Shown: positions 1 to 64,000 of the stretch, in pieces
Layout: each line of letters starts with the position of its first letter
Numbering within the stretch: position 1 is the first letter of the stretch
Virus record (IMG/VR): IMGVR_UViG_3300045257_000190
Coordinates: 1 to 64,000 of that record
DNA: 64,000 bases
Reading direction: 5' to 3' (one strand)
Source of the DNA: a virus
The notes under the pieces: generated by a model
What the model saw: only the letters and a program-made list of their open reading frames with translations
Database searches by the model: none
Told to the model about the DNA's origin: nothing
Made by a program: the position numbers and the translations under genes

Positions 1-1
1 T

Positions 2-115
2 TTCACTACCGGCGAAGTGACGCTGCTATGCCGTCATTGCTACGGGCAGGGCTGGTCGCCCCTGCAAGTGGAATGGCTGGCGATTAATGATCCACCGCAC
101 ATACTCCAGGAGTAA
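2..115 (+). CDS. Partial hypothetical protein, C-terminal 37 residues
   Basis: The reading frame is open from the window edge and ends in TAA at 113-115; its start lies outside the window. The visible part carries a CxxC pair (CRHC) followed by a Gly/Trp-rich stretch, which could be half of a zinc ribbon, but only one pair is visible. The last residues (LQE, stop) are encoded by the dispersed palindrome at 103-113, which also supplies the ribosome binding site of the next gene. The function is unknown. The frame is supported by its tight junction with the following gene. Confidence 0.6.
   Translation, partial: FTTGEVTLLCRHCYGQGWSPLQVEWLAINDPPHILQE
103..113. repeat. Dispersed palindrome copy 1 (start-associated)
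   Basis: ACTCCAGGAGT, exact with an A centre. Its GGAG lies 9 nt before ATG 122 and encodes the end of the upstream protein. Confidence 0.85.
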
Positions 116-121
116 ACCCCA

Positions 122-286
122 ATGCCCCGCTACCGCATCACCATCCGCGTCGTCGAGGAATGGACGGACGTGTTTACCGCACCCGACGAGAACGCCGCTC
201 GCGAGATGGCCTATGCCGAGGCCGAGAAAGATGTCCGCGACATGGGCTACGTCGAAGTCACTGTCACCCACGAACTCCCGGAGTAA
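122..286 (+). CDS. Small early protein, paralogue of the next gene
   Basis: A 54-aa protein starting at the ATG 9 nt after the GGAG of the palindrome at 103-113 and ending in the palindrome at 274-284. It begins MPRYRITIRVVEEW and has a middle rich in Glu/Asp/Ala with the pattern AREMAYAEAEKD. The next gene product has the same layout (MPLYRI, then SARDIAYAEVEQD, then GYVEYVV), so the two look like a tandem duplication. No enzyme motif is visible. Such small acidic early phage proteins often act on host functions, but nothing here shows which. Confidence 0.7.
   Translation: MPRYRITIRVVEEWTDVFTAPDENAAREMAYAEAEKDVRDMGYVEVTVTHELPE
274..284. repeat. Dispersed palindrome copy 2 (start-associated)
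   Basis: ACTCCCGGAGT, exact. Its GGAG lies 9 nt before ATG 293. Confidence 0.85.
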
Positions 287-292
287 ACCCCA

Positions 293-454
293 ATGCCCTT
301 GTATCGCATCATCACGTACGTCATCGACGAGTACGAACAGCATATTCACGCTGATAACGAACAGTCCGCCCGCGACATTGCCTACGCTGAAGTGGAACAG
401 GACATACCCCCTGGCGGATACGTCGAGTACGTCGTCACGCAACTCCAGGAGTAA
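293..454 (+). CDS. Small early protein, paralogue of the previous gene
   Basis: A 53-aa acidic protein whose ATG lies 9 nt after the GGAG of the palindrome at 274-284; the stop lies in the next copy at 442-452. It aligns along its whole length with the 54-aa neighbour: a Tyr-Arg-Ile N-terminus, a conserved A-x-x-[MI]-AYAE core and a GYVE..V C-terminus. The two are probably a recent tandem duplication that has diverged. No function can be assigned. Confidence 0.7.
   Translation: MPLYRIITYVIDEYEQHIHADNEQSARDIAYAEVEQDIPPGGYVEYVVTQLQE
442..452. repeat. Dispersed palindrome copy 3 (start-associated)
   Basis: ACTCCAGGAGT, exact. Its GGAG lies 9 nt before ATG 461. Confidence 0.85.
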
Positions 455-460
455 AACCGA

Positions 461-1747
461 ATGATCTTCAAGCCCGTCACCCTCACCCAAGCACAAACCA
501 AAAGCATGGACGCGGCACGGCTCGCGTTCATGGATATCTGCCCCTTCTTCGCGCAGGTGTATTACTCCATCGGCGAGGAGGTGTTCACCCGTGACTTCCC
601 GACGGCGTGCACCGACGGCAAGCGTATCTACATCAACCCGGATTACTTCTGCCAGTTCAAGGTGCTCGAGCAGGTGTTCATCCTCGCGCACGAAGTGGAT
701 CACATGGTGTGCTCGCATCCCGTGCGCATGAAACACTACGCGCGCCAGGGCACCGTCAAGGGTAAGCCGTTTGATCCGAACTGGGTGAATATCTGCATGG
801 ACTACGTGATCAACGCCCGGCTCGTGCGCACCGGCGTGGGCACGATCAACCCGAGCTGGCTACTCGAACCCAGCGTGACGGGCGAGGAACTCTGGGAGGA
901 CGTATACGATAGGTTATACAATCCACCGCCGCCCACGCCCCAGCCGCCACCGCAGGGCGGCCAGGGCAGCCCGCAGCCACCGCCGCAGGGCAAGACGCCG
1001 AAATCCACCGGCAAATCCCTCAAGGGCGCCAAGGGCGATCCCGTGGCGGACGCGCAGGGGGGTGCGTTCGATCAGGTGCTCGAGCCCGCCGAGGATCTGC
1101 CCAGCGACCACGAGATCAAGGAAGCCGTCGCGCGGGCGGCAGCGCTCGCCAAGGCGATGGGCAAGCTTCCTGCCGACTTCCAGCGCCTCGTGGACGAGAT
1201 ACTGGATCCACAGATCGATTGGCGCGAGCATATCCGCCTCGTGCTGACGGGTAAGGTGGGCAACAACGCCGAGACCTGGGCCAAGCCCAACCGCCGGCGG
1301 CTGGCGCTCAACCCGCTGGTGATCATCCCCGGCAAGCGAGGGTATGGCTGCGAGCTGGTCGTGGTCGGGGTGGATACCTCGGGATCCATCGCCGAGCGCG
1401 AACTGTCGGCGTTCTTCGCCGAAGTAGGCGGTATCCTCAATGCGGTACGCCCCAAGCGCATCGTGGTGATCGGCTGCGACGCGGAGGTATCCCAGGTCGA
1501 TGAAGTCCGCTCGCTCGACGAGTTCCAGCTACTCCGGAGTAAGGGCATCAGGGGCGGCGGTGGCACCGACTTCCGGCCGGTGTTTGATTACGTGCGCGAC
1601 AACAACCTGCAGCCCGAAACCCTGGTGTATTTAACTGACGGATACGGCGCATTCCCCGATACCAAGCCTGCCTACCCGACGATCTGGGCCATGACCACCG
1701 ATGAGAAGGCGCCGTGGGGCGACGTTGTGCGCATCAAGGTGTCATGA
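461..1747 (+). CDS. Metallopeptidase-like / VWA-like domain protein (DUF2201 type)
   Basis: A 428-aa two-domain protein. Residues 1-130 contain LAHEVDHMVCSH with an HExxH-type zinc motif at 77-81. Residues 165-195 are a Pro/Gly-rich linker. The C-terminal domain has a MIDAS-like DTSGS at 305-309 and a later LTDG, as in VWA-like domains. This order matches the DUF2201 family (putative metallopeptidase followed by VWA-like domain), whose members usually sit beside a MoxR-type AAA+ ATPase; no such ATPase is in this window. It starts 9 nt after the GGAG of the palindrome at 442-452 and overlaps the next gene by ATGA. A further palindrome copy lies inside it at 1531-1540. The biochemical role in phages is not established. 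Confidence 0.85.
   Translation: MIFKPVTLTQAQTKSMDAARLAFMDICPFFAQVYYSIGEEVFTRDFPTACTDGKRIYINPDYFCQFKVLEQVFILAHEVDHMVCSHPVRMKHYARQGTVKGKPFDPNWVNICMDYVINARLVRTGVGTINPSWLLEPSVTGEELWEDVYDRLYNPPPPTPQPPPQGGQGSPQPPPQGKTPKSTGKSLKGAKGDPVADAQGGAFDQVLEPAEDLPSDHEIKEAVARAAALAKAMGKLPADFQRLVDEILDPQIDWREHIRLVLTGKVGNNAETWAKPNRRRLALNPLVIIPGKRGYGCELVVVGVDTSGSIAERELSAFFAEVGGILNAVRPKRIVVIGCDAEVSQVDEVRSLDEFQLLRSKGIRGGGGTDFRPVFDYVRDNNLQPETLVYLTDGYGAFPDTKPAYPTIWAMTTDEKAPWGDVVRIKVS
1531..1540. repeat. Dispersed palindrome copy 4 (inside gene)
   Basis: ACTCCGGAGT, spacerless exact form, flanked T..AA. Lies in the VWA-like gene, far from any start. Confidence 0.75.
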
Positions 1748-2019
1748 ACAGGGACAAAACCGACGACATCGACAACCTTGATCGCCGCATCGAGCGCATG
1801 TCGTGGGATTACGAAACGCACAGAAGCTGGCGGCGTGTCCTCGCCGACCAGCTGCCCGAGCGTCTCGCCAATAGCATCAGCATGGTGCTGCGCAACGTCG
1901 ACGGTGCACATGACTTCACAACAATCGTATATACACACAAACATATCATCCTGCACGAGCCATGGCTCAGCGATGCGTTCATCGCCCGCGTCGCGCTCGA
2001 GGCCCCGCAAAACCCCTGA
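1744..2019 (+). CDS. Hypothetical protein, possible paralogue of the protein at 7246
   Basis: A 91-aa protein whose ATG overlaps the stop of the upstream gene (ATGA), indicating translational coupling. The N-terminal third is charged and probably helical. The second half follows LPxRL..I..h, ending SDAFIARVALEAP. The 133-aa protein at 7246 ends in the same order of motifs (LPMRL, then SDEHVARIALECP), so the two may share a C-terminal domain. The function is unknown. Confidence 0.65.
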   Translation: MNRDKTDDIDNLDRRIERMSWDYETHRSWRRVLADQLPERLANSISMVLRNVDGAHDFTTIVYTHKHIILHEPWLSDAFIARVALEAPQNP

Positions 2020-2033
2020 AGTGAGCAACCCCG

Positions 2034-2624
2034 ATGACCCAGATGCCCTCGTTACCGCCAACGCCCCCAACACCTGATACACCCTATGATGCCAACTCCC
2101 TTGTCCACTACACGCGCCGGCAGAACGAATTGATGCTGCGCATGGCAAAGCAGGCCGAGACCTATGGCTTCTGCATCGTGCACCACGCCGTCAACCCGCA
2201 CACTAAGAACGATAAGTTATTTAACTTCTTCGCCGGTGGGTTCGGCGCCATGTTCGACGCATGGTGTCGCATACATGGACGCAAGTATATACGCATCAAC
2301 GTGTGGTCCTACGAAGACATGAACGGCACGCCTACCACCATCAGGAGCTGGGCGTTTGAACTACCGCGCACCCGTAGGTTACGTGGTGTCGTCGCGGCTC
2401 TTGATTTGTTCTGCGACAAGTATAAAGGTAAATCCAACTACGAGCTGCGCACCCTTAGCAAGATCTCCTCGCGTCCCTTTTCTGTCCATCATCCCGATCG
2501 GTTCGAATACCAGGGCAAAGATGGTACATCACTCAAGCTGATGATCGACGTATTACGCGTGCCCGATCACCAGCGCCTCCTCACCGATACCTACAGCCCC
2601 AAGGACCCGCTGAAACGCTACTAA
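2034..2624 (+). CDS. Hypothetical protein
   Basis: A 196-aa protein following the previous gene by 14 bp. It has a Pro-rich N-terminus (about residues 4-17) and then a mixed alpha/beta-looking segment with many aromatic residues (FFAGGFGAMFDAW). I see no catalytic motif, membrane segment or signal peptide. The ribosome binding site is weak (GTGAGCAACCCCGATG); a second in-frame ATG three codons in is possible. Its position between the VWA protein and the polymerase suggests an early function, but the family is not recognised. Confidence 0.65.
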   Translation: MTQMPSLPPTPPTPDTPYDANSLVHYTRRQNELMLRMAKQAETYGFCIVHHAVNPHTKNDKLFNFFAGGFGAMFDAWCRIHGRKYIRINVWSYEDMNGTPTTIRSWAFELPRTRRLRGVVAALDLFCDKYKGKSNYELRTLSKISSRPFSVHHPDRFEYQGKDGTSLKLMIDVLRVPDHQRLLTDTYSPKDPLKRY

Positions 2625-2631
2625 CTCACTC

Positions 2632-2641
2632 ACTCCGGAGT
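2632..2641. repeat. Dispersed palindrome copy 5 (start-associated)
   Basis: ACTCCGGAGT, spacerless exact form. Its GGAG lies 9 nt before ATG 2650. Confidence 0.8.
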
Positions 2642-2649
2642 AACCACCA

Positions 2650-3447
2650 ATGCCCAATGCCGCGATCCCCTCCAGCGTGCGCGGCGTGCTCGCCGCGCAC
2701 GCCATACGCCTCGCCGAGCGCATCACCCACTATTCGATGATGAACTTCCCGATCGCCGAGCCTGCCGAACTCGAACGGATCATCAACGATCCCCACCTCG
2801 TGACGCTGCAGCGCACGCTGCACGATCGGGGCATCGAGCAGGTGCGGGCCGACGACCTGAACGTGTTATTGCACCGCGACCAGATCCCCAACCTCAAGCG
2901 GAGCGTGATCGTCCGCCTGAGCAGCCTGTCCACGCCGATCTTCGTCCCCCGTTCGGGCGTACGTGGTTCGGTCTGGCGGTACGAATGGGACAAACCGAAT
3001 GATGCGAACGCGTTCCGGCTGAACCTCGAGGATTACTCCACCGAACAGCTCGACGCGCTGGGCACCTGGGCGAACACCGTCGTGTTCAACAAGCGTCGGG
3101 AGACGCTGGTTAGTCGTGTGGTAGATAGCACACTGCGAGAACAACACACCCGCACCGTCGGGCATCTGCATGCATGGTGGCCGGCGCTACCGGGATTGTA
3201 TATGCGCGAAGATGATCAACTGTGGTACGATCGCTTGCAGAACCCGCCCCGGCGCAACCTGCAGATCTACGCGCCCAAGGGCGACAACGCCGTCACACAC
3301 GCCAACTTCGCCAAGCACCGCGAGATCGCCGAGCAGATATTCACCATGGGGCGCATGCTGCCGCCCTTTGCGCATCCGACAGGGCGCACACGCGCGGGGA
3401 TCATGAAGATCGAGAAGCTCGACGGTGATAAATATGTTCCTGACTAA
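2650..3447 (+). CDS. Hypothetical early protein
   Basis: A 265-aa soluble protein starting 9 nt after the GGAG of a palindrome copy at 2632-2641. The N-terminal 60 residues are Ala/Arg/Glu-rich and probably helical; the rest is mixed, with several Trp residues and a C-terminus of Lys-Asp character (KLDGDKYVPD). I recognise no domain. A 218-bp non-coding stretch with strong inverted repeats follows it, before the DNA polymerase. Confidence 0.65.
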   Translation: MPNAAIPSSVRGVLAAHAIRLAERITHYSMMNFPIAEPAELERIINDPHLVTLQRTLHDRGIEQVRADDLNVLLHRDQIPNLKRSVIVRLSSLSTPIFVPRSGVRGSVWRYEWDKPNDANAFRLNLEDYSTEQLDALGTWANTVVFNKRRETLVSRVVDSTLREQHTRTVGHLHAWWPALPGLYMREDDQLWYDRLQNPPRRNLQIYAPKGDNAVTHANFAKHREIAEQIFTMGRMLPPFAHPTGRTRAGIMKIEKLDGDKYVPD

Positions 3448-3457
3448 GCAGGCTAGT

Positions 3458-3483
3458 CAGGATGGTATTAACGTGCCATCCTG
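3458..3483. repeat. Inverted repeat (8-bp arms, 10-nt loop)
   Basis: CAGGATGG at 3458-3465 is the exact reverse complement of CCATCCTG at 3476-3483. It lies just after the stop of the 265-aa gene. There is no T tract, so a canonical intrinsic terminator is not supported; it may be an mRNA-stabilising or processing hairpin. Confidence 0.5.
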
Positions 3484-3530
3484 GTATCCGTCCTGTCCGC
3501 CACCGATAACCGCCAGAAGCCGGTGGCTGG

Positions 3531-3597
3531 CGTGGGCGGCGGGGGTAGTTCGCCGGACGAGCGTGATGACGACTACCCCCGCCTGCGCTCACCCACG
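3531..3597. repeat. Long inverted repeat upstream of the DNA polymerase
   Basis: GGCGGGGGTAGT (3538-3549) is the exact reverse complement of ACTACCCCCGCC (3572-3583). An outer arm CGTGGG (3531-3536) can pair with CCCACG (3592-3597). The result is a GC-rich, 67-nt hairpin in the leader of the polymerase gene. Neither side has a clear T tract. It may terminate weakly, protect the mRNA or be a protein-binding site. Confidence 0.6.
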
Positions 3598-3647
3598 AGG
3601 GTTCTTGCGCGTGCACACACAGCCTAGCAATGTGAGCGTAGCATTTC

Positions 3648-3658
3648 ACTCCGGGAGT
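3648..3658. repeat. Dispersed palindrome copy 6 (start-associated)
   Basis: ACTCCGGGAGT, exact. Its GGAG lies 8 nt before the DNA polymerase ATG at 3666. Confidence 0.85.
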
Positions 3659-3665
3659 AAGCCAG

Positions 3666-5597
3666 ATGATTATCACGGGTGACTGGGAAACTTATTACGA
3701 TAACGATTATTCCCTGTCCCGTATGAGCGAAACCGACTACATACTTTCCCCGTTGTTCCAGCCCCACATGCTCGCCCTGAAGCTGGGCGACGGTCCGGTG
3801 ATCACCTATGTGGGCGACGAAGCGATACGCGCGGCGGTTACCGCGATCGACTGGTCGCAGGTGGCGTTTCTCTCGCACAACGCACGCTTCGACGGGAGCA
3901 TCCTGGCGTGGCGCTACGGGTGCTACCCCAAGTTATACCTGGATACCTTCTCGATGGCCCGCGCGCTCACCCATGCACAGATGGGCTCGTCCTCGCTGAA
4001 GGCGGTGGCGAACTACTTCGGCATGGCGCCCAAGGGCGACTACGTGGTGAACGCCAAGGGTAAGCGCATCGAGCATTTCCTGGAGGGCGACCCCGCCGAG
4101 CTGGCGCTTTACGTGTCCTACTGCGAGCACGATACCCAGTTGTGCTATGATATCTTCAACCAGTTCCGCCTCGCCGGGTTCCCCAACTCGGAATTGCAGG
4201 TGATCGACATCATGCTGCGCATGTTCATCCAGCCGCAGGCCAAACTCAACCCGTTCGCCCTGGCTGAGCACCTGCACATGGTCCAGCAGGAGAAGCAGCG
4301 ACTGCTCGCGAACGTCGAGGCAATGGCGCACGGCAAGCAGCTATCCTCCAATCCACAGTTCGCCCAGCTGCTCGAGGGGTTGGGCGTGGACGTGCCACGC
4401 AAGATCTCCCCCACCACCGGCAAGGAGACCTGGGCGCTGGCGAAGAACGACCGGGGGTTCCGGGAACTGCTCAACGACCCGGACCAGCCCAGCACCGTTC
4501 AGGCGCTGCTGGCGGCCCGGGTGGGGGTGAAGTCCACCATCGAGGAGACGCGCGCGCTCACCCTGCTCAACCTCTCCCGGCAGGACTGGAGCGTCGTGGG
4601 GATACCCCCCGACCCGTGGATGCCGGTGCCCTACCGGTACTACGGCGCGCACACCGGCCGGCCCTCCGGTGATGGAGGTTACAACTTCACCAACCTCAAG
4701 CGGGGCAGCCCGCTGCGGGGTGCCATCACGGCACCCGAGGGGTGTCGCGTGGTACACCGGGACAGCTCACAGATCGAGGCGCGTCTGGTGGCGTGGCTGG
4801 CCGGGTGCAGCTCGCTGGTGCACGCGTTCGCCGAGGGGCGGGACGTGTACTCCGAATTCGCCACGAGGTTCTACGGGGTCCCCGTCACCAAGGCGGACGT
4901 GCCGCGCCGGTTCGCGGGAAAGACCGCGATACTCTCATTGGGGTACGGCTGCGGTGCGCCCAAGTTCCGCAACGCGCTGTATATCGGTGCAGGTGGTGTG
5001 AGTTTGGATCTTAGGCCCGAGATCGCCGAAGAATTGGTGGGATTTTACCGAAGTTCCTATCCCGAGATCCCCCTGCTCTGGCGTCGGGGCGAGGGGGCGC
5101 TTCACCGAATGATCCGGCGGTTGGGCGGTACGGTATCCATGCATGTATCGCAGATTTCTAATCTGCCTGCCCTCCCTGTTGTGGTGGAAGGCGACGGGTT
5201 TTTCACGCTGCCCAACGGGTTGTATATACAATACCCCAAGCTGCGCCGGGAGTATGACCCGACCACGGGCAGCGACCAGACGGTCTACACATCCGCCAAG
5301 GGTGGCGACATAAAGATCTATGGCGCCAAGGTCATCGAGAACGTCACCCAGGGACTGGCGCGCATCGTGATCACGGATATTATGGTTCGGGTATTTAATC
5401 AAACTGGTTATCATCCTGCGTTGACAACATATGACAGCCTGGATTACGTGGTCCCCGAAACCGACGTAGATGCGTTCAATACAATCCTCGAGACCGAGTT
5501 CGCGTTATGCCCCGAGTGGGCACCCGGCCTGCCGCTGGCGTCCGAAGGCGGGTATGGAAAGTCACTGCTGGACGCCGAGAAAGCGCTGAACACCTAA
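3666..5597 (+). CDS. Family A DNA polymerase with 3'-5' exonuclease domain
   Basis: A 643-aa replicative polymerase. The N-terminus carries a DnaQ-like exonuclease start (GDWETYYD, with D6 and E8 as likely metal ligands). The polymerase domain shows motif A RDSSQIEARL (D366), motif B RRFAGKTAILSLGYG and motif C TYDSLDYVV (D590). Motif C differs from the usual HDE: the second carboxylate is replaced by Ser and the His by Tyr. It starts 8 nt after the GGAG of the palindrome at 3648-3658, after a long leader with a strong hairpin. Its length fits exonuclease plus polymerase without a 5' nuclease domain. It probably copies the phage genome together with the primase-helicase at 11,539. Confidence 0.93.
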   Translation: MIITGDWETYYDNDYSLSRMSETDYILSPLFQPHMLALKLGDGPVITYVGDEAIRAAVTAIDWSQVAFLSHNARFDGSILAWRYGCYPKLYLDTFSMARALTHAQMGSSSLKAVANYFGMAPKGDYVVNAKGKRIEHFLEGDPAELALYVSYCEHDTQLCYDIFNQFRLAGFPNSELQVIDIMLRMFIQPQAKLNPFALAEHLHMVQQEKQRLLANVEAMAHGKQLSSNPQFAQLLEGLGVDVPRKISPTTGKETWALAKNDRGFRELLNDPDQPSTVQALLAARVGVKSTIEETRALTLLNLSRQDWSVVGIPPDPWMPVPYRYYGAHTGRPSGDGGYNFTNLKRGSPLRGAITAPEGCRVVHRDSSQIEARLVAWLAGCSSLVHAFAEGRDVYSEFATRFYGVPVTKADVPRRFAGKTAILSLGYGCGAPKFRNALYIGAGGVSLDLRPEIAEELVGFYRSSYPEIPLLWRRGEGALHRMIRRLGGTVSMHVSQISNLPALPVVVEGDGFFTLPNGLYIQYPKLRREYDPTTGSDQTVYTSAKGGDIKIYGAKVIENVTQGLARIVITDIMVRVFNQTGYHPALTTYDSLDYVVPETDVDAFNTILETEFALCPEWAPGLPLASEGGYGKSLLDAEKALNT

Positions 5598-5600
5598 ATC

Positions 5601-5611
5601 ACTCCAGGAGT
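5601..5611. repeat. Dispersed palindrome copy 7 (start-associated)
   Basis: ACTCCAGGAGT, exact. Its GGAG lies 8 nt before ATG 5619 of the ParB-like gene. Confidence 0.85.
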
Positions 5612-5618
5612 AACCCCT

Positions 5619-6581
5619 ATGCCTTCATCCAATGTCACCTCGAAGCTCGTCACCGTCACCCCGAAGATGGCCCAGGAGTGGCTCGACACCGACCCGGAGG
5701 GTTCGGCCGACCGGATCAACCGCAAGTACCGTCCCGGCTGGTCGCGCTACCTCACCGAGCAGATGGACCAGGGTCGTTGGGAGGTGATCTCCGATGCGAT
5801 CGGGTTCCGCGCCGACGGCACGCTGATCAACGGCCAGCACCGGTTGCGCGCGGTAATCATGCACGGCAAGCCCGTGCCGTTCCTCGTGGTGTACGGCCTC
5901 ACCGATGCTGCGTTCGCACTGACTGACCGTGGCGCGATGCGCAGTCTGCATGATGTGCTTCATATCCCGTCGACGCTGGCGTCCGATGCCACGCTGGCGT
6001 TCTCGATCAGGACCAGCCTGACCGGTGGCCGGGTTGCCGAGATCGACGTGGCCGACACCGTGGCATGGTGGTCACCGGCGTACGACCGTCTGATGGCGGG
6101 CGTGCAGCTGACCAGGGGGTTGTCGGCGGCGTTCGTGCGCATTGGCTTTGGTGCCCGCTGGGCTATCCAGATCACGGACATGCATCGGAACTATGTGATG
6201 GGGCAGTACAAGGCGCTGCTGGCCAGCGACACCCAGGTGATGACCAAGGCGACCGCCATGCTGTGGAAGAAGCTCATCGAGCGGGGCGAGGTAGGGTCCC
6301 GGCTCGACCGTTCGCAGATGGCGGCGACATGCTTTTACTTCGCCAACCCGCAGCGTGCCGAGATCAAACCCCTTATCAAAGACCTGACGCTGCCCGCCGA
6401 GGAGCTGAAGCGCGTGCTGGAGAACATGGAGGCGGCCTTCATGGCAGCCCCCAAGGGTGCCGCACACCCTTATCAGTTCACCAGGGACGTGCTGCAGCGG
6501 AAGGTGGCACTGTATAAGTCGCGACCTACATCGACCCGGTCGAAGGTGAATACGAGCAACGGGGTGGAGCTGCAGGCGTGA
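5619..6581 (+). CDS. ParB/sulfiredoxin-like fold protein
   Basis: A 320-aa protein. The N-terminal region contains a DGTLINGQHRLRAV motif (NGQHRL at 71-76), the signature of ParB/Srx-like nuclease or CTPase folds, preceded by a segment describing basic helices. The C-terminal 200 residues are mostly helical and not recognised. It starts 8 nt after the GGAG of the palindrome at 5601-5611 and overlaps the next gene (GTGA). Its place between polymerase and nuclease genes suggests DNA binding or processing rather than plasmid partition, since no ParA is seen. The functional call is by motif only. Confidence 0.7.
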   Translation: MPSSNVTSKLVTVTPKMAQEWLDTDPEGSADRINRKYRPGWSRYLTEQMDQGRWEVISDAIGFRADGTLINGQHRLRAVIMHGKPVPFLVVYGLTDAAFALTDRGAMRSLHDVLHIPSTLASDATLAFSIRTSLTGGRVAEIDVADTVAWWSPAYDRLMAGVQLTRGLSAAFVRIGFGARWAIQITDMHRNYVMGQYKALLASDTQVMTKATAMLWKKLIERGEVGSRLDRSQMAATCFYFANPQRAEIKPLIKDLTLPAEELKRVLENMEAAFMAAPKGAAHPYQFTRDVLQRKVALYKSRPTSTRSKVNTSNGVELQA

Positions 6582-7243
6582 CACCTAAGCCCTTCACCTG
6601 GAGCTACTCGGCGCTAAAAAATTACACCACCTGCCCGCGCCGGTACTACGAATACGACATCGCCAAGAGCATCACCGAGCCCGAGAGCGTGCACCTGCGC
6701 GAGGGCCATCGGGTGCACGAGGCGTTCGCCGCGCGCATCCGGGACGGCACGCCCCTGCCTTTGGGCATGGGCATGCACGAGGGGATGCTCGCGCGCTTGG
6801 TCGAGGCACCGGGGGAGATCCACGTTGAACAACGCCTGGGGCTGACCAGTACGTTCCAGCCGGCCGAGTTCTTCGGCAAGAGCGTGTGGTTCCGCACCGT
6901 GCTTGACGTGGTCAAGCTACAGCCCAACGGCAAGGCGCTTATTATAGACTGGAAAACCGGCAAGGTTGCCGACGACATGACCCAGTTGGCGCTGTGCGCG
7001 GTCACGCTCATGGCGCACGACACGCGGGTGACCGACGTGAAGGCGGCGCTGATCTTCACAGCTTACGGTGAACATATAGAGGAAAGTTACTCCCGGAGTG
7101 ACATCACCCTGATCTGGTCGCGCATGCTCCCTCGGGTGAACCAGCTGCTCGATGCGCATCAGACCCAGCACTACCCACCCAACCCGGGTGGCTTGTGCCG
7201 GCGGTGGTGTGCGGTAACGTCCTGTCCCTTCAACGGAAGGTAG
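6578..7243 (+). CDS. Cas4/RecB-like PD-(D/E)XK exonuclease
   Basis: A 221-aa nuclease starting at a GTG that overlaps the previous stop. It begins with the WSYSALKNYTTCPRRYY signature of RecB/Cas4-type nucleases, has the catalytic IIDWKTGK (D124, K126) and three C-terminal cysteines (C207, C211, C216). Together with C19 these form the pattern of a 4Fe-4S cluster, as in Cas4 and AddB. There is no helicase domain, so it is the stand-alone phage form, which usually resects DNA ends for recombination. A palindrome copy lies inside the gene at 7089-7099. No CRISPR locus is nearby, so a spacer-acquisition role is not suggested. Confidence 0.88.
   Translation: MTPKPFTWSYSALKNYTTCPRRYYEYDIAKSITEPESVHLREGHRVHEAFAARIRDGTPLPLGMGMHEGMLARLVEAPGEIHVEQRLGLTSTFQPAEFFGKSVWFRTVLDVVKLQPNGKALIIDWKTGKVADDMTQLALCAVTLMAHDTRVTDVKAALIFTAYGEHIEESYSRSDITLIWSRMLPRVNQLLDAHQTQHYPPNPGGLCRRWCAVTSCPFNGR
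7089..7099. repeat. Dispersed palindrome copy 8 (inside gene)
   Basis: ACTCCCGGAGT within GTTACTCCCGGAGTGAC. In the Cas4-like gene, not near a start. Confidence 0.85.
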
Positions 7244-7245
7244 CA

Positions 7246-7647
7246 ATGGGCATGGCCTCGGTCCCACTTACACCGATCCTCGGTGGCGGCCTGCATAGTT
7301 TGCTGGGTGGACATTCATTGCCGGCAGCAATGCGGCTGAACTCGCAGCTGGCTGCGCAGGCAGCGACTAATTCCTGGCTCAGCGGCCAGCGAAACGTGAC
7401 AGATAACTTCCGCAACGATATTCTGAGTGTAGTGGACCCGACGCAGACCAGCATGAACGCCAAGCTGCTCAAGCTCAGCGTGGCACTGCCGATGCGGCTG
7501 ACCGTGGAGATCGAGAGTGTGTCCCTGTATCGCGACCCGCTGCGGATCGAGGTGCGCTTCACCAAGGGCAAAACTATCATCTTCGAGGACGTGGATGCCT
7601 TCCCCTCCGACGAACACGTCGCGCGAATTGCCTTGGAGTGTCCGTGA
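7246..7647 (+). CDS. Hypothetical protein, possible paralogue of the protein at 1744
   Basis: A 133-aa protein. I chose the ATG at 7246 because AAGGTAGC lies directly upstream and the longer frame runs through the nuclease gene. The N-terminus is Leu/Gly/Ala-rich. The C-terminal half (LPMRL, a beta-like segment, then SDEHVARIALECP) resembles the C-terminus of the 91-aa protein at 1744. The function is unknown. Confidence 0.65.
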   Translation: MGMASVPLTPILGGGLHSLLGGHSLPAAMRLNSQLAAQAATNSWLSGQRNVTDNFRNDILSVVDPTQTSMNAKLLKLSVALPMRLTVEIESVSLYRDPLRIEVRFTKGKTIIFEDVDAFPSDEHVARIALECP

Positions 7648-7705
7648 ACTTTACGTAATATCCACCGGCGCCGGACGCGCTTACGTGTGTTCGGGAGGGT
7701 GGACT

Positions 7706-7954
7706 ATGTCCGACAAGATGGTTGAGGGTGCCGTCTCGGTTGCCAAATCACTGGTCACCGGCTGGCCACCGTCGCTGCTGGCGGTGATCGTGCTCAACGT
7801 GCTGATGGTCGGCGCCATATGGTGGCATGAGAATAACGTGGTCGCCAGCGAAGAAAAAGTAATGGTTCAACGTATCCTCTCAATGGAAAACCTACTCAAG
7901 GTATGCGTGGATGACAACAACCCCCGAAGGTCGAATCAAATTCAAGATCAATAA
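7706..7954 (+). CDS. Small single-pass membrane protein
   Basis: An 82-aa protein with a predicted transmembrane helix at about residues 21-40 (LLAVIVLNVLMVGAIWWH), a short N-terminus and a charged C-terminal tail. GGGAGG lies upstream of the ATG at 7706. The 3' end overlaps the nuclease gene at 7911 in another frame. The topology fits a holin, spanin partner or another phage membrane protein, but it lies in the replication block far from any recognised lysin, so holin is only a possibility. Confidence 0.65.
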   Translation: MSDKMVEGAVSVAKSLVTGWPPSLLAVIVLNVLMVGAIWWHENNVVASEEKVMVQRILSMENLLKVCVDDNNPRRSNQIQDQ

Positions 7955-8222
7955 GCTGCTTAGATCCTACGAGAACCTCTACTACTTCATGCCCGTGCCC
8001 TCCGGCTACGGGGCGACGACCGTCGATTATCTGTGCTGCTACCGGGGGCACTTCTTCGGCATCGAGGCCAAGGCTCCCGGCAAAGTTCCTACCCCGCGAC
8101 AGGATTACGTGCTAGAACAAATCAGACTAGCGGGAGGTAGCACCTTCGTGATCGCCGGCGAGGCGGATCTCGACGGGCTGATCGTGCTGCTGGATGACCT
8201 GACCCAGGAGAGTGAGACGTGA
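7911..8222 (+). CDS. VRR-NUC domain nuclease
   Basis: A 103-aa single-domain protein. The motif TVDYLCCYRGHFFGIEAKAP (D39, E52, K54) followed by PTPRQ (Q64) is the VRR-NUC core of the PD-(D/E)XK superfamily. The stand-alone phage forms are thought to cut branched or unusual DNA. The start overlaps the end of the upstream membrane-protein gene and the stop overlaps the GTG of the helicase gene (GTGA). The VRR-NUC/SNF2-type helicase pairing recurs in phage genomes, so the two products probably act together. Confidence 0.88.
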   Translation: MTTTPEGRIKFKINKLLRSYENLYYFMPVPSGYGATTVDYLCCYRGHFFGIEAKAPGKVPTPRQDYVLEQIRLAGGSTFVIAGEADLDGLIVLLDDLTQESET

Positions 8223-9799
8223 ACGCCAACACCCCGGCAACCCAGACCTTCGTCGTCAACGGCGGGCAGTACGTGGCGGTAGCACACTCGCCGGCGCTCG
8301 CGGCGATCGTGCCCCACGCCAAGATCTTCGAGTGGCGGGGCATGAAGATGCTCTTGTTACCCAACATGCCCGAGGAGGCGCGCGTCGCGCGCAACCTGGG
8401 GGTGATGGTGCCGAGCCCGATCCTCACGCGCTATGATTGGAGGGGCACCAAGCCCTGGGATATCCAGCGCACCACCGCCGCGCTCTTGGCTGAGAGCGCG
8501 CGCTGCTATGTGCTATCTTCTATGGGCACAGGGAAAACCCGGGCGGTGATATACGCCGCCGACTACCTGATACGCATGGGGTTCGCCCATCGTATCCTGG
8601 TGGTCGCACCATTATCCACACTCACACCAGTATGGGAGAAGGAGTTCTTCGATCTCGGGCTATCCTCCGAGGTGCGTATTCTGTACGGGAACAAGGACAA
8701 GCGCCTCAAGGTGCTGCGCGAACAGAAGCGCATATGCGTCATCAACCATCACGGGCTGCGGGTGATGGGCGATGACATACTACGCGGCGGGTTTGATATC
8801 GTGGTGTTCGATGAGCTGGCGATCTACCGCAACCGTACCACGCAGCTCTGGAAGTTCGCCGCCCAGCTGGTGAACAGCACCACCACGAAGTTCGCCTGGG
8901 GGCTGACAGGATCACCCACCCCCAACGCACCCACCGATGCCTGGGCGCAGATGAGATTGCTCACGCCGGCGAACACCACGCGGTCGTTCGTCGCGTTCCG
9001 TGATCAAACCATGCGCCGCATCACCAGCTTCAAGTGGGTGCCCCGGCCCGAGGCCAATGAGATCGTGCACACGGGCATGAACCCCAGCGTGCGCTACACC
9101 CGCGAGGACGTCATGGAGCTGCCCGAGTGCAGCTACGTGGATCGTCACGTGCAGCTCGAGGCGGACGCCGCGAAAGCCTATCGCTTAATGTACGATCGCT
9201 CGCGCATGATCACGCACACGGGCAAAGAGATCACCGCCGTCAACGAAGGGGTGCTGCAGAACAAACTGCTTCAGGTATCCTGCGGATACCTCTACGCCAA
9301 CGACAAGACGGTGTACGCGCTACCCTCGGGCGGCAGGTTATCCGCGTTGGAGGAAGTGCTCGACGAGACCGATCACAAGTCCATCGTGATGGTGCCCTAC
9401 CTGCACGCGCTCGATGGCGTCGCGGCGCATCTCACCAAGCGTGGCTATGATATCGCCGTCGTGCACGGTGGGGTAGGACGTTCCGCACGTGATACAATCT
9501 TTAATGATTTTCAGGCTGGACCTTCGCCGCATATTCTGGTAGCACACCCGCAATGTCTGGCACACGGGCTGACGCTCACACAGGCCGACACCATCGTCTG
9601 GTATTCGCCCACGCAATCCCTCGAGATCTACGAACAGGCCAACGCACGCATCAACCGACCGGGACAAAAGAACGTCACGTACATCGTGCACATGATAGGC
9701 ACTCACGTCGAACGCGCCACCTATGCAAGGCTCAAGAATAAGCAAACCATGCAATCTTGTTTGTTGCAGCTTTTCAAGGAACAACCACTCGCCTTCTAA
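8219..9799 (+). CDS. SNF2-type DNA helicase/translocase
   Basis: A 526-aa superfamily 2 ATPase starting at a GTG overlapping the VRR-NUC stop. The Walker A motif is MGTGKT (102-107) and motif II is DELA (198-201, in place of the classical DEAH/DEAD). Motif III is LTGSP. The C-terminal RecA-like domain contains HGG and the arginine finger ARINRPGQ, typical of SNF2-family proteins. It probably remodels or translocates on DNA during replication or recombination with its nuclease neighbours. The length is that of a minimal phage version without accessory domains. Confidence 0.92.
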   Translation: MNANTPATQTFVVNGGQYVAVAHSPALAAIVPHAKIFEWRGMKMLLLPNMPEEARVARNLGVMVPSPILTRYDWRGTKPWDIQRTTAALLAESARCYVLSSMGTGKTRAVIYAADYLIRMGFAHRILVVAPLSTLTPVWEKEFFDLGLSSEVRILYGNKDKRLKVLREQKRICVINHHGLRVMGDDILRGGFDIVVFDELAIYRNRTTQLWKFAAQLVNSTTTKFAWGLTGSPTPNAPTDAWAQMRLLTPANTTRSFVAFRDQTMRRITSFKWVPRPEANEIVHTGMNPSVRYTREDVMELPECSYVDRHVQLEADAAKAYRLMYDRSRMITHTGKEITAVNEGVLQNKLLQVSCGYLYANDKTVYALPSGGRLSALEEVLDETDHKSIVMVPYLHALDGVAAHLTKRGYDIAVVHGGVGRSARDTIFNDFQAGPSPHILVAHPQCLAHGLTLTQADTIVWYSPTQSLEIYEQANARINRPGQKNVTYIVHMIGTHVERATYARLKNKQTMQSCLLQLFKEQPLAF

Positions 9800-9809
9800 C
9801 TCCAGGAGT
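9799..9809. repeat. Dispersed palindrome copy 9 (start-associated)
   Basis: ACTCCAGGAGT, exact. Its GGAG lies 10 nt before ATG 9819. Confidence 0.85.
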
Positions 9810-9818
9810 ATCAACCCC

Positions 9819-10253
9819 ATGTCTGATGTTATCCACAGACCACGCATGACCGCCGACACGATGATCGACAAATACGTCCGATTGCGCGACAAGGTGAAGG
9901 AGATCAAAGCCCGACACACCGAGGAGCTTGCGCCCTACGGTGACGCAATGAATGTGCTTGAGGGGTGGATGCTCGAAGCGATGAACCAAGCCGGGCTCAA
10001 GTCGATGAAGTCCGTGCATGGCACCGCGTATAAGTCGCTGCGCACCAGCACCAAGGTGGTAGACTGGACCGAGGCGCTGCGTTACATCCGCGAGAACGAG
10101 GCCTGGGATTTGCTGGAGGCCCGTGTGTCCAAGTCGGCGGCCGCTGTCGTCGTCGAGGAGACAGGCGCACCGATCCCCGGTGTGGAGACCACGTCTGAAA
10201 TCACCGTCAACGTCAGACGCGCATCCGCGACCGCCGGCAGCAATGATGAATAG
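9819..10253 (+). CDS. Conserved phage protein, helical
   Basis: A 144-aa protein. I chose the ATG at 9819, which lies 10 nt after the GGAG of the palindrome at 9799-9809; a longer frame would overlap the helicase. Residues 15-60 look like a charged coiled coil (KYVRLRDKVKEIKARH), and the middle has the pattern KSMKSVHGTAYKS often seen in small phage proteins of replication clusters. No catalytic residues are evident. It sits immediately before the Pro-rich possible DNA-binding protein. Confidence 0.7.
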   Translation: MSDVIHRPRMTADTMIDKYVRLRDKVKEIKARHTEELAPYGDAMNVLEGWMLEAMNQAGLKSMKSVHGTAYKSLRTSTKVVDWTEALRYIRENEAWDLLEARVSKSAAAVVVEETGAPIPGVETTSEITVNVRRASATAGSNDE

Positions 10254-10262
10254 GAGCATGTC

Positions 10263-11471
10263 ATGAGTAACGCACTATCCAACAACCTCACCAATGTCCC
10301 CGCGCACCTGCAGCAGGCACAGCGGTTCAACCTCAACGCGTCCGCCTCGCAGAACCTGACCACGCCGTTCGCGATCGTGTCGATCAAGGGCAAGGTCTGG
10401 CGCATCAAGCACCGTGGCATCGAGACGGTCCAGCAGACATCGGCGGGCACCGACCATCGCGGCCGGCCCTTGCCCGTGCAGCCGGTGCAGACCATCGACG
10501 TCGTCGTCGTGGGTCTCGCATCAGGTGTGAGCAAAACCTACTACCCCGGCCAGTACACCGAGGGTTCCGTCGAGAAGCCGGATTGCATGTCGGCCAACGG
10601 CGTGACGCCCGACGTGGGTGTGCCCAATCGGCAGAGCACGCACTGCGCTACGTGCCCGCAGAACCAGTGGGGTTCGCGCACCACGGCGCAGGGCAAGCGC
10701 GCCAAGGCATGCCAGGATGCCCGCCGGCTGGCCGTAGTACCATCAGGTGACGAGGCCAACGACACGTACGGTGGGCCGATGCTGTTTCGCATCCCTGCCA
10801 TGAGCCTGGGTGCGCTGGATCGCTACTGCCGCGACCTGGAACGCATGAACGTAGATATTTCTCAGGTCGTAACGAGGCTTGGCTTCGTATCCTCGCTGGC
10901 GTACCCCTCGATCACCTTCGAGGCGGTGGGCTGGGTCGAGAGTGCTGAGGCCTACGCGATCGTGGCGGAACACGTCACGTCCGAGGCGGTCCACCGCATC
11001 GTCAACGAGAGTGGGCTGGAGCCGGCAGGTACAGTGGACCAGCCGGTAACCACCAGCGCGCTGGCGCAGGCACCGAGGCCGGTGTTCGCACCGATGCGGG
11101 CGATCCTGCCGGTCGAACCGGTGGCCTCGGCACCCGCGCCCCGTCCGCCCCAGCCGGCAGCCTCGCCGTTCCGGCAGGCGGCGCCCCAGCCGGCACCCGA
11201 GCCGGAGGCCGAGCCCGAGCCGGAGCCCACGCCCGCCCCTGCGCCACAGCCACCAGCGCCTCCGCCAGCGCCTCCGCCGGCGCCTCCGTCCCCGCCCCCG
11301 GCGGCAGCGTCAGCCGCCCCAGCGCGCCCCAGGGCGCCAAAAGTGGCGCTTGCGCAGAGCCCGCAGATGGGGGCGCCAACGCCCCGGCCGGCACCCACGA
11401 ACGGCGCCGGGCCCGTGGTGACCGGCGCACCCGAGGACATGACGGATGTGATCAACAACCTCCTGGCGTAA
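10263..11471 (+). CDS. Cys-containing protein with long Pro/Glu-rich tail, possible ssDNA-binding
   Basis: A 402-aa protein. The first 260 residues form a globular domain with a conserved cysteine cluster (C..HCATCPQNQWGS, then KACQDARRL) that could bind zinc. About residues 275-365 form a low-complexity Pro/Ala/Glu tail, followed by a conserved-looking C-terminal tip (EDMTDVINNLLA). This layout, with a folded domain, disordered linker and C-terminal tip, resembles phage single-stranded DNA-binding proteins, and the gene lies between helicase and primase. No OB-fold can be seen directly, so this role is inference. An intrinsic terminator follows. Confidence 0.6.
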   Translation: MSNALSNNLTNVPAHLQQAQRFNLNASASQNLTTPFAIVSIKGKVWRIKHRGIETVQQTSAGTDHRGRPLPVQPVQTIDVVVVGLASGVSKTYYPGQYTEGSVEKPDCMSANGVTPDVGVPNRQSTHCATCPQNQWGSRTTAQGKRAKACQDARRLAVVPSGDEANDTYGGPMLFRIPAMSLGALDRYCRDLERMNVDISQVVTRLGFVSSLAYPSITFEAVGWVESAEAYAIVAEHVTSEAVHRIVNESGLEPAGTVDQPVTTSALAQAPRPVFAPMRAILPVEPVASAPAPRPPQPAASPFRQAAPQPAPEPEAEPEPEPTPAPAPQPPAPPPAPPPAPPSPPPAAASAAPARPRAPKVALAQSPQMGAPTPRPAPTNGAGPVVTGAPEDMTDVINNLLA

Positions 11472-11481
11472 CCCCTGCGGA

Positions 11482-11521
11482 GATCGCCGTCGGGGCACTG
11501 GCACCCCGGCGGCGATCTTTT
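11482..11521 (+). terminator. Rho-independent terminator
   Basis: GATCGCCG, a G-T wobble and CGGGG pair with CCCCG and CGGCGATC to give a 14-bp GC-rich stem with an 8-nt loop, followed directly by TTTT. It lies between the Pro-rich protein gene and the primase gene on the + strand, so it may attenuate or separate their transcription. Confidence 0.8.
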
Positions 11522-11538
11522 CAAAGGAGGTTACGGCC

Positions 11539-14496
11539 ATGGATCTGCCGACCACGCTCGCCCGTATCGTCCCCACCACCCCTGGCACGTATCTTATCGT
11601 CGTCTATAAAACACCCAGAGGTATCACTTACCGATCCTTCCCGGCCGACACCGGCCACCTGAGTGCCGCTGCGCTGATGGAGCGCATGTCCGCCCAGGGG
11701 TTTGATACGTATTTCGCCATCAGCGGGTTCACCGCGCCCCGCCGTCTGCGCACCAACGTCGCGGGCAGTCGCGCGCTCTACATCGACGCCGACGTGGCAC
11801 GCCCTGGCGACGGCAAGGATCCCGCCAAGGTATTCCCGGACCGCAAGGCGGCCTGGACGTGGCTGACGCGGTTCACCAAGGGCACGGGATTGCCCTTGCC
11901 GAACGTCACCATCGACTCGGGCTACGGGTATCACTGGTACTGGGTGCTGGACGAGGTGCTCGACCTGGACCGGTGGCAGGCGCTGGCCGACGCGTTTTTG
12001 GCGGCCATGATCGCGCATGGCTGGACCGGAGACACCGCGCCGACGATCGATGGCGCAAGAATATTACGCCCGCCGGGTCTGCTGAACCACAAGGAGCCAA
12101 GCACCCCCGCGCCGACCAGCGTGTTCACCCACGTACTTTTCCCGTCAGACGATCATCCCCTTAAACTTATAGAAAATAGTCTACAGGCCTACCGGAATTC
12201 CACTCCGACTCGGCCGGGAAGCCTGTCAAGCGGGAAAACGAGCGCCCATCGAAGTGTCGCCAGTTCGTTGGGCACTCCGCCGGCGCACGTTACTCCGGGA
12301 GTAAACCAGGGTCTGAACGCTGCCGCCCATGCCAACATGGGCAACCTGCACGAGCCTCACTGGTTCGAACACATCGCCACCCGCTGCCTGCAAGCCAAGC
12401 AATCCCTGGACACCAACGGCGCGGGTGATTCCTACCAGCTCTGGTACCTGGGCTGGATCACCCTGCTGGCCTTCTGCGAGGACGGGGACGACTTCATCCA
12501 CCTCGTGTCCAGCGCGCACCCGAAATACGCCCAGGCCAACGTCGACGCGCATTTCACCCAGGCCCAGCACGAGATCGCCACCAAGGGCCTCGGCCCGCCC
12601 ACCTGTGCGGCCCTGGATCTGGCCAACCCCGGCGTGTGCGCCGGCTGTCCCTTCCGGGTCAAGGTCAAATCCCCCATCGCCCTCGGCTATCCTGCCGATC
12701 CGCTGGGGGATCTCCCGCAAAACTACCGGCGCACCGGCACCCACATCGAGGGGCTGGTCGGTCAGGGGAAAACGCAGCGCTGGGCGAAGCTGATGCCCGG
12801 CGACGTAACCAACCCCTGGCTCGAGCAGGTAACCATCGGCGGCCAGCGGTTGCACTTCGAGTATCTGTTCGGTGGCGAGGTCATACCGATCAACGCGCTG
12901 GCTGAAGCAGTCAGCATGGGTGGCGTTGCCATCGTGCAGCATCTGACGCGCCTGGGTATCACCGCGACCAAGCTCGAGTTCGAACGCATAGGGGACTTCC
13001 TCGTGGCCTGGATCAAGCAGCTCCGCGACCGGCGTGTGATCAACCGCGACGGGCTGCGGCCCTTTGGTTGGACCCATGACGAACAGGGCAGGCACCTGGG
13101 CTTCGCGGTCGCCGGCACGCACTACCTTGCCGACGGCAGCGAGCAGATGATCGCCGCCGGCGATGCGACGATTGCTTCGTACTATCGACCGGCGGGGGAT
13201 TATAGCGAGTGGCTCAAACCGGGCGCGCTATTCCAGAACAGCGAGCCGGCGGCGCAGCTGATCATCGCCACGGCGTTCGCGGCACCCCTGATATCGCTGG
13301 CCAGCATGGTCAAAGGGGTGAGCTGGAACTTCTGGTCGAGCAACTCGGGCGTGCAAAAAACCGCCGCGATGGATTACGCCCAGTCGGTGTGGGGCGATCC
13401 GGTGCAGAAGTCCTCGCAGTCGGATACCTACAACGCCGTGGTGAACCTGCTGGGCACCACGCGCGTGCTGCCACGGTACTGGGACGACATGCTCTGTGAC
13501 GACAAGGAGTCACAGGAAACCTTTAACGCATTGGTGCGCAGCATCACCCAGGGCGCCGAGAAGAACCGCCTGAGCGCATCCGCGCAGCTGCAGCGACGGC
13601 ACGAGTGGGAGACCATGCTGGTAATCTCATCCAACCGGTCCCTGAGTGACCTACTGGCGGCCAACGACACGACCGATAGCGGATACCAGCGCCTGATCCA
13701 AGTGAAGTTTGAGCGACAGGCCACGCCGCATAATGCGCAGGTGGGTCTCACGCTGAACCTGATCAAGAACAACTACGGCCACGCGGGGCGCATCTACGCC
13801 AAGCACATCGCCATGCATCACGATCCTATCCAGCAGGAGATCGTCGAGTCGATGGACGTGCTGGGTCAGAAGTTCAGCGTCCAGCAGGCCGAGCGTCACT
13901 TCGTCACCGCGATGGCGTGCATCCTTGTGGGCGCACGCCATGCCGAGAAACTCGGGCTGTTCACCTTCGACCATCGCGGCATGCTGAACTGCATGCGGTT
14001 GTCACTAGGGGATCTGCGCAGCGCCACCGGTGCGCAGGTGCTGGTGGGCAACACCGGCGTGTTCGACCATGTGGAAGTGCTGGCACGCTACGCACACTAC
14101 GAAGCAGCGCGTCGGGTACGCACGGATATTCTTGGCACGCCGGGTAGCATGAAGCCGAACATCCTCGGGTCGCCTACCGCCAACAACATCAACGTGCAGA
14201 TCGCCCAGCGGGCAGCTATCCTGCGCATCAACCGGTCGGATTTCCGCAAGTGGATGACGGCCAACAACATCCCCGCCAATGACCTGATCAAGCAGATCAG
14301 CCAGCTACCCAACGTACGCCAGACCCGCGAACATATCGGCGGGGGAACGCCATGGGCTACCGTGAAGCTGTGGGTGCTGGACATACCCCTGGTAGGACCA
14401 TTGGCGAGCTTCCTCGATTCGATCGACCAGCAGCCCATCCATGGGCTGACCCACCTGCAGAACCTGCGGCAGGATGCGCCCACGTCCACGCCATAG
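11539..14496 (+). CDS. Primase-helicase (AEP-type primase, Cys motif, DUF927-like ATPase)
   Basis: A 985-aa fusion. The N-terminal domain has an archaeo-eukaryotic primase pattern: YIDADV (D83, D85), then GYHWYW (H132), then ARILRPPGLLNHK. A Cys motif (C356, C367, C370) lies in GVCAGCPFR and may bind zinc. The C-terminal region resembles DUF927-type superfamily 3 helicases, with SSNSGVQKTA (K607, T608) as a degenerate Walker A and YWDD as a possible Walker B. The ATG follows a perfect AAAGGAGG. It probably primes and unwinds DNA for the family A polymerase. A palindrome copy lies inside it at 12,292-12,302. The helicase assignment is weaker than the primase one. Confidence 0.83.
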   Translation: MDLPTTLARIVPTTPGTYLIVVYKTPRGITYRSFPADTGHLSAAALMERMSAQGFDTYFAISGFTAPRRLRTNVAGSRALYIDADVARPGDGKDPAKVFPDRKAAWTWLTRFTKGTGLPLPNVTIDSGYGYHWYWVLDEVLDLDRWQALADAFLAAMIAHGWTGDTAPTIDGARILRPPGLLNHKEPSTPAPTSVFTHVLFPSDDHPLKLIENSLQAYRNSTPTRPGSLSSGKTSAHRSVASSLGTPPAHVTPGVNQGLNAAAHANMGNLHEPHWFEHIATRCLQAKQSLDTNGAGDSYQLWYLGWITLLAFCEDGDDFIHLVSSAHPKYAQANVDAHFTQAQHEIATKGLGPPTCAALDLANPGVCAGCPFRVKVKSPIALGYPADPLGDLPQNYRRTGTHIEGLVGQGKTQRWAKLMPGDVTNPWLEQVTIGGQRLHFEYLFGGEVIPINALAEAVSMGGVAIVQHLTRLGITATKLEFERIGDFLVAWIKQLRDRRVINRDGLRPFGWTHDEQGRHLGFAVAGTHYLADGSEQMIAAGDATIASYYRPAGDYSEWLKPGALFQNSEPAAQLIIATAFAAPLISLASMVKGVSWNFWSSNSGVQKTAAMDYAQSVWGDPVQKSSQSDTYNAVVNLLGTTRVLPRYWDDMLCDDKESQETFNALVRSITQGAEKNRLSASAQLQRRHEWETMLVISSNRSLSDLLAANDTTDSGYQRLIQVKFERQATPHNAQVGLTLNLIKNNYGHAGRIYAKHIAMHHDPIQQEIVESMDVLGQKFSVQQAERHFVTAMACILVGARHAEKLGLFTFDHRGMLNCMRLSLGDLRSATGAQVLVGNTGVFDHVEVLARYAHYEAARRVRTDILGTPGSMKPNILGSPTANNINVQIAQRAAILRINRSDFRKWMTANNIPANDLIKQISQLPNVRQTREHIGGGTPWATVKLWVLDIPLVGPLASFLDSIDQQPIHGLTHLQNLRQDAPTSTP
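12292..12302. repeat. Dispersed palindrome copy 10 (inside gene)
   Basis: ACTCCGGGAGT within GTTACTCCGGGAGTAAAC. In the primase-helicase gene. Confidence 0.85.
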
Positions 14497-14512
14497 CGAG
14501 GAGCACCAGAGA

Positions 14513-16273
14513 GTGGCGATAGAGAACTCGATCACGATCACGGTCACCGGATACGTCAACCATGACGGACCCATAGACGCGCAGTTCGTGTTGCAGGTGC
14601 CCGCACCAGAGCCGCCTAACCCCACACCCACGCCCACCCCAACGCCGACACCCACTCCAACACCGACACCACCGCCCAGTGGCGACACCACGCCGCTGAG
14701 CGTGCGCATCGACTATCAGGGTACCAGCCACGTGTTCAACGAAACGGCGGGTGTGGACCTGGGTGACTACCGCGAGACGGGCGGGCACTTCACCCAGCGC
14801 TGCGTGCTTTGCACGCTGCCCGAGCTACCTGGGTTCCGCGTCATGTTCCGCCGCGATCGTGGCGGTGCGCCGCGCGACGAGGTGGTGTTCGAACTGGGGA
14901 CGCTGTTCACCGGCACACCGGCGAACATGCCGGCCTACATCGCGACGATCCTGCGCGACGGGAATACGCTCGCGGTGGTCGACGCGTCGCTGGGGCACTA
15001 CTGGAACGCGTGCTGGCGCTGGCAGTCGGCGCCACGGCCGATCATCTACCCCGCTGCCGGGCTGATGGGGACGATGCTGCCGGCGTACTCGGACGCATTG
15101 TTCGGATCGAAGATCCCCCTCTCGGCGCCGCGCCACTATGCCGGGCCGATGGATCTGGCGGGGATAACAGCTTACATCCCTAGCACCGGCGAGCGCGACG
15201 AGATCGGTCCGTGCACGGAAGCACAGGCAGAGTTTCTGTGTACTGGCAGCGACGCAGCGTGGGCCTCGACGCTGGCGCAGCTCGAGGGAGCGGGCACGAT
15301 CCCGCTGCGGTTCCGCGATGAGCATACCAACGCGCCGCTGGACTGGGCTGCTTACCCCCAAGCGACGATGTATTCGCCCAACGGGGCAAACCCCTACATC
15401 AAGAACCCGACCAGCCCGGTGACCCTGGACTCTGCTCACATGGGAAGTTTTGCGTACGTCCCGTTCGTGCTGACCGGCGATCCCTACGCCCTTGAATGGG
15501 TGCAGTTCTGTGCGGTCTACAACGTCGTCTGCCTGAGCCCCGGCGCACGCGCGAACTTCTCTCTCGGCAACGCAATCCGCGCGGTGGCATGGGCGCTGCG
15601 CTCGCTGGTACAGGCGGCCACCGTGACGCCCGACAATGTGCCGGGATGGTTGTTGCCGAAAACGATCTTCCAGTCACGCTTCGACGATCAGCGCCAGTGG
15701 TTTCTCGACAAGTATGTCAACGGCACGACCAAGCCCTGCAGCGATCTATGGATCTTGCAGACGCCCGAGAACTCGCCTGGGTCGCCGACATCGAAGCCAC
15801 CGGCGAACACCTACGTGTCGATATGGATGGAGGACTTCCTTACCACGGTGCTCGGTTGGGTTGTCGCAATGGGTCACAGCGACTGGCAGTCCATTCTCGA
15901 GTGGAAAGCCAAGGACACGATGGCGCGCACCAACGGTACATCGGGTTGGGTGCGCGCGGTGCCCACGATGTATCAGTGCATGACGCGCGAAGGGCCTACC
16001 GGTCTCTCGGTAACGAGTTGGCATGACGCATGGAACCTCAACGCACGCCTGCTGCCCGACGTGTGCGCCTACGACGATCCGAACGTGATCCCCGCACAGG
16101 TGGATATCACCTACCCGTCCTACACGCTGGGCGCGCTGGCGCTGGGCGCGCATGCGGGCGTGGACGGTGTAGCTGAGTGCTATGACTGGCTGCTCAGGCA
16201 GCTGCAGGCCAACACCACGACCAGCAAATACCCCCGACGTAAGTGGGCGATCAGTACCACGACGAACCATTAA
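14513..16273 (+). CDS. Putative carbohydrate-active protein, (alpha/alpha)-toroid-like
   Basis: A 586-aa protein. I place the start at the GTG at 14,513, preceded by GAGGAG; an ATG further up overlaps the primase. An N-terminal beta-rich 35 residues are followed by a (Pro-Thr)n linker at about residues 40-60. The rest contains LDSAHMGSFAYVPFVLTGD and AWALRSLVQAA, a pattern I associate with a phage family that looks like six-hairpin glycosidases or polysaccharide lyases. The neighbouring gene is also glycosidase-like, so the pair may degrade host polysaccharide. The catalytic residues are not identified, and whether it is virion-bound is unknown. Confidence 0.55.
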   Translation: MAIENSITITVTGYVNHDGPIDAQFVLQVPAPEPPNPTPTPTPTPTPTPTPTPPPSGDTTPLSVRIDYQGTSHVFNETAGVDLGDYRETGGHFTQRCVLCTLPELPGFRVMFRRDRGGAPRDEVVFELGTLFTGTPANMPAYIATILRDGNTLAVVDASLGHYWNACWRWQSAPRPIIYPAAGLMGTMLPAYSDALFGSKIPLSAPRHYAGPMDLAGITAYIPSTGERDEIGPCTEAQAEFLCTGSDAAWASTLAQLEGAGTIPLRFRDEHTNAPLDWAAYPQATMYSPNGANPYIKNPTSPVTLDSAHMGSFAYVPFVLTGDPYALEWVQFCAVYNVVCLSPGARANFSLGNAIRAVAWALRSLVQAATVTPDNVPGWLLPKTIFQSRFDDQRQWFLDKYVNGTTKPCSDLWILQTPENSPGSPTSKPPANTYVSIWMEDFLTTVLGWVVAMGHSDWQSILEWKAKDTMARTNGTSGWVRAVPTMYQCMTREGPTGLSVTSWHDAWNLNARLLPDVCAYDDPNVIPAQVDITYPSYTLGALALGAHAGVDGVAECYDWLLRQLQANTTTSKYPRRKWAISTTTNH

Positions 16274-16290
16274 GATAAGGGATACACACG

Positions 16291-17625
16291 ATGTCCGACA
16301 CGGTGACCCGTGAGGAATTTGACGCGCTCGAGGCCCGTGTCACGGCGCTCGAGGAGGAGATGGGTGACCTCGGGCCCGATCCGATACCACCGGATCCGAT
16401 ACCGCCAGAGGAGGGCATCCAGGCCAAGCGCATCGTCGACCTGATCGAGCGGTTCGGTGTGAACACGTTCAGCTCGATGGACGAGAACAATACTTGGGGC
16501 AGCTGGCCGGCGGATTATTCGCCGCCGTCCACCGTCGCGGCACTGAGATACCTCGTCGGCGATAGCGGGTTCACCCTGGGCATCCGCGAGTACCACTACG
16601 TCGGCCGCTACGACATGCAGAAGCAATGGTTCGCGGCGATCCTGACGGAGTTCCCCGACACGCGGTTCACCGTGTGCCCTGGCGCCAACGCCAGCGTCAC
16701 CGATGTGCCCACCATGTTGCTGCTGCCGCACACCTGGGTGGAAGGGTTAAACGAACCCAACACCGACTTCGGTTCCGGCGAGGTTCCCTTCGAGACGACC
16801 CTCGCCATCCAGGATGCCATCATCGCTGGCGAAGATCATGGCATCATGGGGCCCAGCATCGTGGCGGGTACGCCACATCCCGAAGGTTGGATAACGGGTT
16901 ACTGCGGAACACCGGAGAACCTTGCGAAGCTTAACGAAAAGCTGGATCTCGGCAACGGGCACTACTATCCGCCCGCGTCACCCGACGTGCCCGGCACAGG
17001 TTACTCGGTGAACGAGTATGTGGGTGGGCTGTGGGGGGTGTACGGACATGATCTGGTCCACCTGACCGAGTTCCATCCCACGTTGTACAACGCGCGGGGT
17101 TTCAAGCCCGACCAGAAGGGCTGGGACGGACATCGTGACGCGTATTACACGCTATGCACGTGGCTGCGCTGCTGCCAGAACGGCACGCAGGGCCTGTGGT
17201 GGTACGCGCTGTTCGACTACGGCACCGTCTACAAGTGCGGCCTGTTCCCGCAGAAATACGCCAATGACCCACGACCGGTGGCCGAGGCGATCCGCAACCT
17301 GTGTACGATTTGCACCGACAAGGGTAACCGGCATGAGTTCATGCCCGGTGTGCTGGGCATAACGGTTAACGGGATGACCGACGCGATGGACTACGACGTG
17401 TATCAGGCGAGCGATGGTAGATATCTCGTGCCGGTGTGGCACGCCGCCGAGGAACTCGGGCAGGGCGATGCGGTGACGGTCACCTTCGAGTTCGACACAC
17501 CTGTGAAAAGCATCAACCTGTACAACCCGCTCGCCGGTGCCGCTTCGGTCGAGACGCGTCACGACGTCATACAGATGACGTTCGCCCTGCCACCGGGCGT
17601 AGTCGTGTTCGAGATCCATCCGTAA
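16291..17625 (+). CDS. Putative clan GH-A glycoside hydrolase with N-terminal coiled coil
   Basis: A 444-aa protein. Residues 3-30 form a short coiled coil (FDALEARVTALEEEM), typical of trimerising phage fibre proteins, followed by a Pro-rich linker (PDPIPPDPIPPEEG). The main domain looks like a TIM-barrel hydrolase: VEGLNEPN places a candidate acid/base at E155, and HLTEFHPT a candidate nucleophile at E260, about 105 residues apart as expected for clan GH-A. A C-terminal beta-sandwich follows. AAGATAAGG precedes the start. It is probably a depolymerase or cell-envelope glycosidase. The substrate cannot be read from the sequence. Confidence 0.65.
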   Translation: MSDTVTREEFDALEARVTALEEEMGDLGPDPIPPDPIPPEEGIQAKRIVDLIERFGVNTFSSMDENNTWGSWPADYSPPSTVAALRYLVGDSGFTLGIREYHYVGRYDMQKQWFAAILTEFPDTRFTVCPGANASVTDVPTMLLLPHTWVEGLNEPNTDFGSGEVPFETTLAIQDAIIAGEDHGIMGPSIVAGTPHPEGWITGYCGTPENLAKLNEKLDLGNGHYYPPASPDVPGTGYSVNEYVGGLWGVYGHDLVHLTEFHPTLYNARGFKPDQKGWDGHRDAYYTLCTWLRCCQNGTQGLWWYALFDYGTVYKCGLFPQKYANDPRPVAEAIRNLCTICTDKGNRHEFMPGVLGITVNGMTDAMDYDVYQASDGRYLVPVWHAAEELGQGDAVTVTFEFDTPVKSINLYNPLAGAASVETRHDVIQMTFALPPGVVVFEIHP

Positions 17626-17637
17626 AGGAATTGTACG

Positions 17638-17739
17638 ATGCCGCCCGCTGACGACGTGACTGTAATCATCTCCCTGTGGATCACCGGCGGTGCTGCTGCC
17701 GGCCTGCTGATCTGCTGGCTGTTCGATAAAATACGATGA
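17638..17739 (+). CDS. Tiny membrane protein
   Basis: A 33-aa protein with an AAGGAATTGTACG leader and an ATG at 17,638. It has one hydrophobic helix (about residues 8-27) and a short basic end (FDKIR). Its stop overlaps the ATG of the next gene (ATGA). Size and position after a hydrolase gene fit a small holin-like or regulatory membrane peptide, but this is speculative. Confidence 0.5.
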   Translation: MPPADDVTVIISLWITGGAAAGLLICWLFDKIR

Positions 17740-17912
17740 CCCGTCAGGAGTTCATCGACGAGGCCAAGCGCAAGCAAGATATCTATGCCGCGCAGCGCCT
17801 GTGTCACACCGACATGATGCGCCTGGAGATCCAGGCCGCCCGTGAATACGAAGTGATCTGGCAGCGCATTGTATGCGACTTCCACCAGGAATGGAGTGCG
17901 AAGCATGGTTAG
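17736..17912 (+). CDS. Small hypothetical helical protein
   Basis: A 58-aa protein translationally coupled to the upstream membrane peptide by an ATGA overlap. It is charged and helical throughout (RQEFIDEAKRKQDIYAAQR) with two cysteines. Its end overlaps the next gene by 8 nt. The function is unknown; the compact trio with its neighbours suggests co-expression. Confidence 0.55.
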   Translation: MTRQEFIDEAKRKQDIYAAQRLCHTDMMRLEIQAAREYEVIWQRIVCDFHQEWSAKHG

Positions 17913-18129
17913 CACATGCCTGCGGCACAACTATCTATACAAGGGTAACAACTGCCCTCAATGCAGCAAGGACGAACTGATCATGCAGTGGGGTGCGTCA
18001 GCTACCATCGTCCCCCAGCAGGAATACCTGCGAGTGGTAACAGATAACCGACGAGCACGAGCACCAGGATCAGCAACAGGATCAACCGCACAATCAACGG
18101 GAACGGTGGTGGCAATGGTATCAAGGTGA
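17905..18129 (+). CDS. Small zinc-ribbon-like protein overlapping an antisense gene
   Basis: A 74-aa protein starting at ATG 17,905 inside the end of the previous gene. The N-terminal half has C5 and a CPQC pair (C17, C20), suggesting a small zinc ribbon. The C-terminal half (Ala/Gly/Ser/Thr-rich) lies antisense to the membrane protein at 18,002-18,193 and looks like non-selected sequence, so the true functional part is probably the first 50 residues. The function is unknown. Confidence 0.45.
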   Translation: MVSTCLRHNYLYKGNNCPQCSKDELIMQWGASATIVPQQEYLRVVTDNRRARAPGSATGSTAQSTGTVVAMVSR

Positions 18130-18193
18130 TGATGTAGAAGATCACCCCGAAGATCAGCAGGATGATCAGCAGATGTATGAGAAGGGTGATCAT
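18002..18193 (-). CDS. Small two-helix hydrophobic membrane protein
   Basis: A 63-aa protein made of two long hydrophobic helices (LLIHLLIILLIFGVIFYIIT and IVRLILLLILVLVLVGYLLP) joined by a PLPPPFP turn. Small proteins of this type are common in phages and proteobacteria and are usually unnamed; a holin-like role is possible. GAGAAG precedes the ATG on the minus strand. It is the last gene of the late cluster and its 3' part overlaps the end of the convergent + strand gene by about 130 bp. Confidence 0.65.
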   Translation of the reverse strand: MITLLIHLLIILLIFGVIFYIITLIPLPPPFPLIVRLILLLILVLVLVGYLLPLAGIPAGGRW

Positions 18194-18235
18194 CGATCGT
18201 ACTTCTCCCTATTCGCCTTGTGACTGGCGGCACCT

Positions 18236-21200
18236 TTACGGGGCATTGGCGAACGCTCCCGCGCCCATGAGTGCTGCCGCCGACTGCTTAGGCAACCGCA
18301 GGCCGAAGGTGGCGCTGGACTTCTTCGAGGCTTTCTCCTGCTGCAGCAGCTGCTCGCGGGTGATCCGCGCGTGGGGGTTGGCCGCGTTATACGCCACGAT
18401 GGCCTGCCACGCCGCCGCACGGTCCGCTGGGCTGCCCTCGAGCCAGCTTGTGGTCAGCTGCGAGCGCTCGGCGGACTGCTCCTGGCGGGCCTCCAGGACC
18501 GCCGCGCGCCCCTCGCGGGTCTCGGACACCCGGGCCGGGTTGAACCCCACCGCGCGCAGCCCGACGTCGCTGTAGGAGATCTTGGACGGCGGCAGGATGG
18601 TGTGCCCCTTGGAGTCCACCACGCCCTTGCGGGCCAGATTGATCGCGTCCATCGGGTCACGGACGATGCGGGGGATCAGGGCGCGAGTGCCACCGAGATC
18701 GCCCTGCAGCAGCTTCGTCGCGCCCTCCACGGCCTTGGTGAGGTTGTCGCCGGTGGCGCCGGTGACCAGATGCATCAGCACCTCGCCGATACCCTTCGCG
18801 CCGAAGTTGGACAGCTCGGGCATCTCGAGCAGGTTGTTCAGCGCCACGCGCCGGTGCACGTCGAACCCCAGCGCATGCGGCAGGCCGCGCGATATGAGTT
18901 CGCCCGCTGTCTTGCCGAACACGCTGGCGATCGCGCCTCGCATGCTGTTCTCGTAGTTATGCGGGGCGCGCCCGTGGAACAGATCCCAGGCGCCGCCCAG
19001 GTAGCGGATCGCGTCGGTGGTGGGCAGCCCCAGCACGCCGGCCATCATGGCGTGCGTGCCCATCAGATACGCCAGTGACTTGCGTGCTTCCCAGCGCTCG
19101 GCGGAGGTGCCGGCACGCATGCTCTCTTTCACCAGCGTGCCCATCATCGCGTACATATGCAGGCCGTAGCGCTTGAACTGCATCAGCGGCGCGCCCGCCC
19201 ACTTCAAGGGCCCCATCGGCGAGGTGAGCAGTTCCCGATTCCCCGAGGTGTAGTTGGGCGCCACCCGCCGGGCGGTCTTCTCGGCGTACTCAATGGCGCC
19301 CGCCACGTCGCCCTTATTCTTCGCCAGCTCGAGATCGAACGCCGACTTCGCCGAGACGTAGCGGTTAATCGCGTCCACGTAGTGCGCCACGATCGCGTTG
19401 GTGTCGGCGACGCGCTCCCACATGCCGGCGATCTTGCCGTCGAACACGCCGTCGGGGTTCATCTGCCGGCGCATATCGCTCATCTGCGTATGGTCGATCA
19501 CGCCCGACTGGGCCAGCATGTCGTGCAGCGCCTGGATATGCGCCTTGTTGGCACCGGGCGCGTCCTGGAACTGCTTGGTCAGCATGTCCAGCACGTTCCA
19601 GTTGGACGATTGCAGGTTGTGGCGCATCGCCTGCAGCATGCCGTCGCCTGATTTACCCAGCACGGGTGCCGCCCGCGCGAGGTTCCGGGCAACCGCCGAC
19701 GTCGCCCTGAAGATCCCATGCCGCCCGCCCAGCAGGGCGATGCTGTTAGTGTGCGCCTCCATGGTGGACGTCACCATGTGCGAGGGCGACATCAGGCTCA
19801 TCGCGTAGTTGAACGCGTTCACGTGCGCCAGATTGCGCTGCACCGAGTTGTTCATGTCCTCGGGCCGCTGGATGCGCTTCTCGAGCGACTGGATCACCAT
19901 CGCCGCCCGGGTCGCGTCCCCCGGGTCGGCACCCGGTCGCTCGAGGTCGCGCTGCTGCGCCCAGAGATTATCCAGGGTTGCTTGTCTCTCAGCGCCGTGG
20001 CGCAGGTAACCCAGCCGGTTCACGTGGTTGACGAACTCGTTGGCCAGCACGCGGGAATGGTTGGTCTCGGCACCCACGATACCCTGGCGGCGCAACCGCT
20101 GGCGCGCCGCCTGGGTGTCGGACATATGGTTGACCAGGATGCTGGCCAGCACGTCCCGCGCGTGCTCGGCCTGCGCGGCGGTGAAACCCTTGCGCGCAAG
20201 CGCGCTCTCGAGTTCGCCCACCGCCGGGTGGGTGGCCAGGATGTCCTTGGTGAACTTCTGGTTGTGGCGGGTAACCTGCCACACGTCCTTCTCGCCGTAT
20301 TGCTTGACCAGCTCGGCGCGCCGGTCCAGCGCTTTGCTCTTGCGGTCGAAGAACTCGACGCCCCGGTTTTCATCGGTGCCATAGTGCACCACGTATTTCC
20401 CGTAGCGACGCTGGGGAAAGTAATCCCCCTTGGTGTAACCATACGAGTGCGCCTTGGCGACGATCTTCGCCAGATCGCGGTTCTCGGCCCACTTGGTGCC
20501 GAACGCCTTGGCGATCTCGGAGTTGTCGGGGTCTTTCATGTACGCCTCGAGGGACTCCTGATTGCGCAGCGCATGCACGAATGCGCTTTGCTGATCGGGC
20601 GTGACATCGGGTATCACCGACTTCAATGATCCCGAAAGTTCAGCCTCCCGTGTCTCCTTGTAGAACTGCTTGTACAGATCTCTGGCTTTGTTATAAAAAT
20701 CTTTGGCTCCGGACGACAGCTTCGCATACTCGGCCTGCGCCGATCGTAGTTCAGCCTGCTGCTCCGGGGATTTCAGATGCGCATTGGCGTCGGGCTTTAC
20801 CCCCTCGCCCAGATGCATCTCCCCGATCGAGGCCTTGTTCATCAGCTGCCCCAGTTCCTTCTGGTCCGACAGCTTCCCCCATTGCTTGATCAGCGCGCGC
20901 GTAGCATCCCCGAAGCGCTGCGCCGCCTCAGTGCCGGTGCGGGCAATGGTGTCGCGGATGCGCCGGTAGTCCTCCAGCCCGGGGAGAATATCCTTGTGGA
21001 AGCTGGTAAGTGCGTCGACGTTGGTAGCACCATATACGGCGTTGCGTAATCGATCAGGCAGATTGCTTGGACGAATCCGCTCGACAATGCCTCGTCCAGC
21101 GTCACGAAGGTAATCAACGGAAGCTTGGCGCAGAGGCTCGGCATGGGCGCGCAAGACCGGGTCACTGGGGTTTACCCTTTCATTGTGCTTGATCGACTCA

Positions 21201-24200
21201 TCGAGGATGTCCGTCACCGGCTGCATGATGTGATCGAGCAGCGTGTATTCGCTGGCGCTCTTAGGCTTGTCGAACCCAAGCGCATGCCGCGTCCAGTCGA
21301 CGAAGTACCGCCAGATCGAATTGCCCTGCTTACGGGGTTCGTAGCCCAGCTGCGACATGATGCGCCGGAACTGCGGGCTCGCCTGTTTCGAGGCGGCGAA
21401 CGCCTGCACCTCGGGGTTGGTCATCAGCCATGTGTGTACCTCACGGACGTCACTGGTCGCGTGGCGCAGTAGATTCCACACCCTCGGATCGACCGTCTCC
21501 CTGTTCAGCCTTGCATGGTTGGCCAGCTCGGTGCCGATCGTGCGCAGCGCGTGAAGCTCACGATGGTTCGGATCGGTCTTGAGAAGATTGTTCAGGCGGT
21601 CAGTGGTAACCGAGTGGGCGATCTCGTGCAGTATGGTCTGCGCGGTTGACGGCGTATCCAGGTTGATGCCGATGTGGCGCTGGCCGTCACTGCGCATGCC
21701 CTCATGCGTGTAATATCCGTGCGTGCCACGGGGACCGCTCTCAAGGTTGTAGTGTATACTCCTGTAGCCACGACGTACAGCTTCCCCGAACGATATGATG
21801 GGTATGTTATCGTTCACACGATCATAGAGTTTACGCGCCAGCTCCCATAATGGACGTTGCTCTGTCTTGAGCGCGCTGCTGCGCAGGATCGTCTCGAGTG
21901 CTGCCTTGGGTGTGTAGTCAACACCGTGTTCCTCGGAGGCGCGTATGTCCCGCCGCAGATCCTCGTGCAGACGCGGGTCGTTGGCCATGCGCACGTAACG
22001 CGAGGCAAGCGGATCACGCAGGCCTTCGGGTCTGACACCCTCCTGGCGCAGCACTCCACCCAGCCCGTGCCGGCGTTCCAGCTCCGCCTCGATCTGCGCG
22101 CGGGTGCGCTTCGGCAATGCCTCGAGGCGTTTGTGGATAACCTCGATGTCCTCAGGCGTTACCCCGCGCCGGTGCAGGATTGCGTTCTCGTAGCGCGCCC
22201 GGTCCTCGGCAGTGGCGCCTTCGGGCAGGCGTGCCCCAAGGCCCTCGATCTCGTACATCGCGCGCAGCACGCTGCGGGTATGTCCGCCGCCCGCTTCGAC
22301 CTTGGCGACGTGCTTCTCGATCTGCGACTTCGGTATCGACGCGTTCTCGACCGCGTGCCCGACCGGGTCGTTGATCGCCTTCAGTGCGTTCTCGAGGTTC
22401 TCAATCCGCTCGGGATCGAAATGCGACAGCAGCTCGTGCAACTCCTCGGTGCGGTGCTGCTTCTGCCGGGGTGACAGCTCGGGGTCAGGCGCGCGCTCAT
22501 GTTCCTGCTGCTGGCGTAGTAACTCTAGTTCAAGTTCCTTGTTCTTAGCCTGCTCGAGCCGGCGGGTGAGCCCCTCGGCAATCGTGTCATACCCCTCGCG
22601 CCGCTGCCGCCCACCCTGGCGGCGGTCCAGCTCGTATTCCGCGTGCGCCTCGGGGCCGGTGATCTCGCCGGAGGCGACCTTGTCCACCAGATCGTTCTGA
22701 ATGCGCTCGCGATCGGTGGTGCCGGCGGCGCGTTCTTTCTCCTTGGCCTCGCCGAACACCTGCGTGGCAATCGGTGCCTCGCCTGCCTCACCTTCATGCG
22801 CGGTGGGAACCGTTTCGCCTTCCTCGGCGGCCCGATGCTCGGCGACGCCCTCGAGTTCAGTCGTGCTGCCGCTTGTCTCGGCAACACGATCCTCGGTCTC
22901 GGCAGTCCGTGCGCCGCGCTCGGTCTCGACCGCGAAGCGCTCACCCGATGCCGCGCGCATCGCCTGGATCTTCCTGGCCTCCACGCGTGCCTTGCCCGCC
23001 TTGACCTCGGCCGCGCGCTCCTTGATCTGCGCGAGCTTCTCGGCGGCGGCCTCCTTCTTGGCCTTCTCGGCGGCCTGCAGCTCCGCCTCGCGCGTGGCCT
23101 TGGCGCGCGCGACGGCCTCGGCATCCACCGGCTTGGCTTCGGGGAGCTTGGCCTTGGCGGCGGCCTCGGCGGCGGCGGGCGCCCGCAAGGGCCCGGGCGG
23201 TGGCTCCTCGCGCTTTTGTTCGCGTATGGCCAGCACGTCGGCGAGCTTGGAGGGAGCCTTCGCCGCAGGCTTAGCAGCCGGCTTAGACAGGATATCGTGG
23301 GCTTCCTGCGGCTTCATATCGAGAAGCTGCTCAGGGGTGTAACCCCGCGCCGCAAGATCACGATACATCGCCTTCGTAATCATGAAGGGCACGCTGGCCT
23401 TGGTGTCCGGCGCCTTCGCCTCGCCCTCGACCTTGGTGATCTTATTGCCGAAGTGTACGCGCTTGCCGTCCTGCCACACCTCGACGGGGATCGCGCCCAC
23501 CGTGGGGTGCTCGGACACCTGGGTCATAGTGCGCCGTTCAAACTTACCGGCGCCCGGGCCCGAGGTGTATTTAACTCCCCACGCACCACTCGAGTGCTGG
23601 GCCAGAACTTTATCGGGGCCGCCCCGGGTCTGGAATTCACCTAGCTTATTAACGTCCCCTTCCGACACGTAGAACGTGCGATCGGAACGTGGCTGGGGTC
23701 CCTGCTCGGCGGCACCGTGCTCGGGGCGATACGCCTTGTCGCGCGTCGTCGTGCCGTCCTCGTGCACCTTGTAGGTCGAACCTTTGGCGGTGGTGAACCC
23801 GCCGGTGACCCTGGGCTCGGGCCCGGGTGTGGGCGCCACCCCTGCCGCTGCCTCTCCCGATGGTGCAGCTGGCCGCGCACCGACAGGTTCGGCAGGGGTG
23901 GCTTCAGCCTGAGGGGAGAGCGAACCCCCAGGCCGATCGGGTCGCGGCTCGACACCTACTCCCGGAGTAACCGTCTCAACGGGTTTGACAGGTGCTTCGG
24001 TGCCGGCAGGCCGGGGTTCACCCTCGAGCTTCGCACTTTCGCGCGCGTGCATCATCGCGATCTGCGGGGTGCTCATCCCCTTGAAGCTGTCCTCCGACCG
24101 GCCGGTCATGCCCATCAGGTCGCTGATCATGTCGGGGCGCTTGATGCCCTGCGTCGGCTTGATCGGTGCCCGTGCTTTTGACGCGGCTACGGCGGCCGCT

Positions 24201-25972
24201 GCAGGCTGCGTGGCGGCCGCCGCGACCCTGGCGGTGTCCACAGGGGGTGCGGCGGTCGCGGCCGTCTGCGCGGCCGCTGACGTGGCGGCAGGCGGGCCTG
24301 CGGGCGTGCCGCCCCCACCCGGCGGGGGCGGGGGCGGTGGCTCCCCCGGGCGCCGTGGCGGGTTGGCCTCGGGCAGCGAGGGGAACATCTCCCCCTGCCC
24401 CGTCGTGGGAACGATCGTGGGCGGTGCCTGATTGATCGGCAGTTCGTCCTGCCGGGCGCCGGGCATGCCCTGCGTGGGCGTGTTCATCGGCTGCGGTGGC
24501 GGCGTGGGTTCACCGGTCATTCGCCGCCCGGGCGCGTTGGCCTGCTGCACCTGTTGCAGTAACTCGCCCTGTGTGCCGCCCGGTGGGATACTCGGGGGCG
24601 CATTCTGCAAATCAAATTGCCCCTGCGGGGGCGGTATCGGACCGACAGGCTCGGTGTAAATCTGTCGCCCTGGCCCGGCTTCAGGTGGCCCGAGGGCTTC
24701 CTTCAGCGCCGCGCGTTCGTCAGGCGGTGTCTGCCCGACGTCGCGGGTATCCTCGATGCCCTTGGCGGGACCCTTGTGCGCGAGACCACCAATGGCGCCG
24801 AAGAACAACCCCGGGATCGCACCCGACGCGAACATCTTGGCGACCTTGGTGGGGTCGAATTCTTCGTTCAGGCCTGTCTGGATACCTGCGCTCTGGCTTA
24901 GAGCCTCATTGGTGGCTCCTTGAGTGCCCATCAGGGCACCACCCTCGGCAGCACCAATGCCGGCCCGGGCCAGTCTGCCACGCCCGGCGGTACCTAGCGC
25001 ACCATGCACCAGCGTGCCTGACACACCCGCACCGGTAGCGGCACCGACCACACCACCCGCTGCCACCAGTAAACTGGCGGTCTGCTGGATAACCTTCTCT
25101 TTAGCCGCGACGATGCTCATGCCCTGCTTGCGGTTCTCCGCATAGCCGGGCGCCTGCATCATCTCATCATCGGAGGCAGCGGTAACCTGCTTGACGATAT
25201 CGTTGTAGACCGCACCACCACCCTGTGCGCCAAAGAACGCCCCTGACCCGGCCATACCGCCACGCGTGGCAACGGTACCCAACGCAGCCTTACCCGCAGC
25301 AGCGATCTCCTCGGCAGTCTTACCGGCCGCCGTTGCCGCAGCGACTGCCTTCTCGGCGGTGCCGGCATATTTCGCAGCGGTAAGTGCTACCTTGGCGCCG
25401 ATCGAGCTGGGCAGCACGAACGACAGCAGCATGGGTATCTGCGCGGTAAGATTGATCGCCGCGTAACGTGCGGCATCGCCGAAGCTGTCTATCGACGGGG
25501 CTTTAGGGTCATCACTGAACAGGCTGGTCAACGTAGCCTTGCGTGCCCCAGGCGTCATGCTCTGGATCGACGCCTCGATATCATGCTCAAGCGACTGTTG
25601 GGCACGGCGGAAGATATTCTGCGAATCAGGATCGGAGCTTAGCTGTTGGGTTGCGTAAGCTGCCGCACCCATAAGATCAGCACCCATCGAGCGGGCGCCG
25701 TTCCACGCGGTCTTGGCGAAATCCGAGAAGTATAACCCGTGATCCTCGGGCGCAGTGTCAGGCGGGCGAAAGCCGAACGACTCACCGTTCGGATCATACC
25801 CGGCGATATCTTCGATGCTTTGAGTCGGTGGCCTGACTGGCGGTTGGTAATGACTGACTGTGCGCGACGATGGAGCCGGCGGAGTGTATGCCCGCGTGGT
25901 GGGTGTAATACCCGACGGAATACCGTCGAGCTGGTCCTGATAAAGCCCCTGTTCGAAATCATCGAGCGGCAT
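18236..25972 (-). CDS. Giant putative ejection protein with internal metallopeptidase motif
   Basis: A 2578-aa protein, by far the largest in the window. In order: a Pro-rich N-terminus; Ala/Gly-rich hydrophobic helices at about 150-420 that could insert in membranes; a Pro-rich low-complexity stretch at about 430-640; a long Ala/Glu/Lys coiled-coil region at about 900-1200; a zinc-peptidase motif HEIAH at 1449-1453 with a following Ser/Thr; then a long helical C-terminus. The gene order (nozzle, ejection proteins, transglycosylase protein, giant) matches podoviral internal virion proteins that leave the capsid with the DNA. The peptidase may act on host envelope or on virion proteins. I see no RNA polymerase motifs. 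The start ATG lies 3 nt after the upstream stop. Confidence 0.8.
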   Translation of the reverse strand: MPLDDFEQGLYQDQLDGIPSGITPTTRAYTPPAPSSRTVSHYQPPVRPPTQSIEDIAGYDPNGESFGFRPPDTAPEDHGLYFSDFAKTAWNGARSMGADLMGAAAYATQQLSSDPDSQNIFRRAQQSLEHDIEASIQSMTPGARKATLTSLFSDDPKAPSIDSFGDAARYAAINLTAQIPMLLSFVLPSSIGAKVALTAAKYAGTAEKAVAAATAAGKTAEEIAAAGKAALGTVATRGGMAGSGAFFGAQGGGAVYNDIVKQVTAASDDEMMQAPGYAENRKQGMSIVAAKEKVIQQTASLLVAAGGVVGAATGAGVSGTLVHGALGTAGRGRLARAGIGAAEGGALMGTQGATNEALSQSAGIQTGLNEEFDPTKVAKMFASGAIPGLFFGAIGGLAHKGPAKGIEDTRDVGQTPPDERAALKEALGPPEAGPGRQIYTEPVGPIPPPQGQFDLQNAPPSIPPGGTQGELLQQVQQANAPGRRMTGEPTPPPQPMNTPTQGMPGARQDELPINQAPPTIVPTTGQGEMFPSLPEANPPRRPGEPPPPPPPGGGGTPAGPPAATSAAAQTAATAAPPVDTARVAAAATQPAAAAVAASKARAPIKPTQGIKRPDMISDLMGMTGRSEDSFKGMSTPQIAMMHARESAKLEGEPRPAGTEAPVKPVETVTPGVGVEPRPDRPGGSLSPQAEATPAEPVGARPAAPSGEAAAGVAPTPGPEPRVTGGFTTAKGSTYKVHEDGTTTRDKAYRPEHGAAEQGPQPRSDRTFYVSEGDVNKLGEFQTRGGPDKVLAQHSSGAWGVKYTSGPGAGKFERRTMTQVSEHPTVGAIPVEVWQDGKRVHFGNKITKVEGEAKAPDTKASVPFMITKAMYRDLAARGYTPEQLLDMKPQEAHDILSKPAAKPAAKAPSKLADVLAIREQKREEPPPGPLRAPAAAEAAAKAKLPEAKPVDAEAVARAKATREAELQAAEKAKKEAAAEKLAQIKERAAEVKAGKARVEARKIQAMRAASGERFAVETERGARTAETEDRVAETSGSTTELEGVAEHRAAEEGETVPTAHEGEAGEAPIATQVFGEAKEKERAAGTTDRERIQNDLVDKVASGEITGPEAHAEYELDRRQGGRQRREGYDTIAEGLTRRLEQAKNKELELELLRQQQEHERAPDPELSPRQKQHRTEELHELLSHFDPERIENLENALKAINDPVGHAVENASIPKSQIEKHVAKVEAGGGHTRSVLRAMYEIEGLGARLPEGATAEDRARYENAILHRRGVTPEDIEVIHKRLEALPKRTRAQIEAELERRHGLGGVLRQEGVRPEGLRDPLASRYVRMANDPRLHEDLRRDIRASEEHGVDYTPKAALETILRSSALKTEQRPLWELARKLYDRVNDNIPIISFGEAVRRGYRSIHYNLESGPRGTHGYYTHEGMRSDGQRHIGINLDTPSTAQTILHEIAHSVTTDRLNNLLKTDPNHRELHALRTIGTELANHARLNRETVDPRVWNLLRHATSDVREVHTWLMTNPEVQAFAASKQASPQFRRIMSQLGYEPRKQGNSIWRYFVDWTRHALGFDKPKSASEYTLLDHIMQPVTDILDESIKHNERVNPSDPVLRAHAEPLRQASVDYLRDAGRGIVERIRPSNLPDRLRNAVYGATNVDALTSFHKDILPGLEDYRRIRDTIARTGTEAAQRFGDATRALIKQWGKLSDQKELGQLMNKASIGEMHLGEGVKPDANAHLKSPEQQAELRSAQAEYAKLSSGAKDFYNKARDLYKQFYKETREAELSGSLKSVIPDVTPDQQSAFVHALRNQESLEAYMKDPDNSEIAKAFGTKWAENRDLAKIVAKAHSYGYTKGDYFPQRRYGKYVVHYGTDENRGVEFFDRKSKALDRRAELVKQYGEKDVWQVTRHNQKFTKDILATHPAVGELESALARKGFTAAQAEHARDVLASILVNHMSDTQAARQRLRRQGIVGAETNHSRVLANEFVNHVNRLGYLRHGAERQATLDNLWAQQRDLERPGADPGDATRAAMVIQSLEKRIQRPEDMNNSVQRNLAHVNAFNYAMSLMSPSHMVTSTMEAHTNSIALLGGRHGIFRATSAVARNLARAAPVLGKSGDGMLQAMRHNLQSSNWNVLDMLTKQFQDAPGANKAHIQALHDMLAQSGVIDHTQMSDMRRQMNPDGVFDGKIAGMWERVADTNAIVAHYVDAINRYVSAKSAFDLELAKNKGDVAGAIEYAEKTARRVAPNYTSGNRELLTSPMGPLKWAGAPLMQFKRYGLHMYAMMGTLVKESMRAGTSAERWEARKSLAYLMGTHAMMAGVLGLPTTDAIRYLGGAWDLFHGRAPHNYENSMRGAIASVFGKTAGELISRGLPHALGFDVHRRVALNNLLEMPELSNFGAKGIGEVLMHLVTGATGDNLTKAVEGATKLLQGDLGGTRALIPRIVRDPMDAINLARKGVVDSKGHTILPPSKISYSDVGLRAVGFNPARVSETREGRAAVLEARQEQSAERSQLTTSWLEGSPADRAAAWQAIVAYNAANPHARITREQLLQQEKASKKSSATFGLRLPKQSAAALMGAGAFANAP
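23958..23968. repeat. Dispersed palindrome copy 11 (inside gene)
   Basis: ACTCCCGGAGT, exact. In the giant ejection-protein gene. Confidence 0.85.
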
Positions 25973-25975
25973 GGC

Positions 25976-28900
25976 TCATGCTGCCTGCGACACAGGCGTG
26001 ATACCTGCGAGATTGGTCTGATACCTGCCCGCCATACGTGGGTCGTTCAGCCCTGCGCCAACCGCCGAAGTGTGCTGGGTATTAGGCGGCGGCGGTGGCG
26101 TCGTGACGGTAACTTTCCCGCCAACCGGTATAGCCCCCATCAACCCGCGAACACGTGAGCCACGCTCGGGGCTCAGCAGGGCATAGGCGCGAGAGGGGTC
26201 AGCTTTATTAGCGTCAGTGCCGGCATCATACACGCCGTAACGCTGCGTGCCGTCGCGCATGACAACCGACGAGATTATCTTTTTACCGTGAGTAAGTTCC
26301 CCTGCCAACGTATCCGCTGCTGGCCCGGCCATGCCCCAGCCACCTTGCACGACAGGGATACGCAACTCACGACTGATCTGAGATTCATTGCCGAGACGCG
26401 TATACTCAGCCTGCACCGTCGCAAGTTTTTCCTGCAGGGATTTATCGTTGGGATCCGCATTCAGCGCCGTCTGTGCATCGTCGATCGCCTCGCGGGCCTT
26501 CGTCATACGCGGGTTGAAATCCGTGTTCACTGCTTGGTTGGCCGCCTGTTCAACAGTGACCGCATTACCAGCGGCACCGGCAGTTTTCAGCTCGTCGGCA
26601 TGCCTAAACCGCTCCTCCTGCATGTCGCGCTGGAACTGCTCCTTCTGGTCCAGCAGCGCTTGCTTGATACCCGGCTGAGCGTTGTAGAAATTCGCATGCG
26701 CCAGCGTCTGCGCGATCGTCGCGTTGTTTTTCTGATGTTCGTCCAGCACCTGGGTAAAGGTGTTCGGATGCTGTAATGCAATGATTTGTGTCATGACCAG
26801 CTCAGGAGTAAGCAATTTCCCCGGGCCCATCTGTAAGCCAGTGTGCTCGTCGAACTGCACCGCGCCCAGCCGGCCCTGCTTGTCGACACCGAACCGGGCA
26901 TAGGTGCCATCCGGGAAGAATGCATGCGCCTTGGCAAACGCACCGGCGGCACCCACCATGTCACCAGCCTGCATCGCGGTGTAACCCGCGATGAGGTTGC
27001 TTACCGTACCTTGATGCGCGACCTGCGCGATGTATTCGCCAACATGCCCCACGAGATCGATGCGCCCGTGCGCCATGGCTGAGCCTTCCATCATCGCCTG
27101 CAGATGCCGCCAGCGATCGGTCATACCCAGACCCGCCGGCCCCATCGTCGCCATCGTGCTGAGTGCACCATCGGGCGTGGTCTGCTGGACGACCGTGCGC
27201 ATATAGTCCGACTCATTGCCGGATGTAGCGCCGGGGTTCATTGCGCTCGCGTTGATTACGACCCTGCCGTCGTACATAGCGTCGAGGGACTGCAGCTTCT
27301 TTCGGAAAACCGGATTCGCCAACTCAGCGGACCAGTTACCCCGGGCGCGCGCAGGTGCGCCTTCACCAGCCATGTAGGCATAGTTCGTGGCAATCGAGCC
27401 AGCACCGAGACCCTTATCGTTCGCCAGATAACGCATATAAAGAATGCCTGCCGCCATCGCATCCTTTGGATCGTTCGGGTTCAAATTGTAGTGGAACAGC
27501 CGGTTCATCGTGTCGAACGTCTGCGGCATGACCTGGATCGGACCGTATTCACCGTCAGCACCCCGACCGGGGTTCCACTTGAACCCACCCTCACGCCACC
27601 AAGTAGCGGCAACCTGATCGTCGCGCACCACGCCACCACCGAAGCGCTGCACCAGATCGTGCATAACCTGGAAATCCTGCGGACGCTCGTGCTGTAGATG
27701 GGTCAGGAACATCGGGTGCACCGGCGGCGCATACGCCGGCTCGGTCGGCTGGGACTGCAGCGAAGGGCTCACCTGATTGGGTAGCACCTGACCATCGCCG
27801 CCTTTCACCGGCACCGGTGGCGGCGTCTGCTCGGTACCGGAGGACTTCGTTGGCGCAGCAGGCGTGGCGGGCTTGTCGAGCACCGTGCCGAACCCGGTGG
27901 TACCGCTCGCATCTGTCGGCGTGATACCCGATGCAGGCGCAGGTGTTGCCGGCGGTTGCGCATAGGCCGGCGGTGTCGGCGTCGGCGAAGGGGCGCCCGC
28001 GCCCGCGCCCGCACCAGCAACAGGCGGCGCGGGCGCAGCAGGAGGCGCGGGCGCGGCAGGAGGCGCAGGCGCGGCAGGAGGCGCGGGTGCACCCTCGGTT
28101 TGCGCAGCTGGTAGCAATGCACGATCGGCTGCTGTGGGTGTACCTGCCGCCGCCTTCGGGATCAGCATGTCCAACGCGCTGGAGACGATACCCCCGCCAC
28201 CACCTCCCTGCGATGGTGTTGCATCCGAACGCTGCTGGCCCGGCGCGGATATCGTCGCGCCGACCGGGCGATTGGTAATCGCTGACGGACGCTGCAACGC
28301 TGACGTCGGTATGGGTAGCCATTGCTGCGTGCCCGCATCGTAGTAGTGCCCCCGATCGTCGACCGGCATGCCCGGCGAATAGGGCGTCACCGAAGGCGGC
28401 GGCGGGGGGCCTGCCTGTTGAGGCTGCGGTTGTCCAGGACGGGTAACAGTACCACCAACCGGACGGTTGGTGATCTGCGACGGCTGGGTTAGCCGCGACG
28501 GTGCGGGCGTTACAACCGGCGGCGGCGGTTGCGGCGTGGGTATCTGCGATTCCAATGTCGCCGGTGGTCGCAAGTTAACCGGCGGCGGTGGTTGCGGCGT
28601 AGGATATGGCGATGGCATGTATGGAGCTGCCACCGACGGGATCACTCCACCTAATCCAGGTGTACGTTGTGTAACCGGTGCAACCGGCTCAACGGGTGCA
28701 ACGGGTGCAACAGGCGCAGCTTGATTCGGGGTGCGCCATTGACCTGTCGTCGGGTCAAACGGCAACAGATCCTTAGTTCTCCTCCAGCCCTCGCGCAACT
28801 GTTCGATGGTCGTCGGCATAGTGTCCGGTGGCCGAGATTCATCGGAGCCCTTAGGCTGCGATGCAACCGTCACACCAGATGACAGTCCCCGGTTAACCCG

Positions 28901-29359
28901 GTCGATGTCAGCAGCCAATGGTGTCGGTCGGTTAGTATCCTCGTATTGCGGCGCGGATATGCCCTTACCCGGAGGTGGTGCCGGTGGACCACCGACGTTC
29001 TTAATCTTTTCAGGGGATACCGGGCCCGAGCCAGTGCCGGCGCTTGGCGGCGTTGTACCCTCTGCACCGGGTGCTGGTGCTCCACCTTTACGCGTGCTGG
29101 GGGAAAGATAGGGCCCACCAGAGGGCGAACCGGAGACGTCACCCTCCGGAATCACCACACCCGGCGGATGCTCCATGCCCGACTGCCAACCCGGTACGTT
29201 CTGGTTGGCACGGTCCAGCGCCTCGGTTTTCAACCGATACTCTTGCATCTCATAGTCTTTATCGGTTTGCCGGATACCCTGGTAAGCCGAGTACGCGGTA
29301 AACGCGCTCTGCGCGCCATTGAACAAACCATTAGCAAACGATCCAAGATAGAAGGGCAT
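25976..29359 (-). CDS. Internal virion protein with lytic transglycosylase domain
   Basis: A 1127-aa protein. Residues 1-60 are Ala/Tyr-rich. About residues 60-560 are Pro/Gly/Ala-rich low complexity with repeated PPVAP, ITNRPVG and APPAAPAPPA units. A soluble lytic transglycosylase (SLT) domain follows with WWREGGFKWNPG (catalytic Glu at about 590) and EYGPIQVMPQTF. The C-terminal half is helical. In podoviruses such proteins cut peptidoglycan locally during genome entry. The gene lies directly upstream of the giant protein, with which it probably acts. ITNRPVG occurs at least three times in the linker. Confidence 0.87.
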   Translation of the reverse strand: MPFYLGSFANGLFNGAQSAFTAYSAYQGIRQTDKDYEMQEYRLKTEALDRANQNVPGWQSGMEHPPGVVIPEGDVSGSPSGGPYLSPSTRKGGAPAPGAEGTTPPSAGTGSGPVSPEKIKNVGGPPAPPPGKGISAPQYEDTNRPTPLAADIDRVNRGLSSGVTVASQPKGSDESRPPDTMPTTIEQLREGWRRTKDLLPFDPTTGQWRTPNQAAPVAPVAPVEPVAPVTQRTPGLGGVIPSVAAPYMPSPYPTPQPPPPVNLRPPATLESQIPTPQPPPPVVTPAPSRLTQPSQITNRPVGGTVTRPGQPQPQQAGPPPPPSVTPYSPGMPVDDRGHYYDAGTQQWLPIPTSALQRPSAITNRPVGATISAPGQQRSDATPSQGGGGGGIVSSALDMLIPKAAAGTPTAADRALLPAAQTEGAPAPPAAPAPPAAPAPPAAPAPPVAGAGAGAGAPSPTPTPPAYAQPPATPAPASGITPTDASGTTGFGTVLDKPATPAAPTKSSGTEQTPPPVPVKGGDGQVLPNQVSPSLQSQPTEPAYAPPVHPMFLTHLQHERPQDFQVMHDLVQRFGGGVVRDDQVAATWWREGGFKWNPGRGADGEYGPIQVMPQTFDTMNRLFHYNLNPNDPKDAMAAGILYMRYLANDKGLGAGSIATNYAYMAGEGAPARARGNWSAELANPVFRKKLQSLDAMYDGRVVINASAMNPGATSGNESDYMRTVVQQTTPDGALSTMATMGPAGLGMTDRWRHLQAMMEGSAMAHGRIDLVGHVGEYIAQVAHQGTVSNLIAGYTAMQAGDMVGAAGAFAKAHAFFPDGTYARFGVDKQGRLGAVQFDEHTGLQMGPGKLLTPELVMTQIIALQHPNTFTQVLDEHQKNNATIAQTLAHANFYNAQPGIKQALLDQKEQFQRDMQEERFRHADELKTAGAAGNAVTVEQAANQAVNTDFNPRMTKAREAIDDAQTALNADPNDKSLQEKLATVQAEYTRLGNESQISRELRIPVVQGGWGMAGPAADTLAGELTHGKKIISSVVMRDGTQRYGVYDAGTDANKADPSRAYALLSPERGSRVRGLMGAIPVGGKVTVTTPPPPPNTQHTSAVGAGLNDPRMAGRYQTNLAGITPVSQAA

Positions 29360-29362
29360 AGA

Positions 29363-30154
29363 CTAGCTCTCCACTTCCCGCTTCAGGTCTGCCAACGAAC
29401 CGGCGATCTCGCTCACCACCACTTGCAGACGTCGGTCGTAATCCGCCCATAATAACGGATGATGCCGCTTCAGATAACTGGCACGACGTTCCCCCCACCA
29501 CGCCGAACAGCGCGCGCACTCGGGTGAATTAGTTACATAATCATACACCCGGGGCACCGGTATCTTATGCAGTGCGAGATAGGAGAACACCTGCTCATGC
29601 GTCCAATCCACGATGGGCAGCCAGAGCGTGATCCGATCAGCGATAACCTCGAGGTTCTCGGCGGGCAGTACGGGCATGTCCACGCGCTTGGTGCCACGTA
29701 TCAACAGGGTAATCCCGTCATCGTAGACACGCTGCATGGCAGGCGCCATCAGGTTCGCCCAGCAGCAATCATAGCGGGATACCAATTTAGCGCCCGACTG
29801 GCCCATCACTCGCGCCACAGGGTGCGCCGAGTAGGGCATGAGATCGGTGGGTAACCCATTCGCATCGATCCATTCGGACACATGCGTCTCGACGCGCACG
29901 AACTTGGGTACCATGGCCTCGATGCGCGCGACACTCGCCATCATCTCAGGGAGCAGATCACCCGTGTCGATGTGGTAGACCGTGATCCGGTCGAGATACT
30001 CCCGGAGTAAGTGCACACACGTGAGCGAATCCTTACCCCCGCTCGCGAGCAGGGCGATCTTCTCGTGCTGATCGAGGATGCTGAAATCTATCATATACAG
30101 ATCGGTCGGGTGATACTCTCTGCAGTACAGTCGCCAACCCAAAACAGAGAGCAC
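29363..30154 (-). CDS. PAPS-reductase-like PP-loop ATP pyrophosphatase family protein
   Basis: A 263-aa protein with the PP-loop LLASGGKDSL and a Cys pair (ECARCSAWW) near the C-terminus, as in phage members of the phosphoadenosine-phosphosulfate-reductase-like (adenine nucleotide alpha-hydrolase) family. The substrate of phage members is mostly unknown; sulfur transfer or nucleic-acid modification has been proposed for relatives such as DndC. Two starts are possible: a GTG at 30,154 next to GAGGGG, or the ATG at 30,094 that begins MIDFSILDQHEK. A palindrome copy lies at 29,998-30,008. It follows a methyltransferase gene, which hints at a modification function. Confidence 0.85.
   Translation of the reverse strand: MLSVLGWRLYCREYHPTDLYMIDFSILDQHEKIALLASGGKDSLTCVHLLREYLDRITVYHIDTGDLLPEMMASVARIEAMVPKFVRVETHVSEWIDANGLPTDLMPYSAHPVARVMGQSGAKLVSRYDCCWANLMAPAMQRVYDDGITLLIRGTKRVDMPVLPAENLEVIADRITLWLPIVDWTHEQVFSYLALHKIPVPRVYDYVTNSPECARCSAWWGERRASYLKRHHPLLWADYDRRLQVVVSEIAGSLADLKREVES
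29998..30008. repeat. Dispersed palindrome copy 12 (inside gene)
   Basis: ACTCCCGGAGT, exact. In the PAPS-reductase-like gene. Confidence 0.85.
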
Positions 30155-30197
30155 CCCCTCCCCGCTACCTCACTCATTCGAGATCTTGGTGCGACCC

Positions 30198-30860
30198 TCA
30201 CGCGCGTACGGCTTTCCATAAGACGGGCCGAAGCTCGTGGAATATCTGTGTGTATTCCTCGTCGTTGCCGTAGAGCCTACGGAAGATCGTATCGTCGCCT
30301 GTGGGGTTCTCCCGTACCATGACATTCCAGCCCGCCACATCGGCGATCTCCCGCATCATCTCAAACTTGACAGCGCGCGCGTAGAGCCGATGCAAGAGTA
30401 AATAGTTGTTACCCTCCAGGCGTTCATAGTCATACACGAACAGCTCGCCGCCCGGCTTGGTCACACGGGCAGCCTCACACAGCGTCTTGCCCAGGCTGTC
30501 CGCCTGACACAGCGAATAGAGGAACATACACCCGTCAAACGTAGCGGTCGGAAGGGGCATATCCTCCATCTTGCTGTAGACCTTCGTGTAGCCATCCGGA
30601 CAATGATCCAGCTGGAACCCGCTATTGTTCAGCAAAGTGAAAGTTAAATCCGGACGCAGCTCACGCATCAACCGCGCCGCCTCGCCGAACCCGCAGCCCA
30701 CATCCAGCCAGTTGGTATCCAACTTGGGACACATGAAATCGAGCAGCTTCGCAACGTGTCCCAGATCCGTTTCGGCTAACCTGTGCCCCTGCAGCAGGCG
30801 CAGATCCTGCGCCAAGGCCCACTGCGACGAACGGATCAACACGTCGACCGGGATCGTCAT
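30198..30860 (-). CDS. Class I SAM-dependent methyltransferase
   Basis: A 220-aa protein with motif I WLDVGCGFGEA and a later TKPGGELFVYDYE strand, typical of the Methyltransf_11/25 type. I placed the start at the ATG overlapping the upstream stop (ATATGA), which begins MTIPVDVLIRSS; a longer frame would read through the upstream gene. There is no DNA-recognition domain or NPPY/PC motif, so DNA methylation is not indicated; a small molecule, protein or glycan substrate is more likely. It sits in the late operon between an ejection protein and the PAPS-reductase-like gene. Confidence 0.82.
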   Translation of the reverse strand: MTIPVDVLIRSSQWALAQDLRLLQGHRLAETDLGHVAKLLDFMCPKLDTNWLDVGCGFGEAARLMRELRPDLTFTLLNNSGFQLDHCPDGYTKVYSKMEDMPLPTATFDGCMFLYSLCQADSLGKTLCEAARVTKPGGELFVYDYERLEGNNYLLLHRLYARAVKFEMMREIADVAGWNVMVRENPTGDDTIFRRLYGNDEEYTQIFHELRPVLWKAVRA

Positions 30861-31681
30861 ATGATCGCAGCCGCGCCGATGCCGGCACCCACCAGCGAGC
30901 CGATACCCGACGCTTGGTTTTGCGCGATCGCCGCGTTGGCGTTGAACCCGGCCATCTGGTTCTGGAAGCCCTGGTTCATCAGGTTGCCGGCACCGGCGAT
31001 GTTGCTGGACTGGATGCCCGCCCACTGCGTGGGCGAGCCCATCATGTTGCCGTAGGTACTCGACGTATTCAGTCCCGACGCGATGCCCGCGTTACCCGCC
31101 TGCGTGGCGGTGCCATAGGCCTGAGCCACCTGTCCCGGATAACCACGGCCGATATTGATTGCCTCACCCTCCAGGGCCAGCCCGGTGGCCTCACTCTGGT
31201 TACGCGACTGAGTGCCGGCGCCAGCCTGCGCCGCAGCCTGCGAAATGCGCGTCCCCAGATCCAGCGCGCCATACCGAGTCTGACTAGGATCAATGCCGTA
31301 GCCCTCGAGTGATTGGAGTGCCGCCTGTCGCTGCGTGCCCATCGCCGTGGCCACGTCCGCCTGCGCGGCGGCCGAGCGCTGCGCGGCCCGTGCGGGATCG
31401 TTATAGCCCTGTGCCTCGGCGGCGAACTTGTTCTCGATCGGGTAGTAGGTCTGCTGCAGGCGCTGCTGGGCCTGCTGGGCGTTCTGGATATTCTGGTTGG
31501 AGCTGTCGATCATCGACTGCATGTACTGCTTCGTGATCGGCGCCTGATCGGCGTATTGCTGCTTCGCCCAGTCCAGCTGGTCCTTGGAAGTCTGCCCGGC
31601 GATCTTCGCCGCCTCGGTGGAGGACGCGATCAGCGGGCCATAATCTGGCGCGGGAGGTGCGCCACCCTTGCCACCGCCCAT
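30857..31681 (-). CDS. Putative internal virion / DNA ejection protein, Gln/Ala-rich
   Basis: A 274-aa protein with a Gly-rich start (MGGGKGGAPPAP), a helical Gln/Ala-rich middle (QNIQNAQQAQQRLQQ) and a hydrophobic Gly/Ala C-terminus (GIGSLVGAGIGAAAII). This composition is shared by small internal virion proteins of podoviruses that help form the trans-envelope channel. GGAGGA lies upstream of the ATG. It precedes the methyltransferase by a 4-nt overlap. The call is from composition and order. Confidence 0.7.
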   Translation of the reverse strand: MGGGKGGAPPAPDYGPLIASSTEAAKIAGQTSKDQLDWAKQQYADQAPITKQYMQSMIDSSNQNIQNAQQAQQRLQQTYYPIENKFAAEAQGYNDPARAAQRSAAAQADVATAMGTQRQAALQSLEGYGIDPSQTRYGALDLGTRISQAAAQAGAGTQSRNQSEATGLALEGEAINIGRGYPGQVAQAYGTATQAGNAGIASGLNTSSTYGNMMGSPTQWAGIQSSNIAGAGNLMNQGFQNQMAGFNANAAIAQNQASGIGSLVGAGIGAAAII

Positions 31682-31682
31682 G

Positions 31683-32162
31683 TTACGTGTCCTCCGAGAT
31701 ACAACGAACGTCCGGCTCCGTGTTACTCCGGTAGTGACGCGGCGTGATCCTGAGCCACTTACAGTCAGCTTTCTTGAGCGTGAGGATCATGATGTCGCCG
31801 CCATCGGCGAGCATGTCGGTGAGCTTGGCTTCGATGCGAAACCCCATGCGCAGATCGATCGACAGCGCACGCGAATTACTCGACGCAACCAACCCCACGC
31901 ATTTGCGCACGCCGAGCTGGTTGAATGCATAGTCGTAAACCATCCACAGGAAGTCCCGCGACGCCCAGTGGGTTTCGTTGCCTGCCATGTGCAGGATGAT
32001 CGAGCCGTGCAGGAATCCGGTGAATACCACGCCACCCAGTACGGCGTTATCATCACCGTGACAGCTGACGCAGTGGTCAGTTTTATCATTGAACACCCCA
32101 CCCACGCGGGCCATCACCCAGTCGCCGGCGCCCGGCCAGTTGACCCGTATGCTGCGCGCCAT
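31683..32162 (-). CDS. GNAT-like N-acetyltransferase
   Basis: A 159-aa protein with the layout of the phage GNAT-like family found among tail genes: a variable N-terminus, a central GGVVFTGFLHGSIILHM strand pair, a KCVGLVASSNSRALSIDLRM segment that would cover the acetyl-CoA site, and a GFRIEAKL region. The canonical Q/RxxGxG/A loop is not clear, so activity is uncertain. The ATG overlaps the upstream stop (TGATGG). A one-mismatch palindrome copy lies at 31,725-31,735. The target is unknown; host envelope or virion proteins are possible. Confidence 0.7.
   Translation of the reverse strand: MARSIRVNWPGAGDWVMARVGGVFNDKTDHCVSCHGDDNAVLGGVVFTGFLHGSIILHMAGNETHWASRDFLWMVYDYAFNQLGVRKCVGLVASSNSRALSIDLRMGFRIEAKLTDMLADGGDIMILTLKKADCKWLRITPRHYRSNTEPDVRCISEDT
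31725..31735. repeat. Dispersed palindrome copy 13 (inside gene, one mismatch)
   Basis: ACTCCGGTAGT within GTTACTCCGGTAGTGAC. In the GNAT gene. Confidence 0.65.
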
Positions 32163-32383
32163 CAGGGACCTCGCAGCACGGCAAGCACCTGATCCTCGGA
32201 GACCAGTCCGAGGAGTACCAGATCCCGCAAGGTGGCCGCGCGATCGAGCGAGCCGCCACGGATACCCCCGAGCGACTCGACGCCCTGACGCAGCCGGTCC
32301 GTCACCAGGGTCAGCGCGGTCACGTCCGCCAGGGGCACAGGCACCGCCGGCACGTTCGGGTTATGGAAGGTCTTGCCTGCCAT
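32162..32383 (-). CDS. Small conserved late protein
   Basis: A 73-aa protein between the nozzle and GNAT genes, coupled to both by stop/start overlaps. It has a Pro/Val N-terminus, then two likely helices (RLRQGVESLGGIRGG and RAATLRDLVLLGLVSEDQV). Small proteins of this type accompany tail genes in phages, but no function is known to me. Confidence 0.65.
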   Translation of the reverse strand: MAGKTFHNPNVPAVPVPLADVTALTLVTDRLRQGVESLGGIRGGSLDRAATLRDLVLLGLVSEDQVLAVLRGP

Positions 32384-34146
32384 CAGGTCTGCTTCAGTTC
32401 TTTCATCGTGGTCGCGAGCTGCACCGAGTGGATCGCCACACGGGACAGGATATCGAACTGCCAGTTGAAGGACTTCACCCCCGAAGGTAGTCGAAAAATC
32501 TCGAGCGGCTGAGTCAGGTATCGCGTGAACACCAAGTTAAGCGCGTCACCGGGACCCGCATAGAGCCGGAACAGCGCGTTCACGCCGGGAGGTAGCACCA
32601 GCCCGGGGATGCCCTGGCCCGGCTGGGGATCCGTGTCGGGTGGTGCCGGGTCCATCACCTCGGGGCCCAGCGATATCTGGCAGCAGCCTAGGTTGGTCGG
32701 CGCCGGCAGGTAGAATTCCTTAGACTTCCAGTAGTACGTCTGCGGCGGTGTATCAGGCGAATCCCAGAGGTATATTTTCTGATCCGCCATCACGTACGGA
32801 TCGCCGGTGAACACGTCGTTCCATAACGAGGTCGCATCGGCGAACGAGGAGGTTTTCATCACCCCCATGCGTTCCTCGGTGTAGTCGATCAGGAAGCCCG
32901 TACCCGTGCCGTTGATCGCGAGATACTGTGCCCTGTGCCGGCAGGCGATGATGTTCTCGGCCTGATAATCCTTGAGCCAGATGTTCTTGGTGAAATTGCT
33001 CAGGCTCTGGTTCTGCATGCCGTAGTAATTCAACGCCACGAGGCCGTTCTCACTGGCGTAGTACACCCCCGCCAGATCGGTCACCACCGACCCGCGCGAG
33101 ATACAGGGCTCGGGCGCCTGCACCTGGGCGAAGAAGAACTGCGCCGGAGAAGATCCCGATCCGGTCGACGGGAACCCGTGGGTGAGCACGACCAGCTGCT
33201 GCTGCCAGACCGCGAGGGCGACGATCTGATATAACAAACTTTGGTCGTAACCCGGTGGCCACGCATGCGGGCGATTGGGTTCGCAAAAATGTATCGTGTT
33301 TCCCGTGAAACCCATCATCATGCCGCCGGGCATCGCGGTCAGCCCGTCCAGCCCGGCAATGGGGGGCGCCCAGCCGGTGCTCTCGAGCAGGTTGTTGCCG
33401 ACGATGTTCACGTCGGGGATCGTGTCCACGTAGGTGCTGGACCCAAAAGGTAGGTCTACTACGAAGTAAAACTGTGCCCCCGTGCTGGCGCCCGTGATGG
33501 TGCGATACAGGCGCATCTTGGTGACCACGGGATAGAACGTCCCCGCAGGGTTCGACGGTGCCGCCGTGGGTAATCCCGAAACCGTCCAGGTCGCATCGGG
33601 GGGACCGTCCACCACCGCTGACGGGTTCGCCGGCGAGGTCTCCAGCCCATACTCGTCGATGTAGGTGAACGTATACGAGCGCGAGATCGCCGGCACGGTG
33701 GTGTCACCGCCGGTGGGCACCACAGAGATAATAATCGCCGGATCAGGCGGGATGAACCCCAGCGTATATCTCTGCTGGTTCGCCGCCAGCCGCGCATAGG
33801 TATTCCAGAACACGCCTGGATCGGGCTCGTTGGGTGGGTTCGACCAATACACCCGGTGCAGCGTGTCGTTCGCCAAGGGTGATCGCACAACCTCTGAGAA
33901 CGCGCTCGGCAGGGGTATCCACACCTCGGGATCCCCCGGTGTGGGTCCCGGCACCCGGTAGGATTTCTTGACGGTGAAGCTCGCTGTGTCCGCCATGTCG
34001 AGCACGAACAACGGCTGGGGTAGTCCATCTAAGGGGCCCGACGCCAGATCGCAGTTATACGCATCCTCGGCCATGTTGGGCGGCAGCAGGAAGCTCTCCC
34101 GCCGGGGTACCAATCCGCCCATGTCCTGTGTGGCGAACGCGACCAT
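32383..34146 (-). CDS. Tail nozzle / stabilisation protein, beta-propeller-like
   Basis: A 587-aa beta-rich protein. It opens with GGLVPRRESFLLPPNMAEDAYNCDLASGPLDG, the N-terminal style of podoviral tail-stabilisation proteins (the functional analogue of T7 gp12). It contains strings of Gly/Tyr/Trp-rich strands such as YYASENGLVALNYYGMQ that would form propeller blades. It probably closes the short tail and binds fibres. A fibre gene (34,149) lies directly upstream. The start ATG is 3 nt after the upstream gene. Confidence 0.75.
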   Translation of the reverse strand: MVAFATQDMGGLVPRRESFLLPPNMAEDAYNCDLASGPLDGLPQPLFVLDMADTASFTVKKSYRVPGPTPGDPEVWIPLPSAFSEVVRSPLANDTLHRVYWSNPPNEPDPGVFWNTYARLAANQQRYTLGFIPPDPAIIISVVPTGGDTTVPAISRSYTFTYIDEYGLETSPANPSAVVDGPPDATWTVSGLPTAAPSNPAGTFYPVVTKMRLYRTITGASTGAQFYFVVDLPFGSSTYVDTIPDVNIVGNNLLESTGWAPPIAGLDGLTAMPGGMMMGFTGNTIHFCEPNRPHAWPPGYDQSLLYQIVALAVWQQQLVVLTHGFPSTGSGSSPAQFFFAQVQAPEPCISRGSVVTDLAGVYYASENGLVALNYYGMQNQSLSNFTKNIWLKDYQAENIIACRHRAQYLAINGTGTGFLIDYTEERMGVMKTSSFADATSLWNDVFTGDPYVMADQKIYLWDSPDTPPQTYYWKSKEFYLPAPTNLGCCQISLGPEVMDPAPPDTDPQPGQGIPGLVLPPGVNALFRLYAGPGDALNLVFTRYLTQPLEIFRLPSGVKSFNWQFDILSRVAIHSVQLATTMKELKQT

Positions 34147-34148
34147 CG

Positions 34149-34823
34149 TCAGCCCTCAACCCCGATCCGTGCCATCGACAGCGTCGTACTGGTGAATGCG
34201 TTGGTGCCACCGGTTATGCTGTTGTTAACTAGCTGAATGGTATCTCCCGCAACCAGTCGGATGATCTCCACCGCACCGTTATCCAGCGTATAGTTCACAC
34301 TCGCTGGACCCGTAATTGACTGGTTGGTCTGCGAGAACCGCTGCGTGCCATTGATCAGCAGACCCATGCCTAGCGTAGTGGCTTGGTTACCCGACCCGCT
34401 GGACCACCCGGCGAAGATATAAATCCCATCCAGCCCAGAGGGCACCGTGACGGTATCGAACGGCATGGTAATCGGCGTGAACCCGTGGCTGTCGAAGTCC
34501 ACCGTATCGAACTTCAGGAGACCGCCGTTAGGCACTGCGTTGTTAAGCGTCGGATTTATCGTGCGAATGCGCACGTACTGCGCCACCGCCACTGCGTTGA
34601 TGTTCGCCTGCAGCGCGTTATCGGCGGCGATGCGCTCAGCTTTCTCCTCATTATCGGCAGCAATACGCGCCGCCGTTTCGGCCTCCACCCCGGTCGCATG
34701 GCTCAGATCCGCCGGCGTCGTCTTGAACTGCATGGGGTATCCGGTCTGCTGGATACGCACCACGGTGTCAGGACCCGGATTGGGCAGATAACTCGGGATG
34801 AAAATCTTGCGCTCAACGGGCAA
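34149..34823 (-). CDS. Small tail fibre-like protein with jelly-roll C-terminus
   Basis: A 224-aa protein with a TTG start supported by AAAGGGGGTAAGG; no earlier ATG fits. The N-terminal part ends in a charged helical repeat (AARIAADNEEKAERIAADN). The C-terminal 130 residues are beta-rich with a GLDGIYIFAGWSSGSGNQ pattern, resembling C1q/TNF-like jelly-roll heads of phage fibres. It probably trimerises. It lies between the nozzle gene and a DUF6496-like gene that it overlaps by 11 bp. Confidence 0.65.
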   Translation of the reverse strand: MPVERKIFIPSYLPNPGPDTVVRIQQTGYPMQFKTTPADLSHATGVEAETAARIAADNEEKAERIAADNALQANINAVAVAQYVRIRTINPTLNNAVPNGGLLKFDTVDFDSHGFTPITMPFDTVTVPSGLDGIYIFAGWSSGSGNQATTLGMGLLINGTQRFSQTNQSITGPASVNYTLDNGAVEIIRLVAGDTIQLVNNSITGGTNAFTSTTLSMARIGVEG

Positions 34824-34980
34824 CCTTACCCCCTTTAGCTTTGCCCTTGTTGCGACGCTCGGCGTTCAAGGCGATCGCGATGGCCTGCTTCTTATCCTTC
34901 ACCACCGGACCGCCCGGCCCGCTATGCAGCTTGCCAGCTTTGAACTCGTCGAACGCCTGCTTCTTCGAGCGCAGCGGCAC
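34813..34980 (-). CDS. DUF6496-like small basic protein
   Basis: A 55-aa Lys/Arg-rich protein whose GTG start directly abuts the TAG stop of the upstream gene. It contains FKAGKLHSGPGGPVVKDKKQ and AIAIALNAERR, the hallmark order of the DUF6496 family of small phage proteins, and ends in KGGKVAR. The function is unknown; members occur throughout tailed phages near structural genes. Its end overlaps the TTG start of the next gene. Confidence 0.75.
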   Translation of the reverse strand: MPLRSKKQAFDEFKAGKLHSGPGGPVVKDKKQAIAIALNAERRNKGKAKGGKVAR

Positions 34981-35313
34981 CTACTTCACCCACACCCAGA
35001 GGCCGTTCAGGTAGCGCATGCTGATCTCGGTGAAGGCAACCGTAGTGGTTGGCGCACCGGCAATCGCGCCACCGGCAGCGGTCTGTAGCGTGAACGTGGT
35101 GATCACCGCGTTCGGGATAAGGTTCACCACCTGCCCGGCCGAAGGGCTAGGCGGCATCTTCACAGTGAGCGCGGCGATCGCGCCGGTGTTCAGGAATACC
35201 GTGCTCTGTCCCTTAGACAGGGTGACCGTGGCACCCGTGGCTGGCGCCAGCACCGCTGGTGCCACACCCCCCGGCGGGAAGAAGCTACTCGTCTGTTGCA
35301 GGAAACTGGGCAT
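34981..35313 (-). CDS. Small tail or fibre-associated protein, beta-rich
   Basis: A 110-aa protein with AAAGGAA upstream of the ATG. It is rich in Ala/Thr/Val/Gly with an alternating hydrophobic pattern (TVFLNTGAIAALTVKMPP) and an aromatic C-terminus (RYLNGLWVWVK). Such short beta-rich modules resemble the distal domain of tail fibres. No function is proven. Confidence 0.6.
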   Translation of the reverse strand: MPSFLQQTSSFFPPGGVAPAVLAPATGATVTLSKGQSTVFLNTGAIAALTVKMPPSPSAGQVVNLIPNAVITTFTLQTAAGGAIAGAPTTTVAFTEISMRYLNGLWVWVK

Positions 35314-35326
35314 GGAATTTTTCCTT

Positions 35327-35551
35327 TCAGCGTGCGCGCACGTTGGGCTTCAGCGAACCAGCATACCCCGTGGCGTTGCCACGCGGGCTCTTTTTAGCCA
35401 GGGCCTTTTTCATCGAAGCGGGTGGGCCCGGGCTCGTGGGTCCCGGCATGGGCGACTGGGCGAACGTGTGCCCCGGACCGCCCGCCACCACCCGTGTGGG
35501 TGAGCTGCCCCGGGAACTCTGGTTGACGTTCTTCGGACCTGACTTGGCCAT
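35327..35551 (-). CDS. Small basic Ser/Pro/Gly-rich protein
   Basis: A 74-aa low-complexity basic protein (SRGSSPTRVVAGGPGH). It is supported by a palindrome copy (35,562-35,572) whose GGAG lies 11 nt before the ATG on the minus strand. No domain is recognised. It lies between two fibre-type genes. A disordered virion linker or nucleic-acid binding is possible. Confidence 0.55.
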   Translation of the reverse strand: MAKSGPKNVNQSSRGSSPTRVVAGGPGHTFAQSPMPGPTSPGPPASMKKALAKKSPRGNATGYAGSLKPNVRAR

Positions 35552-35561
35552 GGTGGGTGTT

Positions 35562-35572
35562 ACTCCCGGAGT
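35562..35572. repeat. Dispersed palindrome copy 14 (start-associated, minus strand)
   Basis: ACTCCCGGAGT, exact, flanked GTT..TAAC. Its minus-strand GGAG lies 11 nt before ATG 35,551, and the copy contains the end of the S74 fibre gene. Confidence 0.85.
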
Positions 35573-37659
35573 TAACGTGCCTCGAGGGCTTGTAGGCGTA
35601 GATGCAGTTCCTTGATGGCGTTGATCGCCGCCGCAAGGATCGGCGTGTCGGTAATCGCCAGGGTCGAACTTCCCGGACCGTCGAGCGACATATCCAGCAC
35701 CGCCTCAGGGATCACCTCGCGCACCTCCTCAATGATGAACCCGAGATCCATGCGGTTGATATCGGACAACCGACGAAACGTCTTGGGCATCAGCTTGAGC
35801 ACCTGCGCGAGACCCTGGGTGGCGTCCGTAATATCGGTTTTCAATCGCACACTGCAGTCCAGGTTCGCGTAGGCGCCGTGACCACCGACAAAACCGATGT
35901 TGTTATAACAGAAATTACTGTTCGCCTGATCCATCACCCAGAACGAGGTGGCAGTCCCCCCGAAATCTTTCATCCAGTCGAGCCGCCCGGTGTCGCTATG
36001 CCAGTCCCAGTACCACCGGGCCTGGAACTGCATGATCCGCCCGGAGCCACCGTTGCCGAACGCCATTTGCTGACCGGACGCAAACAACGAACCACCGGCG
36101 GACACGTCATTCCCCGCCGTGATACCGGTGGTCGCGCTGACGGTGGTCCTCACACTGAGGCTCTGCCCGCTGATCGTCCCAGTGGTCCCTACGGCCTGGA
36201 AGGAGCCGAAGCAGCCCATCGAGTTGCCGTTCACCACATCCGCCGACAGCGTGCCAGTGGTTGACACGTCGACACCGGTAAGCGTGCCGGTCAGGGTGAG
36301 CGTCTTCGCAGTGATATCCGTGCCCACCGCGAGCGAGGTGGTCACTTTGAGCGAAGTACCCGCCAAGATATTGGCCGAGGTAGACAGCGTGCCGGTGATA
36401 TCAACGCCGCTGCTGGATACCGAGGTCCAGGTGGTGACAGGTGCACCATAACCATCCGATTGACCAAGCCGGATCGTACCCGTTGGGCCGAGCCAGAACC
36501 CACTGGCAACGTTATGTGAGAGATCCCAAGCGACCACTGAGGGGATCGACGCGTCGATGGTCTTGGATACCACCCGCCCGGTGGTGCTGGTCATCGTGCC
36601 AGTCACGTTGACCGCACCCGGTGCGTTGAGCGAGCCGTCTCCGAAGAACCCCCAGATCTTAGCTGTCGCACGAGGGCCCGCGTAGATATTCACGGCGTTG
36701 GGACCGCCAGCGAAGGTCGGGCCGAACAGCTGCACCGCGCCGCCGTCGCCCACCGCCCCGGTGCTGGTGCGCCGTGCCGCGAGGGTGAACAGATCGGTCG
36801 CCGCGCTGAACGGCGTGAACATGCCCGTCAGGGTGGGCGTGTTGGCGGCGTTCCCGTCGGTCACCCGCACGTCTACGATGGTCGGACCCACGGCGGGCAC
36901 GCCACGGATCCACGCGCCATTGGAGCGCACGTAACCGTAGATGTTGGTCGGCGCCTCCTCGGTGACCTTCGACCAGGACAGCGCGTGCCGGCCGTAATAG
37001 AACGTATCGTTGGGCGCGTCGTGCAACGAGGAACCTGTCTGCACATCCACGTAGTTCTTGGTCGCCGCCTGGAGCGGCTGCACGGGATCCTGGTAGAGGG
37101 TCAGGAACCCGGCCATGTTGTCACCCGAGCGGTTGACCTTGCTGTCCACCTGCAACAGCGAAACCGCGTAGTCCACGTATTGCTTGGTGGACGCTTCGCT
37201 GGGGTAGCCCGGGTCATGATAGAGATACAGCGGCCCCAGCATCTGACCGCCATAGATGCTCAGCCCACCCGACGGGACTGGCGCCGGGACGACAGGCGTA
37301 GCAGCGGGTGCCGGACCGGTGATCTGTACGCCCACCTCAAACGTCACCTCGCGCAGTGACGAGCCGGCAATCTCGAACTGGCAGGTGTAGACGTTCCCCG
37401 GCGTGCCGAGCAGCACGTACACCTCGATCATCGTGCCGCTGTCCATCAGCTTCACTTCGCTGAACAGCAGCGGCGTCGGATCATAAGGCGGCGGTGCACC
37501 GGGTACCGGGAAGGGCGTATTGGACCAGCCTGTGGTACCCAGCGTGATCGTATGCGTCAGGATCGACGTCACCACTTCGCCGTCGTCCAGCCACTCGGAC
37601 AGATCCACGCTGAACCGCGAGACGTCCGGGTTCGCTTTGTTGATACGACCGACGAACAT
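35572..37659 (-). CDS. Tail fibre with C-terminal S74-type chaperone
   Basis: A 695-aa fibre protein. The N-terminal part has a beta-domain, then repeated fibre motifs of the type DPGYPSEASTKQYVD and DPVQPLQAATKNYVD. The middle is Thr/Ser/Val-rich beta-structure. The C-terminal 110 residues form a peptidase S74 intramolecular chaperone (CSVRLKTDITDATQGL, then LGFIIEEVREVIP) that helps fibre trimers fold and is often cleaved off. GGAG precedes the ATG. The stop is embedded in a palindrome copy at 35,562-35,572. It probably binds a host receptor. Confidence 0.85.
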   Translation of the reverse strand: MFVGRINKANPDVSRFSVDLSEWLDDGEVVTSILTHTITLGTTGWSNTPFPVPGAPPPYDPTPLLFSEVKLMDSGTMIEVYVLLGTPGNVYTCQFEIAGSSLREVTFEVGVQITGPAPAATPVVPAPVPSGGLSIYGGQMLGPLYLYHDPGYPSEASTKQYVDYAVSLLQVDSKVNRSGDNMAGFLTLYQDPVQPLQAATKNYVDVQTGSSLHDAPNDTFYYGRHALSWSKVTEEAPTNIYGYVRSNGAWIRGVPAVGPTIVDVRVTDGNAANTPTLTGMFTPFSAATDLFTLAARRTSTGAVGDGGAVQLFGPTFAGGPNAVNIYAGPRATAKIWGFFGDGSLNAPGAVNVTGTMTSTTGRVVSKTIDASIPSVVAWDLSHNVASGFWLGPTGTIRLGQSDGYGAPVTTWTSVSSSGVDITGTLSTSANILAGTSLKVTTSLAVGTDITAKTLTLTGTLTGVDVSTTGTLSADVVNGNSMGCFGSFQAVGTTGTISGQSLSVRTTVSATTGITAGNDVSAGGSLFASGQQMAFGNGGSGRIMQFQARWYWDWHSDTGRLDWMKDFGGTATSFWVMDQANSNFCYNNIGFVGGHGAYANLDCSVRLKTDITDATQGLAQVLKLMPKTFRRLSDINRMDLGFIIEEVREVIPEAVLDMSLDGPGSSTLAITDTPILAAAINAIKELHLRLQALEAR

Positions 37660-37932
37660 CTAGTAGCTCCAACTCTCTGGCGCCGGCAGCGCGAACGCAT
37701 CCTCGAGGACCGGCACGGCGAACGTGTCGGGATACTCCGGGAGTAAGAACACCACCCGCCGGCGGTCCGGTATGGGTACGAAGTACAAACCGATCGGACT
37801 ACGACCGATGCAGAACAGTCCGATCTTGCTCGAGTAGACGCTGCTGGTCAGCAGATCCCCCTCGATCGGGCTGATCCCCGTGGTGAAGTCACCGATGTCG
37901 GAGATCGACGAATTATCGAGGTCCTCGGCCAT
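37660..37932 (-). CDS. Small hypothetical tail-region protein
   Basis: A 90-aa protein between a spike gene and the S74 fibre gene. I prefer the ATG at 37,932 over a GTG one codon earlier because of spacing to AGGTG. It has an acidic N-terminus and a beta-rich middle (GLFCIGRSPIGLYFVPIPDRR). A palindrome copy lies inside at 37,734-37,744. The function is unknown. Confidence 0.6.
   Translation of the reverse strand: MAEDLDNSSISDIGDFTTGISPIEGDLLTSSVYSSKIGLFCIGRSPIGLYFVPIPDRRRVVFLLPEYPDTFAVPVLEDAFALPAPESWSY
37734..37744. repeat. Dispersed palindrome copy 15 (inside gene)
   Basis: ACTCCGGGAGT, exact. In the 90-aa tail-region gene. Confidence 0.85.
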
Positions 37933-37937
37933 CACAC

Positions 37938-39854
37938 CTACTGCTGCCCCATTGCAGTTATACCGAGCTGCACCGAGAAATTCACCGGTGACGCGGCGGG
38001 CGCCACGTCCGTCGTCACCGTGTAGTTATTCGCATCCGCCGTGATCCAGACGCGCGTGGCCGGCGTGATGTTACCCATTGCCGTGACGTTCATCACTCCC
38101 GGCGCAAAGCCAAGCCCGTGCGGTTGCGTGGTGGTCGCGATAGACCCGAACCCCAGCGAGCACGAAGAATTAAACATTGCTACGTCCTTGATCGCGTGGC
38201 CGCCTGTCAGACTGCTGTTCATGCTGGAGTACATCCAGGTCGAAGCATCGGCACGGATAATGTTGCCCGCCCCGCTGGCGGTAAGTGCCGGGTTACCGTG
38301 CCCCACCTTATCCCACTCGGTAAGCTTGCAGTTGGAGAGCATGATATAATTGGCTGGCCCGGTGGCATCGATCGAAGCGGAGCTTCCATCATGCCAGGAG
38401 ATATCACATTGAGTGAGCAGCACGATCGCGTTCGAGGTCACACCGGTAATATAAACCCCAGAGGCGTTGTCTCCGTTAAACCCTTGATTATAGCAGCCGG
38501 TAAAGTAGACAGTGTGTTGGGCGTTCGCGGTGCTATCGTTTATCTGGCACATATAATTCGTATGATCGAACCCACAGCCGACAAACTGCGCAATGCTGGT
38601 GTGACCATTCGATGTCACCTGCACCAGCACGCCAATGTGATAATTGTAAGCGAAATCGTTGGTGAAACACGGGTTGTCCACCCGGCCCAGGTCATACACC
38701 GCACCGAACACCTGCTGGTACTGCAACACATACGGATCGAGTGACCAGAACACCCACCAGTGGTTGTCGTGGAACCGCAACGTGTCCGTGAGGTAGTCCA
38801 GAAACGCCACCCGTGCGATCGGCTGGCCCTTACAGTGATGCACCGTAAGGCGATCGGTGCGATTGCTCGCGGCACTGCCATAGGGGTATGTCGAGAATGC
38901 GATGAACGGATTGAGCAGCATCAGGTGATGCAGCTCGATGTCCATCACGCTGTCGAAGTAGAACGTCGGCGGATACTGCGTCGGCGCCCAGGACACGCCG
39001 AGCGTTGCCTGCTTGTACACGAAACCGATGTGATGGATCTCGACGCCGAACACCCGGTTGTTGACCGACGGTGAGCCGACCGGGCGCAACATAAATGCCG
39101 ACACCATCGAACCGTTGTTGACCAGCCATGTGCCGTTGCCTGGTACGATCTGGTTTGCGCCAAACACGCCGACGGACGAGGTGAACTCGCACACATCGCC
39201 GTAGATGTGCACACTGCGCTGGATGTTCAGCTGTGCGCTGTAAAGATATTTGCCGGCTGGAATATACAGCGCCTGCTGCACGGCAGTCGCAGCGTTGATC
39301 GCTGTCTGCAGCCGCGCTGTATCGTTAGTGCCGGTAATGGTCATATCCGTGGCGTTCGATGTGACGACCGCATCACCCTTGCAACCGAACCATTCGGCGC
39401 TGATCGATCCATCCTGCCAGCCAAGGCGGTGCCACCGCCGGCTGGAGGCGTCCACGATGATGAAGCCGTCATTGTCGGCCGACGTGGTATCCGTTGCAAC
39501 ATACGCGAAGTTGCCCTGGCCTTTGCTAGACGTAGCGTCATACCCGGCAATGAACGCTTGGCCCTGAGTCAACGTCGCCGTGGTAGCAGCCCGCAAGGCA
39601 GCAATGCTGATGAATACCGGAAGCACGATCCGGTCGGCGTACTGTTTGGTCGCCGCCTGCAACGCCAGCGTAGGGTCAGCCGCCAGCGTGACCGTCGAGC
39701 CAAAGGTAACAGCACCCGTAACGGTGCCGCCTGTCAGAGATAAAAAACCACCGGTGCCCGTGGTGACCCACTTGGTGCCATCCCAGCGATAGCTGCCGTT
39801 CGGCGCCGTGGCGATCTGACCGGTGGTCGGGGCATTAGGAAAATCGAATGCCAT
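37938..39854 (-). CDS. Tailspike with right-handed beta-helix (pectate-lyase-like)
   Basis: A 638-aa protein starting at the ATG overlapping the upstream stop (TGATGG). An N-terminal fibre motif DPTLALQAATKQYADR is followed by a conserved block (KGQGNFAYVATDTTSADN, then DASSRRWHRLGWQ). Next comes AEWFGCKGD with a downstream TARLQTAINAA, which marks a pectate-lyase-type beta-helix as in many tailspikes. The beta-helix probably binds or cuts host surface polysaccharide. The conserved block is shared with the upstream spike, although the helix parts differ. The C-terminus is beta-rich. Confidence 0.82.
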   Translation of the reverse strand: MAFDFPNAPTTGQIATAPNGSYRWDGTKWVTTGTGGFLSLTGGTVTGAVTFGSTVTLAADPTLALQAATKQYADRIVLPVFISIAALRAATTATLTQGQAFIAGYDATSSKGQGNFAYVATDTTSADNDGFIIVDASSRRWHRLGWQDGSISAEWFGCKGDAVVTSNATDMTITGTNDTARLQTAINAATAVQQALYIPAGKYLYSAQLNIQRSVHIYGDVCEFTSSVGVFGANQIVPGNGTWLVNNGSMVSAFMLRPVGSPSVNNRVFGVEIHHIGFVYKQATLGVSWAPTQYPPTFYFDSVMDIELHHLMLLNPFIAFSTYPYGSAASNRTDRLTVHHCKGQPIARVAFLDYLTDTLRFHDNHWWVFWSLDPYVLQYQQVFGAVYDLGRVDNPCFTNDFAYNYHIGVLVQVTSNGHTSIAQFVGCGFDHTNYMCQINDSTANAQHTVYFTGCYNQGFNGDNASGVYITGVTSNAIVLLTQCDISWHDGSSASIDATGPANYIMLSNCKLTEWDKVGHGNPALTASGAGNIIRADASTWMYSSMNSSLTGGHAIKDVAMFNSSCSLGFGSIATTTQPHGLGFAPGVMNVTAMGNITPATRVWITADANNYTVTTDVAPAASPVNFSVQLGITAMGQQ

Positions 39855-42478
39855 CAGATTAGCAACCCGCGAGCGGTCAGCGTGCCGGAGTAGGTGATCC
39901 TCACCGTCGCCCAAGGCGGGATCAAAACGTAGACGTTCGTGTTGGCGGCTACGGCACCACCTAGGAGGAACACGCCACCAATATCGACCATGTTGATGAT
40001 CCCGGTTGAATAGAGCGTCAGAGACTCCGGCCTGGACCCAGCCCGATGTGTCCACGGCGACGCCGTAATCTGCGCAGCCCAGTCGAGCGCTATGGGCGGC
40101 AGCCCGAGATTGCTGTCGATGACGTTCCCCGTTCCATTGTCAGCGATCGGCGTTGGACAGGTAACGAAGCTATTGCCGCTGATGGTAAAGCCACCACTTC
40201 CAGGGGCCATATTGATGGCCGGCTGCGGCAGATTATAGAAGCTATTGCCAACGATGGTGCCGCCGAGTTGCGCGCCGGCAGCCACGACGATCCCCTGTCC
40301 AGTGGTAGGACTGGTCAGCGTTGACGTGAAACAGTTGGCGGTGATGTTTAGCTGCGCCTCACCGGTCACCTGCATCCCCACCCCGGTAGCCGGGATGAGG
40401 AACAACGAGGTGGTGACCATCACGGAGAAGATCGGCGTAGAGAGGTAAATCCCGGTGATGCAATTGAACTGGCAGTTAGTTACGGAAAGCTGCGCCTCGC
40501 CAGTCAACGGAGGCGCACTGATGCCGATGCCGCATCCGGTGAAGTTACAATTTACACACGCTACTCCCTGTATCCAGTTTCCGTAATTGATCCCGGTCCC
40601 GAGGTTGTTGAAGGTGCAGGAGTCGAAGTTGTAGAGCACGCCCGGCACCGAACTCGTGGCCTCCAAATCCAGGCCAATGCCGGTCGTCTCATAGGCTCCC
40701 TGGTCAGTATGTCCCAGCACCAGCACGTTGAGGAACGAAATCTGGGTCAGCGCTGATACCTTAATCGCTGTCCCCCAGAAATGCGTCAGCAGCGCCCCGT
40801 CGCTCCCCATGAAGCTGACATTGGACACGTCCGACTGCGGTGAATTCGGAAAGCTAACGCTGGCAATTGTCAGGTTCAGCGCGAGGCCGATGGTGGCGCC
40901 ACCGTTTGCCCCGGTGCAAAATGTCATGTCGCGCACATGCGCTGAATTGGTCAGGCCCGGCAGGTTGATCGCCAGACCACCGCCAGCGGCCCAGGTCAGC
41001 TTGGTGATGTCCGCACCGGCCCCCAATATGCTGATGACCGCGTTGGTGCCGAGGGTGACGGAGATGGCGGCCGTCAGCCGATAGTTACCGGCCGGGATGA
41101 TCAACGCGCCGCCGGCTATGCGTATGGCGTTGAAGGCGGCGTTGAAGGCAGCGGTGTCATCCGTAGTGTTATCACCGACGGCACCGAACCAGTTCACATT
41201 GACCGGCTCGTTCTGCCAGCCGTCGCGATACCAGCGCCGCCCCGAGGCGTCGATAATTATGGTGCCACCATTGTCGGCGCCGGTGGTGTCAGTGCTCACA
41301 TAAACAAATCTGCCACCACCTTTCGTGCCAGTCCCGGCATAGCTCCGCACCTGCACATCCGAGTTCGGTAGCGTAGCGGCGGTCATCGCCCGTAGCGCAG
41401 CGAGGGTCGCAACGGTTGCTGTTACGCGATCGGCGTATTGCTTGGTCGCCGCCTGCAACGCGAGCGCCGGATCGGCTGGCAGGGTCACGGTGCCGGTGAA
41501 TGTCGGCGATGCGATCGGCGCGCCGCCCGCTCCGGTCACGTCGGCCAGCAGCAGGGTCACCGCGCCCGTGCGGGTGTTGAAACTATTCACATCGACGTCG
41601 GACGTGGACGGGCTGTTGGTCAGCACCCACTGCGTCGAGTTGCCATCGTTGTAGGAAACGTAGAGTCCGGTCCCGGCGCTGTCCCACCAGAGCGCACCGG
41701 GCAGGATACCCGATGGTGGTGTATCGCTCACCGCAACCACGCCGGCGTGCGCGTCGGTGTATTGCTTGGTGGTCGCCATCAACGCGGTCGTAGGGTCGCG
41801 GTTCAGGGTGATGTCGGTGGCCGCCGCCATCGTAAGGCCGGCCGTGTTGACCGTGACCTTATCGACCCCGCCGACGGTGAGAACGTGGGCGGCAGTAGCG
41901 GGTACCACGTAGTTGGCGCGGTTGGAAGTAATGCTCATCCCAAACGTCGTGGCGTACAGCGCAATGTGCCTGCTCAGATCCGTGACGCCACCCGGCGCGA
42001 CAACGCTGCCGAAATTAACACCACTCGAGAAACTCGTCGGCGTGTAGGAGGTATTCCCGGCAGCACTCAGGCTCAGCAGGTTAACCGGTGCCGTGGTGGA
42101 ATTGGTGTAAGCCGGCATGCCGACAACTCGCAGCACCCCTGCGGCATTAGCTACAGCGACGAGGTTAGCACCGGCATTATCGGTGATACCGAGCGCTGGG
42201 TTGTTACCGGATCCAGTAAGCAACAGCTGCTTACCGTAATTGGCTGAACTCCAGCTACCCAGTGACGTGGTAAGAACCCCGCCGTTGAGCGGCAGGAACG
42301 CCCCCGAGCCAGCGATCGGCACAACCGACGTAGCCGTGCCACCGGACCCGCCAGTGCCCTCGCCGTAATACAGCGTATGGCTGGCCTCGTTATAGGCCAG
42401 CTCAGCGTTCGCCAGCGAGGTCGGCGCTCCCACCCCATCCACCGCAAGACGACGTTTTACGCGAAGGGTGGCAACCAT
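39854..42478 (-). CDS. Tailspike with shared N-terminal module and beta-helix
   Basis: An 874-aa protein. Its N-terminus (LRVKRR, then SLANAELAYNE and LYYGEGTGGSGGTA) is nearly the same as that of the next upstream fibre, and probably attaches to the tail. Fibre motifs (DPTTALMATTKQYTD, DPALALQAATKQYADR) follow. A block shared with the 638-aa spike (KGGGRFVYVSTDTTGADN) leads into WFGAVGDNTTDDTAAFNAA and a long right-handed beta-helix with many NCNFTGC-type rungs. It probably degrades or binds host glycan. The C-terminal end is beta-sandwich-like. Confidence 0.83.
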   Translation of the reverse strand: MVATLRVKRRLAVDGVGAPTSLANAELAYNEASHTLYYGEGTGGSGGTATSVVPIAGSGAFLPLNGGVLTTSLGSWSSANYGKQLLLTGSGNNPALGITDNAGANLVAVANAAGVLRVVGMPAYTNSTTAPVNLLSLSAAGNTSYTPTSFSSGVNFGSVVAPGGVTDLSRHIALYATTFGMSITSNRANYVVPATAAHVLTVGGVDKVTVNTAGLTMAAATDITLNRDPTTALMATTKQYTDAHAGVVAVSDTPPSGILPGALWWDSAGTGLYVSYNDGNSTQWVLTNSPSTSDVDVNSFNTRTGAVTLLLADVTGAGGAPIASPTFTGTVTLPADPALALQAATKQYADRVTATVATLAALRAMTAATLPNSDVQVRSYAGTGTKGGGRFVYVSTDTTGADNGGTIIIDASGRRWYRDGWQNEPVNVNWFGAVGDNTTDDTAAFNAAFNAIRIAGGALIIPAGNYRLTAAISVTLGTNAVISILGAGADITKLTWAAGGGLAINLPGLTNSAHVRDMTFCTGANGGATIGLALNLTIASVSFPNSPQSDVSNVSFMGSDGALLTHFWGTAIKVSALTQISFLNVLVLGHTDQGAYETTGIGLDLEATSSVPGVLYNFDSCTFNNLGTGINYGNWIQGVACVNCNFTGCGIGISAPPLTGEAQLSVTNCQFNCITGIYLSTPIFSVMVTTSLFLIPATGVGMQVTGEAQLNITANCFTSTLTSPTTGQGIVVAAGAQLGGTIVGNSFYNLPQPAINMAPGSGGFTISGNSFVTCPTPIADNGTGNVIDSNLGLPPIALDWAAQITASPWTHRAGSRPESLTLYSTGIINMVDIGGVFLLGGAVAANTNVYVLIPPWATVRITYSGTLTARGLLI

Positions 42479-42481
42479 GGT

Positions 42482-44392
42482 TCAGAACGACCCGCCATCC
42501 AGCTGGATGCCGTCGATCGTGCCGCCGGTGATCGCCACCGCAGTGGCGTTCTGCAGCGCCATCGTGCCCAGGCCCGAAATGTCGGTCGAAGCAAGCTGCG
42601 CCTGCGCGGTAAACGCCGACGTGCCATTACCCTTGAGGAACCCGGTCAGTGTGGTCGCACCCGAACCACCGCGTGCCACTGATATCGTCGTGGCGTTCCA
42701 GGTACCGGTGCCGATCGTCCCAACCGTTGTGATGCTCGCCTGACCGACATAGGTGGCGTCAATGTCCACGTTGTCGGCGAACACCGCGATCCGCCCGGCG
42801 GTGCCGATCACGTCGAACGAATTACCCGTGCGGGTCATACCGCCGCCGGCGGTGACCTGAGCTGCCTGGGAGAACTGCACCCAGGTGATCGCCGTGGTAC
42901 CCAGCGTGCCGCCGATCGCCGAGTTGCACACCCACGAGCTGTTGGAATTCAGCGTGCCGTTGACGACGAACACGTAGGCCTGTGGCACTTCCGCCCAGGC
43001 GTCCATGTCGGTGGCACGCACCCAGGCAGTACTCGCCGCGACGTAGATGCCGTTGTTCTGCGCGAGCGTCTGGTCCTTCACCAGCACCCGGTCGTTGGCG
43101 ACCATGGTATAGCCGTCGAGGCTCTGCAGCCCGGACAGCGTGATGTTCGCACCCACCGTGGCGACCTGAACGGCACCCTTGGCCAGCAGGCCGGTGGCGC
43201 TCTGGTCCACATAACGCTTGGTCGCTGCGTCTCCCGCACTGATGGGATCCGCGAGGTTGTTCAGCAGTTGGTTGTTCCAGCTCACCGCAGCGGTCGGCAC
43301 CGCCTGCTGGTCCTGCCGGACACCCATCGCGAACGCCGTGGTGGCAATCTGCGTGGTGTTGGTGCCCGACGCCGCTGTCGGCGCGGTCGGCGTGCCGGTG
43401 ACCGCCGGGGACACCAGGGGCGCAAAGTTCGTCGAGACAAATGCAGTGGTCGCCACCTGCGTGGTGCTGTTGGGATAGGTCGCGGTCGGTGCCGCCGGCA
43501 CGCCGGTGAACGTCGGCGACGCCAGATTGGCTTTCGAGGTGTCCGACGGGTGAACGTGGTCGCCCCTGGCATAGGTCGTCAGCGCCCCAATGGCGGCCGT
43601 CCCGTCCATCACCGGCGTGGTGGAGGACGCCACCGGCAGCGCCGCCGTGGTGGCGTAGCTCTGGGCTTTGACGAACGCCGTGGTCGCTATGCTGGTATCG
43701 TTGTCGGCAGTCAGCGGTGTCGGCGCCTGCGGGTCGCCGGTGAATACAGGCGAGGCCAGAGGCGCGCGCGACGTATCGGTGGGGTGCGCGTGGTCGTTGC
43801 GCGCATACGTGGTGCCGACACCGACCGAACCCAGGCCTGCATCTACCAGCGGCGTAGTGCTCGACGGGTTCGGTACCGCCCCGCCCGTAGCGTAACCCTG
43901 GGCCTTCACGAAGGCCGTGGTCGCTATGCTCGTGTCATTATCGGCGGTGGCCGGCGTGGGTGCCTGCGGGTCGCCGGTGAACACCGGCGAGGCCAGCGTG
44001 GCGTAGCCCTGGTTTTTCACATACGCCGTGGTTGCCACGCTCGTGTCGTTGTCGGCGGTGGCTGGCGTGGGTGCCTGCGGATCACCGGTAAACACCGGGT
44101 TGGCCAGAGGCGCCCGCGTGGTGTCGGTCGGGTGCACGTGGTCCGCGCGCGACCATGTCGTCGCGGTGCCGGCCAGGGCAACCGTCGCATCTTGCAGGGG
44201 TAAGCTCGTCGAGGATAACCCCTGCCCGGCGATCCCCACGATAACCGACGCGGTGCCGCCGGCACCGCCCGTGCCCTCGCCGTAATACAGGATATGATCC
44301 TGTTCGTTGTAGGCCAGCTCAGCGTTGGCCAGCGAACTCGGGGCACCCGGCGCACCCGTCGTGCGACGCTTGATGCGCAGGACATCAGTCAT
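42482..44392 (-). CDS. Tail fibre with tandem fibre repeats
   Basis: A 636-aa fibre. The N-terminus shares the SLANAELAYNE / LYYGEGTGGAGGTA module with the 874-aa spike. Residues 90-380 contain at least five imperfect repeats of about 40-60 residues around FTGDPQAPTP and TSIATTAFVKAQ, partly alternating with TTYARNDHAHPTDTS. The C-terminal part is a beta-rich tip (TAGRIAVFADNVDIDATYVG). AAGGAA lies before the ATG. The repeats would build a long trimeric shaft whose tip recognises the host. Confidence 0.82.
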   Translation of the reverse strand: MTDVLRIKRRTTGAPGAPSSLANAELAYNEQDHILYYGEGTGGAGGTASVIVGIAGQGLSSTSLPLQDATVALAGTATTWSRADHVHPTDTTRAPLANPVFTGDPQAPTPATADNDTSVATTAYVKNQGYATLASPVFTGDPQAPTPATADNDTSIATTAFVKAQGYATGGAVPNPSSTTPLVDAGLGSVGVGTTYARNDHAHPTDTSRAPLASPVFTGDPQAPTPLTADNDTSIATTAFVKAQSYATTAALPVASSTTPVMDGTAAIGALTTYARGDHVHPSDTSKANLASPTFTGVPAAPTATYPNSTTQVATTAFVSTNFAPLVSPAVTGTPTAPTAASGTNTTQIATTAFAMGVRQDQQAVPTAAVSWNNQLLNNLADPISAGDAATKRYVDQSATGLLAKGAVQVATVGANITLSGLQSLDGYTMVANDRVLVKDQTLAQNNGIYVAASTAWVRATDMDAWAEVPQAYVFVVNGTLNSNSSWVCNSAIGGTLGTTAITWVQFSQAAQVTAGGGMTRTGNSFDVIGTAGRIAVFADNVDIDATYVGQASITTVGTIGTGTWNATTISVARGGSGATTLTGFLKGNGTSAFTAQAQLASTDISGLGTMALQNATAVAITGGTIDGIQLDGGSF

Positions 44393-44418
44393 TTATTGGG
44401 TTCCTTGTCGTTGCCATA

Positions 44419-44745
44419 TCAAAAGTTTCCGCCATCGATTAGATCAGTGGTAACCACCACCCAGGCGGCGGTGTTCCGCCCGTATGTGTTGCCGTCTTGC
44501 GGTGCATCCGGCAGACCCCCGTCACCACTATGCGCATCCACGTAACCCTTGTTCGCTGCGTCGTACTGGCCGACGGGATCCCCCGTCTGTAGCGTCAGCG
44601 TGCCGAGCATCACGCCGCCCATGAGCGACAGGAACGGCCCACCGATCACCGCCGGGTCGCTGTTGTCCAGCTTCCTGGCGAACCAGGAATTCCACTCGTC
44701 CGCTGATGGGATGTATCCCTTGTGCCAGTTGGGTTGTTCGCTCAC
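44419..44745 (-). CDS. Small fibre-adaptor-like protein sharing a module with the 507-aa fibre
   Basis: A 108-aa protein with a GTG start. It begins NWHKGYIPSADEWNSWFARK, almost the same as the N-terminus of the 507-aa fibre ([17 protein letters not shown]), then carries a GGVMLGTLTLQTGDP and NKGYVD fibre motif. It ends soon after, so it looks like a fibre base without a tip, or a short fibre. It may join other fibres or be a remnant of recombination. Confidence 0.65.
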   Translation of the reverse strand: MSEQPNWHKGYIPSADEWNSWFARKLDNSDPAVIGGPFLSLMGGVMLGTLTLQTGDPVGQYDAANKGYVDAHSGDGGLPDAPQDGNTYGRNTAAWVVVTTDLIDGGNF

Positions 44746-44748
44746 GGC

Positions 44749-44910
44749 TTACTCGTTGCTGACGAGCTTCATCGGGGGGTTGTCGGATACGTTGGCATCG
44801 ATGATTTCTTGCAGCGCCTGCATGACCTGCATGAACACCGGGGCCTCGCCGCCCTTAATGTCCGTGCGGGACAACAGGACCATGGCGTTACGGGCAATCT
44901 CTGGGGACAT
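44749..44910 (-). CDS. Small conserved phage protein
   Basis: A 53-aa protein starting at ATG 44,910, preceded by CAGGAG. It begins MSPEIARNAMVLLSRTDIKG, a pattern I recall from short phage proteins placed among tail genes, and continues with a helix (MQVMQALQEIIDANV). A role as fibre chaperone or connector is possible but not demonstrated. Confidence 0.65.
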   Translation of the reverse strand: MSPEIARNAMVLLSRTDIKGGEAPVFMQVMQALQEIIDANVSDNPPMKLVSNE

Positions 44911-44930
44911 TGAATTCTCCTGATGGTGGT

Positions 44931-47150
44931 TCACGCCAGCACCATAGCGCGCGCTTGCACCCCTGTGGACGTGAGTTCTTGCAGCTCGATATTAGACAGC
45001 ACGCGCGGCCAGTAGCGGATGCGCGATTTGAAGCCGTTCTGTGTGGCCTGCCGGATCGCGCTCAGATTCAGTCGGTTGCTCGAGACGGGCGGGGTGCCCG
45101 TACTCGTCACCACCGCGCCGCCGTTCAGTGCTCCGGTGAGTACGCCGGCATTGTATGTCATCGCCGCTCTAAACGGCACACCAGGGACGATCGTATTCTG
45201 AGTGTTCGCCGACGCCTGACCCACGCCCGCGCTTGCCTCGATGATATAAAACGAATTAGCGGTGCATCGGGCGATGGTGCAGTTGTTGATGCTGCCGTCA
45301 TCGAACCCGACGATGTCCTGATTGCCCGCGTTGACCTGTTGCATCGTCGCGTCCACCGCGAACGACCCCAGCGTGGGACTGTACCAGGGCGCGCCAGCCG
45401 GCATCGAGCACACGTCAGCCGTACGGGTCACGGCCCCAGCCGTTGTTGGGATGTAGCTAGTGGGCGCCGTCACAAACGCCGACGTCTCGACCTGTGGACC
45501 CCAGGCGAAGATGCCGAGGCCGGTGCTGGCGGGGGTGTAGTTTTGAGCAACAACGGTTACGGTAGCCGGGGCTGGGAAGAAACCAAAAACATAAGACCCA
45601 CCAGTGCCGGTACTGGTAGCCGTCGCCGACACACGATACCAACCGTTCGGGTAGGGCACGATCGTGCAGACGGTAGCCCCACTTGTTGCCACGATGGTGC
45701 CAGCCGCCAAGTCAAACAGCCCGCCAGTATTTCCCGCAGGAAATGCCGTATTACCAAAAGCCATCGATACACGCGTATAAGCGTTGGCCTTCACAAACAC
45801 ACTGCCAACGTAGGTCGTATTTATCGCTCCGTTATATGGTCTATATATAAGGTGAGCACTGGCTACCGTGTCGTTAGTCACTACGCTCGACGCGTTGGTG
45901 GTGCCGTCCGGCGACACGGTCACATTGTCAGTCGTCAGCAAACAAGCTGCGGGTGAAACGGACCAACCCGCCAGGGCAACGCTCGTGGTTTCTAAATTGG
46001 TCCGCGTCTCCTCGATCAACAGGCCCAGCGGCGCGAGCGTGCTTGGGTGATAACCGAACCGTGGCGCGTTGATCGCGGCGGTTCGTATGGTGCCGGTGTT
46101 ATCGACGTAGGTGCCGGTGGTGCTGCGGGTGAGCGTGAGCTTAGGATCGAGCGTAGGACCAGTAAGATTTAGATCCAGCACCGGCGCCAGCGTGATGGCT
46201 TGCAGATCGGCATTGGCCAGATCGGTCGGCCAGTAGCGAGCGCGGTAGATCGTGCCGCAGAGAAAAAGACTGCTGTTCGCAGAGCCAACCCCCAGCGTGG
46301 TTAAACCGCTCTGGATGCTTGCCGCAACTCCAACAGCCGCAGCCCCGCCATTAAGGCTGCCCGACTGCCTACCGTTGCGAAATGCACCGGCGGCCTGATA
46401 GATGACGCCAAGCGGTGGCACGCCTCCGGGTAGATCCACAACTCCTGCAACTGCGTCACTTAACGAGATGTTGCCAGAAGCACGATGCAATAGACCGGAG
46501 CGGCTAGCACCGACATAGGCGCCAAAGGGCACGCAGGCGTTGATGTTCAAGAAGGACTCTGACGCTTGGACGTAGTATGTGCTCGCCGCCGGATTGAACC
46601 AGACGTCCAGCGGCATCGTGCAGAGATCCGCCCCGCGTGCAACGAAGGTGCCGGTGGTCGGGATGTAGGATGTCGGAAACGAAACACCACTCGTGGAACT
46701 CGCGCGCTCCAGTTGAAACCGCGTCAACGAGCCGGTTACGGTAACCACCATGGTGCCGGCAGTCGTCAGAACAAAGGACGCCGGGTTACCGGCGGTGGCA
46801 GTGATGGGAAGGGTGGTGGAGGAAATTCCAGTGCCGGCAGTCACGGTGGCGCTGCCGGTGCCGATCACCCAGAGGATATACACATTGTTTGCCGGCGCCC
46901 CGAGTGACGCAAGTGTTTGGGTTGCCGGCGCGTCGCTATTCAGCAAGAAATTAGTGCGGGTTTCTTCGGTATAGAGGCCGCCGCCGATGAAGCGCGGCAC
47001 ACTCGCCGCATAACTGGTATAAGTCGACCCGGGCGCATCGGTATAAAAACTGTTGGTTCCAACGCTGTTGCGAAAGAACGTCAGCCCAGCCGGCAGCACG
47101 CCCTGCGTGAAGTCCAGATCGAGCGACGGTGTGCTGAGACTGCCCGACAT
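44931..47150 (-). CDS. Lectin-like tail fibre with internal duplication
   Basis: A 739-aa protein made of two related halves. Each begins with an LDLDFTQG or LDLNLTGP strand, then an EETRTNFLLNSD or EETRTNLETTS segment, then a TSYIPTT...RTADVCSMP or VARGADLCTMP segment, and ends with a YRARYWPTDLANADLQ or SRIRYWPRVLSNIELQ strand. The fold is probably concanavalin A-like (LamG type), common in sugar-binding phage fibres. The start overlaps the upstream stop (TAATG). It probably binds host surface glycans. Confidence 0.75.
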   Translation of the reverse strand: MSGSLSTPSLDLDFTQGVLPAGLTFFRNSVGTNSFYTDAPGSTYTSYAASVPRFIGGGLYTEETRTNFLLNSDAPATQTLASLGAPANNVYILWVIGTGSATVTAGTGISSTTLPITATAGNPASFVLTTAGTMVVTVTGSLTRFQLERASSTSGVSFPTSYIPTTGTFVARGADLCTMPLDVWFNPAASTYYVQASESFLNINACVPFGAYVGASRSGLLHRASGNISLSDAVAGVVDLPGGVPPLGVIYQAAGAFRNGRQSGSLNGGAAAVGVAASIQSGLTTLGVGSANSSLFLCGTIYRARYWPTDLANADLQAITLAPVLDLNLTGPTLDPKLTLTRSTTGTYVDNTGTIRTAAINAPRFGYHPSTLAPLGLLIEETRTNLETTSVALAGWSVSPAACLLTTDNVTVSPDGTTNASSVVTNDTVASAHLIYRPYNGAINTTYVGSVFVKANAYTRVSMAFGNTAFPAGNTGGLFDLAAGTIVATSGATVCTIVPYPNGWYRVSATATSTGTGGSYVFGFFPAPATVTVVAQNYTPASTGLGIFAWGPQVETSAFVTAPTSYIPTTAGAVTRTADVCSMPAGAPWYSPTLGSFAVDATMQQVNAGNQDIVGFDDGSINNCTIARCTANSFYIIEASAGVGQASANTQNTIVPGVPFRAAMTYNAGVLTGALNGGAVVTSTGTPPVSSNRLNLSAIRQATQNGFKSRIRYWPRVLSNIELQELTSTGVQARAMVLA

Positions 47151-48673
47151 TACACGCGCGCCGCCAGCACGGTGATCCCCACGTCCGCCAACGTGGCGTC
47201 CTGCGTCGTAGGCGCCACCATCTGCAGGATGTCACCCACCGCCAACGAGCCGCCGGCACCCGCCAATGTGGCGCTGGTGGCCGAAGTGGTGGTGATGGTG
47301 ATGGTGCCAAGCGCCGACGTCACACCAGCGACGGTGATCTTGTTCAGCGTGAACACGGCATTCGCCGTGGCCCTGGTCACGTCATACACCACAGTGCCGG
47401 CAAGGTTGGCGGGCACGGTTATCGCCATCGCCGTGGGCATGTTCACTACCGCGCTGGCGGTGGGCCGGCCGGCGAACGGGAAGCTGATCGGAAGTTGTTG
47501 TACTTCGGTAGGGAGCGAAGCGTAACCGATAGCCCCCGCCGGGAACGTGATGCCGCCGGTGCCAGTCTGCGCGAAAACGATCGGGTTACCCGCCGTTGCG
47601 CCGCCCGTAATCATAAGTCTGTTGCCAGCAGCGGGTCCAATCGTCACCGGCGTGATCGTTGCGCTGAAGGTGATGGCACCGCTATAGGTATGGTTACTGG
47701 AAAATGTGCCAGTGAAAACGCCGCCCCCGTTCAGCGTTGTTGTGCCGGTCACCGTCAGCGCATTACCCACCGCCGTCGTGGCGCTGGACACCGTCAGGAT
47801 GTCGGTAGAACCAACCATCATCACATGCGATGTGAGGGCGTTATAATTCAGCCGAAAACCACTCGCTACGCTAAACCCGATTTGTCCCGCATATAGATTA
47901 ATGTGCTGCGAGAGATCGGTGGTGCTGGCAGCTTGGCGGTTGCCGAACGCGATGCCGGCACCGAACGTGCTCAGTCCGGTTGCACGGGTGATCGTCAAAG
48001 GAGCGGGCGTTAAGGCGACGCCGGTGTCACTGTAACGGGTAAGCGAGAAGTCCGACCCAGCATTGCTGCCGCTCTCAGCAGTGGTATCCCCAAGCACCAG
48101 CATCCAGCGGTTCAATACGTTTCGCTTGGAGATGAGATAGCCCGCCGCCAGACCGGCTTGTCCGTCCATAATCACGCCCGGCCAGCTAGGGCCGATGCTG
48201 GTGATATACAGTCTGGAATCGGCACCGGTGATTGTGATCGGACTGGACGACCCGGTGAACGTCACCGGGCCAGTGACAGTCTGCCCACCGATCAGCTTAA
48301 GGAAGGGCCCGCCTTGCGCGCCCGTGGTGTCGTTGAGCTGCTGCAGGGTGATCGCCTGCTGCGGGTTGGTCGCCGGCGGCCCGGTGAGCAGCAGGGGCCC
48401 CAGCATGGTGTCGCCGGCGACATGCAGGTAGGGCGCGTCGGTGAGCTGCTGCAGCGTGGCCGGCTCCAGCGGCGTCATCGCCGGACCCGCCAGGACCAGC
48501 GTGCCCTGCATGGTGCCGCCCACCAAACGTAAATAGGGCGCCAATGCGATCGTGGCGTCGGACGCGTCGAGCTTCATCGCCCACCACGCGTTCCACTCGG
48601 CGGCCGAAGGCACGTACCCATCCAGCCAGTTCGGCGATTTACCGACAATCAGATTGGTGGAGCCATCCAGCAC
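47150..48673 (-). CDS. Tail fibre with PSAAEWN N-terminal module
   Basis: A 507-aa fibre with a GTG start after GGAGGAAGCA. It begins with the module [19 protein letters not shown] that recurs in the 108-aa protein at 44,419. Repeated [15 protein letters not shown] / [15 protein letters not shown] units of about 35 residues follow (three in a row), then a Thr/Ser/Ala beta-rich shaft and tip. It is the first fibre after the adaptor genes and may be the main attachment fibre. Confidence 0.78.
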
Positions 48674-49311
48674 TACTGCTTCCTCCGGCCGTGCGCGTAG
48701 TACGGGTAGATACGCCGGGGCGATTGTTGATCGGTGTGCAACCGCTCAGAGATGTCACGCGCCCGGTTCAGTCCCATACGGAACCGCTGTCCGTGGTATT
48801 GCGCAAGCTGTGCCGAGGACCAGGGTTTCGCCGGCTGGCCGGTCAGGCGAAACATCGTGCCGTCCAGCATGGTCTCGAACCACGTGCTCCAGAGTTCCGG
48901 AAACGCGTTCTGCTGTTGCACCGCCTGGAACGAGGTCGGCTTGAGCACCACCCACGCCCAGCCGGTGCGTGCCGCCAGCGGTGGCACCTGAAGATCCTCG
49001 AGGATCGCCGGAGGTACTACGCGGAAATTGGTCAGCCCGTATTGTGAGAGCACCCAGGTCACCAGCTGGGTCGAGCTGAACGGGTTGAAATCCACCTGAA
49101 AGACGCCCGGCGCCATCTGCCAGTAAGCTTTCTCGCGGAAATACAGGCTGCGAATGCAGAACTCGTCCACGGCGTTCCACAGTGCCAGCTGGATCAGCGG
49201 CTGCGTGGTCGCCGGCAGCGTCGCGAGCACGTTGTCATACACGCGTTCCACGCCAGAATTGGTGCCCAGCGTCGCGCGCATATCATCCGATGGTGTGACA
49301 GTCGCACTCAT
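48673..49311 (-). CDS. Head-tail adaptor / tail tube-like protein
   Basis: A 212-aa protein between the small adaptor and the first fibre. It is rich in aromatic residues and helices ([23 protein letters not shown]). Its position matches the podoviral tail tubular A/adaptor protein, and the length is right for that group (about 200 aa). The start overlaps the upstream stop (ATGA). The call is from order and length rather than a clear motif. Confidence 0.6.
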
Positions 49312-49691
49312 GACGCCACCTGTAATAGCTGCGAAATACTCTTATTCATCAAAGTAACAGCGCGACTGTCATCGCTATAAGGATCATCACGTAGCTCACA
49401 ACGGCCAACCACGTAGTAAACGAAAGCGTTGTAAACACTGTAATCCAGTGGGAAAGGCAGATCCATATCTGTTGCCGGATTGTAGTACGGCGCGCCATTG
49501 CGCAATCCTATGAGCAGGAACACATCCGGGCGCTTCACCCGTACTTCGAGCATAAATCCGTTGATGCACTCGAACATCTCGGCGTCGCTGAAGCGCGTGC
49601 CCCCGGTATCAGGTCCCGTCGACGGCGGATCCTTGTCCTGCAACAAGGTGCGCGCCTCGAGGATGAGCGTGCGGAATGTGCGCCCGGCCAC
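49308..49691 (-). CDS. Head-tail connector-like protein (DUF6682 type)
   Basis: A 127-aa protein with a GTG start. The motif RFSDAEMFECINGFMLEVR and then RPDVFLLIG resembles DUF6682-type adaptors, which sit between portal and tail in podoviruses. A C-terminal tyrosine-rich helix (YNAFVYYVVGRCELRDD) fits the pattern. It is coupled to the downstream gene by an ATGA overlap. Confidence 0.7.
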   Translation of the reverse strand: MAGRTFRTLILEARTLLQDKDPPSTGPDTGGTRFSDAEMFECINGFMLEVRVKRPDVFLLIGLRNGAPYYNPATDMDLPFPLDYSVYNAFVYYVVGRCELRDDPYSDDSRAVTLMNKSISQLLQVAS

Positions 49692-49694
49692 GGA

Positions 49695-50111
49695 TCAGCG
49701 CCCCTTTCTCGCAGGTAAGCGGCCCTTGTTGATGGTGTTCAGCGCCTTGGTACCCAGCCGGTTCACCGCCGACTTGCGCACCACGAACTCGCCCTTCTGG
49801 GCAGGTATCAGCCCGTCGTCCTTGCCGATGCGGGGGCCCGAGGTGCGCTTGATCTTGCCCCCGCGCGCCAGCCCACCGGTCTGCTGGTCGGGCGGCGGAG
49901 GCGTATAGCCGGCACCACTGGGCGGACCCGGCGCGCCCAGCTTGGCTTTCGCCTGATCGGTCAGCTCGTCGTAGTACTTGCCCCGCTTATAGGCGGCGTA
50001 CGCCGACGTCACGCCGCCGAAGCCCTTGGAGATGCTGTCGCCGAGCGAGGACGAGCTGATCTGCCCGCCCTCGTCGAAGCCCTTGCGCCGGGGTTTGGGT
50101 TTACTTGCCAC
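49695..50111 (-). CDS. Small Gly/Lys-rich late protein
   Basis: A 138-aa protein that shares short Gly-rich motifs with its neighbours (FDEGGQISS, LARGGKIKR). The C-terminal GLIPAQKGEFVVRKSAVNRLG resembles a sequence found in phage structural proteins of unknown role. GTG start; it overlaps the upstream gene end by 11 bp. The function is unknown. Confidence 0.6.
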   Translation of the reverse strand: MASKPKPRRKGFDEGGQISSSSLGDSISKGFGGVTSAYAAYKRGKYYDELTDQAKAKLGAPGPPSGAGYTPPPPDQQTGGLARGGKIKRTSGPRIGKDDGLIPAQKGEFVVRKSAVNRLGTKALNTINKGRLPARKGR

Positions 50112-50325
50112 GGCGGATCACCTTGCGGACCTTGCCGCCACGCGCCTTACCTTCGTCCGAGAACGGCGTGGCCTCCCGGCCTTGCAACGCATTCTGCCGC
50201 GCACGGTACTGAAGGTAATCGTTGTATGACTCCATATCGTCGTCCTTTTTCGGTGGCGCACTAACCTGCCCACCCTCAGCATAGCCCTTGCGCTTCGGCA
50301 CAGATTTCTTGATGGGACGCTTCAC
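50101..50325 (-). CDS. Small basic late protein with GGK/GGQ motif
   Basis: A 74-aa basic protein (GTG start) containing YAEGGQVSAPPKKDD and KARGGKVRKVIRR. It overlaps the upstream gene by GTGA. The repeated GGQ/GGK motifs link it to several other small proteins of this region. Possible roles are head decoration or DNA contact; the function is unknown. Confidence 0.55.
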   Translation of the reverse strand: MKRPIKKSVPKRKGYAEGGQVSAPPKKDDDMESYNDYLQYRARQNALQGREATPFSDEGKARGGKVRKVIRRGK

Positions 50326-50549
50326 CGGCGTTTCGCCTTCTTCTTGGCGCCCACCTTGCCGCCTCGGGCGAACCCCATCGGCGAGGCGCCGCCGCCCATA
50401 CCCCCGCCAATGCCCGGAGGAGCCCCTGGAGGCCCTGCGGCGGGTGGGGTCTGCACCGGAGGCGGCGGCAAGGGAGGCGGTCCCTTGCGCTTCGGAGGGG
50501 CCTTGCCGGCGCTCTTGCCGGCGCCCCCGAACGGTGGCGGACGTGCCAT
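50322..50549 (-). CDS. Small Pro/Gly-rich late protein
   Basis: A 75-aa low-complexity protein with PPKRKGPPPLPPPPVQ and a C-terminus FARGGKVGAKKKAKRR. It is basic and probably disordered. Stop/start overlaps tie it to both neighbours. It shares the RGGKV motif with the adjacent small proteins. The function is unknown. Confidence 0.55.
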   Translation of the reverse strand: MARPPPFGGAGKSAGKAPPKRKGPPPLPPPPVQTPPAAGPPGAPPGIGGGMGGGASPMGFARGGKVGAKKKAKRR

Positions 50550-50734
50550 CAGCGTTTCCCCTTCCCGAACATCGTGCGCTGGTTCGGCCGGCCCATGTTG
50601 CTCTGGCCGGCCTTGTCCTCAGCCTTGTCCTTCCCGGTGCGCTCATAGGCCTTCAGCGAGACGCCCAGCTTGCGGGCGCCTGCCTTGTCCTGACGAACGT
50701 CCTTGGGCGACCCCTCGTACGTGCGCTTGGCCAT
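50549..50734 (-). CDS. Small basic late protein
   Basis: A 61-aa Lys/Arg-rich protein (SPKDVRQDKAGARKLGVSLK). The ATG lies 8 nt after the GGAG of a palindrome copy (50,742-50,752), which supports the start. It sits directly after the capsid gene, where decoration or minor head proteins are common. No domain is recognised. Confidence 0.65.
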   Translation of the reverse strand: MAKRTYEGSPKDVRQDKAGARKLGVSLKAYERTGKDKAEDKAGQSNMGRPNQRTMFGKGKR

Positions 50735-50741
50735 CCCGGTT

Positions 50742-50752
50742 ACTCCCGGAGT
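50742..50752. repeat. Dispersed palindrome copy 16 (start-associated, minus strand)
   Basis: ACTCCCGGAGT within GTTACTCCCGGAGTAAG. Its minus-strand GGAG lies 8 nt before ATG 50,734, between capsid and small head genes. Confidence 0.85.
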
Positions 50753-50763
50753 AAGGGTGAGAG

Positions 50764-51705
50764 TTAACCCCGGATCGCGTAAAGCTCCGCGATGGCGATG
50801 CCGTCCAGCACCTTCGCGCCGTACACCTGCAGCCCGCGCAAAAGCGTGGAGAAGCTGCGCTCCGAACGCATCGTCTCCATCTTGGTGATCTGGCTGGCGA
50901 AGGTGAGACCATGTGGGTGACCGGCGAAGATCCGGAACGCGTTCGTCGCACCCTCGGTCGCGGTCGGCAGCAGGTTCGAGCTGTAGAGCGTGAACCGGTC
51001 GATCATGCCCAGCCGCCCGTTGCGCATCAGCGAGACCCCATCACCCGAGATACTCGCGTTGCGCAGATCGGACTTCTTGATCAGCGCCGCCACCCAGGGT
51101 GGTATCACCAGCCAGCGGCCGGTCTCCGGGATGTTCTGTTCATCGAGGCAGGTGCCCAGGTCAACGATGCTGTCCAGCACGTTCACCGGGGTGAGCGAGA
51201 TCGGCGCGCCGGAAGCGCCCAGGTTGATGTTCAGCGAGATCTTCCCCGCCGTGGCGCCCTTGTTGGCGGCGTTCACGCCGGGATCGATCAACGTGAGCAC
51301 GCCGGTGTCGATCACGATCTTCATCTGCTCGGCGGCGTCGTCGGACCACAGCGAGAGCATGTTGATGTCCGACTGCACCTCCATCACGTCGTCCAGCGCC
51401 TCGTTGAAGTACTTGGCGAAGTCGATCGTGAGGTCGATGATATTCGAGCTGGGGCGCTCGACCAGCAGATCCTGGTTGACCTGATAGTCACGGATCGTGA
51501 TCGTGGGCTTGGTGCGGATATGCACCGTGTCGCCCATGTTCTTGATCTCGCCTTCGTAGTCGGTGTTGGCGATCGCGGAGAGCACCGTCGCCGCGTAGAA
51601 CTTCTCGATCAGCTTACCCGACCAGATCTCCGGAATGAACGTACCATGGTAAGCGGGGTTCTGGTTTGCCCCCACCCAGGGCGTCGTGGCAATGGTAATT
51701 GCCAT
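50764..51705 (-). CDS. Major capsid protein
   Basis: A 313-aa protein with AGGAG before the ATG, immediately after the scaffold gene. It starts MAITIATTPWVGANQNPAYH and continues with IWSGKLIEKFYAATVLSAIAN and FAKYFNEALDDVMEVQSDIN. These segments resemble the HK97-fold coat proteins of phages like P22 and N4-type podoviruses. It forms the icosahedral shell with the scaffold. The family call is by pattern and gene order. Confidence 0.82.
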   Translation of the reverse strand: MAITIATTPWVGANQNPAYHGTFIPEIWSGKLIEKFYAATVLSAIANTDYEGEIKNMGDTVHIRTKPTITIRDYQVNQDLLVERPSSNIIDLTIDFAKYFNEALDDVMEVQSDINMLSLWSDDAAEQMKIVIDTGVLTLIDPGVNAANKGATAGKISLNINLGASGAPISLTPVNVLDSIVDLGTCLDEQNIPETGRWLVIPPWVAALIKKSDLRNASISGDGVSLMRNGRLGMIDRFTLYSSNLLPTATEGATNAFRIFAGHPHGLTFASQITKMETMRSERSFSTLLRGLQVYGAKVLDGIAIAELYAIRG

Positions 51706-51731
51706 GTTGAGCTGCTCCTATGAGACATTGG

Positions 51732-52799
51732 TTACTGTCTCACACGGCCCTCCCGACCCGCAGCGATGATGTCGGCCTCGATCCTGTCAGCGTCCGCTTC
51801 GCGGCCGCGCCATTCACCCCGACCCTTGCGCCGGTAGAACTGTGTGATCTCCGCGCCTGTCCATATCCGCCTGTCAGGAGCGCCCGGCGCTGGTGGCGTG
51901 GTCGGACCACGCCCAGGTGCCGCCAATTCCTCGAGGGGTAACCGGTCCGCAGGTGGGGAGCTGCCACCTGTCTGGCCCAGTTGTGTCCCGCGTGACGGAT
52001 CCACCAGGGTCTGCTCGTTCTTGTAGGCCTGGAAAAACGCGATAGTACGCGCGGCATCGCCGCGCGTGTGGGCATCAGTGATCATAGACTTGCGCGTATT
52101 ACCACTGAAAGGGTCGATCTGGCCAAGCCACGTGATGAAGCCAGGATCCACATTGACAACCTGCCAGTCGGGAACCGCGCGATCGAGCGCCTGCTCGACC
52201 GACTGGGCAGCGGATCGTGTCTCGATGCGGTGGGTGTTGCCCTCAAGCTGACGGATGCGCGTCTCGAGCTGCTGTACCACCGGCGAATAATGTGCCTCCG
52301 CCCAGCGCTGGGTGCCCTTGATGAGATCCTCGCCGTAGGCCTCGATGTCCTCCTCGGGGATCTTCATCGTGCTGCCCGGCGGCATGGATGCGAACGTGGG
52401 TGATGGTGGCGGCGAGGGATCGGCCGGCGGCGCCGTGCGCATGCTGCCGATCAGGTTCTCCAGCGAGCGGACCTGTCCGCGCAGCTCCGCAATCTCCGTG
52501 TTATACTTGCCCTGAAGCGTGCTGTAGCGCTGCTCCCAGTCGGTGGCGGGAGGTGCTGGTGCGGGCGAAGATCCCGGAACGCTTGCATCAGGTCGATCAG
52601 AAAAAAGATCCCGGCTATCCCCAGAATTATCCCCAGGATCAGCAGTGGCACCGCCATCGGGATCTCCCCCATTGCCCTGCGTGGTGGCAGCGGCGGCAGC
52701 GGCGGCAGCCTCGGCATGAAGCTCGTCGGCACGCGCCGACGATCGCCGCACGGCGTCGGGTATATGATTCGCATAGAGTTCGGCGTTGCTCTCAGACAC
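51732..52799 (-). CDS. Scaffolding protein
   Basis: A 355-aa protein directly upstream of the capsid gene. It has an acidic, disordered N-terminus, a coiled-coil middle (YSTLQGKYNTEIAELRGQV and QLETRIRQLEGN) and a Pro/Arg-rich C-terminus, the usual composition of phage scaffolds. It has a GTG start with an 8-nt overlap with the upstream stop. It would guide capsid assembly and then leave. Confidence 0.78.
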   Translation of the reverse strand: MSESNAELYANHIPDAVRRSSARADELHAEAAAAAAAATTQGNGGDPDGGATADPGDNSGDSRDLFSDRPDASVPGSSPAPAPPATDWEQRYSTLQGKYNTEIAELRGQVRSLENLIGSMRTAPPADPSPPPSPTFASMPPGSTMKIPEEDIEAYGEDLIKGTQRWAEAHYSPVVQQLETRIRQLEGNTHRIETRSAAQSVEQALDRAVPDWQVVNVDPGFITWLGQIDPFSGNTRKSMITDAHTRGDAARTIAFFQAYKNEQTLVDPSRGTQLGQTGGSSPPADRLPLEELAAPGRGPTTPPAPGAPDRRIWTGAEITQFYRRKGRGEWRGREADADRIEADIIAAGREGRVRQ

Positions 52800-53067
52800 G
52801 GGCGGGTTCTCCCTTGCCCACGGTCTGGCGTGGTTTCACCTGCGCCACGTGCGTGCCGTACATATGCGAGTGGATAGCAAGCCAGACATCGTATAGGCCG
52901 CGAACGTAGGCGGTGGTGTCCACGCGGTCCGGATGGGGCGAGTTGAGCGCGGCCACCGTCCGGATGGACACAAAATCACCCAGGGCGTCCACGAACCGTC
53001 GGAAGTCCGCGTTGCCGCGTAGGTCGGTGACGCATTGCAGCGCATCGTTGCCAAGATTGATCGCCAT
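52792..53067 (-). CDS. Small conserved head-operon protein
   Basis: A 91-aa protein that precedes the scaffold. It has a helical N-terminal half (ALQCVTDLRGNADFRRFVD) and a conserved-looking RVDTTAYVRGLYDVWLAIH. The stop overlaps the GTG of the scaffold. The function is unknown. Confidence 0.65.
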   Translation of the reverse strand: MAINLGNDALQCVTDLRGNADFRRFVDALGDFVSIRTVAALNSPHPDRVDTTAYVRGLYDVWLAIHSHMYGTHVAQVKPRQTVGKGEPARV

Positions 53068-53070
53068 CGC

Positions 53071-53373
53071 CTATTCGAGATCCGCATTGGTCATGGAGTA
53101 GTCCTTGCTCGACCCGGGCTGGCCCATGCGTCCGGGGCCCAGGCCCCCGTGTATGCGCTTCATGCCCCCCATGCCGCCCCGGATCTGCTTGAGCGGCGAG
53201 CCGGCTTTGCCATAGTGGTTGCCTGAGCGCGCCAGGGTGTCCCCTGGGGTGAGCGTGCTCAGCTGACCCGAGTGCGGGCCCGGCAGGTGCACCGACTGGC
53301 TGTTCTTGCCCCCCAGCGTCGCGCCGACCTGGGGCAGCGAACCGATCGCACCGATGTCCACCGGGCCCGCCAT
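53071..53373 (-). CDS. Small Gly-rich head-operon protein
   Basis: A 100-aa protein, Gly/Ser/His-rich (GGMGGMKRIHGGLGPGRMG), probably disordered. It lies between the 66-aa and 91-aa genes with 3-nt gaps. No motif is recognised. Confidence 0.6.
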   Translation of the reverse strand: MAGPVDIGAIGSLPQVGATLGGKNSQSVHLPGPHSGQLSTLTPGDTLARSGNHYGKAGSPLKQIRGGMGGMKRIHGGLGPGRMGQPGSSKDYSMTNADLE

Positions 53374-53376
53374 GAA

Positions 53377-53577
53377 TCACACCCCGCAGATGCCGTAAGT
53401 GCTGGCCTTCATCTTCTGTGGGTTCCAGTTGGTGTTGTGCGCCGAGCCCTTGCCCTTGGGGTATGAACGCGACGATCCGGTAGGTCCCGAGGAGCCCGAG
53501 GTGGCGGCGCCGCCGGAGACTTTCATGCTCGAGCCGGACGAGGATGATTCGACTTTGGAGTAGCTGCTGCTGGCCAT
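53377..53577 (-). CDS. Small Ser/Gly-rich head-operon protein
   Basis: A 66-aa Ser-rich protein (KVESSSSGSSMKVSGG) immediately after the portal gene, overlapping its stop (TAATG). It is low complexity with a C-terminal Cys (GICGV). The function is unknown. Confidence 0.55.
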   Translation of the reverse strand: MASSSYSKVESSSSGSSMKVSGGAATSGSSGPTGSSRSYPKGKGSAHNTNWNPQKMKASTYGICGV

Positions 53578-55781
53578 TACCGGGGTATCCCCTGTGCAAA
53601 AGAGTTAACGGGAGGCACGCTGGGCGGCGCCGGCTTGCCCGCCGACGCGGTGGGCGCGCCGGGCGGTTTCGCCGGTTGTCCGGGTGGTCCCTGCGGCCCC
53701 TGGGGCCCAGGCGATCCGGGATGCCCCGGCGGGTTGGCAGCACCCGGCTGCGGCGGCTGTCCCTGCGCCTGACCGTGCGCCGCGATCGCCTGCCCTGCCG
53801 CCATCATGCGCTTCTGGGCGTCCAGCTGGGCTTGCAGGGTTTCATCGTCGGGCACGATATCGTCGGGCATGCCGAGATCGGATGAGATCGCCCGCAGGAT
53901 CCTCGCACGGCCGATCTCACCAACGATTTGCATATCAATAGGATTCGCGGTGATCTGCAGGAACTGTAGCTGCTTCTGGCGTTCGGTTTCGCGCTGGATT
54001 GCTACTGTCGTGCCACGGACGCGTATCTGCTCCTCGCCCGTCAGGATACCCGACGTGTCGGTGAGCATGATCATATCATACAGGTAGCTGAGCAGCGGGT
54101 CCATCACGTCCTCATCCACGTTGGACGCGACGGTCTGTAATACTTTCTGGGCGTTGTTCATCAGCATCGCGAGCCCCGAGGAGGTGCGTCCTGCACCGCC
54201 TGAGAGGGATTCGCCGGTGAGATATCTGGGGATCGCGCTGAGTTCGTCCGCCATGGTGTTCATGGCGTTGAGGATCTGGAGCAGTTCCCCCACGTTTGAG
54301 TTGGGCTGAAAGAACGATATAGGCTCACGCTGGTTACCCAGGGGGTCACCCTGCACATGCCAGCGTTTCCATGGGTAAAGCTCATCGCCCGACTCGGTGG
54401 GCGACACCATTTCGTCGTTGATCACCACCTGCGGGCCCGACGATATGCTCGCGTTGTTCACCAGCGAGCGAAACGTGGCGTTCTGCACCTCCTGGATATC
54501 CTCGAGGATGTCGGTCAGCGAGTGACCCGCGACAGTGCCGGGGACTTTCTCGAACGAGGTGAGGAAATAGGGCACACGCTGGCGCGGGCTGGGGTTGATC
54601 TGCGTCTTGATCGTGTGGCGCCCGACCACCCAGGACTGCACCATGTAGTCACGATCCGGGTCGGGTACGAAGTTTTTCGTCACCCCCTGGTCCAGCAGAA
54701 GCGATCCCTGGACATTGCCGTTGAATTCCAGGCCATCGATGAACTGCGAGCGGTTGAGGTTGGGGTCTTCGCGACCTTCGTTGATCGCCTGCTCCGGGTC
54801 GGGCGCATCAAGCCATTCCCGAAGGCCGTTTGCATAATCTTCCAGGCAAAGACGGACTTTGTCCTCGTTATACCCGGGCAACCCGATCAGGTCGTTGAGG
54901 TCGGCTCGGGTGTAGCGTTTGCGCTCGAGCGTGCTGGCCTCGGTTATGGTTGACGCACCGGGCGACCAGTAGAAATCGAACGGGTTAACCCGCTCCCAGA
55001 ACATCTGCGGCGTGTTCTGCAGGAAGGGTTTGCCCTGGGTCCAGGAGAGCTTGGGCACCATGCGCACCACGGGACCCTTCAATACCGCGAAGGGGAACAT
55101 GGTGAGGTCCAGCAAGAACTCGCCCAGTGCCTGATAGAACCTTCCCGCGACGAGAATGTCCTCCACCTTGTCCGACGCCGCGTCTGCCTGCGTCATGGCG
55201 TTGCGACGTGCTGCCTGCTGTGCCGCGTGAAGCAGGGAAACGTAGCGCATATGCGCCTGATCGGGGTCGACGGGTGCGCCCGCCATCTGCTGGTTTTGTA
55301 CCTCGGTGGATATCAGCTGGATGATGTTGGCGCGCACCTCGGGAGGTATCGGCGGATCGGGCTGCGGCTCGATCGACCACGGCCGCTGCGGGCTCAGGTA
55401 GATATCCCGCAGCAGGGACGTAGCCCCCCGGCACTTGCCGGCGGTCATGCGGGAATACACCTCCGAGCCGCCGAACATCTGGATCTGCGCCAGCTTCTCG
55501 GGATCGTATTTGCCCTCGAAGGTGCGCTGGGCACGCAGCAGGCGCTGGTTGATCGGGTTGGCGCCCAGGTTGCGATGATCGCGGAAGATCATCCACTGCT
55601 GGCGTATCCATGAACCGAGATCGGGCGGATCGTTGTTCTTCAGCGCGTCCACGCGGCGCTGCATCGCGGCGCGATCCTGATCGTCGCGCTGGCTTGGTGA
55701 TATGACCCGCAGGAATCCCGCCGCTGAGCGAGAGCTGGCGGGTGGTGTACTCACCGAGAGACCTGCCTGCGCAATAGGCAT
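53577..55781 (-). CDS. Portal protein
   Basis: A 734-aa protein, the first gene of the late cluster and divergent from the terminase genes. The N-terminal body has IRQQWMIFRDHRN and AQRTFEGKYDPEKL segments, and later a long hydrophilic domain with many helices. The C-terminal 80 residues are Pro/Gly-rich (GNPPGHPGSPGPQGPQG-like) and collagen-like. The size fits the large portal proteins of podoviruses. The portal forms the DNA entry channel at one vertex. No clear ribosome binding site precedes the ATG. Confidence 0.85.
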   Translation of the reverse strand: MPIAQAGLSVSTPPASSRSAAGFLRVISPSQRDDQDRAAMQRRVDALKNNDPPDLGSWIRQQWMIFRDHRNLGANPINQRLLRAQRTFEGKYDPEKLAQIQMFGGSEVYSRMTAGKCRGATSLLRDIYLSPQRPWSIEPQPDPPIPPEVRANIIQLISTEVQNQQMAGAPVDPDQAHMRYVSLLHAAQQAARRNAMTQADAASDKVEDILVAGRFYQALGEFLLDLTMFPFAVLKGPVVRMVPKLSWTQGKPFLQNTPQMFWERVNPFDFYWSPGASTITEASTLERKRYTRADLNDLIGLPGYNEDKVRLCLEDYANGLREWLDAPDPEQAINEGREDPNLNRSQFIDGLEFNGNVQGSLLLDQGVTKNFVPDPDRDYMVQSWVVGRHTIKTQINPSPRQRVPYFLTSFEKVPGTVAGHSLTDILEDIQEVQNATFRSLVNNASISSGPQVVINDEMVSPTESGDELYPWKRWHVQGDPLGNQREPISFFQPNSNVGELLQILNAMNTMADELSAIPRYLTGESLSGGAGRTSSGLAMLMNNAQKVLQTVASNVDEDVMDPLLSYLYDMIMLTDTSGILTGEEQIRVRGTTVAIQRETERQKQLQFLQITANPIDMQIVGEIGRARILRAISSDLGMPDDIVPDDETLQAQLDAQKRMMAAGQAIAAHGQAQGQPPQPGAANPPGHPGSPGPQGPQGPPGQPAKPPGAPTASAGKPAPPSVPPVNSFAQGIPR

Positions 55782-55841
55782 AATCGGCTATCTAGCGCAG
55801 GATCATGGGTGCCGGCAACCATTGCTTGTAGGGACAGGGTT
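55782..55841. promoter_or_regulatory. Divergent intergenic region between head and terminase genes
   Basis: Only 60 bp separate the starts of portal (-) and terminase small subunit (+). On the minus strand I see TTGCCG, an 18-nt spacer and TAGATA, a weak sigma70-like pair close to the portal ATG that would give an almost leaderless mRNA. A plus-strand promoter is not clear. This is a likely place for late-promoter control. Confidence 0.35.
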
Positions 55842-56444
55842 ATGGACGACGAGATCATCGACGAGTTGCTGGACGGGATCACCGTGGTCGGCGCCGAGCC
55901 CGACATGGACAAAGCCACGCTATATGCGTTCTGCATCGACACCGCCCAGCGGATCCATGATTACGACGTGATCGCCCGGCGGTATGGGTTCGGCGATGAG
56001 GCGGGGATGGTGGAGTTCCTGCGCACCCACCCGCCGGTGGTGAAGCGGGTGAAGGAATTGCGGGCGGTCTGGGAGAGCGACGAGAGCGTCGAGCTTCGGT
56101 TGAGGAAGCTGGCGGGGCATAGCCTGCTGGAGGCGCTCCCCGATACTGCTTCCATCATGTTCGACAAGCAGGTTACTCCCGGAGTGAGGCTCGAGGCGCT
56201 CAGGGCGCATGCCAGGATAGCGGGTGTAGATACACCCCCACACGTGCCGGCCGGCGGTGCGGGGGGTATCGGCGGGGGTAGTGGTGGCGGACGGTTCTCA
56301 GTGCAGATTGTGTTTAACAATTCCGGGCGGGTGGAGACGATCACCGCGTCGGAGCGGCATTTGAAGGAGATCGAGAGCGAGACGGAGATGACCCGCGAGA
56401 TGGACACGGAGGAAAGCTTTGATACGATTACGGGTGATACATAA
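55842..56444 (+). CDS. terS: Terminase small subunit
   Basis: A 200-aa protein directly upstream of the large terminase, with the start at the ATG after AGGGACAGGG. Residues 30-90 form a helical DNA-binding-like part (DYDVIARRYGFGDEAGMVEFLR). A Gly-rich segment near 145-160 (AGGAGGIGGGSGGGRF) separates it from a beta/acidic C-terminus. It would recognise the phage DNA and regulate TerL. A palindrome copy lies inside it at 56,175-56,185. The stop overlaps the ATG of terL (TAATG). Confidence 0.72.
   Translation: MDDEIIDELLDGITVVGAEPDMDKATLYAFCIDTAQRIHDYDVIARRYGFGDEAGMVEFLRTHPPVVKRVKELRAVWESDESVELRLRKLAGHSLLEALPDTASIMFDKQVTPGVRLEALRAHARIAGVDTPPHVPAGGAGGIGGGSGGGRFSVQIVFNNSGRVETITASERHLKEIESETEMTREMDTEESFDTITGDT
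56175..56185. repeat. Dispersed palindrome copy 17 (inside gene)
   Basis: ACTCCCGGAGT within GTTACTCCCGGAGTGAG. In terS. Confidence 0.85.
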
Positions 56445-57844
56445 TGAGCATTATGTATGTGCCGCCCCCGACGATCGAGCGGTTCATGCTCGATGACAGC
56501 TTAGTCAGGTTTTTATTAGGACCCATCGGCTCGGGCAAGTCGATGGGATGTATCATGGAGATCCTGCGACGCGCGCGTCAGCAGGCGCCCAACGGAGATG
56601 GGGTCAGGCAAACCAAGTGGGTCGCGGTCAGGAATACCATGTCGCAGTTGAGGTTAACGGTGCTGGCGGATATCCAGCAGTACCTCGCGCCCATGATATC
56701 CTATTTTGTTACCGATTCGACGATCCGCGTGCGCGCGGGACTGGAGGATGGTAGTCGGATCGAGTGCGATATCATATTAATTCCGTTGGATACGAAACAG
56801 GATGTGCAGCGATTGCTGTCCATGCAGCTGACGGGTGCGTGGATCAACGAGGTGCGTGAAGTTCCCATCGATGTGGTGTCGGCGCTGATCGGTCGGTTAG
56901 GGCGTTATCCCTCGAAGATCTCGGGGGGACCGACGTGGTTCGGGCTGATCGCGGATAGCAACCCGTGGGATATCGATAGCCCGTATCACGAGCGGGTTTT
57001 GATAGCGCCTGAGGCCAACTGGAAGCTGTTCCACCAGCCGTCAGGTATCGGTCCTTATGCCGAGAACCTGGATAACCTGCCGCCGGGGTATTACGAAAAT
57101 CTGTTATCGGAACGCGACGAGGGCTGGTCCGAGGTGCATATACGCTCGGAATTTGGTAGCAGTAATGCCGGGCAGGCGGTGTTCCGCCGGTCGTTCGACA
57201 TGGCGACGCACGCGAAGGATATGCATGCGGTGGTCAACCCGCAGCGCCCGATCGCGATCGGCATGGATTTCGGACGTACGCCGTGCGCGCTGATCGCCCA
57301 GGTGGATGTGTTCGGCAGGTTACTCGTGTTCGAGGAGATAGTTACCGATGATATTGGTTTGCATCAGATGCTGGGGGAAAGGCTAAAACCTCGGTTATTG
57401 TCGGATCCCTACGTCGGTAAAAGGTCGTTCGTGGTCGCCGATCCCGCCGGCAACCAGAAATCCCAGCTTACCGAGGAGAATGCGTTCGATGTGCTGAAAA
57501 GCAACGGGTTCACCTCGTATCCGGCCCCCACCAACGATATCGGCCCCAGGTTGCTCGCGGTGGAGAAGATGCTGCGCCAGACGATCGCCGGGGAGCCGGC
57601 GATCCAGATCTCTCGGATGGGCGCGCCGACGCTGATCAGGGCACTCGCCAGCGGGTATAAATATAGAAGGCGGCGCGACGGCGGGCTGGATGACAAGCCA
57701 GATAAAACCCACCCGTACTCCGACGTGTGTGATTGCCTGCAATACCTGTGTCTGGCGGTATCCTCGGATATGAGCACGCGGGTGATACGCCGGTTCCAGC
57801 CCAAGCCGGCGGTGAAGCGGTTTTCCTCGATGGCATGGACGTGA
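56444..57844 (+). CDS. terL: Terminase large subunit
   Basis: A 466-aa packaging motor and nuclease. Walker A is GPIGSGKS (26-33) and Walker B is near GAWINEVREV with the catalytic Glu. The C-terminal RNase H-like nuclease has IGMDFGRTPCALIAQ (D275) and a later VADPAG. The length and both domains fit podoviral TerL. It cuts concatemers and drives DNA through the portal. It is on the opposite strand from portal and capsid genes, an uncommon arrangement, and is followed by the XRE regulator. Confidence 0.93.
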   Translation: MSIMYVPPPTIERFMLDDSLVRFLLGPIGSGKSMGCIMEILRRARQQAPNGDGVRQTKWVAVRNTMSQLRLTVLADIQQYLAPMISYFVTDSTIRVRAGLEDGSRIECDIILIPLDTKQDVQRLLSMQLTGAWINEVREVPIDVVSALIGRLGRYPSKISGGPTWFGLIADSNPWDIDSPYHERVLIAPEANWKLFHQPSGIGPYAENLDNLPPGYYENLLSERDEGWSEVHIRSEFGSSNAGQAVFRRSFDMATHAKDMHAVVNPQRPIAIGMDFGRTPCALIAQVDVFGRLLVFEEIVTDDIGLHQMLGERLKPRLLSDPYVGKRSFVVADPAGNQKSQLTEENAFDVLKSNGFTSYPAPTNDIGPRLLAVEKMLRQTIAGEPAIQISRMGAPTLIRALASGYKYRRRRDGGLDDKPDKTHPYSDVCDCLQYLCLAVSSDMSTRVIRRFQPKPAVKRFSSMAWT

Positions 57845-57855
57845 TAAGTAGGGTT

Positions 57856-58107
57856 ATGATTAAGACCAAGTCGTTCCAAAAGAGTTCCAAGAAGCGGTAT
57901 GAATTACTTCAGCAAGTGTTCCGCGACGCGCGTATGGCGCGCGGGATAAGCCAGCAGGTACTGGCCGAGGATCTGGGCGCGGCGCAGACGCAGGTGTCCA
58001 GGGTCGAGCGCGGGGCGGACGTGCCCGACGTGGTGGAGTTCCTCGAGTGGTGCCGGCAGCTGGAGCTGGATCCCCGGGTGGTGATCGCGAAGCTGATGTC
58101 GGCATAA
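57856..58107 (+). CDS. XRE-family transcriptional regulator
   Basis: An 83-aa protein with a helix-turn-helix of the Cro/CI type (ISQQVLAEDLGAAQTQVSRVERG). The ATG lies just after AGGGTT, 11 nt after the terL stop. It is too short for a dimerisation domain beyond the helix bundle. Such proteins bind palindromic operators, so it is a candidate to bind the dispersed palindrome or nearby inverted repeats, but no direct evidence links them. No integrase is present. Confidence 0.85.
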   Translation: MIKTKSFQKSSKKRYELLQQVFRDARMARGISQQVLAEDLGAAQTQVSRVERGADVPDVVEFLEWCRQLELDPRVVIAKLMSA

Positions 58108-58204
58108 TTTACACTCGTACGTGGGCGATACGAATTGGCGGTGGGCAAGCCGTTGATATCGGCCGGTGCGCGGGGTTGGCCCCGATCGTGAATGCGGGGG
58201 CTGG

Positions 58205-58220
58205 GGAGCACTGGTGCTCC
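58205..58220. promoter_or_regulatory. Inverted repeat before the PEP-CTERM gene (possible operator)
   Basis: GGAGCAC (58,205-58,211) and GTGCTCC (58,214-58,220) are exact reverse complements separated by TG. It sits immediately upstream of the TGGAGG ribosome binding site of the PEP-CTERM gene. It could be a repressor operator or an RNA hairpin that blocks the site. Confidence 0.45.
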
Positions 58221-58231
58221 TGGAGGTTATG

Positions 58232-58891
58232 ATGGTAAAACAAACTCTGCTCTACGGCGTGGTGGCGGGGCTGCTCGCCGCGACACCAGCGAGTGCGACG
58301 CTGATATCCTCGGCGGCAGCGCCCGGCCAGCTGGCGGCGGGCGCGTGCGCGGGCAACGACGGTGGCGTGGGCTCATTGAATGTGAGTTGCTCAGGCGGGA
58401 TATACTCGTCTATCGCCATCTCGGCGGCAGGTCCGCCGTTGCTGAACGCGCCGGATCTGTCGGCGACGACGCTGACAGTGAAGACGACGGGCCTGGGGGC
58501 GGGCAGCTCGACGCTGGATATCAATATCGATTCGTCGGGCTTCGCGTTCGCCGGCGGGCCGGTGACCGCCATCTTCACGGTGAACAACCTGATCGGCGGA
58601 GGTGTGGGTCCCTTCGTGCTCACCGCGTCGGCACCGGTGGGCACGCTGACGCATACGTTCACCGCGTCGGGCAGTGCGCAAGACGGCCCGACGATCCTCG
58701 GGGCGTTCACCAACGACCACGCAGAGTTCCAGTTGACGTTCGCTGGCAACACCGTGCAGTCGCTCGACGCGACCATCGAGATCGTCGGCGCGCCCGAGCC
58801 CATCTCGCTGGCCCTGCTGGGGACCGGGTTGCTGGGTCTCGGGCTCGTCAGGCGTTCGCGCCGCGTGAGCGACGCTACGCTGGCGGGCTAA
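58232..58891 (+). CDS. PEP-CTERM secreted protein
   Basis: A 219-aa protein with an N-terminal signal peptide (hydrophobic core about 5-17, probable cleavage after ASA at 20-22). A Ser/Thr/Gly-rich beta domain follows. The C-terminus is a textbook PEP-CTERM tail: PEP at 188-190, a Leu/Gly helix to about 206, then RRSRR at 207-211. In bacteria this tail is processed by exosortase and sorts the protein to the surface, often with exopolysaccharide. In a phage genome it is unexpected and looks like host-derived cargo. I chose the second ATG (58,232) for its spacing to GGAGG. The stop overlaps that of the convergent gene. An inverted repeat precedes it. Confidence 0.85.
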   Translation: MVKQTLLYGVVAGLLAATPASATLISSAAAPGQLAAGACAGNDGGVGSLNVSCSGGIYSSIAISAAGPPLLNAPDLSATTLTVKTTGLGAGSSTLDINIDSSGFAFAGGPVTAIFTVNNLIGGGVGPFVLTASAPVGTLTHTFTASGSAQDGPTILGAFTNDHAEFQLTFAGNTVQSLDATIEIVGAPEPISLALLGTGLLGLGLVRRSRRVSDATLAG

Positions 58892-59733
58892 GAGGTCACC
58901 ACCACGGCGTTCGACACGGGCGCCGTGGTGTAGCCGGCGGCGTTGGTCGCGGTGACCACGCAGGTGGCGGACTTACCCACGTCGCCGGGCTGCACCGCGC
59001 GATCGCCGGTGGCGAGCGCGGGCGGGGCGTCGACGCCGTCGAGCTGCCACAGGTAGCTGTAGCTGGTAGGCTCGCCCGACCAGTTGCCCATGGTGCAATT
59101 CAGGGTGGCGCCGGATTGGGTGACGTGAGGCGTATCCACGAGGGCTGGCGCCTCCCCTGAGGGCGTGCCGCCTTCGCCCGGGGGCACCTCCGGCGTCCCC
59201 ACGACGTCCCCGGGCAGCGCCGCCAGCGTGTCGCCGGCGCGCATGTGGTTGATCACGTAGTGCATGGACGTCAGCGCGCCGTTCAGCGCCGCGAGATCGT
59301 TGGCGGCGAGCATGGGGGTGATAGCCGCGAGGGCGGCCTCGTAGTCACCGGCACCGGCTTCCAGGGAAGTCAGGTCCCCGCCGGCCTCCAGAAGGGCCAG
59401 GGAGGCCTCGAGCGCTGCCAGGACGTCGGCCGCCTCGGGATCCTCGGAGGCCTCCAGCGGGCTCCTGAGGGCCGGCACGGTGGTGTTCAGCGCGCGCCAT
59501 GCATGTTCCTGCTCGACCTGGAGGCCCAGCAGCCGGTCCTCGGACGGCGTGCTGCTCGCGCCGACGGTCGGCTGGTGGGAGGTATTGGGGTTCAGCAAGG
59601 GTGGGCGGACGTCCTCGCCGACGTTGCGGGCGCCCCCGCGAGCCCCGAGCGGATCATGCAGGAATACAGCGCGAGGATCCCGCTGGCGGTCACGCGAACG
59701 ATCGCTCTGACGCTCAAGCACAGGTGCCGGCAT
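58888..59733 (-). CDS. Ig-like domain protein, possible decoration or fibre protein
   Basis: A 281-aa protein on the minus strand, convergent with the PEP-CTERM gene. It has GGGAGG before the ATG. The N-terminus is charged and disordered, the middle is Ala/Leu-rich and helical (VLAALEASLALLEAGGDL), and the C-terminal 85 residues have an Ig-like pattern (CTMGNWSGEPTSYSYLWQL, GKSATCVVTATNAAG). Ig-like domains decorate phage capsids and tails and can bind carbohydrate. Its leader contains a terminator-like structure. A virion role is inference. Confidence 0.68.
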   Translation of the reverse strand: MPAPVLERQSDRSRDRQRDPRAVFLHDPLGARGGARNVGEDVRPPLLNPNTSHQPTVGASSTPSEDRLLGLQVEQEHAWRALNTTVPALRSPLEASEDPEAADVLAALEASLALLEAGGDLTSLEAGAGDYEAALAAITPMLAANDLAALNGALTSMHYVINHMRAGDTLAALPGDVVGTPEVPPGEGGTPSGEAPALVDTPHVTQSGATLNCTMGNWSGEPTSYSYLWQLDGVDAPPALATGDRAVQPGDVGKSATCVVTATNAAGYTTAPVSNAVVVTS

Positions 59734-59750
59734 GATGACCTCCCATGGTT

Positions 59751-59782
59751 AAAAGGGGGCAGGCCCACTGACGACCTGCCCC
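59751..59782 (-). terminator. Terminator-like hairpin in the leader of the Ig-like gene
   Basis: On the minus strand, GGGGCAGG (59,782-59,775) pairs with CCTGCCCC, followed by C and TTTT just before the gene leader. It forms an 8-bp GC stem with an 11-nt loop and U tract, the pattern of an intrinsic terminator or attenuator. A longer inverted repeat (13-bp arms 59,754-59,766 and 59,821-59,833) competes for the same arm. Confidence 0.55.
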
Positions 59783-59833
59783 GAGTTCGGAGATTACTCG
59801 CGTGTCTCGACGGGATCGTAGGGCCTGCCCCCT
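59754..59833. repeat. Inverted repeat with 13-bp perfect arms
   Basis: AGGGGGCAGGCCC (59,754-59,766) and GGGCCTGCCCCCT (59,821-59,833) are exact reverse complements, separated by 54 nt. The inner arm overlaps the shorter hairpin described above, so two structures are mutually exclusive. The right arm can also fold locally (TGCCCC with GGGGCA). Confidence 0.65.
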
Positions 59834-59886
59834 GCCGGGGCAAGACTGTTCTACACACGTGTAGATGAATTACGATATCGAAACGA

Positions 59887-59915
59887 ATAATCCCTGGGGA
59901 GGGAAAATTTTTCAA
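59887..59915 (-). promoter_or_regulatory. Putative sigma70-like promoter
   Basis: On the minus strand TTGAAA (59,915-59,910), a 17-nt spacer and GATTAT (59,892-59,887) resemble a sigma70 promoter (5/6 and 4/6 matches). It would start an RNA of about 130 nt to the terminator-like hairpin near 59,751, or an attenuated leader of the Ig-like gene. The palindrome at 59,851-59,864 lies in the transcribed start. Prediction only. Confidence 0.4.
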
Positions 59916-60054
59916 AACTGCTAGTGCTATGGATTTTAATACAAAATTAACTAAGACCGTTTGAGGTGTGGACGTGGCGATGGCTTACCTAAAGCGGCCG
60001 GCCCGGCACCACCCCCTTGGACAGCTCCCCCTCCCCCCGGGGGTGGGGATGGTT

Positions 60055-60065
60055 ACTCCCGTAGT
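60055..60065. repeat. Dispersed palindrome copy 18 (non-coding, one mismatch)
   Basis: ACTCCCGTAGT within GTTACTCCCGTAGTAAA. In the 940-bp gene-poor stretch. Confidence 0.65.
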
Positions 60066-60526
60066 AAAATCCGTTCTGGCCCATATGAGAGAACCGGAAA
60101 GCCGCTCCCGCTGGGGAGCATGTCGCTACCGGGGGACACATGGGCAAGAGCCAAATCCCCATGACGGTTTGATACGAGACCGGGAGTAGCGCGTCAGCCA
60201 AAGGCGCAAGCGTATAAATATCTGACACTCACCGCCCGGGGTTAGGAAGCCGGGATGAGGCACGATGCTTACCTTGCAGGCTGGCAAGTCGTTGCATCAT
60301 CGCGTCTTGAATAGGTTTAGCGATGGTGTGGGGCCTAACGAACGGATAATCATCCGCAGGGGTTCATAACAGGAACCCCACAGGGACAACGGCAGAAGCG
60401 CCCATGTCTGCGCACTTGCGAGCATGGGAAATGCGGTCACCGGCATCACGGCCAAGAGAAGAAACCCCGACCAATCAACCCCTAGCGCCCAAGCATACCC
60501 GACCAAAACGACATACGACTGAGTGA

Positions 60527-60573
60527 TAACGAAGCCCTTGCGTAACGAAGCCCTTGTGATAACGAAGCCCTTG
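60527..60573 (+). repeat. Three direct repeats of TAACGAAGCCCTTG
   Basis: The 14-mer occurs at 60,527-60,540, 60,543-60,556 and 60,560-60,573, with 2-3 nt between copies. The TGATAACGAAG part also appears in the leaders of genes near 61,351 and 63,779. It may be a binding site array or a slippage product. Confidence 0.6.
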
Positions 60574-60601
60574 CGCGGTGTTCACACATCGCGCGGGGCT
60601 T
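60565..60601 (+). terminator. Hairpin after the direct repeats
   Basis: AAGCCC and GCGCG pair with CGCGC and GGGCTT around a 12-nt loop, with a small bulge (TT opposite G). No long T tract follows, so it may be an mRNA stabiliser or a weak terminator. Confidence 0.4.
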
Positions 60602-60656
60602 GCGTTGTTCCGGCAAGCGCCGCGATGCCGCGACGCTTTCCAGGGCAACCCCTAAC

Positions 60657-60667
60657 ACTCCCGGAGT
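60657..60667. repeat. Dispersed palindrome copy 19 (start-associated)
   Basis: ACTCCCGGAGT, exact. Its GGAG lies 7 nt before ATG 60,674. Confidence 0.85.
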
Positions 60668-60673
60668 AAACCA

Positions 60674-60949
60674 ATGGCTAACAAAACGAAACGCGCCCCT
60701 AAGCCGGGCGACAAGCGCCCTGCGCTGGAAAACTTCCGCCCCGCGATGCTCGCGGCGCGTCCTGCCAGCGAGAAACTACCCACCATCTATCCCGCGTCCT
60801 ATCGCGTGAAGTACCTGCCCGCCAAGGCGGCCTATGGCTCGAACACATGGGCCATCAAGGGCGGCATGTGTGGCGGCAGCACGGGATGCTGCCGTGGTGT
60901 CACGTCGAACAACGGCATGGGCATCGTGCCTGCCGCGTTCATCAAGTGA
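60674..60949 (+). CDS. Small basic early protein with Cys cluster
   Basis: A 91-aa basic protein. The ATG is 7 nt after the GGAG of the palindrome at 60,657-60,667. The N-terminal half is Lys/Pro/Arg-rich, and a GGMCGGSTGCCRG cluster lies near residue 68. No known domain was recognised. Confidence 0.6.
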   Translation: MANKTKRAPKPGDKRPALENFRPAMLAARPASEKLPTIYPASYRVKYLPAKAAYGSNTWAIKGGMCGGSTGCCRGVTSNNGMGIVPAAFIK

Positions 60950-60978
60950 AAGGCTCGAGCGAAAGCGAGGTAATTATA

Positions 60979-61062
60979 ATGCGATACTTCAAGGTTGGCG
61001 GCCTGCGCTTCCTGCGCGTCGGCCGCTTGCAGATATCCTTCTGCATCTGCCGTCCCCGATAA
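60979..61062 (+). CDS. Tiny basic protein
   Basis: A 27-aa peptide MRYFKVGGLRFLRVGRLQ followed by ISFCICRPR. GAGG lies 9 nt upstream and the reading frame is closed by TAA just before the next gene's palindrome. Alternating Gly/Arg/hydrophobic residues suggest a small beta hairpin or membrane-active peptide. The call is weak because of length. Confidence 0.4.
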   Translation: MRYFKVGGLRFLRVGRLQISFCICRPR

Positions 61063-61067
61063 CCCTT

Positions 61068-61077
61068 ACTGCGGAGT
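61068..61077. repeat. Dispersed palindrome copy 20 (start-associated, one mismatch)
   Basis: ACTGCGGAGT, spacerless. Its GGAG lies 9 nt before ATG 61,086. Confidence 0.65.
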
Positions 61078-61085
61078 AAACCCCA

Positions 61086-61247
61086 ATGGACTTCTTCCTC
61101 GCCATGATGACGCGCGCTGCCAATGACAACGCGCCGCACGATCCGCGCGACTATGAGGATTTCGATCCGAGCGTGCTGCCCCACGATGCCGTGTGGGATG
61201 ATGACACGCCCATCGCGGTCGACACGTTCATGTCGCTGCTCGCCTAG
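61086..61247 (+). CDS. Small acidic early protein
   Basis: A 53-aa strongly acidic protein (DPRDYEDFDPSVLPHD). The ATG is 9 nt after the GGAG of a spacerless, one-mismatch palindrome copy at 61,068-61,077. It ends MSLLA. Small acidic phage proteins can mimic DNA, but nothing specific shows this. A perfect 12-bp hairpin follows the gene. Confidence 0.6.
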   Translation: MDFFLAMMTRAANDNAPHDPRDYEDFDPSVLPHDAVWDDDTPIAVDTFMSLLA

Positions 61248-61258
61248 CAACGCCCCTA

Positions 61259-61286
61259 ATGCTGGCAGCGTACGCGCTGCCAGCAT
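61259..61286. repeat. Perfect hairpin (12-bp stem, TACG loop)
   Basis: ATGCTGGCAGCG (61,259-61,270) and CGCTGCCAGCAT (61,275-61,286) are exact complements. No T tract follows on either strand. It lies between two early genes and could be a Rho-dependent or processing signal, or an mRNA stabiliser. Confidence 0.65.
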
Positions 61287-61350
61287 CATGAGCGCTGCAA
61301 TCCCGCATCCCCGCTCACTTCGACTGAGTACAACGAAGGAGATTACCCCA

Positions 61351-62268
61351 ATGGCTAAGATTTCTGTCACCCTAACCGACGATCAGATGAACCTCGCGTC
61401 GCGCATCCACGCCCTGGTATCGGGCGCGCTCTCGCAGTCCATCCGCGAGATGGCCGACGCATCGGACGCGCTACAAAGCGCAGCTGAAATCACCAAAAAT
61501 TCCGGCCGCTTGGCGCTCGCACGCCAGATCGCCGAACTCTCGGCTGCCGAGGATTGGAAGGGCAACGATATCGCCGCCGCATGCGAGCACGCCCGCAAGA
61601 TCGGCAATGGCGATGACAAGACGGCCAAGACGCTGAACACCGCGATCAGCGAAATGCGCTTGTTCGCCAACCCGAACGTGCGCGCGGATGTCGGCCGCCT
61701 CGCGGACGCCTGCCAGCAGGCATGGGATAACGAAACGCTTGACGTGATGTGCGCGGACCCCGAAGACAAGTCCAGCGTGCCCACGCCCATCCGCAACTAT
61801 GCGCCGCGCGTGTATCACCTGCTCACGTACGTCACGCGCGCCGTGAAGGATGGCAAGCTGGAAGTCTACAACGCCGACGATATCGTCTGGTGGGCAAAGG
61901 TCAACGATCCCGCGTTCAACCCCGCGAACACCGCCAAGAAAGTCAAGCAGATCATCAAGCAGCTGGATACTATCCGCGCCATCTACAAGCTGGCGGATCT
62001 GGACAGCGCATCGGATGTGCTGCGCGACGTGGACGAGAAGATGCTCGAAGCCGGGCTTACCCGCCCGGTCCATGTCAAGCCGGGGCACGCTGCCCCGGCG
62101 CTGCCGCCCAAGCCGGATTACATTGTCACTCCGGAAGTAAATCACCCGGTGATCCTGCCCGTCGAGGCGAGCACGCCCACGCCCGCGAGCGCGGGCGGCC
62201 CGGCCGATGGCGCCTACGATTACACCGACGGCAGCGAGGATGAGTTCAACCAGCTGCTCGCCGCCTGA
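61351..62268 (+). CDS. Early protein with acidic C-terminal tail
   Basis: A 305-aa protein with AAGGAGATTACCCCA before the ATG. The first 230 residues are helical and charged, a Pro-rich linker follows, and the C-terminus is acidic and aromatic (YDYTDGSEDEFNQLLAA). That tail resembles the interaction tail of single-stranded DNA-binding proteins, although no OB-fold is evident. A one-mismatch palindrome copy lies at 62,128-62,138. The function is unknown. Confidence 0.65.
   Translation: MAKISVTLTDDQMNLASRIHALVSGALSQSIREMADASDALQSAAEITKNSGRLALARQIAELSAAEDWKGNDIAAACEHARKIGNGDDKTAKTLNTAISEMRLFANPNVRADVGRLADACQQAWDNETLDVMCADPEDKSSVPTPIRNYAPRVYHLLTYVTRAVKDGKLEVYNADDIVWWAKVNDPAFNPANTAKKVKQIIKQLDTIRAIYKLADLDSASDVLRDVDEKMLEAGLTRPVHVKPGHAAPALPPKPDYIVTPEVNHPVILPVEASTPTPASAGGPADGAYDYTDGSEDEFNQLLAA
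62128..62138. repeat. Dispersed palindrome copy 21 (inside gene, one mismatch)
   Basis: ACTCCGGAAGT followed by AA. In the 305-aa early gene. Confidence 0.6.
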
Positions 62269-62367
62269 TATCTTACACACCTATGGATGTGAACGTCATC
62301 GCCCGCTGTACAAGGTTCTCCACGAACCGAATGATCCACGAATTGCCACGCGATATCAAGCACTTAG

Positions 62368-62397
62368 GCTCGCGCGGGACTCGAGTCTCGCGCGGGC
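62368..62397. repeat. 30-bp palindrome with two wobble positions
   Basis: The arms pair across GACTCGAGTC; the only departures are T-G pairs. The direct repeat CTCGCGCGGG occurs in it twice. A run of six A follows on the + strand, so it is not a plain + strand terminator. Confidence 0.6.
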
Positions 62398-62526
62398 AAA
62401 AAAGTTCTATTCAGAGCACATGCACGGGCTAACCCATTGATCCAAAAAATCGATCGGAAGCATACCCCTATTTTTCTTTTATTATAGAGTATAGTAATAG
62501 GTAAGCGCGACCCTTTTCGCGCCGCC

Positions 62527-62558
62527 GTGAAAGCGTCTTCGGGGGAAGACAGTTTCAC
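62527..62558. repeat. Stem-loop with GGGG tetraloop
   Basis: GTGAAA pairs with TTTCAC and GTCTTC with GAAGAC around a GGGG loop, with a 2-nt internal loop (GC/AG). It stands next to the 14-bp palindrome CGATCACGTGATCG (62,560-62,573). It looks like a structured RNA or protein-binding site. Confidence 0.6.
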
Positions 62559-62698
62559 ACGATCACGTGATCGCGTATTTGGGGCTCCTTCCCCCCTCCA
62601 CTAATGCAACAATTAGGGGGGGTCACCTCGAAATTGTTATGGTTTATCAATGCCGGACAAGCGTTCGTGCCAGTATACTATTCACCGCCCGTCAACGC

Positions 62699-62727
62699 TT
62701 GACCAGCGTGCCCCATAGTGCTATGCA
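62699..62727 (+). promoter_or_regulatory. Putative promoter before the small RHH-like gene
   Basis: TTGACC (5 of 6 to the -35 consensus), a 17-nt spacer and TATGCA (3 of 6 to -10). A start of transcription would fall near 62,734, about 27 nt before the ATG at 62,761. Prediction from sequence only. Confidence 0.4.
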
Positions 62728-62760
62728 CATTTTACTAACTATTCACCTAAGGATGTGAAC

Positions 62761-62940
62761 ATGCCCGTCATCAGGGTCTCGATCCCCGATCCTTCTCTCC
62801 GGCTCGCGCAACAGACGGCACAGATGATAGGGGTCTCATTGTCGGAGTACGTCCGTATGCTCGTGATCCGCGACGTCCGCGACAACCCACCCGAGGCTCA
62901 ACCTATTACTACGGGAGTGACAATAGAAAATGACCGCTAA
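62761..62940 (+). CDS. Small ribbon-helix-helix-like protein
   Basis: A 59-aa protein with AAGGATG before the ATG at 62,761. It starts PVIRVSIPDPSLRLAQQTAQ, then MIGVSLSEYVRMLVIRDV, the order strand then two helices of ribbon-helix-helix (CopG/Arc-type) DNA binders. It may be a transcriptional regulator, and is another candidate to bind palindromic sites. Its end overlaps the next gene by 11 bp and includes a one-mismatch palindrome copy at 62,908-62,918. Confidence 0.65.
   Translation: MPVIRVSIPDPSLRLAQQTAQMIGVSLSEYVRMLVIRDVRDNPPEAQPITTGVTIENDR
62908..62918. repeat. Dispersed palindrome copy 22 (start-associated, one mismatch)
   Basis: ACTACGGGAGT, inside the end of the RHH-like gene. Its GGAG lies 12 nt before ATG 62,930. 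Confidence 0.65.
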
Positions 62941-63403
62941 TCGCATAGCGAGGCAACGCACTCGGATGGATCTCACCTTTAATGATGTGAATTACAAGCG
63001 ATGCATCGGGTGCAAGCTGCTCCGCCCCATCTCCGAGTATGCCACCAAACGTGTAAAAGTCTGCTTCAAGTGTCGCGGACTCGAGCGCAAGCCTGACGGC
63101 CGGATCATCGAGTTGGCCCCGTACAAGCCACAGCCCAAGCCGCGCGCAAACGCGGCGCCCTATCCGCTGGATAATTACCCGGCCTATCTCCGCTACATGC
63201 GCGAGCGTGCCCGCACGCGCTATGCCGCGAAGCGTGAGGAAGCGGGCAAGCCACCACCCAAGCCGCGCTTTCCGTCCCCGTTCCGCAAGTGCCGCCATTG
63301 CAAACAGACCATGCCCCGCCGGCACTTCCCTGAGAACAGCCGCATCTGCAAGCCCTGCCTCGATCGCGAACTCGAGCAGATCAACGCATATACTCCGGAG
63401 TGA
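62930..63403 (+). CDS. Protein with two zinc-ribbon-like motifs
   Basis: A 157-aa basic protein with two similar Cys patterns: YKRCIGCKLLRPISEYATKR with CFKCR, and FRKCRHCKQTMPRRHFPEN with CKPC. Each is CxxC-x(about 18)-CxxC, as in zinc fingers at the N-terminus of endonuclease VII-type and other phage proteins. A basic Pro-rich linker joins them. The ATG lies 12 nt after the GGAG of a palindrome copy. It probably binds nucleic acid; no nuclease motif is visible. Confidence 0.7.
   Translation: MTANRIARQRTRMDLTFNDVNYKRCIGCKLLRPISEYATKRVKVCFKCRGLERKPDGRIIELAPYKPQPKPRANAAPYPLDNYPAYLRYMRERARTRYAAKREEAGKPPPKPRFPSPFRKCRHCKQTMPRRHFPENSRICKPCLDRELEQINAYTPE
63392..63401. repeat. Dispersed palindrome copy 23 (start-associated)
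   Basis: ACTCCGGAGT, spacerless exact form. Its GGAG lies 8 nt before ATG 63,409. Confidence 0.8.
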
Positions 63404-63408
63404 TCGGC

Positions 63409-63723
63409 ATGTCCCGTATGCCTCGCGCACCTCGCAGGTATCCATTGTATGGCCAACCCGACACTTTCGGTCCGCCTATTTGCGGCAGGCTGGTAGGTGC
63501 GACATCCCGTCTTGCGCACCGCATCGGCTATGGCGAGAGCGGAGTGACCTCGCATATCATGGTGCGTAACATCAGCATAATTACTGATGTGTGGTATGAC
63601 TACCGCGATATAGAACACTACTTCCACGTCTATGCTCAGAATAACAAGGGACCAAATATCCCATTGTTCGGAGGCACAATCGGCGATTACTTCCCCGATC
63701 AACTACGGAGTAAAACCGAATGA
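63409..63723 (+). CDS. Hypothetical early protein
   Basis: A 104-aa protein. I chose the ATG at 63,409, 8 nt after the GGAG of a spacerless palindrome copy, over a GTG at 63,400. It has a basic N-terminus and an acidic/aromatic C-terminus (FHVYAQNNKGPNIPLFGG). No motif is recognised. The stop lies within the following copy's leader. Confidence 0.6.
   Translation: MSRMPRAPRRYPLYGQPDTFGPPICGRLVGATSRLAHRIGYGESGVTSHIMVRNISIITDVWYDYRDIEHYFHVYAQNNKGPNIPLFGGTIGDYFPDQLRSKTE
63702..63711. repeat. Dispersed palindrome copy 24 (start-associated, one mismatch)
   Basis: ACTACGGAGT, spacerless. Its GGAG lies 9 nt before the possible leader peptide at 63,720. Confidence 0.65.
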
Positions 63724-63758
63724 TCCGCGCCGTCACGCTCGCCGCGACCATTGAGTGA
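63720..63758 (+). CDS. Possible 12-aa leader peptide
   Basis: The frame MIRAVTLAATIE runs from an ATG 9 nt after the GGAG of a one-mismatch palindrome copy (63,702-63,711) to TGA at 63,756. It overlaps the end of the previous gene. It is very short, so it may be an artefact, but it uses the standard leader of this genome and precedes the next gene by 20 nt. Confidence 0.25.
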   Translation: MIRAVTLAATIE

Positions 63759-63778
63759 TAACGAAGGAAGATAACCCC

Positions 63779-64000
63779 ATGCAGAGCAAACCGAAACTGT
63801 ACCTCCACCAACGCGGCTGGCATCGCTGGTTCGCATGGCGTCCGGTCACCGCCTACCACCGCGATGGCACGCACGCGCGCGTGTGGCTGGCTCCCGTCGA
63901 CCGGCTGGTACGTCTCGGCTACTGCATCACCCTGCGCTATTACCGTATACCGGGCGAGCGCCTGCCCGGCGATGACGACATTCATAACTTCTATGACAAG
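63779..64000 (+). CDS. Partial hypothetical protein, N-terminal 74 residues
   Basis: The frame starts at an ATG after AAGGAAGATAACCCC and runs off the window. It is basic and aromatic (QRGWHRWFAWRPVTAYH). No domain is visible in the part seen. Confidence 0.6.
   Translation, partial: MQSKPKLYLHQRGWHRWFAWRPVTAYHRDGTHARVWLAPVDRLVRLGYCITLRYYRIPGERLPGDDDIHNFYDK

Follow-up and report, generated by a model that had tools for sequence, protein, structure and literature searches.

Two adjacent genes that close the replication arm of this phage, P0001 and P0002, probably encode an exopolysaccharide-depolymerase set acting against the slime of the host, a reading to which we give a probability of about 0.6. 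Computation shows the predicted folds of the two proteins, the conserved pair of glutamates in P0002, the linkage and natural fusion of the genes, a common N-terminal module, relatives of P0001 in chromosomal exopolysaccharide loci and the absence of both genes from capsid relatives; we infer catalysis, the retaining mechanism, substrate, timing and delivery. The analysis covered a window of 64,000 nucleotides (positions 1 to 64,000 of the IMG/VR virus record IMGVR_UViG_3300045257_000190) and a set of fetched loci, given here as L numbers.

Two conserved genes behind the primase-helicase

The pair directly follows a primase-helicase gene (11539-14496) on the + strand, and matches to HNH endonuclease, DNA polymerase, helicase and primase lie ahead of it in this replication arm. 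The portal, capsid, tail and fibre genes are all on the - strand, with the fibre and spike genes at 39.9-44.4 kb. The preliminary description, made from the letters of the window, was thus right to place the pair on the presumed early (replication) strand and far from the fibre genes. The features of the two genes are collected in Table 1.

Table 1. Features of the P0001-P0002 locus and the phage PEP-CTERM protein (window coordinates)
Feature	Position	Strand	Remarks
P0001	14513..16273	+	586 aa, predicted toroid enzyme; GTG start; 35-member family A5
Short N-terminal module of P0001		+	Residues 1-29, ahead of the (PT)n linker
(PT)n linker of P0001, NPTPTPTPTPTPTPTPTPPP	14618..14677	+	Residues 36-55; low pLDDT 26-57
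Beta-sandwich domain of P0001	14696..15025	+	Residues 62-171, from secondary structure of the model
Alpha/alpha toroid of P0001	15089..16270	+	Residues 193-586; GH88/GH105-like by predicted fold
P0002	16291..17625	+	444 aa, predicted clan GH-A-type hydrolase; ATG at 16291
N-terminal coiled-coil helix of P0002	16309..16359	+	Residues 7-23; module common to some P0001 homologues
(Beta/alpha)8 barrel of P0002	16414..17325	+	Residues ~42-345
Codon of E155, predicted acid/base	16753..16755	+	NEP motif ('LNEPN'), strand 4
Codon of E260, predicted nucleophile	17068..17070	+	TEF motif ('HLTEFH'), end of strand 7
C-terminal beta-sandwich of P0002	17359..17622	+	Residues 357-444
Phage PEP-CTERM protein	58235..58888	+	Signal-peptide-like start; PF07589 24.1 bits, cut-off 20.7; not part of the pair

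Both open reading frames are genuine and conserved. The GTG start of P0001 has an AGGAG about 10 nt upstream, and the homologue in L004 has a matching start ('MAITNDVTITVKG'). Profile searches of IMG/VR retrieved 47 P0002 loci and 43 P0001 loci, and the closest pairs of homologues are under purifying selection (dN/dS ~0.15 for P0002 of the window and L013, 0.2 for P0001 of L056 and L057). Searches of Pfam, PHROGs and NCBIfam with the two window proteins gave no match, nor did sequence searches of the PDB, and no recognisable signal peptide was seen on either protein. A consensus scan between the primase gene and P0001, of a kind that is uninformative when negative, found no promoter, and the RNA structure 3′ of P0002 is ordinary (z -1.0).

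Two neighbours on the - strand deserve mention. A very hydrophobic small protein, perhaps holin-like, is encoded at 18002-18193, and L187 and L190 have similar small membrane proteins in this slot. The protein encoded at 18236-25972 is 2578 aa long and contains an LPD39 domain (Pfam, 1.7e-8); the capsid relatives conserve mainly its C-terminal half.

P0002 is predicted to resemble PslG

The model of P0002 (pLDDT 90, pTM 0.86) shows an N-terminal helix, a (beta/alpha)8 barrel and a C-terminal beta-sandwich. Its top match among solved structures was PslG of Pseudomonas aeruginosa (GH39; PDB 5bx9, 4zn2, 9g17), with a Foldseek value of 2.6e-16 and a VIA-align Z of 26.0 (rmsd 4.1, 348 residues aligned, 15% identity); GH30, GH51 and GH79, of the same clan, scored below it (Z 20-23). 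GH128 structures were not among the VIA-align matches listed, which excludes nothing. The likeness to PslG runs over nearly the full length of proteins of similar size and takes in the barrel, the C-terminal sandwich and the two glutamates; PslG attacks a biofilm exopolysaccharide, and the target of P0002 is presumed to be alike. P0002 differs from PslG in the low identity, in being phage-borne, in having an N-terminal coiled coil and a toroid partner but no signal peptide, and in the lack of a GH39 match, the Pfam model PF01229 finding nothing in the genome.

In clan GH-A, the acid/base glutamate follows an asparagine at the end of strand 4 and the nucleophile glutamate lies at the end of strand 7. 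By strand order in the model of P0002, E155, which follows N154, closes strand 4 and E260 closes strand 7, so that both the barrel and the 4/7 placement of the clan are predicted. These residues are invariant in 35/35 members of the family, as are R99, E151, N154, H224, Y226, T259 and D309, at identities down to 36%. The preliminary description had called P0002 a GH-A-like hydrolase with an N-terminal coiled coil and had picked E155 and E260 as plausible catalytic residues; the fold search agrees with it on the helix and the barrel, and the placement of the glutamates fits by topology and conservation, so that neither of the outcomes named there as refuting it (no barrel, or glutamates away from the pocket) was seen at this level. 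Judged by strand order, the two would be equivalent to E165 and E276, the catalytic pair of PslG (PMC7237758). We propose that P0002 would cut inside the chain as a retaining, PslG-type glycosidase of clan GH-A, E155 serving as the acid/base and E260 as the nucleophile.

The only recurrent hint from family models was Glyco_hydro_cc (PF11790, GH128), of the same clan GH-A, matched weakly (E <= 0.1) by 14 of the 35 members and above the cut-off by one, the L002 homologue (23.3 v 21); the window protein was unmatched. The closest BFVD model is that of an uncharacterised Caudovirales protein, and the P0002 fold therefore also occurs in other phages. No P0002 homologue was found among 50,697 phage records, nor by the profile among 84,980 bacterial and archaeal genomes in a search limited to two peptide patterns.

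P0001 probably is a glycan-cleaving toroid enzyme

The AlphaFold2 model of P0001 (pLDDT 86, pTM 0.85) consists of a beta-sandwich followed from about residue 193 by a helical toroid, and the toroid-like protein with a (PT)n linker of the preliminary description is recovered in it. Its fold matches are carbohydrate enzymes (GH88, GH105 and one polysaccharide lyase entry). The toroid resembles unsaturated glucuronyl hydrolases (Z 14.2 to 5noa, 14.1 to 4xuv), but these matches are weak: the Foldseek value is 0.013 at best, and comparison with the six-hairpin toroids of the unsaturated glucuronyl/rhamnogalacturonyl hydrolases GH88/GH105 gave Z of 12.4-14.2 against a helical background of ~13. The same fold is found in PL26 PcRGLX-like lyases; like the GH88/GH105 enzymes, these score barely above the helical background, and P0001 has an extra N-terminal beta-sandwich compared with all of them. 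Residues R268, D306, H309, D323, Y325, E328, R356, W360 and R363 are invariant in P0001 homologues. Together, the model and its matches suggest that P0001 is probably a toroid enzyme that cleaves glycans, as either a hydrolase or a lyase. Residue 266 (window 15308-15310), which adjoins the invariant R268, is Arg in the window and His in 33/35 aligned sequences, a change that may alter activity.

The sole relative of P0001 in named phage records is gp39 of EBPR siphovirus 1 (ESV1; JF412302), with 28% identity over 198 toroid residues. It differs from P0001 in being longer and in having a RIFT N-domain, with the PcRGLX (rhamnogalacturonan lyase) N-terminal domain above cut-off; this domain is missing from P0001 and from the other members scanned. 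Elsewhere in the ESV1 genome one ORF ends like a PEP-CTERM protein, and the window phage also encodes such a protein. We rejected gp40 of ESV1, the neighbour of gp39, as a counterpart of P0002, to which it is unrelated, having only fn3 repeats. This gene (L001:9075-11165) is annotated 'glycoyl hydrolase' and may be misannotated, its Pfam matches being essentially to fibronectin type III repeats.

The two families are linked, though often found apart

Genes for the two enzymes are adjacent in either order, P0001 coming first in the window and in L002, and P0002 first in L004; in L049 and L050 both enzymes are encoded in a single open frame of 1030 residues. Seven of the 29 P0002 contigs, the window included, also carry P0001, and 22/29 are without it. 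The P0002 barrel was present on 0/23 P0001 contigs; as this set comprised contigs not previously known to hold both families, it shows only that P0001 can stand alone. Many of the contigs in these counts are fragments. Neither family occurs on any of the 41 contigs that carry the capsid of this phage (0/41 for each).

A further link lies at the N-termini. The coiled coil 'VPTxxEFxALEARVxALE' of P0002 homologues is also present at the N-terminus of several P0001 homologues (L042, L063, L080, L081), in some of which it replaces the N-terminal module seen in the window P0001; in L080 it is detected by the P0002 profile.

Exopolysaccharide clusters harbour some chromosomal relatives of P0001

Chromosomal relatives of P0001 were found in five metagenome-assembled genomes. 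In L102, two tandem relatives with export-signal-like starts lie in a cluster with the exosortase XrtA (1.2e-81), a Wzx-type flippase, Wzy_C and a deacetylase-like gene. In L099, the relative adjoins Wzy_C, flippase, pyruvyl-transferase and deacetylase genes, and three PEP-CTERM proteins are encoded there; the genes around the relatives in these two loci include a pyruvyl- or acetyltransferase and a polysaccharide deacetylase. The relative in L101 adjoins the same GNAT-type gene as those of L099 and L102. The evidence from exopolysaccharide loci thus comprises three loci, all in metagenome-assembled genomes; the relatives in L100 and L103 are at contig ends and have no exopolysaccharide surroundings there. 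XrtA was above cut-off in 4/5 genomes with chromosomal relatives vs 0/14 control genomes.

Slime-cutting enzymes are often encoded inside the slime-making locus, PslG being the example (PMC9075953). Because P0002 is predicted to fold like PslG and distant relatives of P0001 lie in slime clusters, the pair probably strips host slime. The polymer would most likely be a slime whose synthesis is encoded in an exopolysaccharide cluster linked to the exosortase system (XrtA/PEP-CTERM) of a proteobacterial host, and P0001 would cleave a glycan of this same polymer or of a co-existing one.

PEP-CTERM proteins were also more frequent on the phage contigs that carry the enzymes. PF07589 matched 21/73 enzyme carriers (window excluded) and 2/41 capsid relatives when whole contigs were counted (p 0.003), and 11/35 vs 2/25 among contigs of at least 20 kb after dereplication by eye (p 0.054). 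This modest association fits hosts with an exosortase system and may mirror host taxonomy; by itself, the co-occurrence ties no PEP-CTERM protein to the enzymes. Taken with the PslG fold and the chromosomal relatives, it agrees with the earlier suggestion of an exopolysaccharide target. In Aquincola, a PEP-CTERM protein aids the binding of slime to cells in flocs (PMC9850573). The phage PEP-CTERM proteins have signal-peptide-like starts, and several that are alike in sequence lie within a few kb of P0001 or P0002 homologues (L078:9912-10583; L085:1082-1741; L039:9313-10143; L059:2392-3216; L062:11385-12032; L082:7094-8029, - strand).

The pair occupies a variable junction

The slot between the primase-helicase gene and that of the 2578-aa protein differs among relatives of this phage (L184-L193). 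It is nearly empty in L193, holds an HNH gene in L184 and L186, a glucosaminidase-like lysis gene with a lipoprotein in L185, and an integrase with small genes in L187, L189, L191 and L192, these names being read from sequence and not from family searches. The pair is therefore cargo of a variable junction and does not belong to the constant gene set of the replication operon, and the best reading is that it was gained where the two convergent gene arms meet.

Delivery and alternative explanations

We propose that both enzymes would be made in the cytoplasm and would then meet the polymer from outside the cell, after release at lysis or attached to the particle through the short coiled coil or the N-terminal module. 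The missing signal peptide is compatible with both routes. A virion-borne form, in which the coiled coil and the PT-linked N-terminal module would dock on tail or capsid and the particle would digest slime while entering, is possible, with odds somewhat below even. It is suggested by relatives directly behind tail-fibre genes (L034, L056, L070), ejection-protein-like genes (L042, L063, L078, L080) and portal genes (L017, L029, L039), and by the N-terminal modules common to both families, as expected of docking parts. In this phage, however, the position of the pair, in a cargo slot behind replication genes and outside the virion operon, does not favour the virion and speaks for release at lysis; the L008 relatives lie among DNA-metabolism genes, and a pattern search found the coiled-coil motif on no other protein, structural ones included, of the fetched loci.

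Depolymerases of cultured phages are mostly beta-helical spikes. A depolymerase-like match is already present among the fibre and spike genes of this phage, which also argues against carriage of the pair on the particle: the tailspike-type gene at 39857-42478 matches a PHROG for EPS depolymerase and presumably serves the same purpose as the pair, from which it differs in family and gene location as well as in the toroid and barrel folds of P0001 and P0002.

Other explanations depart from slime cutting outside the cell. Soil viruses are widely reported in the literature to carry carbohydrate-active genes, and the PcRGLX N-domain found in ESV1 gp39 is a hint of pectin-like substrates, so that the pair could be auxiliary metabolic enzymes through which soil or plant polysaccharide would nourish the infected host. 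We consider this very unlikely, since proteins without a signal peptide would not be exported through Sec by a living host, and wherever the surroundings of chromosomal relatives can be read, they are exopolysaccharide synthesis loci. We give equally little credence to binding proteins that have kept the fold and lost the chemistry: no member has a known activity and the window P0001 carries R266 in place of the usual His, but the glutamate pair of P0002, with N154, H224, Y226, T259 and D309, is held invariant across its diverged family, and selection is purifying. Polymerisation in Wzx/Wzy systems is periplasmic and the window proteins have no export signal, and relatives elsewhere lie in virion operons; both points tell against the least probable explanation, an intracellular block of exopolysaccharide synthesis as discussed for PslG in its own operon, which would suit the grouping with replication genes and the role of PslG in the producing cell (PMC9075953).

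Returning to slime depolymerisation, a transferable barrel and toroid pair, missed in this phage by Pfam, PHROGs and NCBIfam and with chromosomal relatives of P0001 in exosortase-type exopolysaccharide clusters, points to the polymer that such phages must cross. It would supply tools for flocs and biofilms in sludge and soil. A broader and rather doubtful extension is that the PslG-like barrel and the toroid form a phage-only modular two-enzyme system, with swappable coiled-coil adaptors and natural fusions, specialised on exosortase/PEP-CTERM slime and accompanied by phage PEP-CTERM proteins that exploit the host sorting pathway. If true, such a system would give an enzymatic handle on the nature of this slime.

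Lastly, many small genes lie at ~1-11 kb of L004 and L011, separated by similar intergenic sequences ('DIFCQDDYIS' and 'ILTRDVKR' recur in translation), which are possibly repeated promoters of a moron region.

Follow-up and report, generated by a model that had tools for sequence, protein, structure and literature searches.

Phage surface proteins that exclude superinfecting phages or convert the host, such as T5 Llp and Cor-type proteins, are small, exported and accessory, and act at the host envelope. Genes for PEP-CTERM proteins are numerous in some bacteria, and to our knowledge the functions of most of their products are unknown. Bacterial PEP-CTERM proteins (TIGR02595/PF07589; e.g., PepA of Aquincola and Zoogloea) share a signal peptide, the PEP motif, a membrane helix and a basic tail. 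Exosortases process and export these proteins, which stabilize exopolysaccharide (EPS) on cells and promote flocs and biofilm (PMC12188702, PMC9850573); in Aquincola, bound EPS was higher and soluble EPS lower with PEP-CTERM proteins (PMC9850573), and in Nostoc, adhesion and biofilm were affected by them (PMC12188702). On the viral side, a single sentence in a report on hot-spring (Yellowstone) viruses mentions 13 TIGR03118 proteins with a putative exosortase-interaction domain (PMC11003980). These resemble the protein we describe here in having such a putative C-terminus on viral contigs (n = 13), but they belong to another family and are called transferred cellular proteins of unknown function, and the passage in question gives no anatomy, genomic context or class. 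We found no description of a phage-encoded PEP-CTERM protein in the open-access literature as judged mainly from titles and abstracts, and the class of phage cargo presented below is apparently undescribed.

The gene we studied lies at 58232-58891 (+) of the window, by which we mean the whole 64,000-nucleotide stretch of viral DNA that was analyzed, itself part of a 67,492-base IMG/VR virus record. The original prediction had assigned its product a signal peptide and a full PEP-CTERM tail with PEP at residues 188-190, and this reading held: the frame is intact and encodes 219 residues with no internal stop (220 when counted from an alternative ATG at 58229), and the protein passed both curated cut-offs, scoring 20.3 bits by hmmscan against TIGR02595 (cut-off 16) and 24.1 bits against PF07589 (cut-off 20.7). 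ATG 58232, the start used in the original prediction, is the better one because a Shine-Dalgarno-like GGAGG (58222-58226, +), recognized from the sequence, is positioned 5 nt ahead of it. By inspection the protein begins with a typical Sec signal peptide, (M)VKQTLLYGVVAGLLAATPASA-TL, encoded by 58232-58297 (+), ending near TPASA and having a helix at residues 8-16 in a low-confidence model; the near-identical copy in another viral contig, L002, also has a signal peptide by a hydropathy rule. The sorting tag, made up of PEP, a hydrophobic helix and a basic cluster, is encoded by 58790-58861 (+), where a six-frame search with TIGR02595 scored 24.4 bits, and the C-terminus of the protein reads APEPISLALLGTGLLGLGLVRRSRR plus a short tail. 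This was the single match to the PEP-CTERM model across six frames of the entire record, and 14 control genomes gave no matches; chance is therefore no serious explanation.

Between the two signals lies a mature ectodomain (58298-58789, +) that two AlphaFold2 models, built from 7-8 sequences, present as all-beta with 12 strands at low confidence (pLDDT 55.5 and 59.8). Fold matches were to carbohydrate-binding modules, beta domains of Cry proteins and viral jelly rolls, all of them weak and of a generic beta-sandwich type; since that arrangement is common and the models are of low confidence, we did not use these matches as evidence of function. A divergent ectodomain is usual among bacterial PEP-CTERM proteins, and in this the window protein is like them; it differs in being encoded by a phage that has no exosortase and in reaching the cut-off of no named subfamily (PepA, THxN, NF038129 and EDSAP-1 gave 22.5-31.8 bits, below all of their cut-offs of 65-100). 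It differs as well from T5 Llp and Cor-type proteins, which are lipoproteins or periplasmic proteins that use general routes, whereas the window protein carries a predicted tag for a dedicated host exosortase. At the level of sequence, 58232-58891 is thus confirmed as encoding a PEP-CTERM protein of a phage. The natural reading of its anatomy is an exported, exosortase-sorted protein, and we consider it highly probable that the product is a phage-encoded exosortase substrate.

Both neighbors named in the original prediction were real. The terminase large subunit (TerL) is encoded at 56444-57844 (+; phrog_2, E-value 9.5e-24) and an XRE/HTH_3 regulator, the upstream neighbor, at 57856-58107 (+; PF01381, PF13560). 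A convergent gene at 58888-59733 (-) encodes 281 residues with a C-terminal part that is Ig-like by inspection, and its end overlaps that of the PEP-CTERM gene by 4 bases. The inverted repeat that had been ascribed to the gene is present at 58205-58220 (7+7, GGAGCAC-TG-GTGCTCC), but its conservation did not stand up: L002, a relative with 98% identity, has a disrupted copy, and a different phage represented by contigs L003 and L004 has none. It is therefore probably unimportant, and we rejected it as a meaningful site. The RNA fold of the gene's leader was unremarkable (z -1.63), the leader had no match in Rfam, and around the gene neither a sigma-70-like promoter, a type that the host may not use, nor a terminator was found beyond chance expectation. 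The absence of such a promoter immediately ahead of the gene is a point against the explanation preferred below.

Elsewhere the window encodes a portal-type head-tail adaptor, major capsid, internal virion protein, tail fibers, DNA polymerase A, helicase and primase, and no integrase was found among those genes scanned in the record, which may be incomplete. Two overlapping tailspike-type genes (37938-42478, -; overlap ~200 bases) are EPS depolymerase/pectin lyase-like (phrog_4250, phrog_32881), and for this reason the phage probably attacks or adsorbs to a polysaccharide coat. The window further contains a phosphoadenosine phosphosulfate reductase-like auxiliary gene (29363-30154, -; PF01507, phrog_424) and a 2578-residue frame with an LPD39 domain (18236-25972, -), a large polyvalent protein that is perhaps an injected virion protein. 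The closest cultured relatives that we found are Rhizobium phage RHph_TM3_14A and its kin (MN988472), with 61% identity in the capsid, 51% in the portal and 42% in TerL; this kinship hints at an alphaproteobacterial host. These phages have the capsid-portal-TerL order of the window phage, but relatives of the PEP-CTERM, XRE and Ig-like genes are all absent after their TerL. A DUF2201 metallopeptidase/VWA-like gene at 461-1747 (+) has 37% identity to its counterpart in the Rhizobium phage relative.

PEP-CTERM tails proved to recur in phages, which the original prediction had proposed to look for. A generic PEP-CTERM DNA pattern matched at least 120 stretches in IMG/VR, and the loci form at least 59 clusters of non-redundant viral DNA, often with tandem genes. 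Among the matches listed were 105 PEP-CTERM-ended ORFs from 85 loci; 90 of these ORFs begin with what resembles a signal peptide, and the ORFs grouped into about 20 ectodomain clusters. All 88 distinct records tested passed TIGR02595 (88/88), which is verification only, as they had been preselected for the motif. Also among the matches listed, a phrog_2 TerL occurred on 29 of 50 long PEP-CTERM contigs. ORFs within 2.5 kb of PEP-CTERM genes encoded terminase, portal, capsid, Erf/RecT, HNH and DNA methylase, and such terminase, portal, capsid and recombinase neighbors show that the genes are embedded in phage DNA. A preferred site near TerL is not claimed (11 of 29 within 6 kb vs. 7.8 expected, p 0.12). 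The family of the 58232-58891 protein (P0001) and a second PEP-CTERM family (P0003) were each searched with two peptide patterns, which can miss remote relatives, in 84,980 prokaryotic species genomes and gave no match; four PEP-CTERM queries had none in 50,697 cultured phages. Within the limited sensitivity of the former search, then, the 58232-58891 family was found in viral contigs only. Judging from these distributions, the gene belongs to a class of phage cargo that is widespread.

The family recurs in contigs L110 (two copies), L140, L141 and L224, mostly as a tandem neighbor of genes from another PEP-CTERM family. The copy in L004 is followed directly by an unrelated PEP-CTERM gene of P0003, a family with relatives in nine further viral contigs, and the two families stand in tandem in L004 (9968-12224), L141 (7866-9192) and L140 (544-3421, order reversed), while L110 (1105-3363) has a run of three PEP-CTERM genes, of which two belong to the family of the window protein; the pairs and triplets thus have unrelated ectodomains in varied orders. 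Methyltransferase genes lie beside the PEP pairs in L004 (FkbM) and L140 (TylF), and methyltransferases were not recurrent in the neighbor tally. In several members (L004:9968-10621, L140:1319-1981, L224:2468-3325 and L110:2710-3363) another residue takes the place of the first proline in the motif (SEP, AEP, YEP), with EP and the helix kept, and the L004 copy was not reported above the family cut-off. Processing may have been lost or be unneeded in some family members, and these variants call for caution in assuming it for all.

A chimeric assembly, or contamination of the viral contig with bacterial DNA, would undercut the assignment of this gene to a phage, and we found no point in support of either. 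Contradicting a chimera, the independent contig L002 has the same TerL-XRE-PEP-Ig order at 98% identity. The gene is moreover a single PEP gene embedded among phage genes, and its GC3 of 0.84 fits that of the phage core genes (0.74-0.89). We consequently rejected this explanation, which we regard as barely credible. The L003/L004 phage, which has another TerL and another gene order, carries an 88% identical PEP-CTERM protein elsewhere in its genome; by blastn, the similarity to the window around the PEP gene is limited to the ORF (82%), a tail gene being also common to both. That tail gene, at 44931-47512 in the window, has 70-79% DNA identity to L004:13326-17188, the gene order being otherwise different; the L004 protein is the longer of the two, with two matches to part of its window counterpart. 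A chimera at this point, or a broken frame together with relatives lacking the gene, had been named as refuting in the original prediction. The frame is intact, and some relatives do lack the gene, as accessory cargo predicts: in the TerL relatives L145, L147, L148 and L150, a relative of the Ig-like part of 58888-59733 follows TerL after 16 to about 770 bp, and the PEP gene is absent. Because these relatives keep the TerL/Ig-like order without it, the PEP-CTERM gene is accessory cargo. Changes in the gene fall mainly at third positions, giving dN/dS values of 0.12 and 0.22, by which measure it is under purifying selection. Present in some phages, missing at the same place in relatives and under selection, the gene is by comparative evidence a "moron", an accessory gene that a tailed phage carries.

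Accessory status, mobility between phages and the abundance of PEP-CTERM genes in some bacteria could also be expected of a hitch-hiking host gene that is useless to the phage, an explanation that we consider very improbable: purifying selection acts against it, the families recur in several phages, and neither P0001 nor P0003 was detected in the species genomes, within the sensitivity of the patterns used. We give a similarly low probability to a signal-anchored envelope protein that aids lysis or late disruption of the outer envelope, for which the tag would serve mainly as a membrane anchor. Consistent with that idea are the position near packaging genes, the signal peptide with a C-terminal membrane helix, and the absence of an exact PEP from some members; however, tandem sets of 2-3 PEP-CTERM proteins with unrelated ectodomains are unlike a lysis cassette, no lysis-family match was found, and the gene is missing from relatives that must lyse too. 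The main rival to superinfection exclusion is remodeling of the EPS matrix without exclusion, by which the protein would bind or re-anchor EPS, either clumping infected cells or loosening the matrix and in this way altering how the burst spreads through flocs or biofilm. The effects of PEP-CTERM proteins on EPS in Aquincola (PMC9850573) and on adhesion and biofilm in Nostoc (PMC12188702) favor it, as do the FkbM and TylF genes beside PEP pairs and the carbohydrate-binding modules among the weak fold matches; set against this, the methyltransferases are neighbors only twice and the fold models are poor, and we consider the explanation rather unlikely.

The explanation that we prefer as a whole, with slightly more confidence than doubt, is that of a moron-type exported PEP-CTERM envelope protein that alters the surface or the EPS of the host, superinfection exclusion being a possible purpose. 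During infection the protein would be exported by the host Sec system and cut at the PEP tag by an exosortase. No exosortase (PF09721) was found in the window record or in 25 other phage contigs, so a phage-encoded enzyme was rejected (0 of 26 records) and a host exosortase would have to act. The cut protein would then end up on the outside of the infected cell or within its EPS, where it could change how accessible, or how well anchored, the surface polysaccharide is that serves such phages as receptor, and rival phages and released progeny would be kept from adsorbing to the infected cell or its debris. Since a protein tied into the coat could mask or modify the receptor once the cell is infected, superinfection exclusion is our best guess for its role; a superinfection-type role (exclusion or conversion) is proposed tentatively, at somewhat less than an even chance. 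For the wider proposition, that a broad class of environmental phages with cassettes of one to three tandem, phage-specific PEP-CTERM genes with interchangeable ectodomains re-coats the infected cell via the host exosortase, we find belief and doubt evenly balanced. If true, phages would have their own equivalent of surface conversion, one operating through a dedicated protein-sorting system.

The recurrence of these genes in dozens of uncultured phages suggests that phages remodel the host coat by borrowing the host's sorting machine. With selection acting on the gene, and with tandem sets in which ectodomains are swapped, exosortase-displayed proteins would be one line along which control of the bacterial surface is contested. 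This idea could explain why PEP-CTERM ectodomains diverge so much, and it predicts that exosortase status shapes the sensitivity of bacteria to phages.
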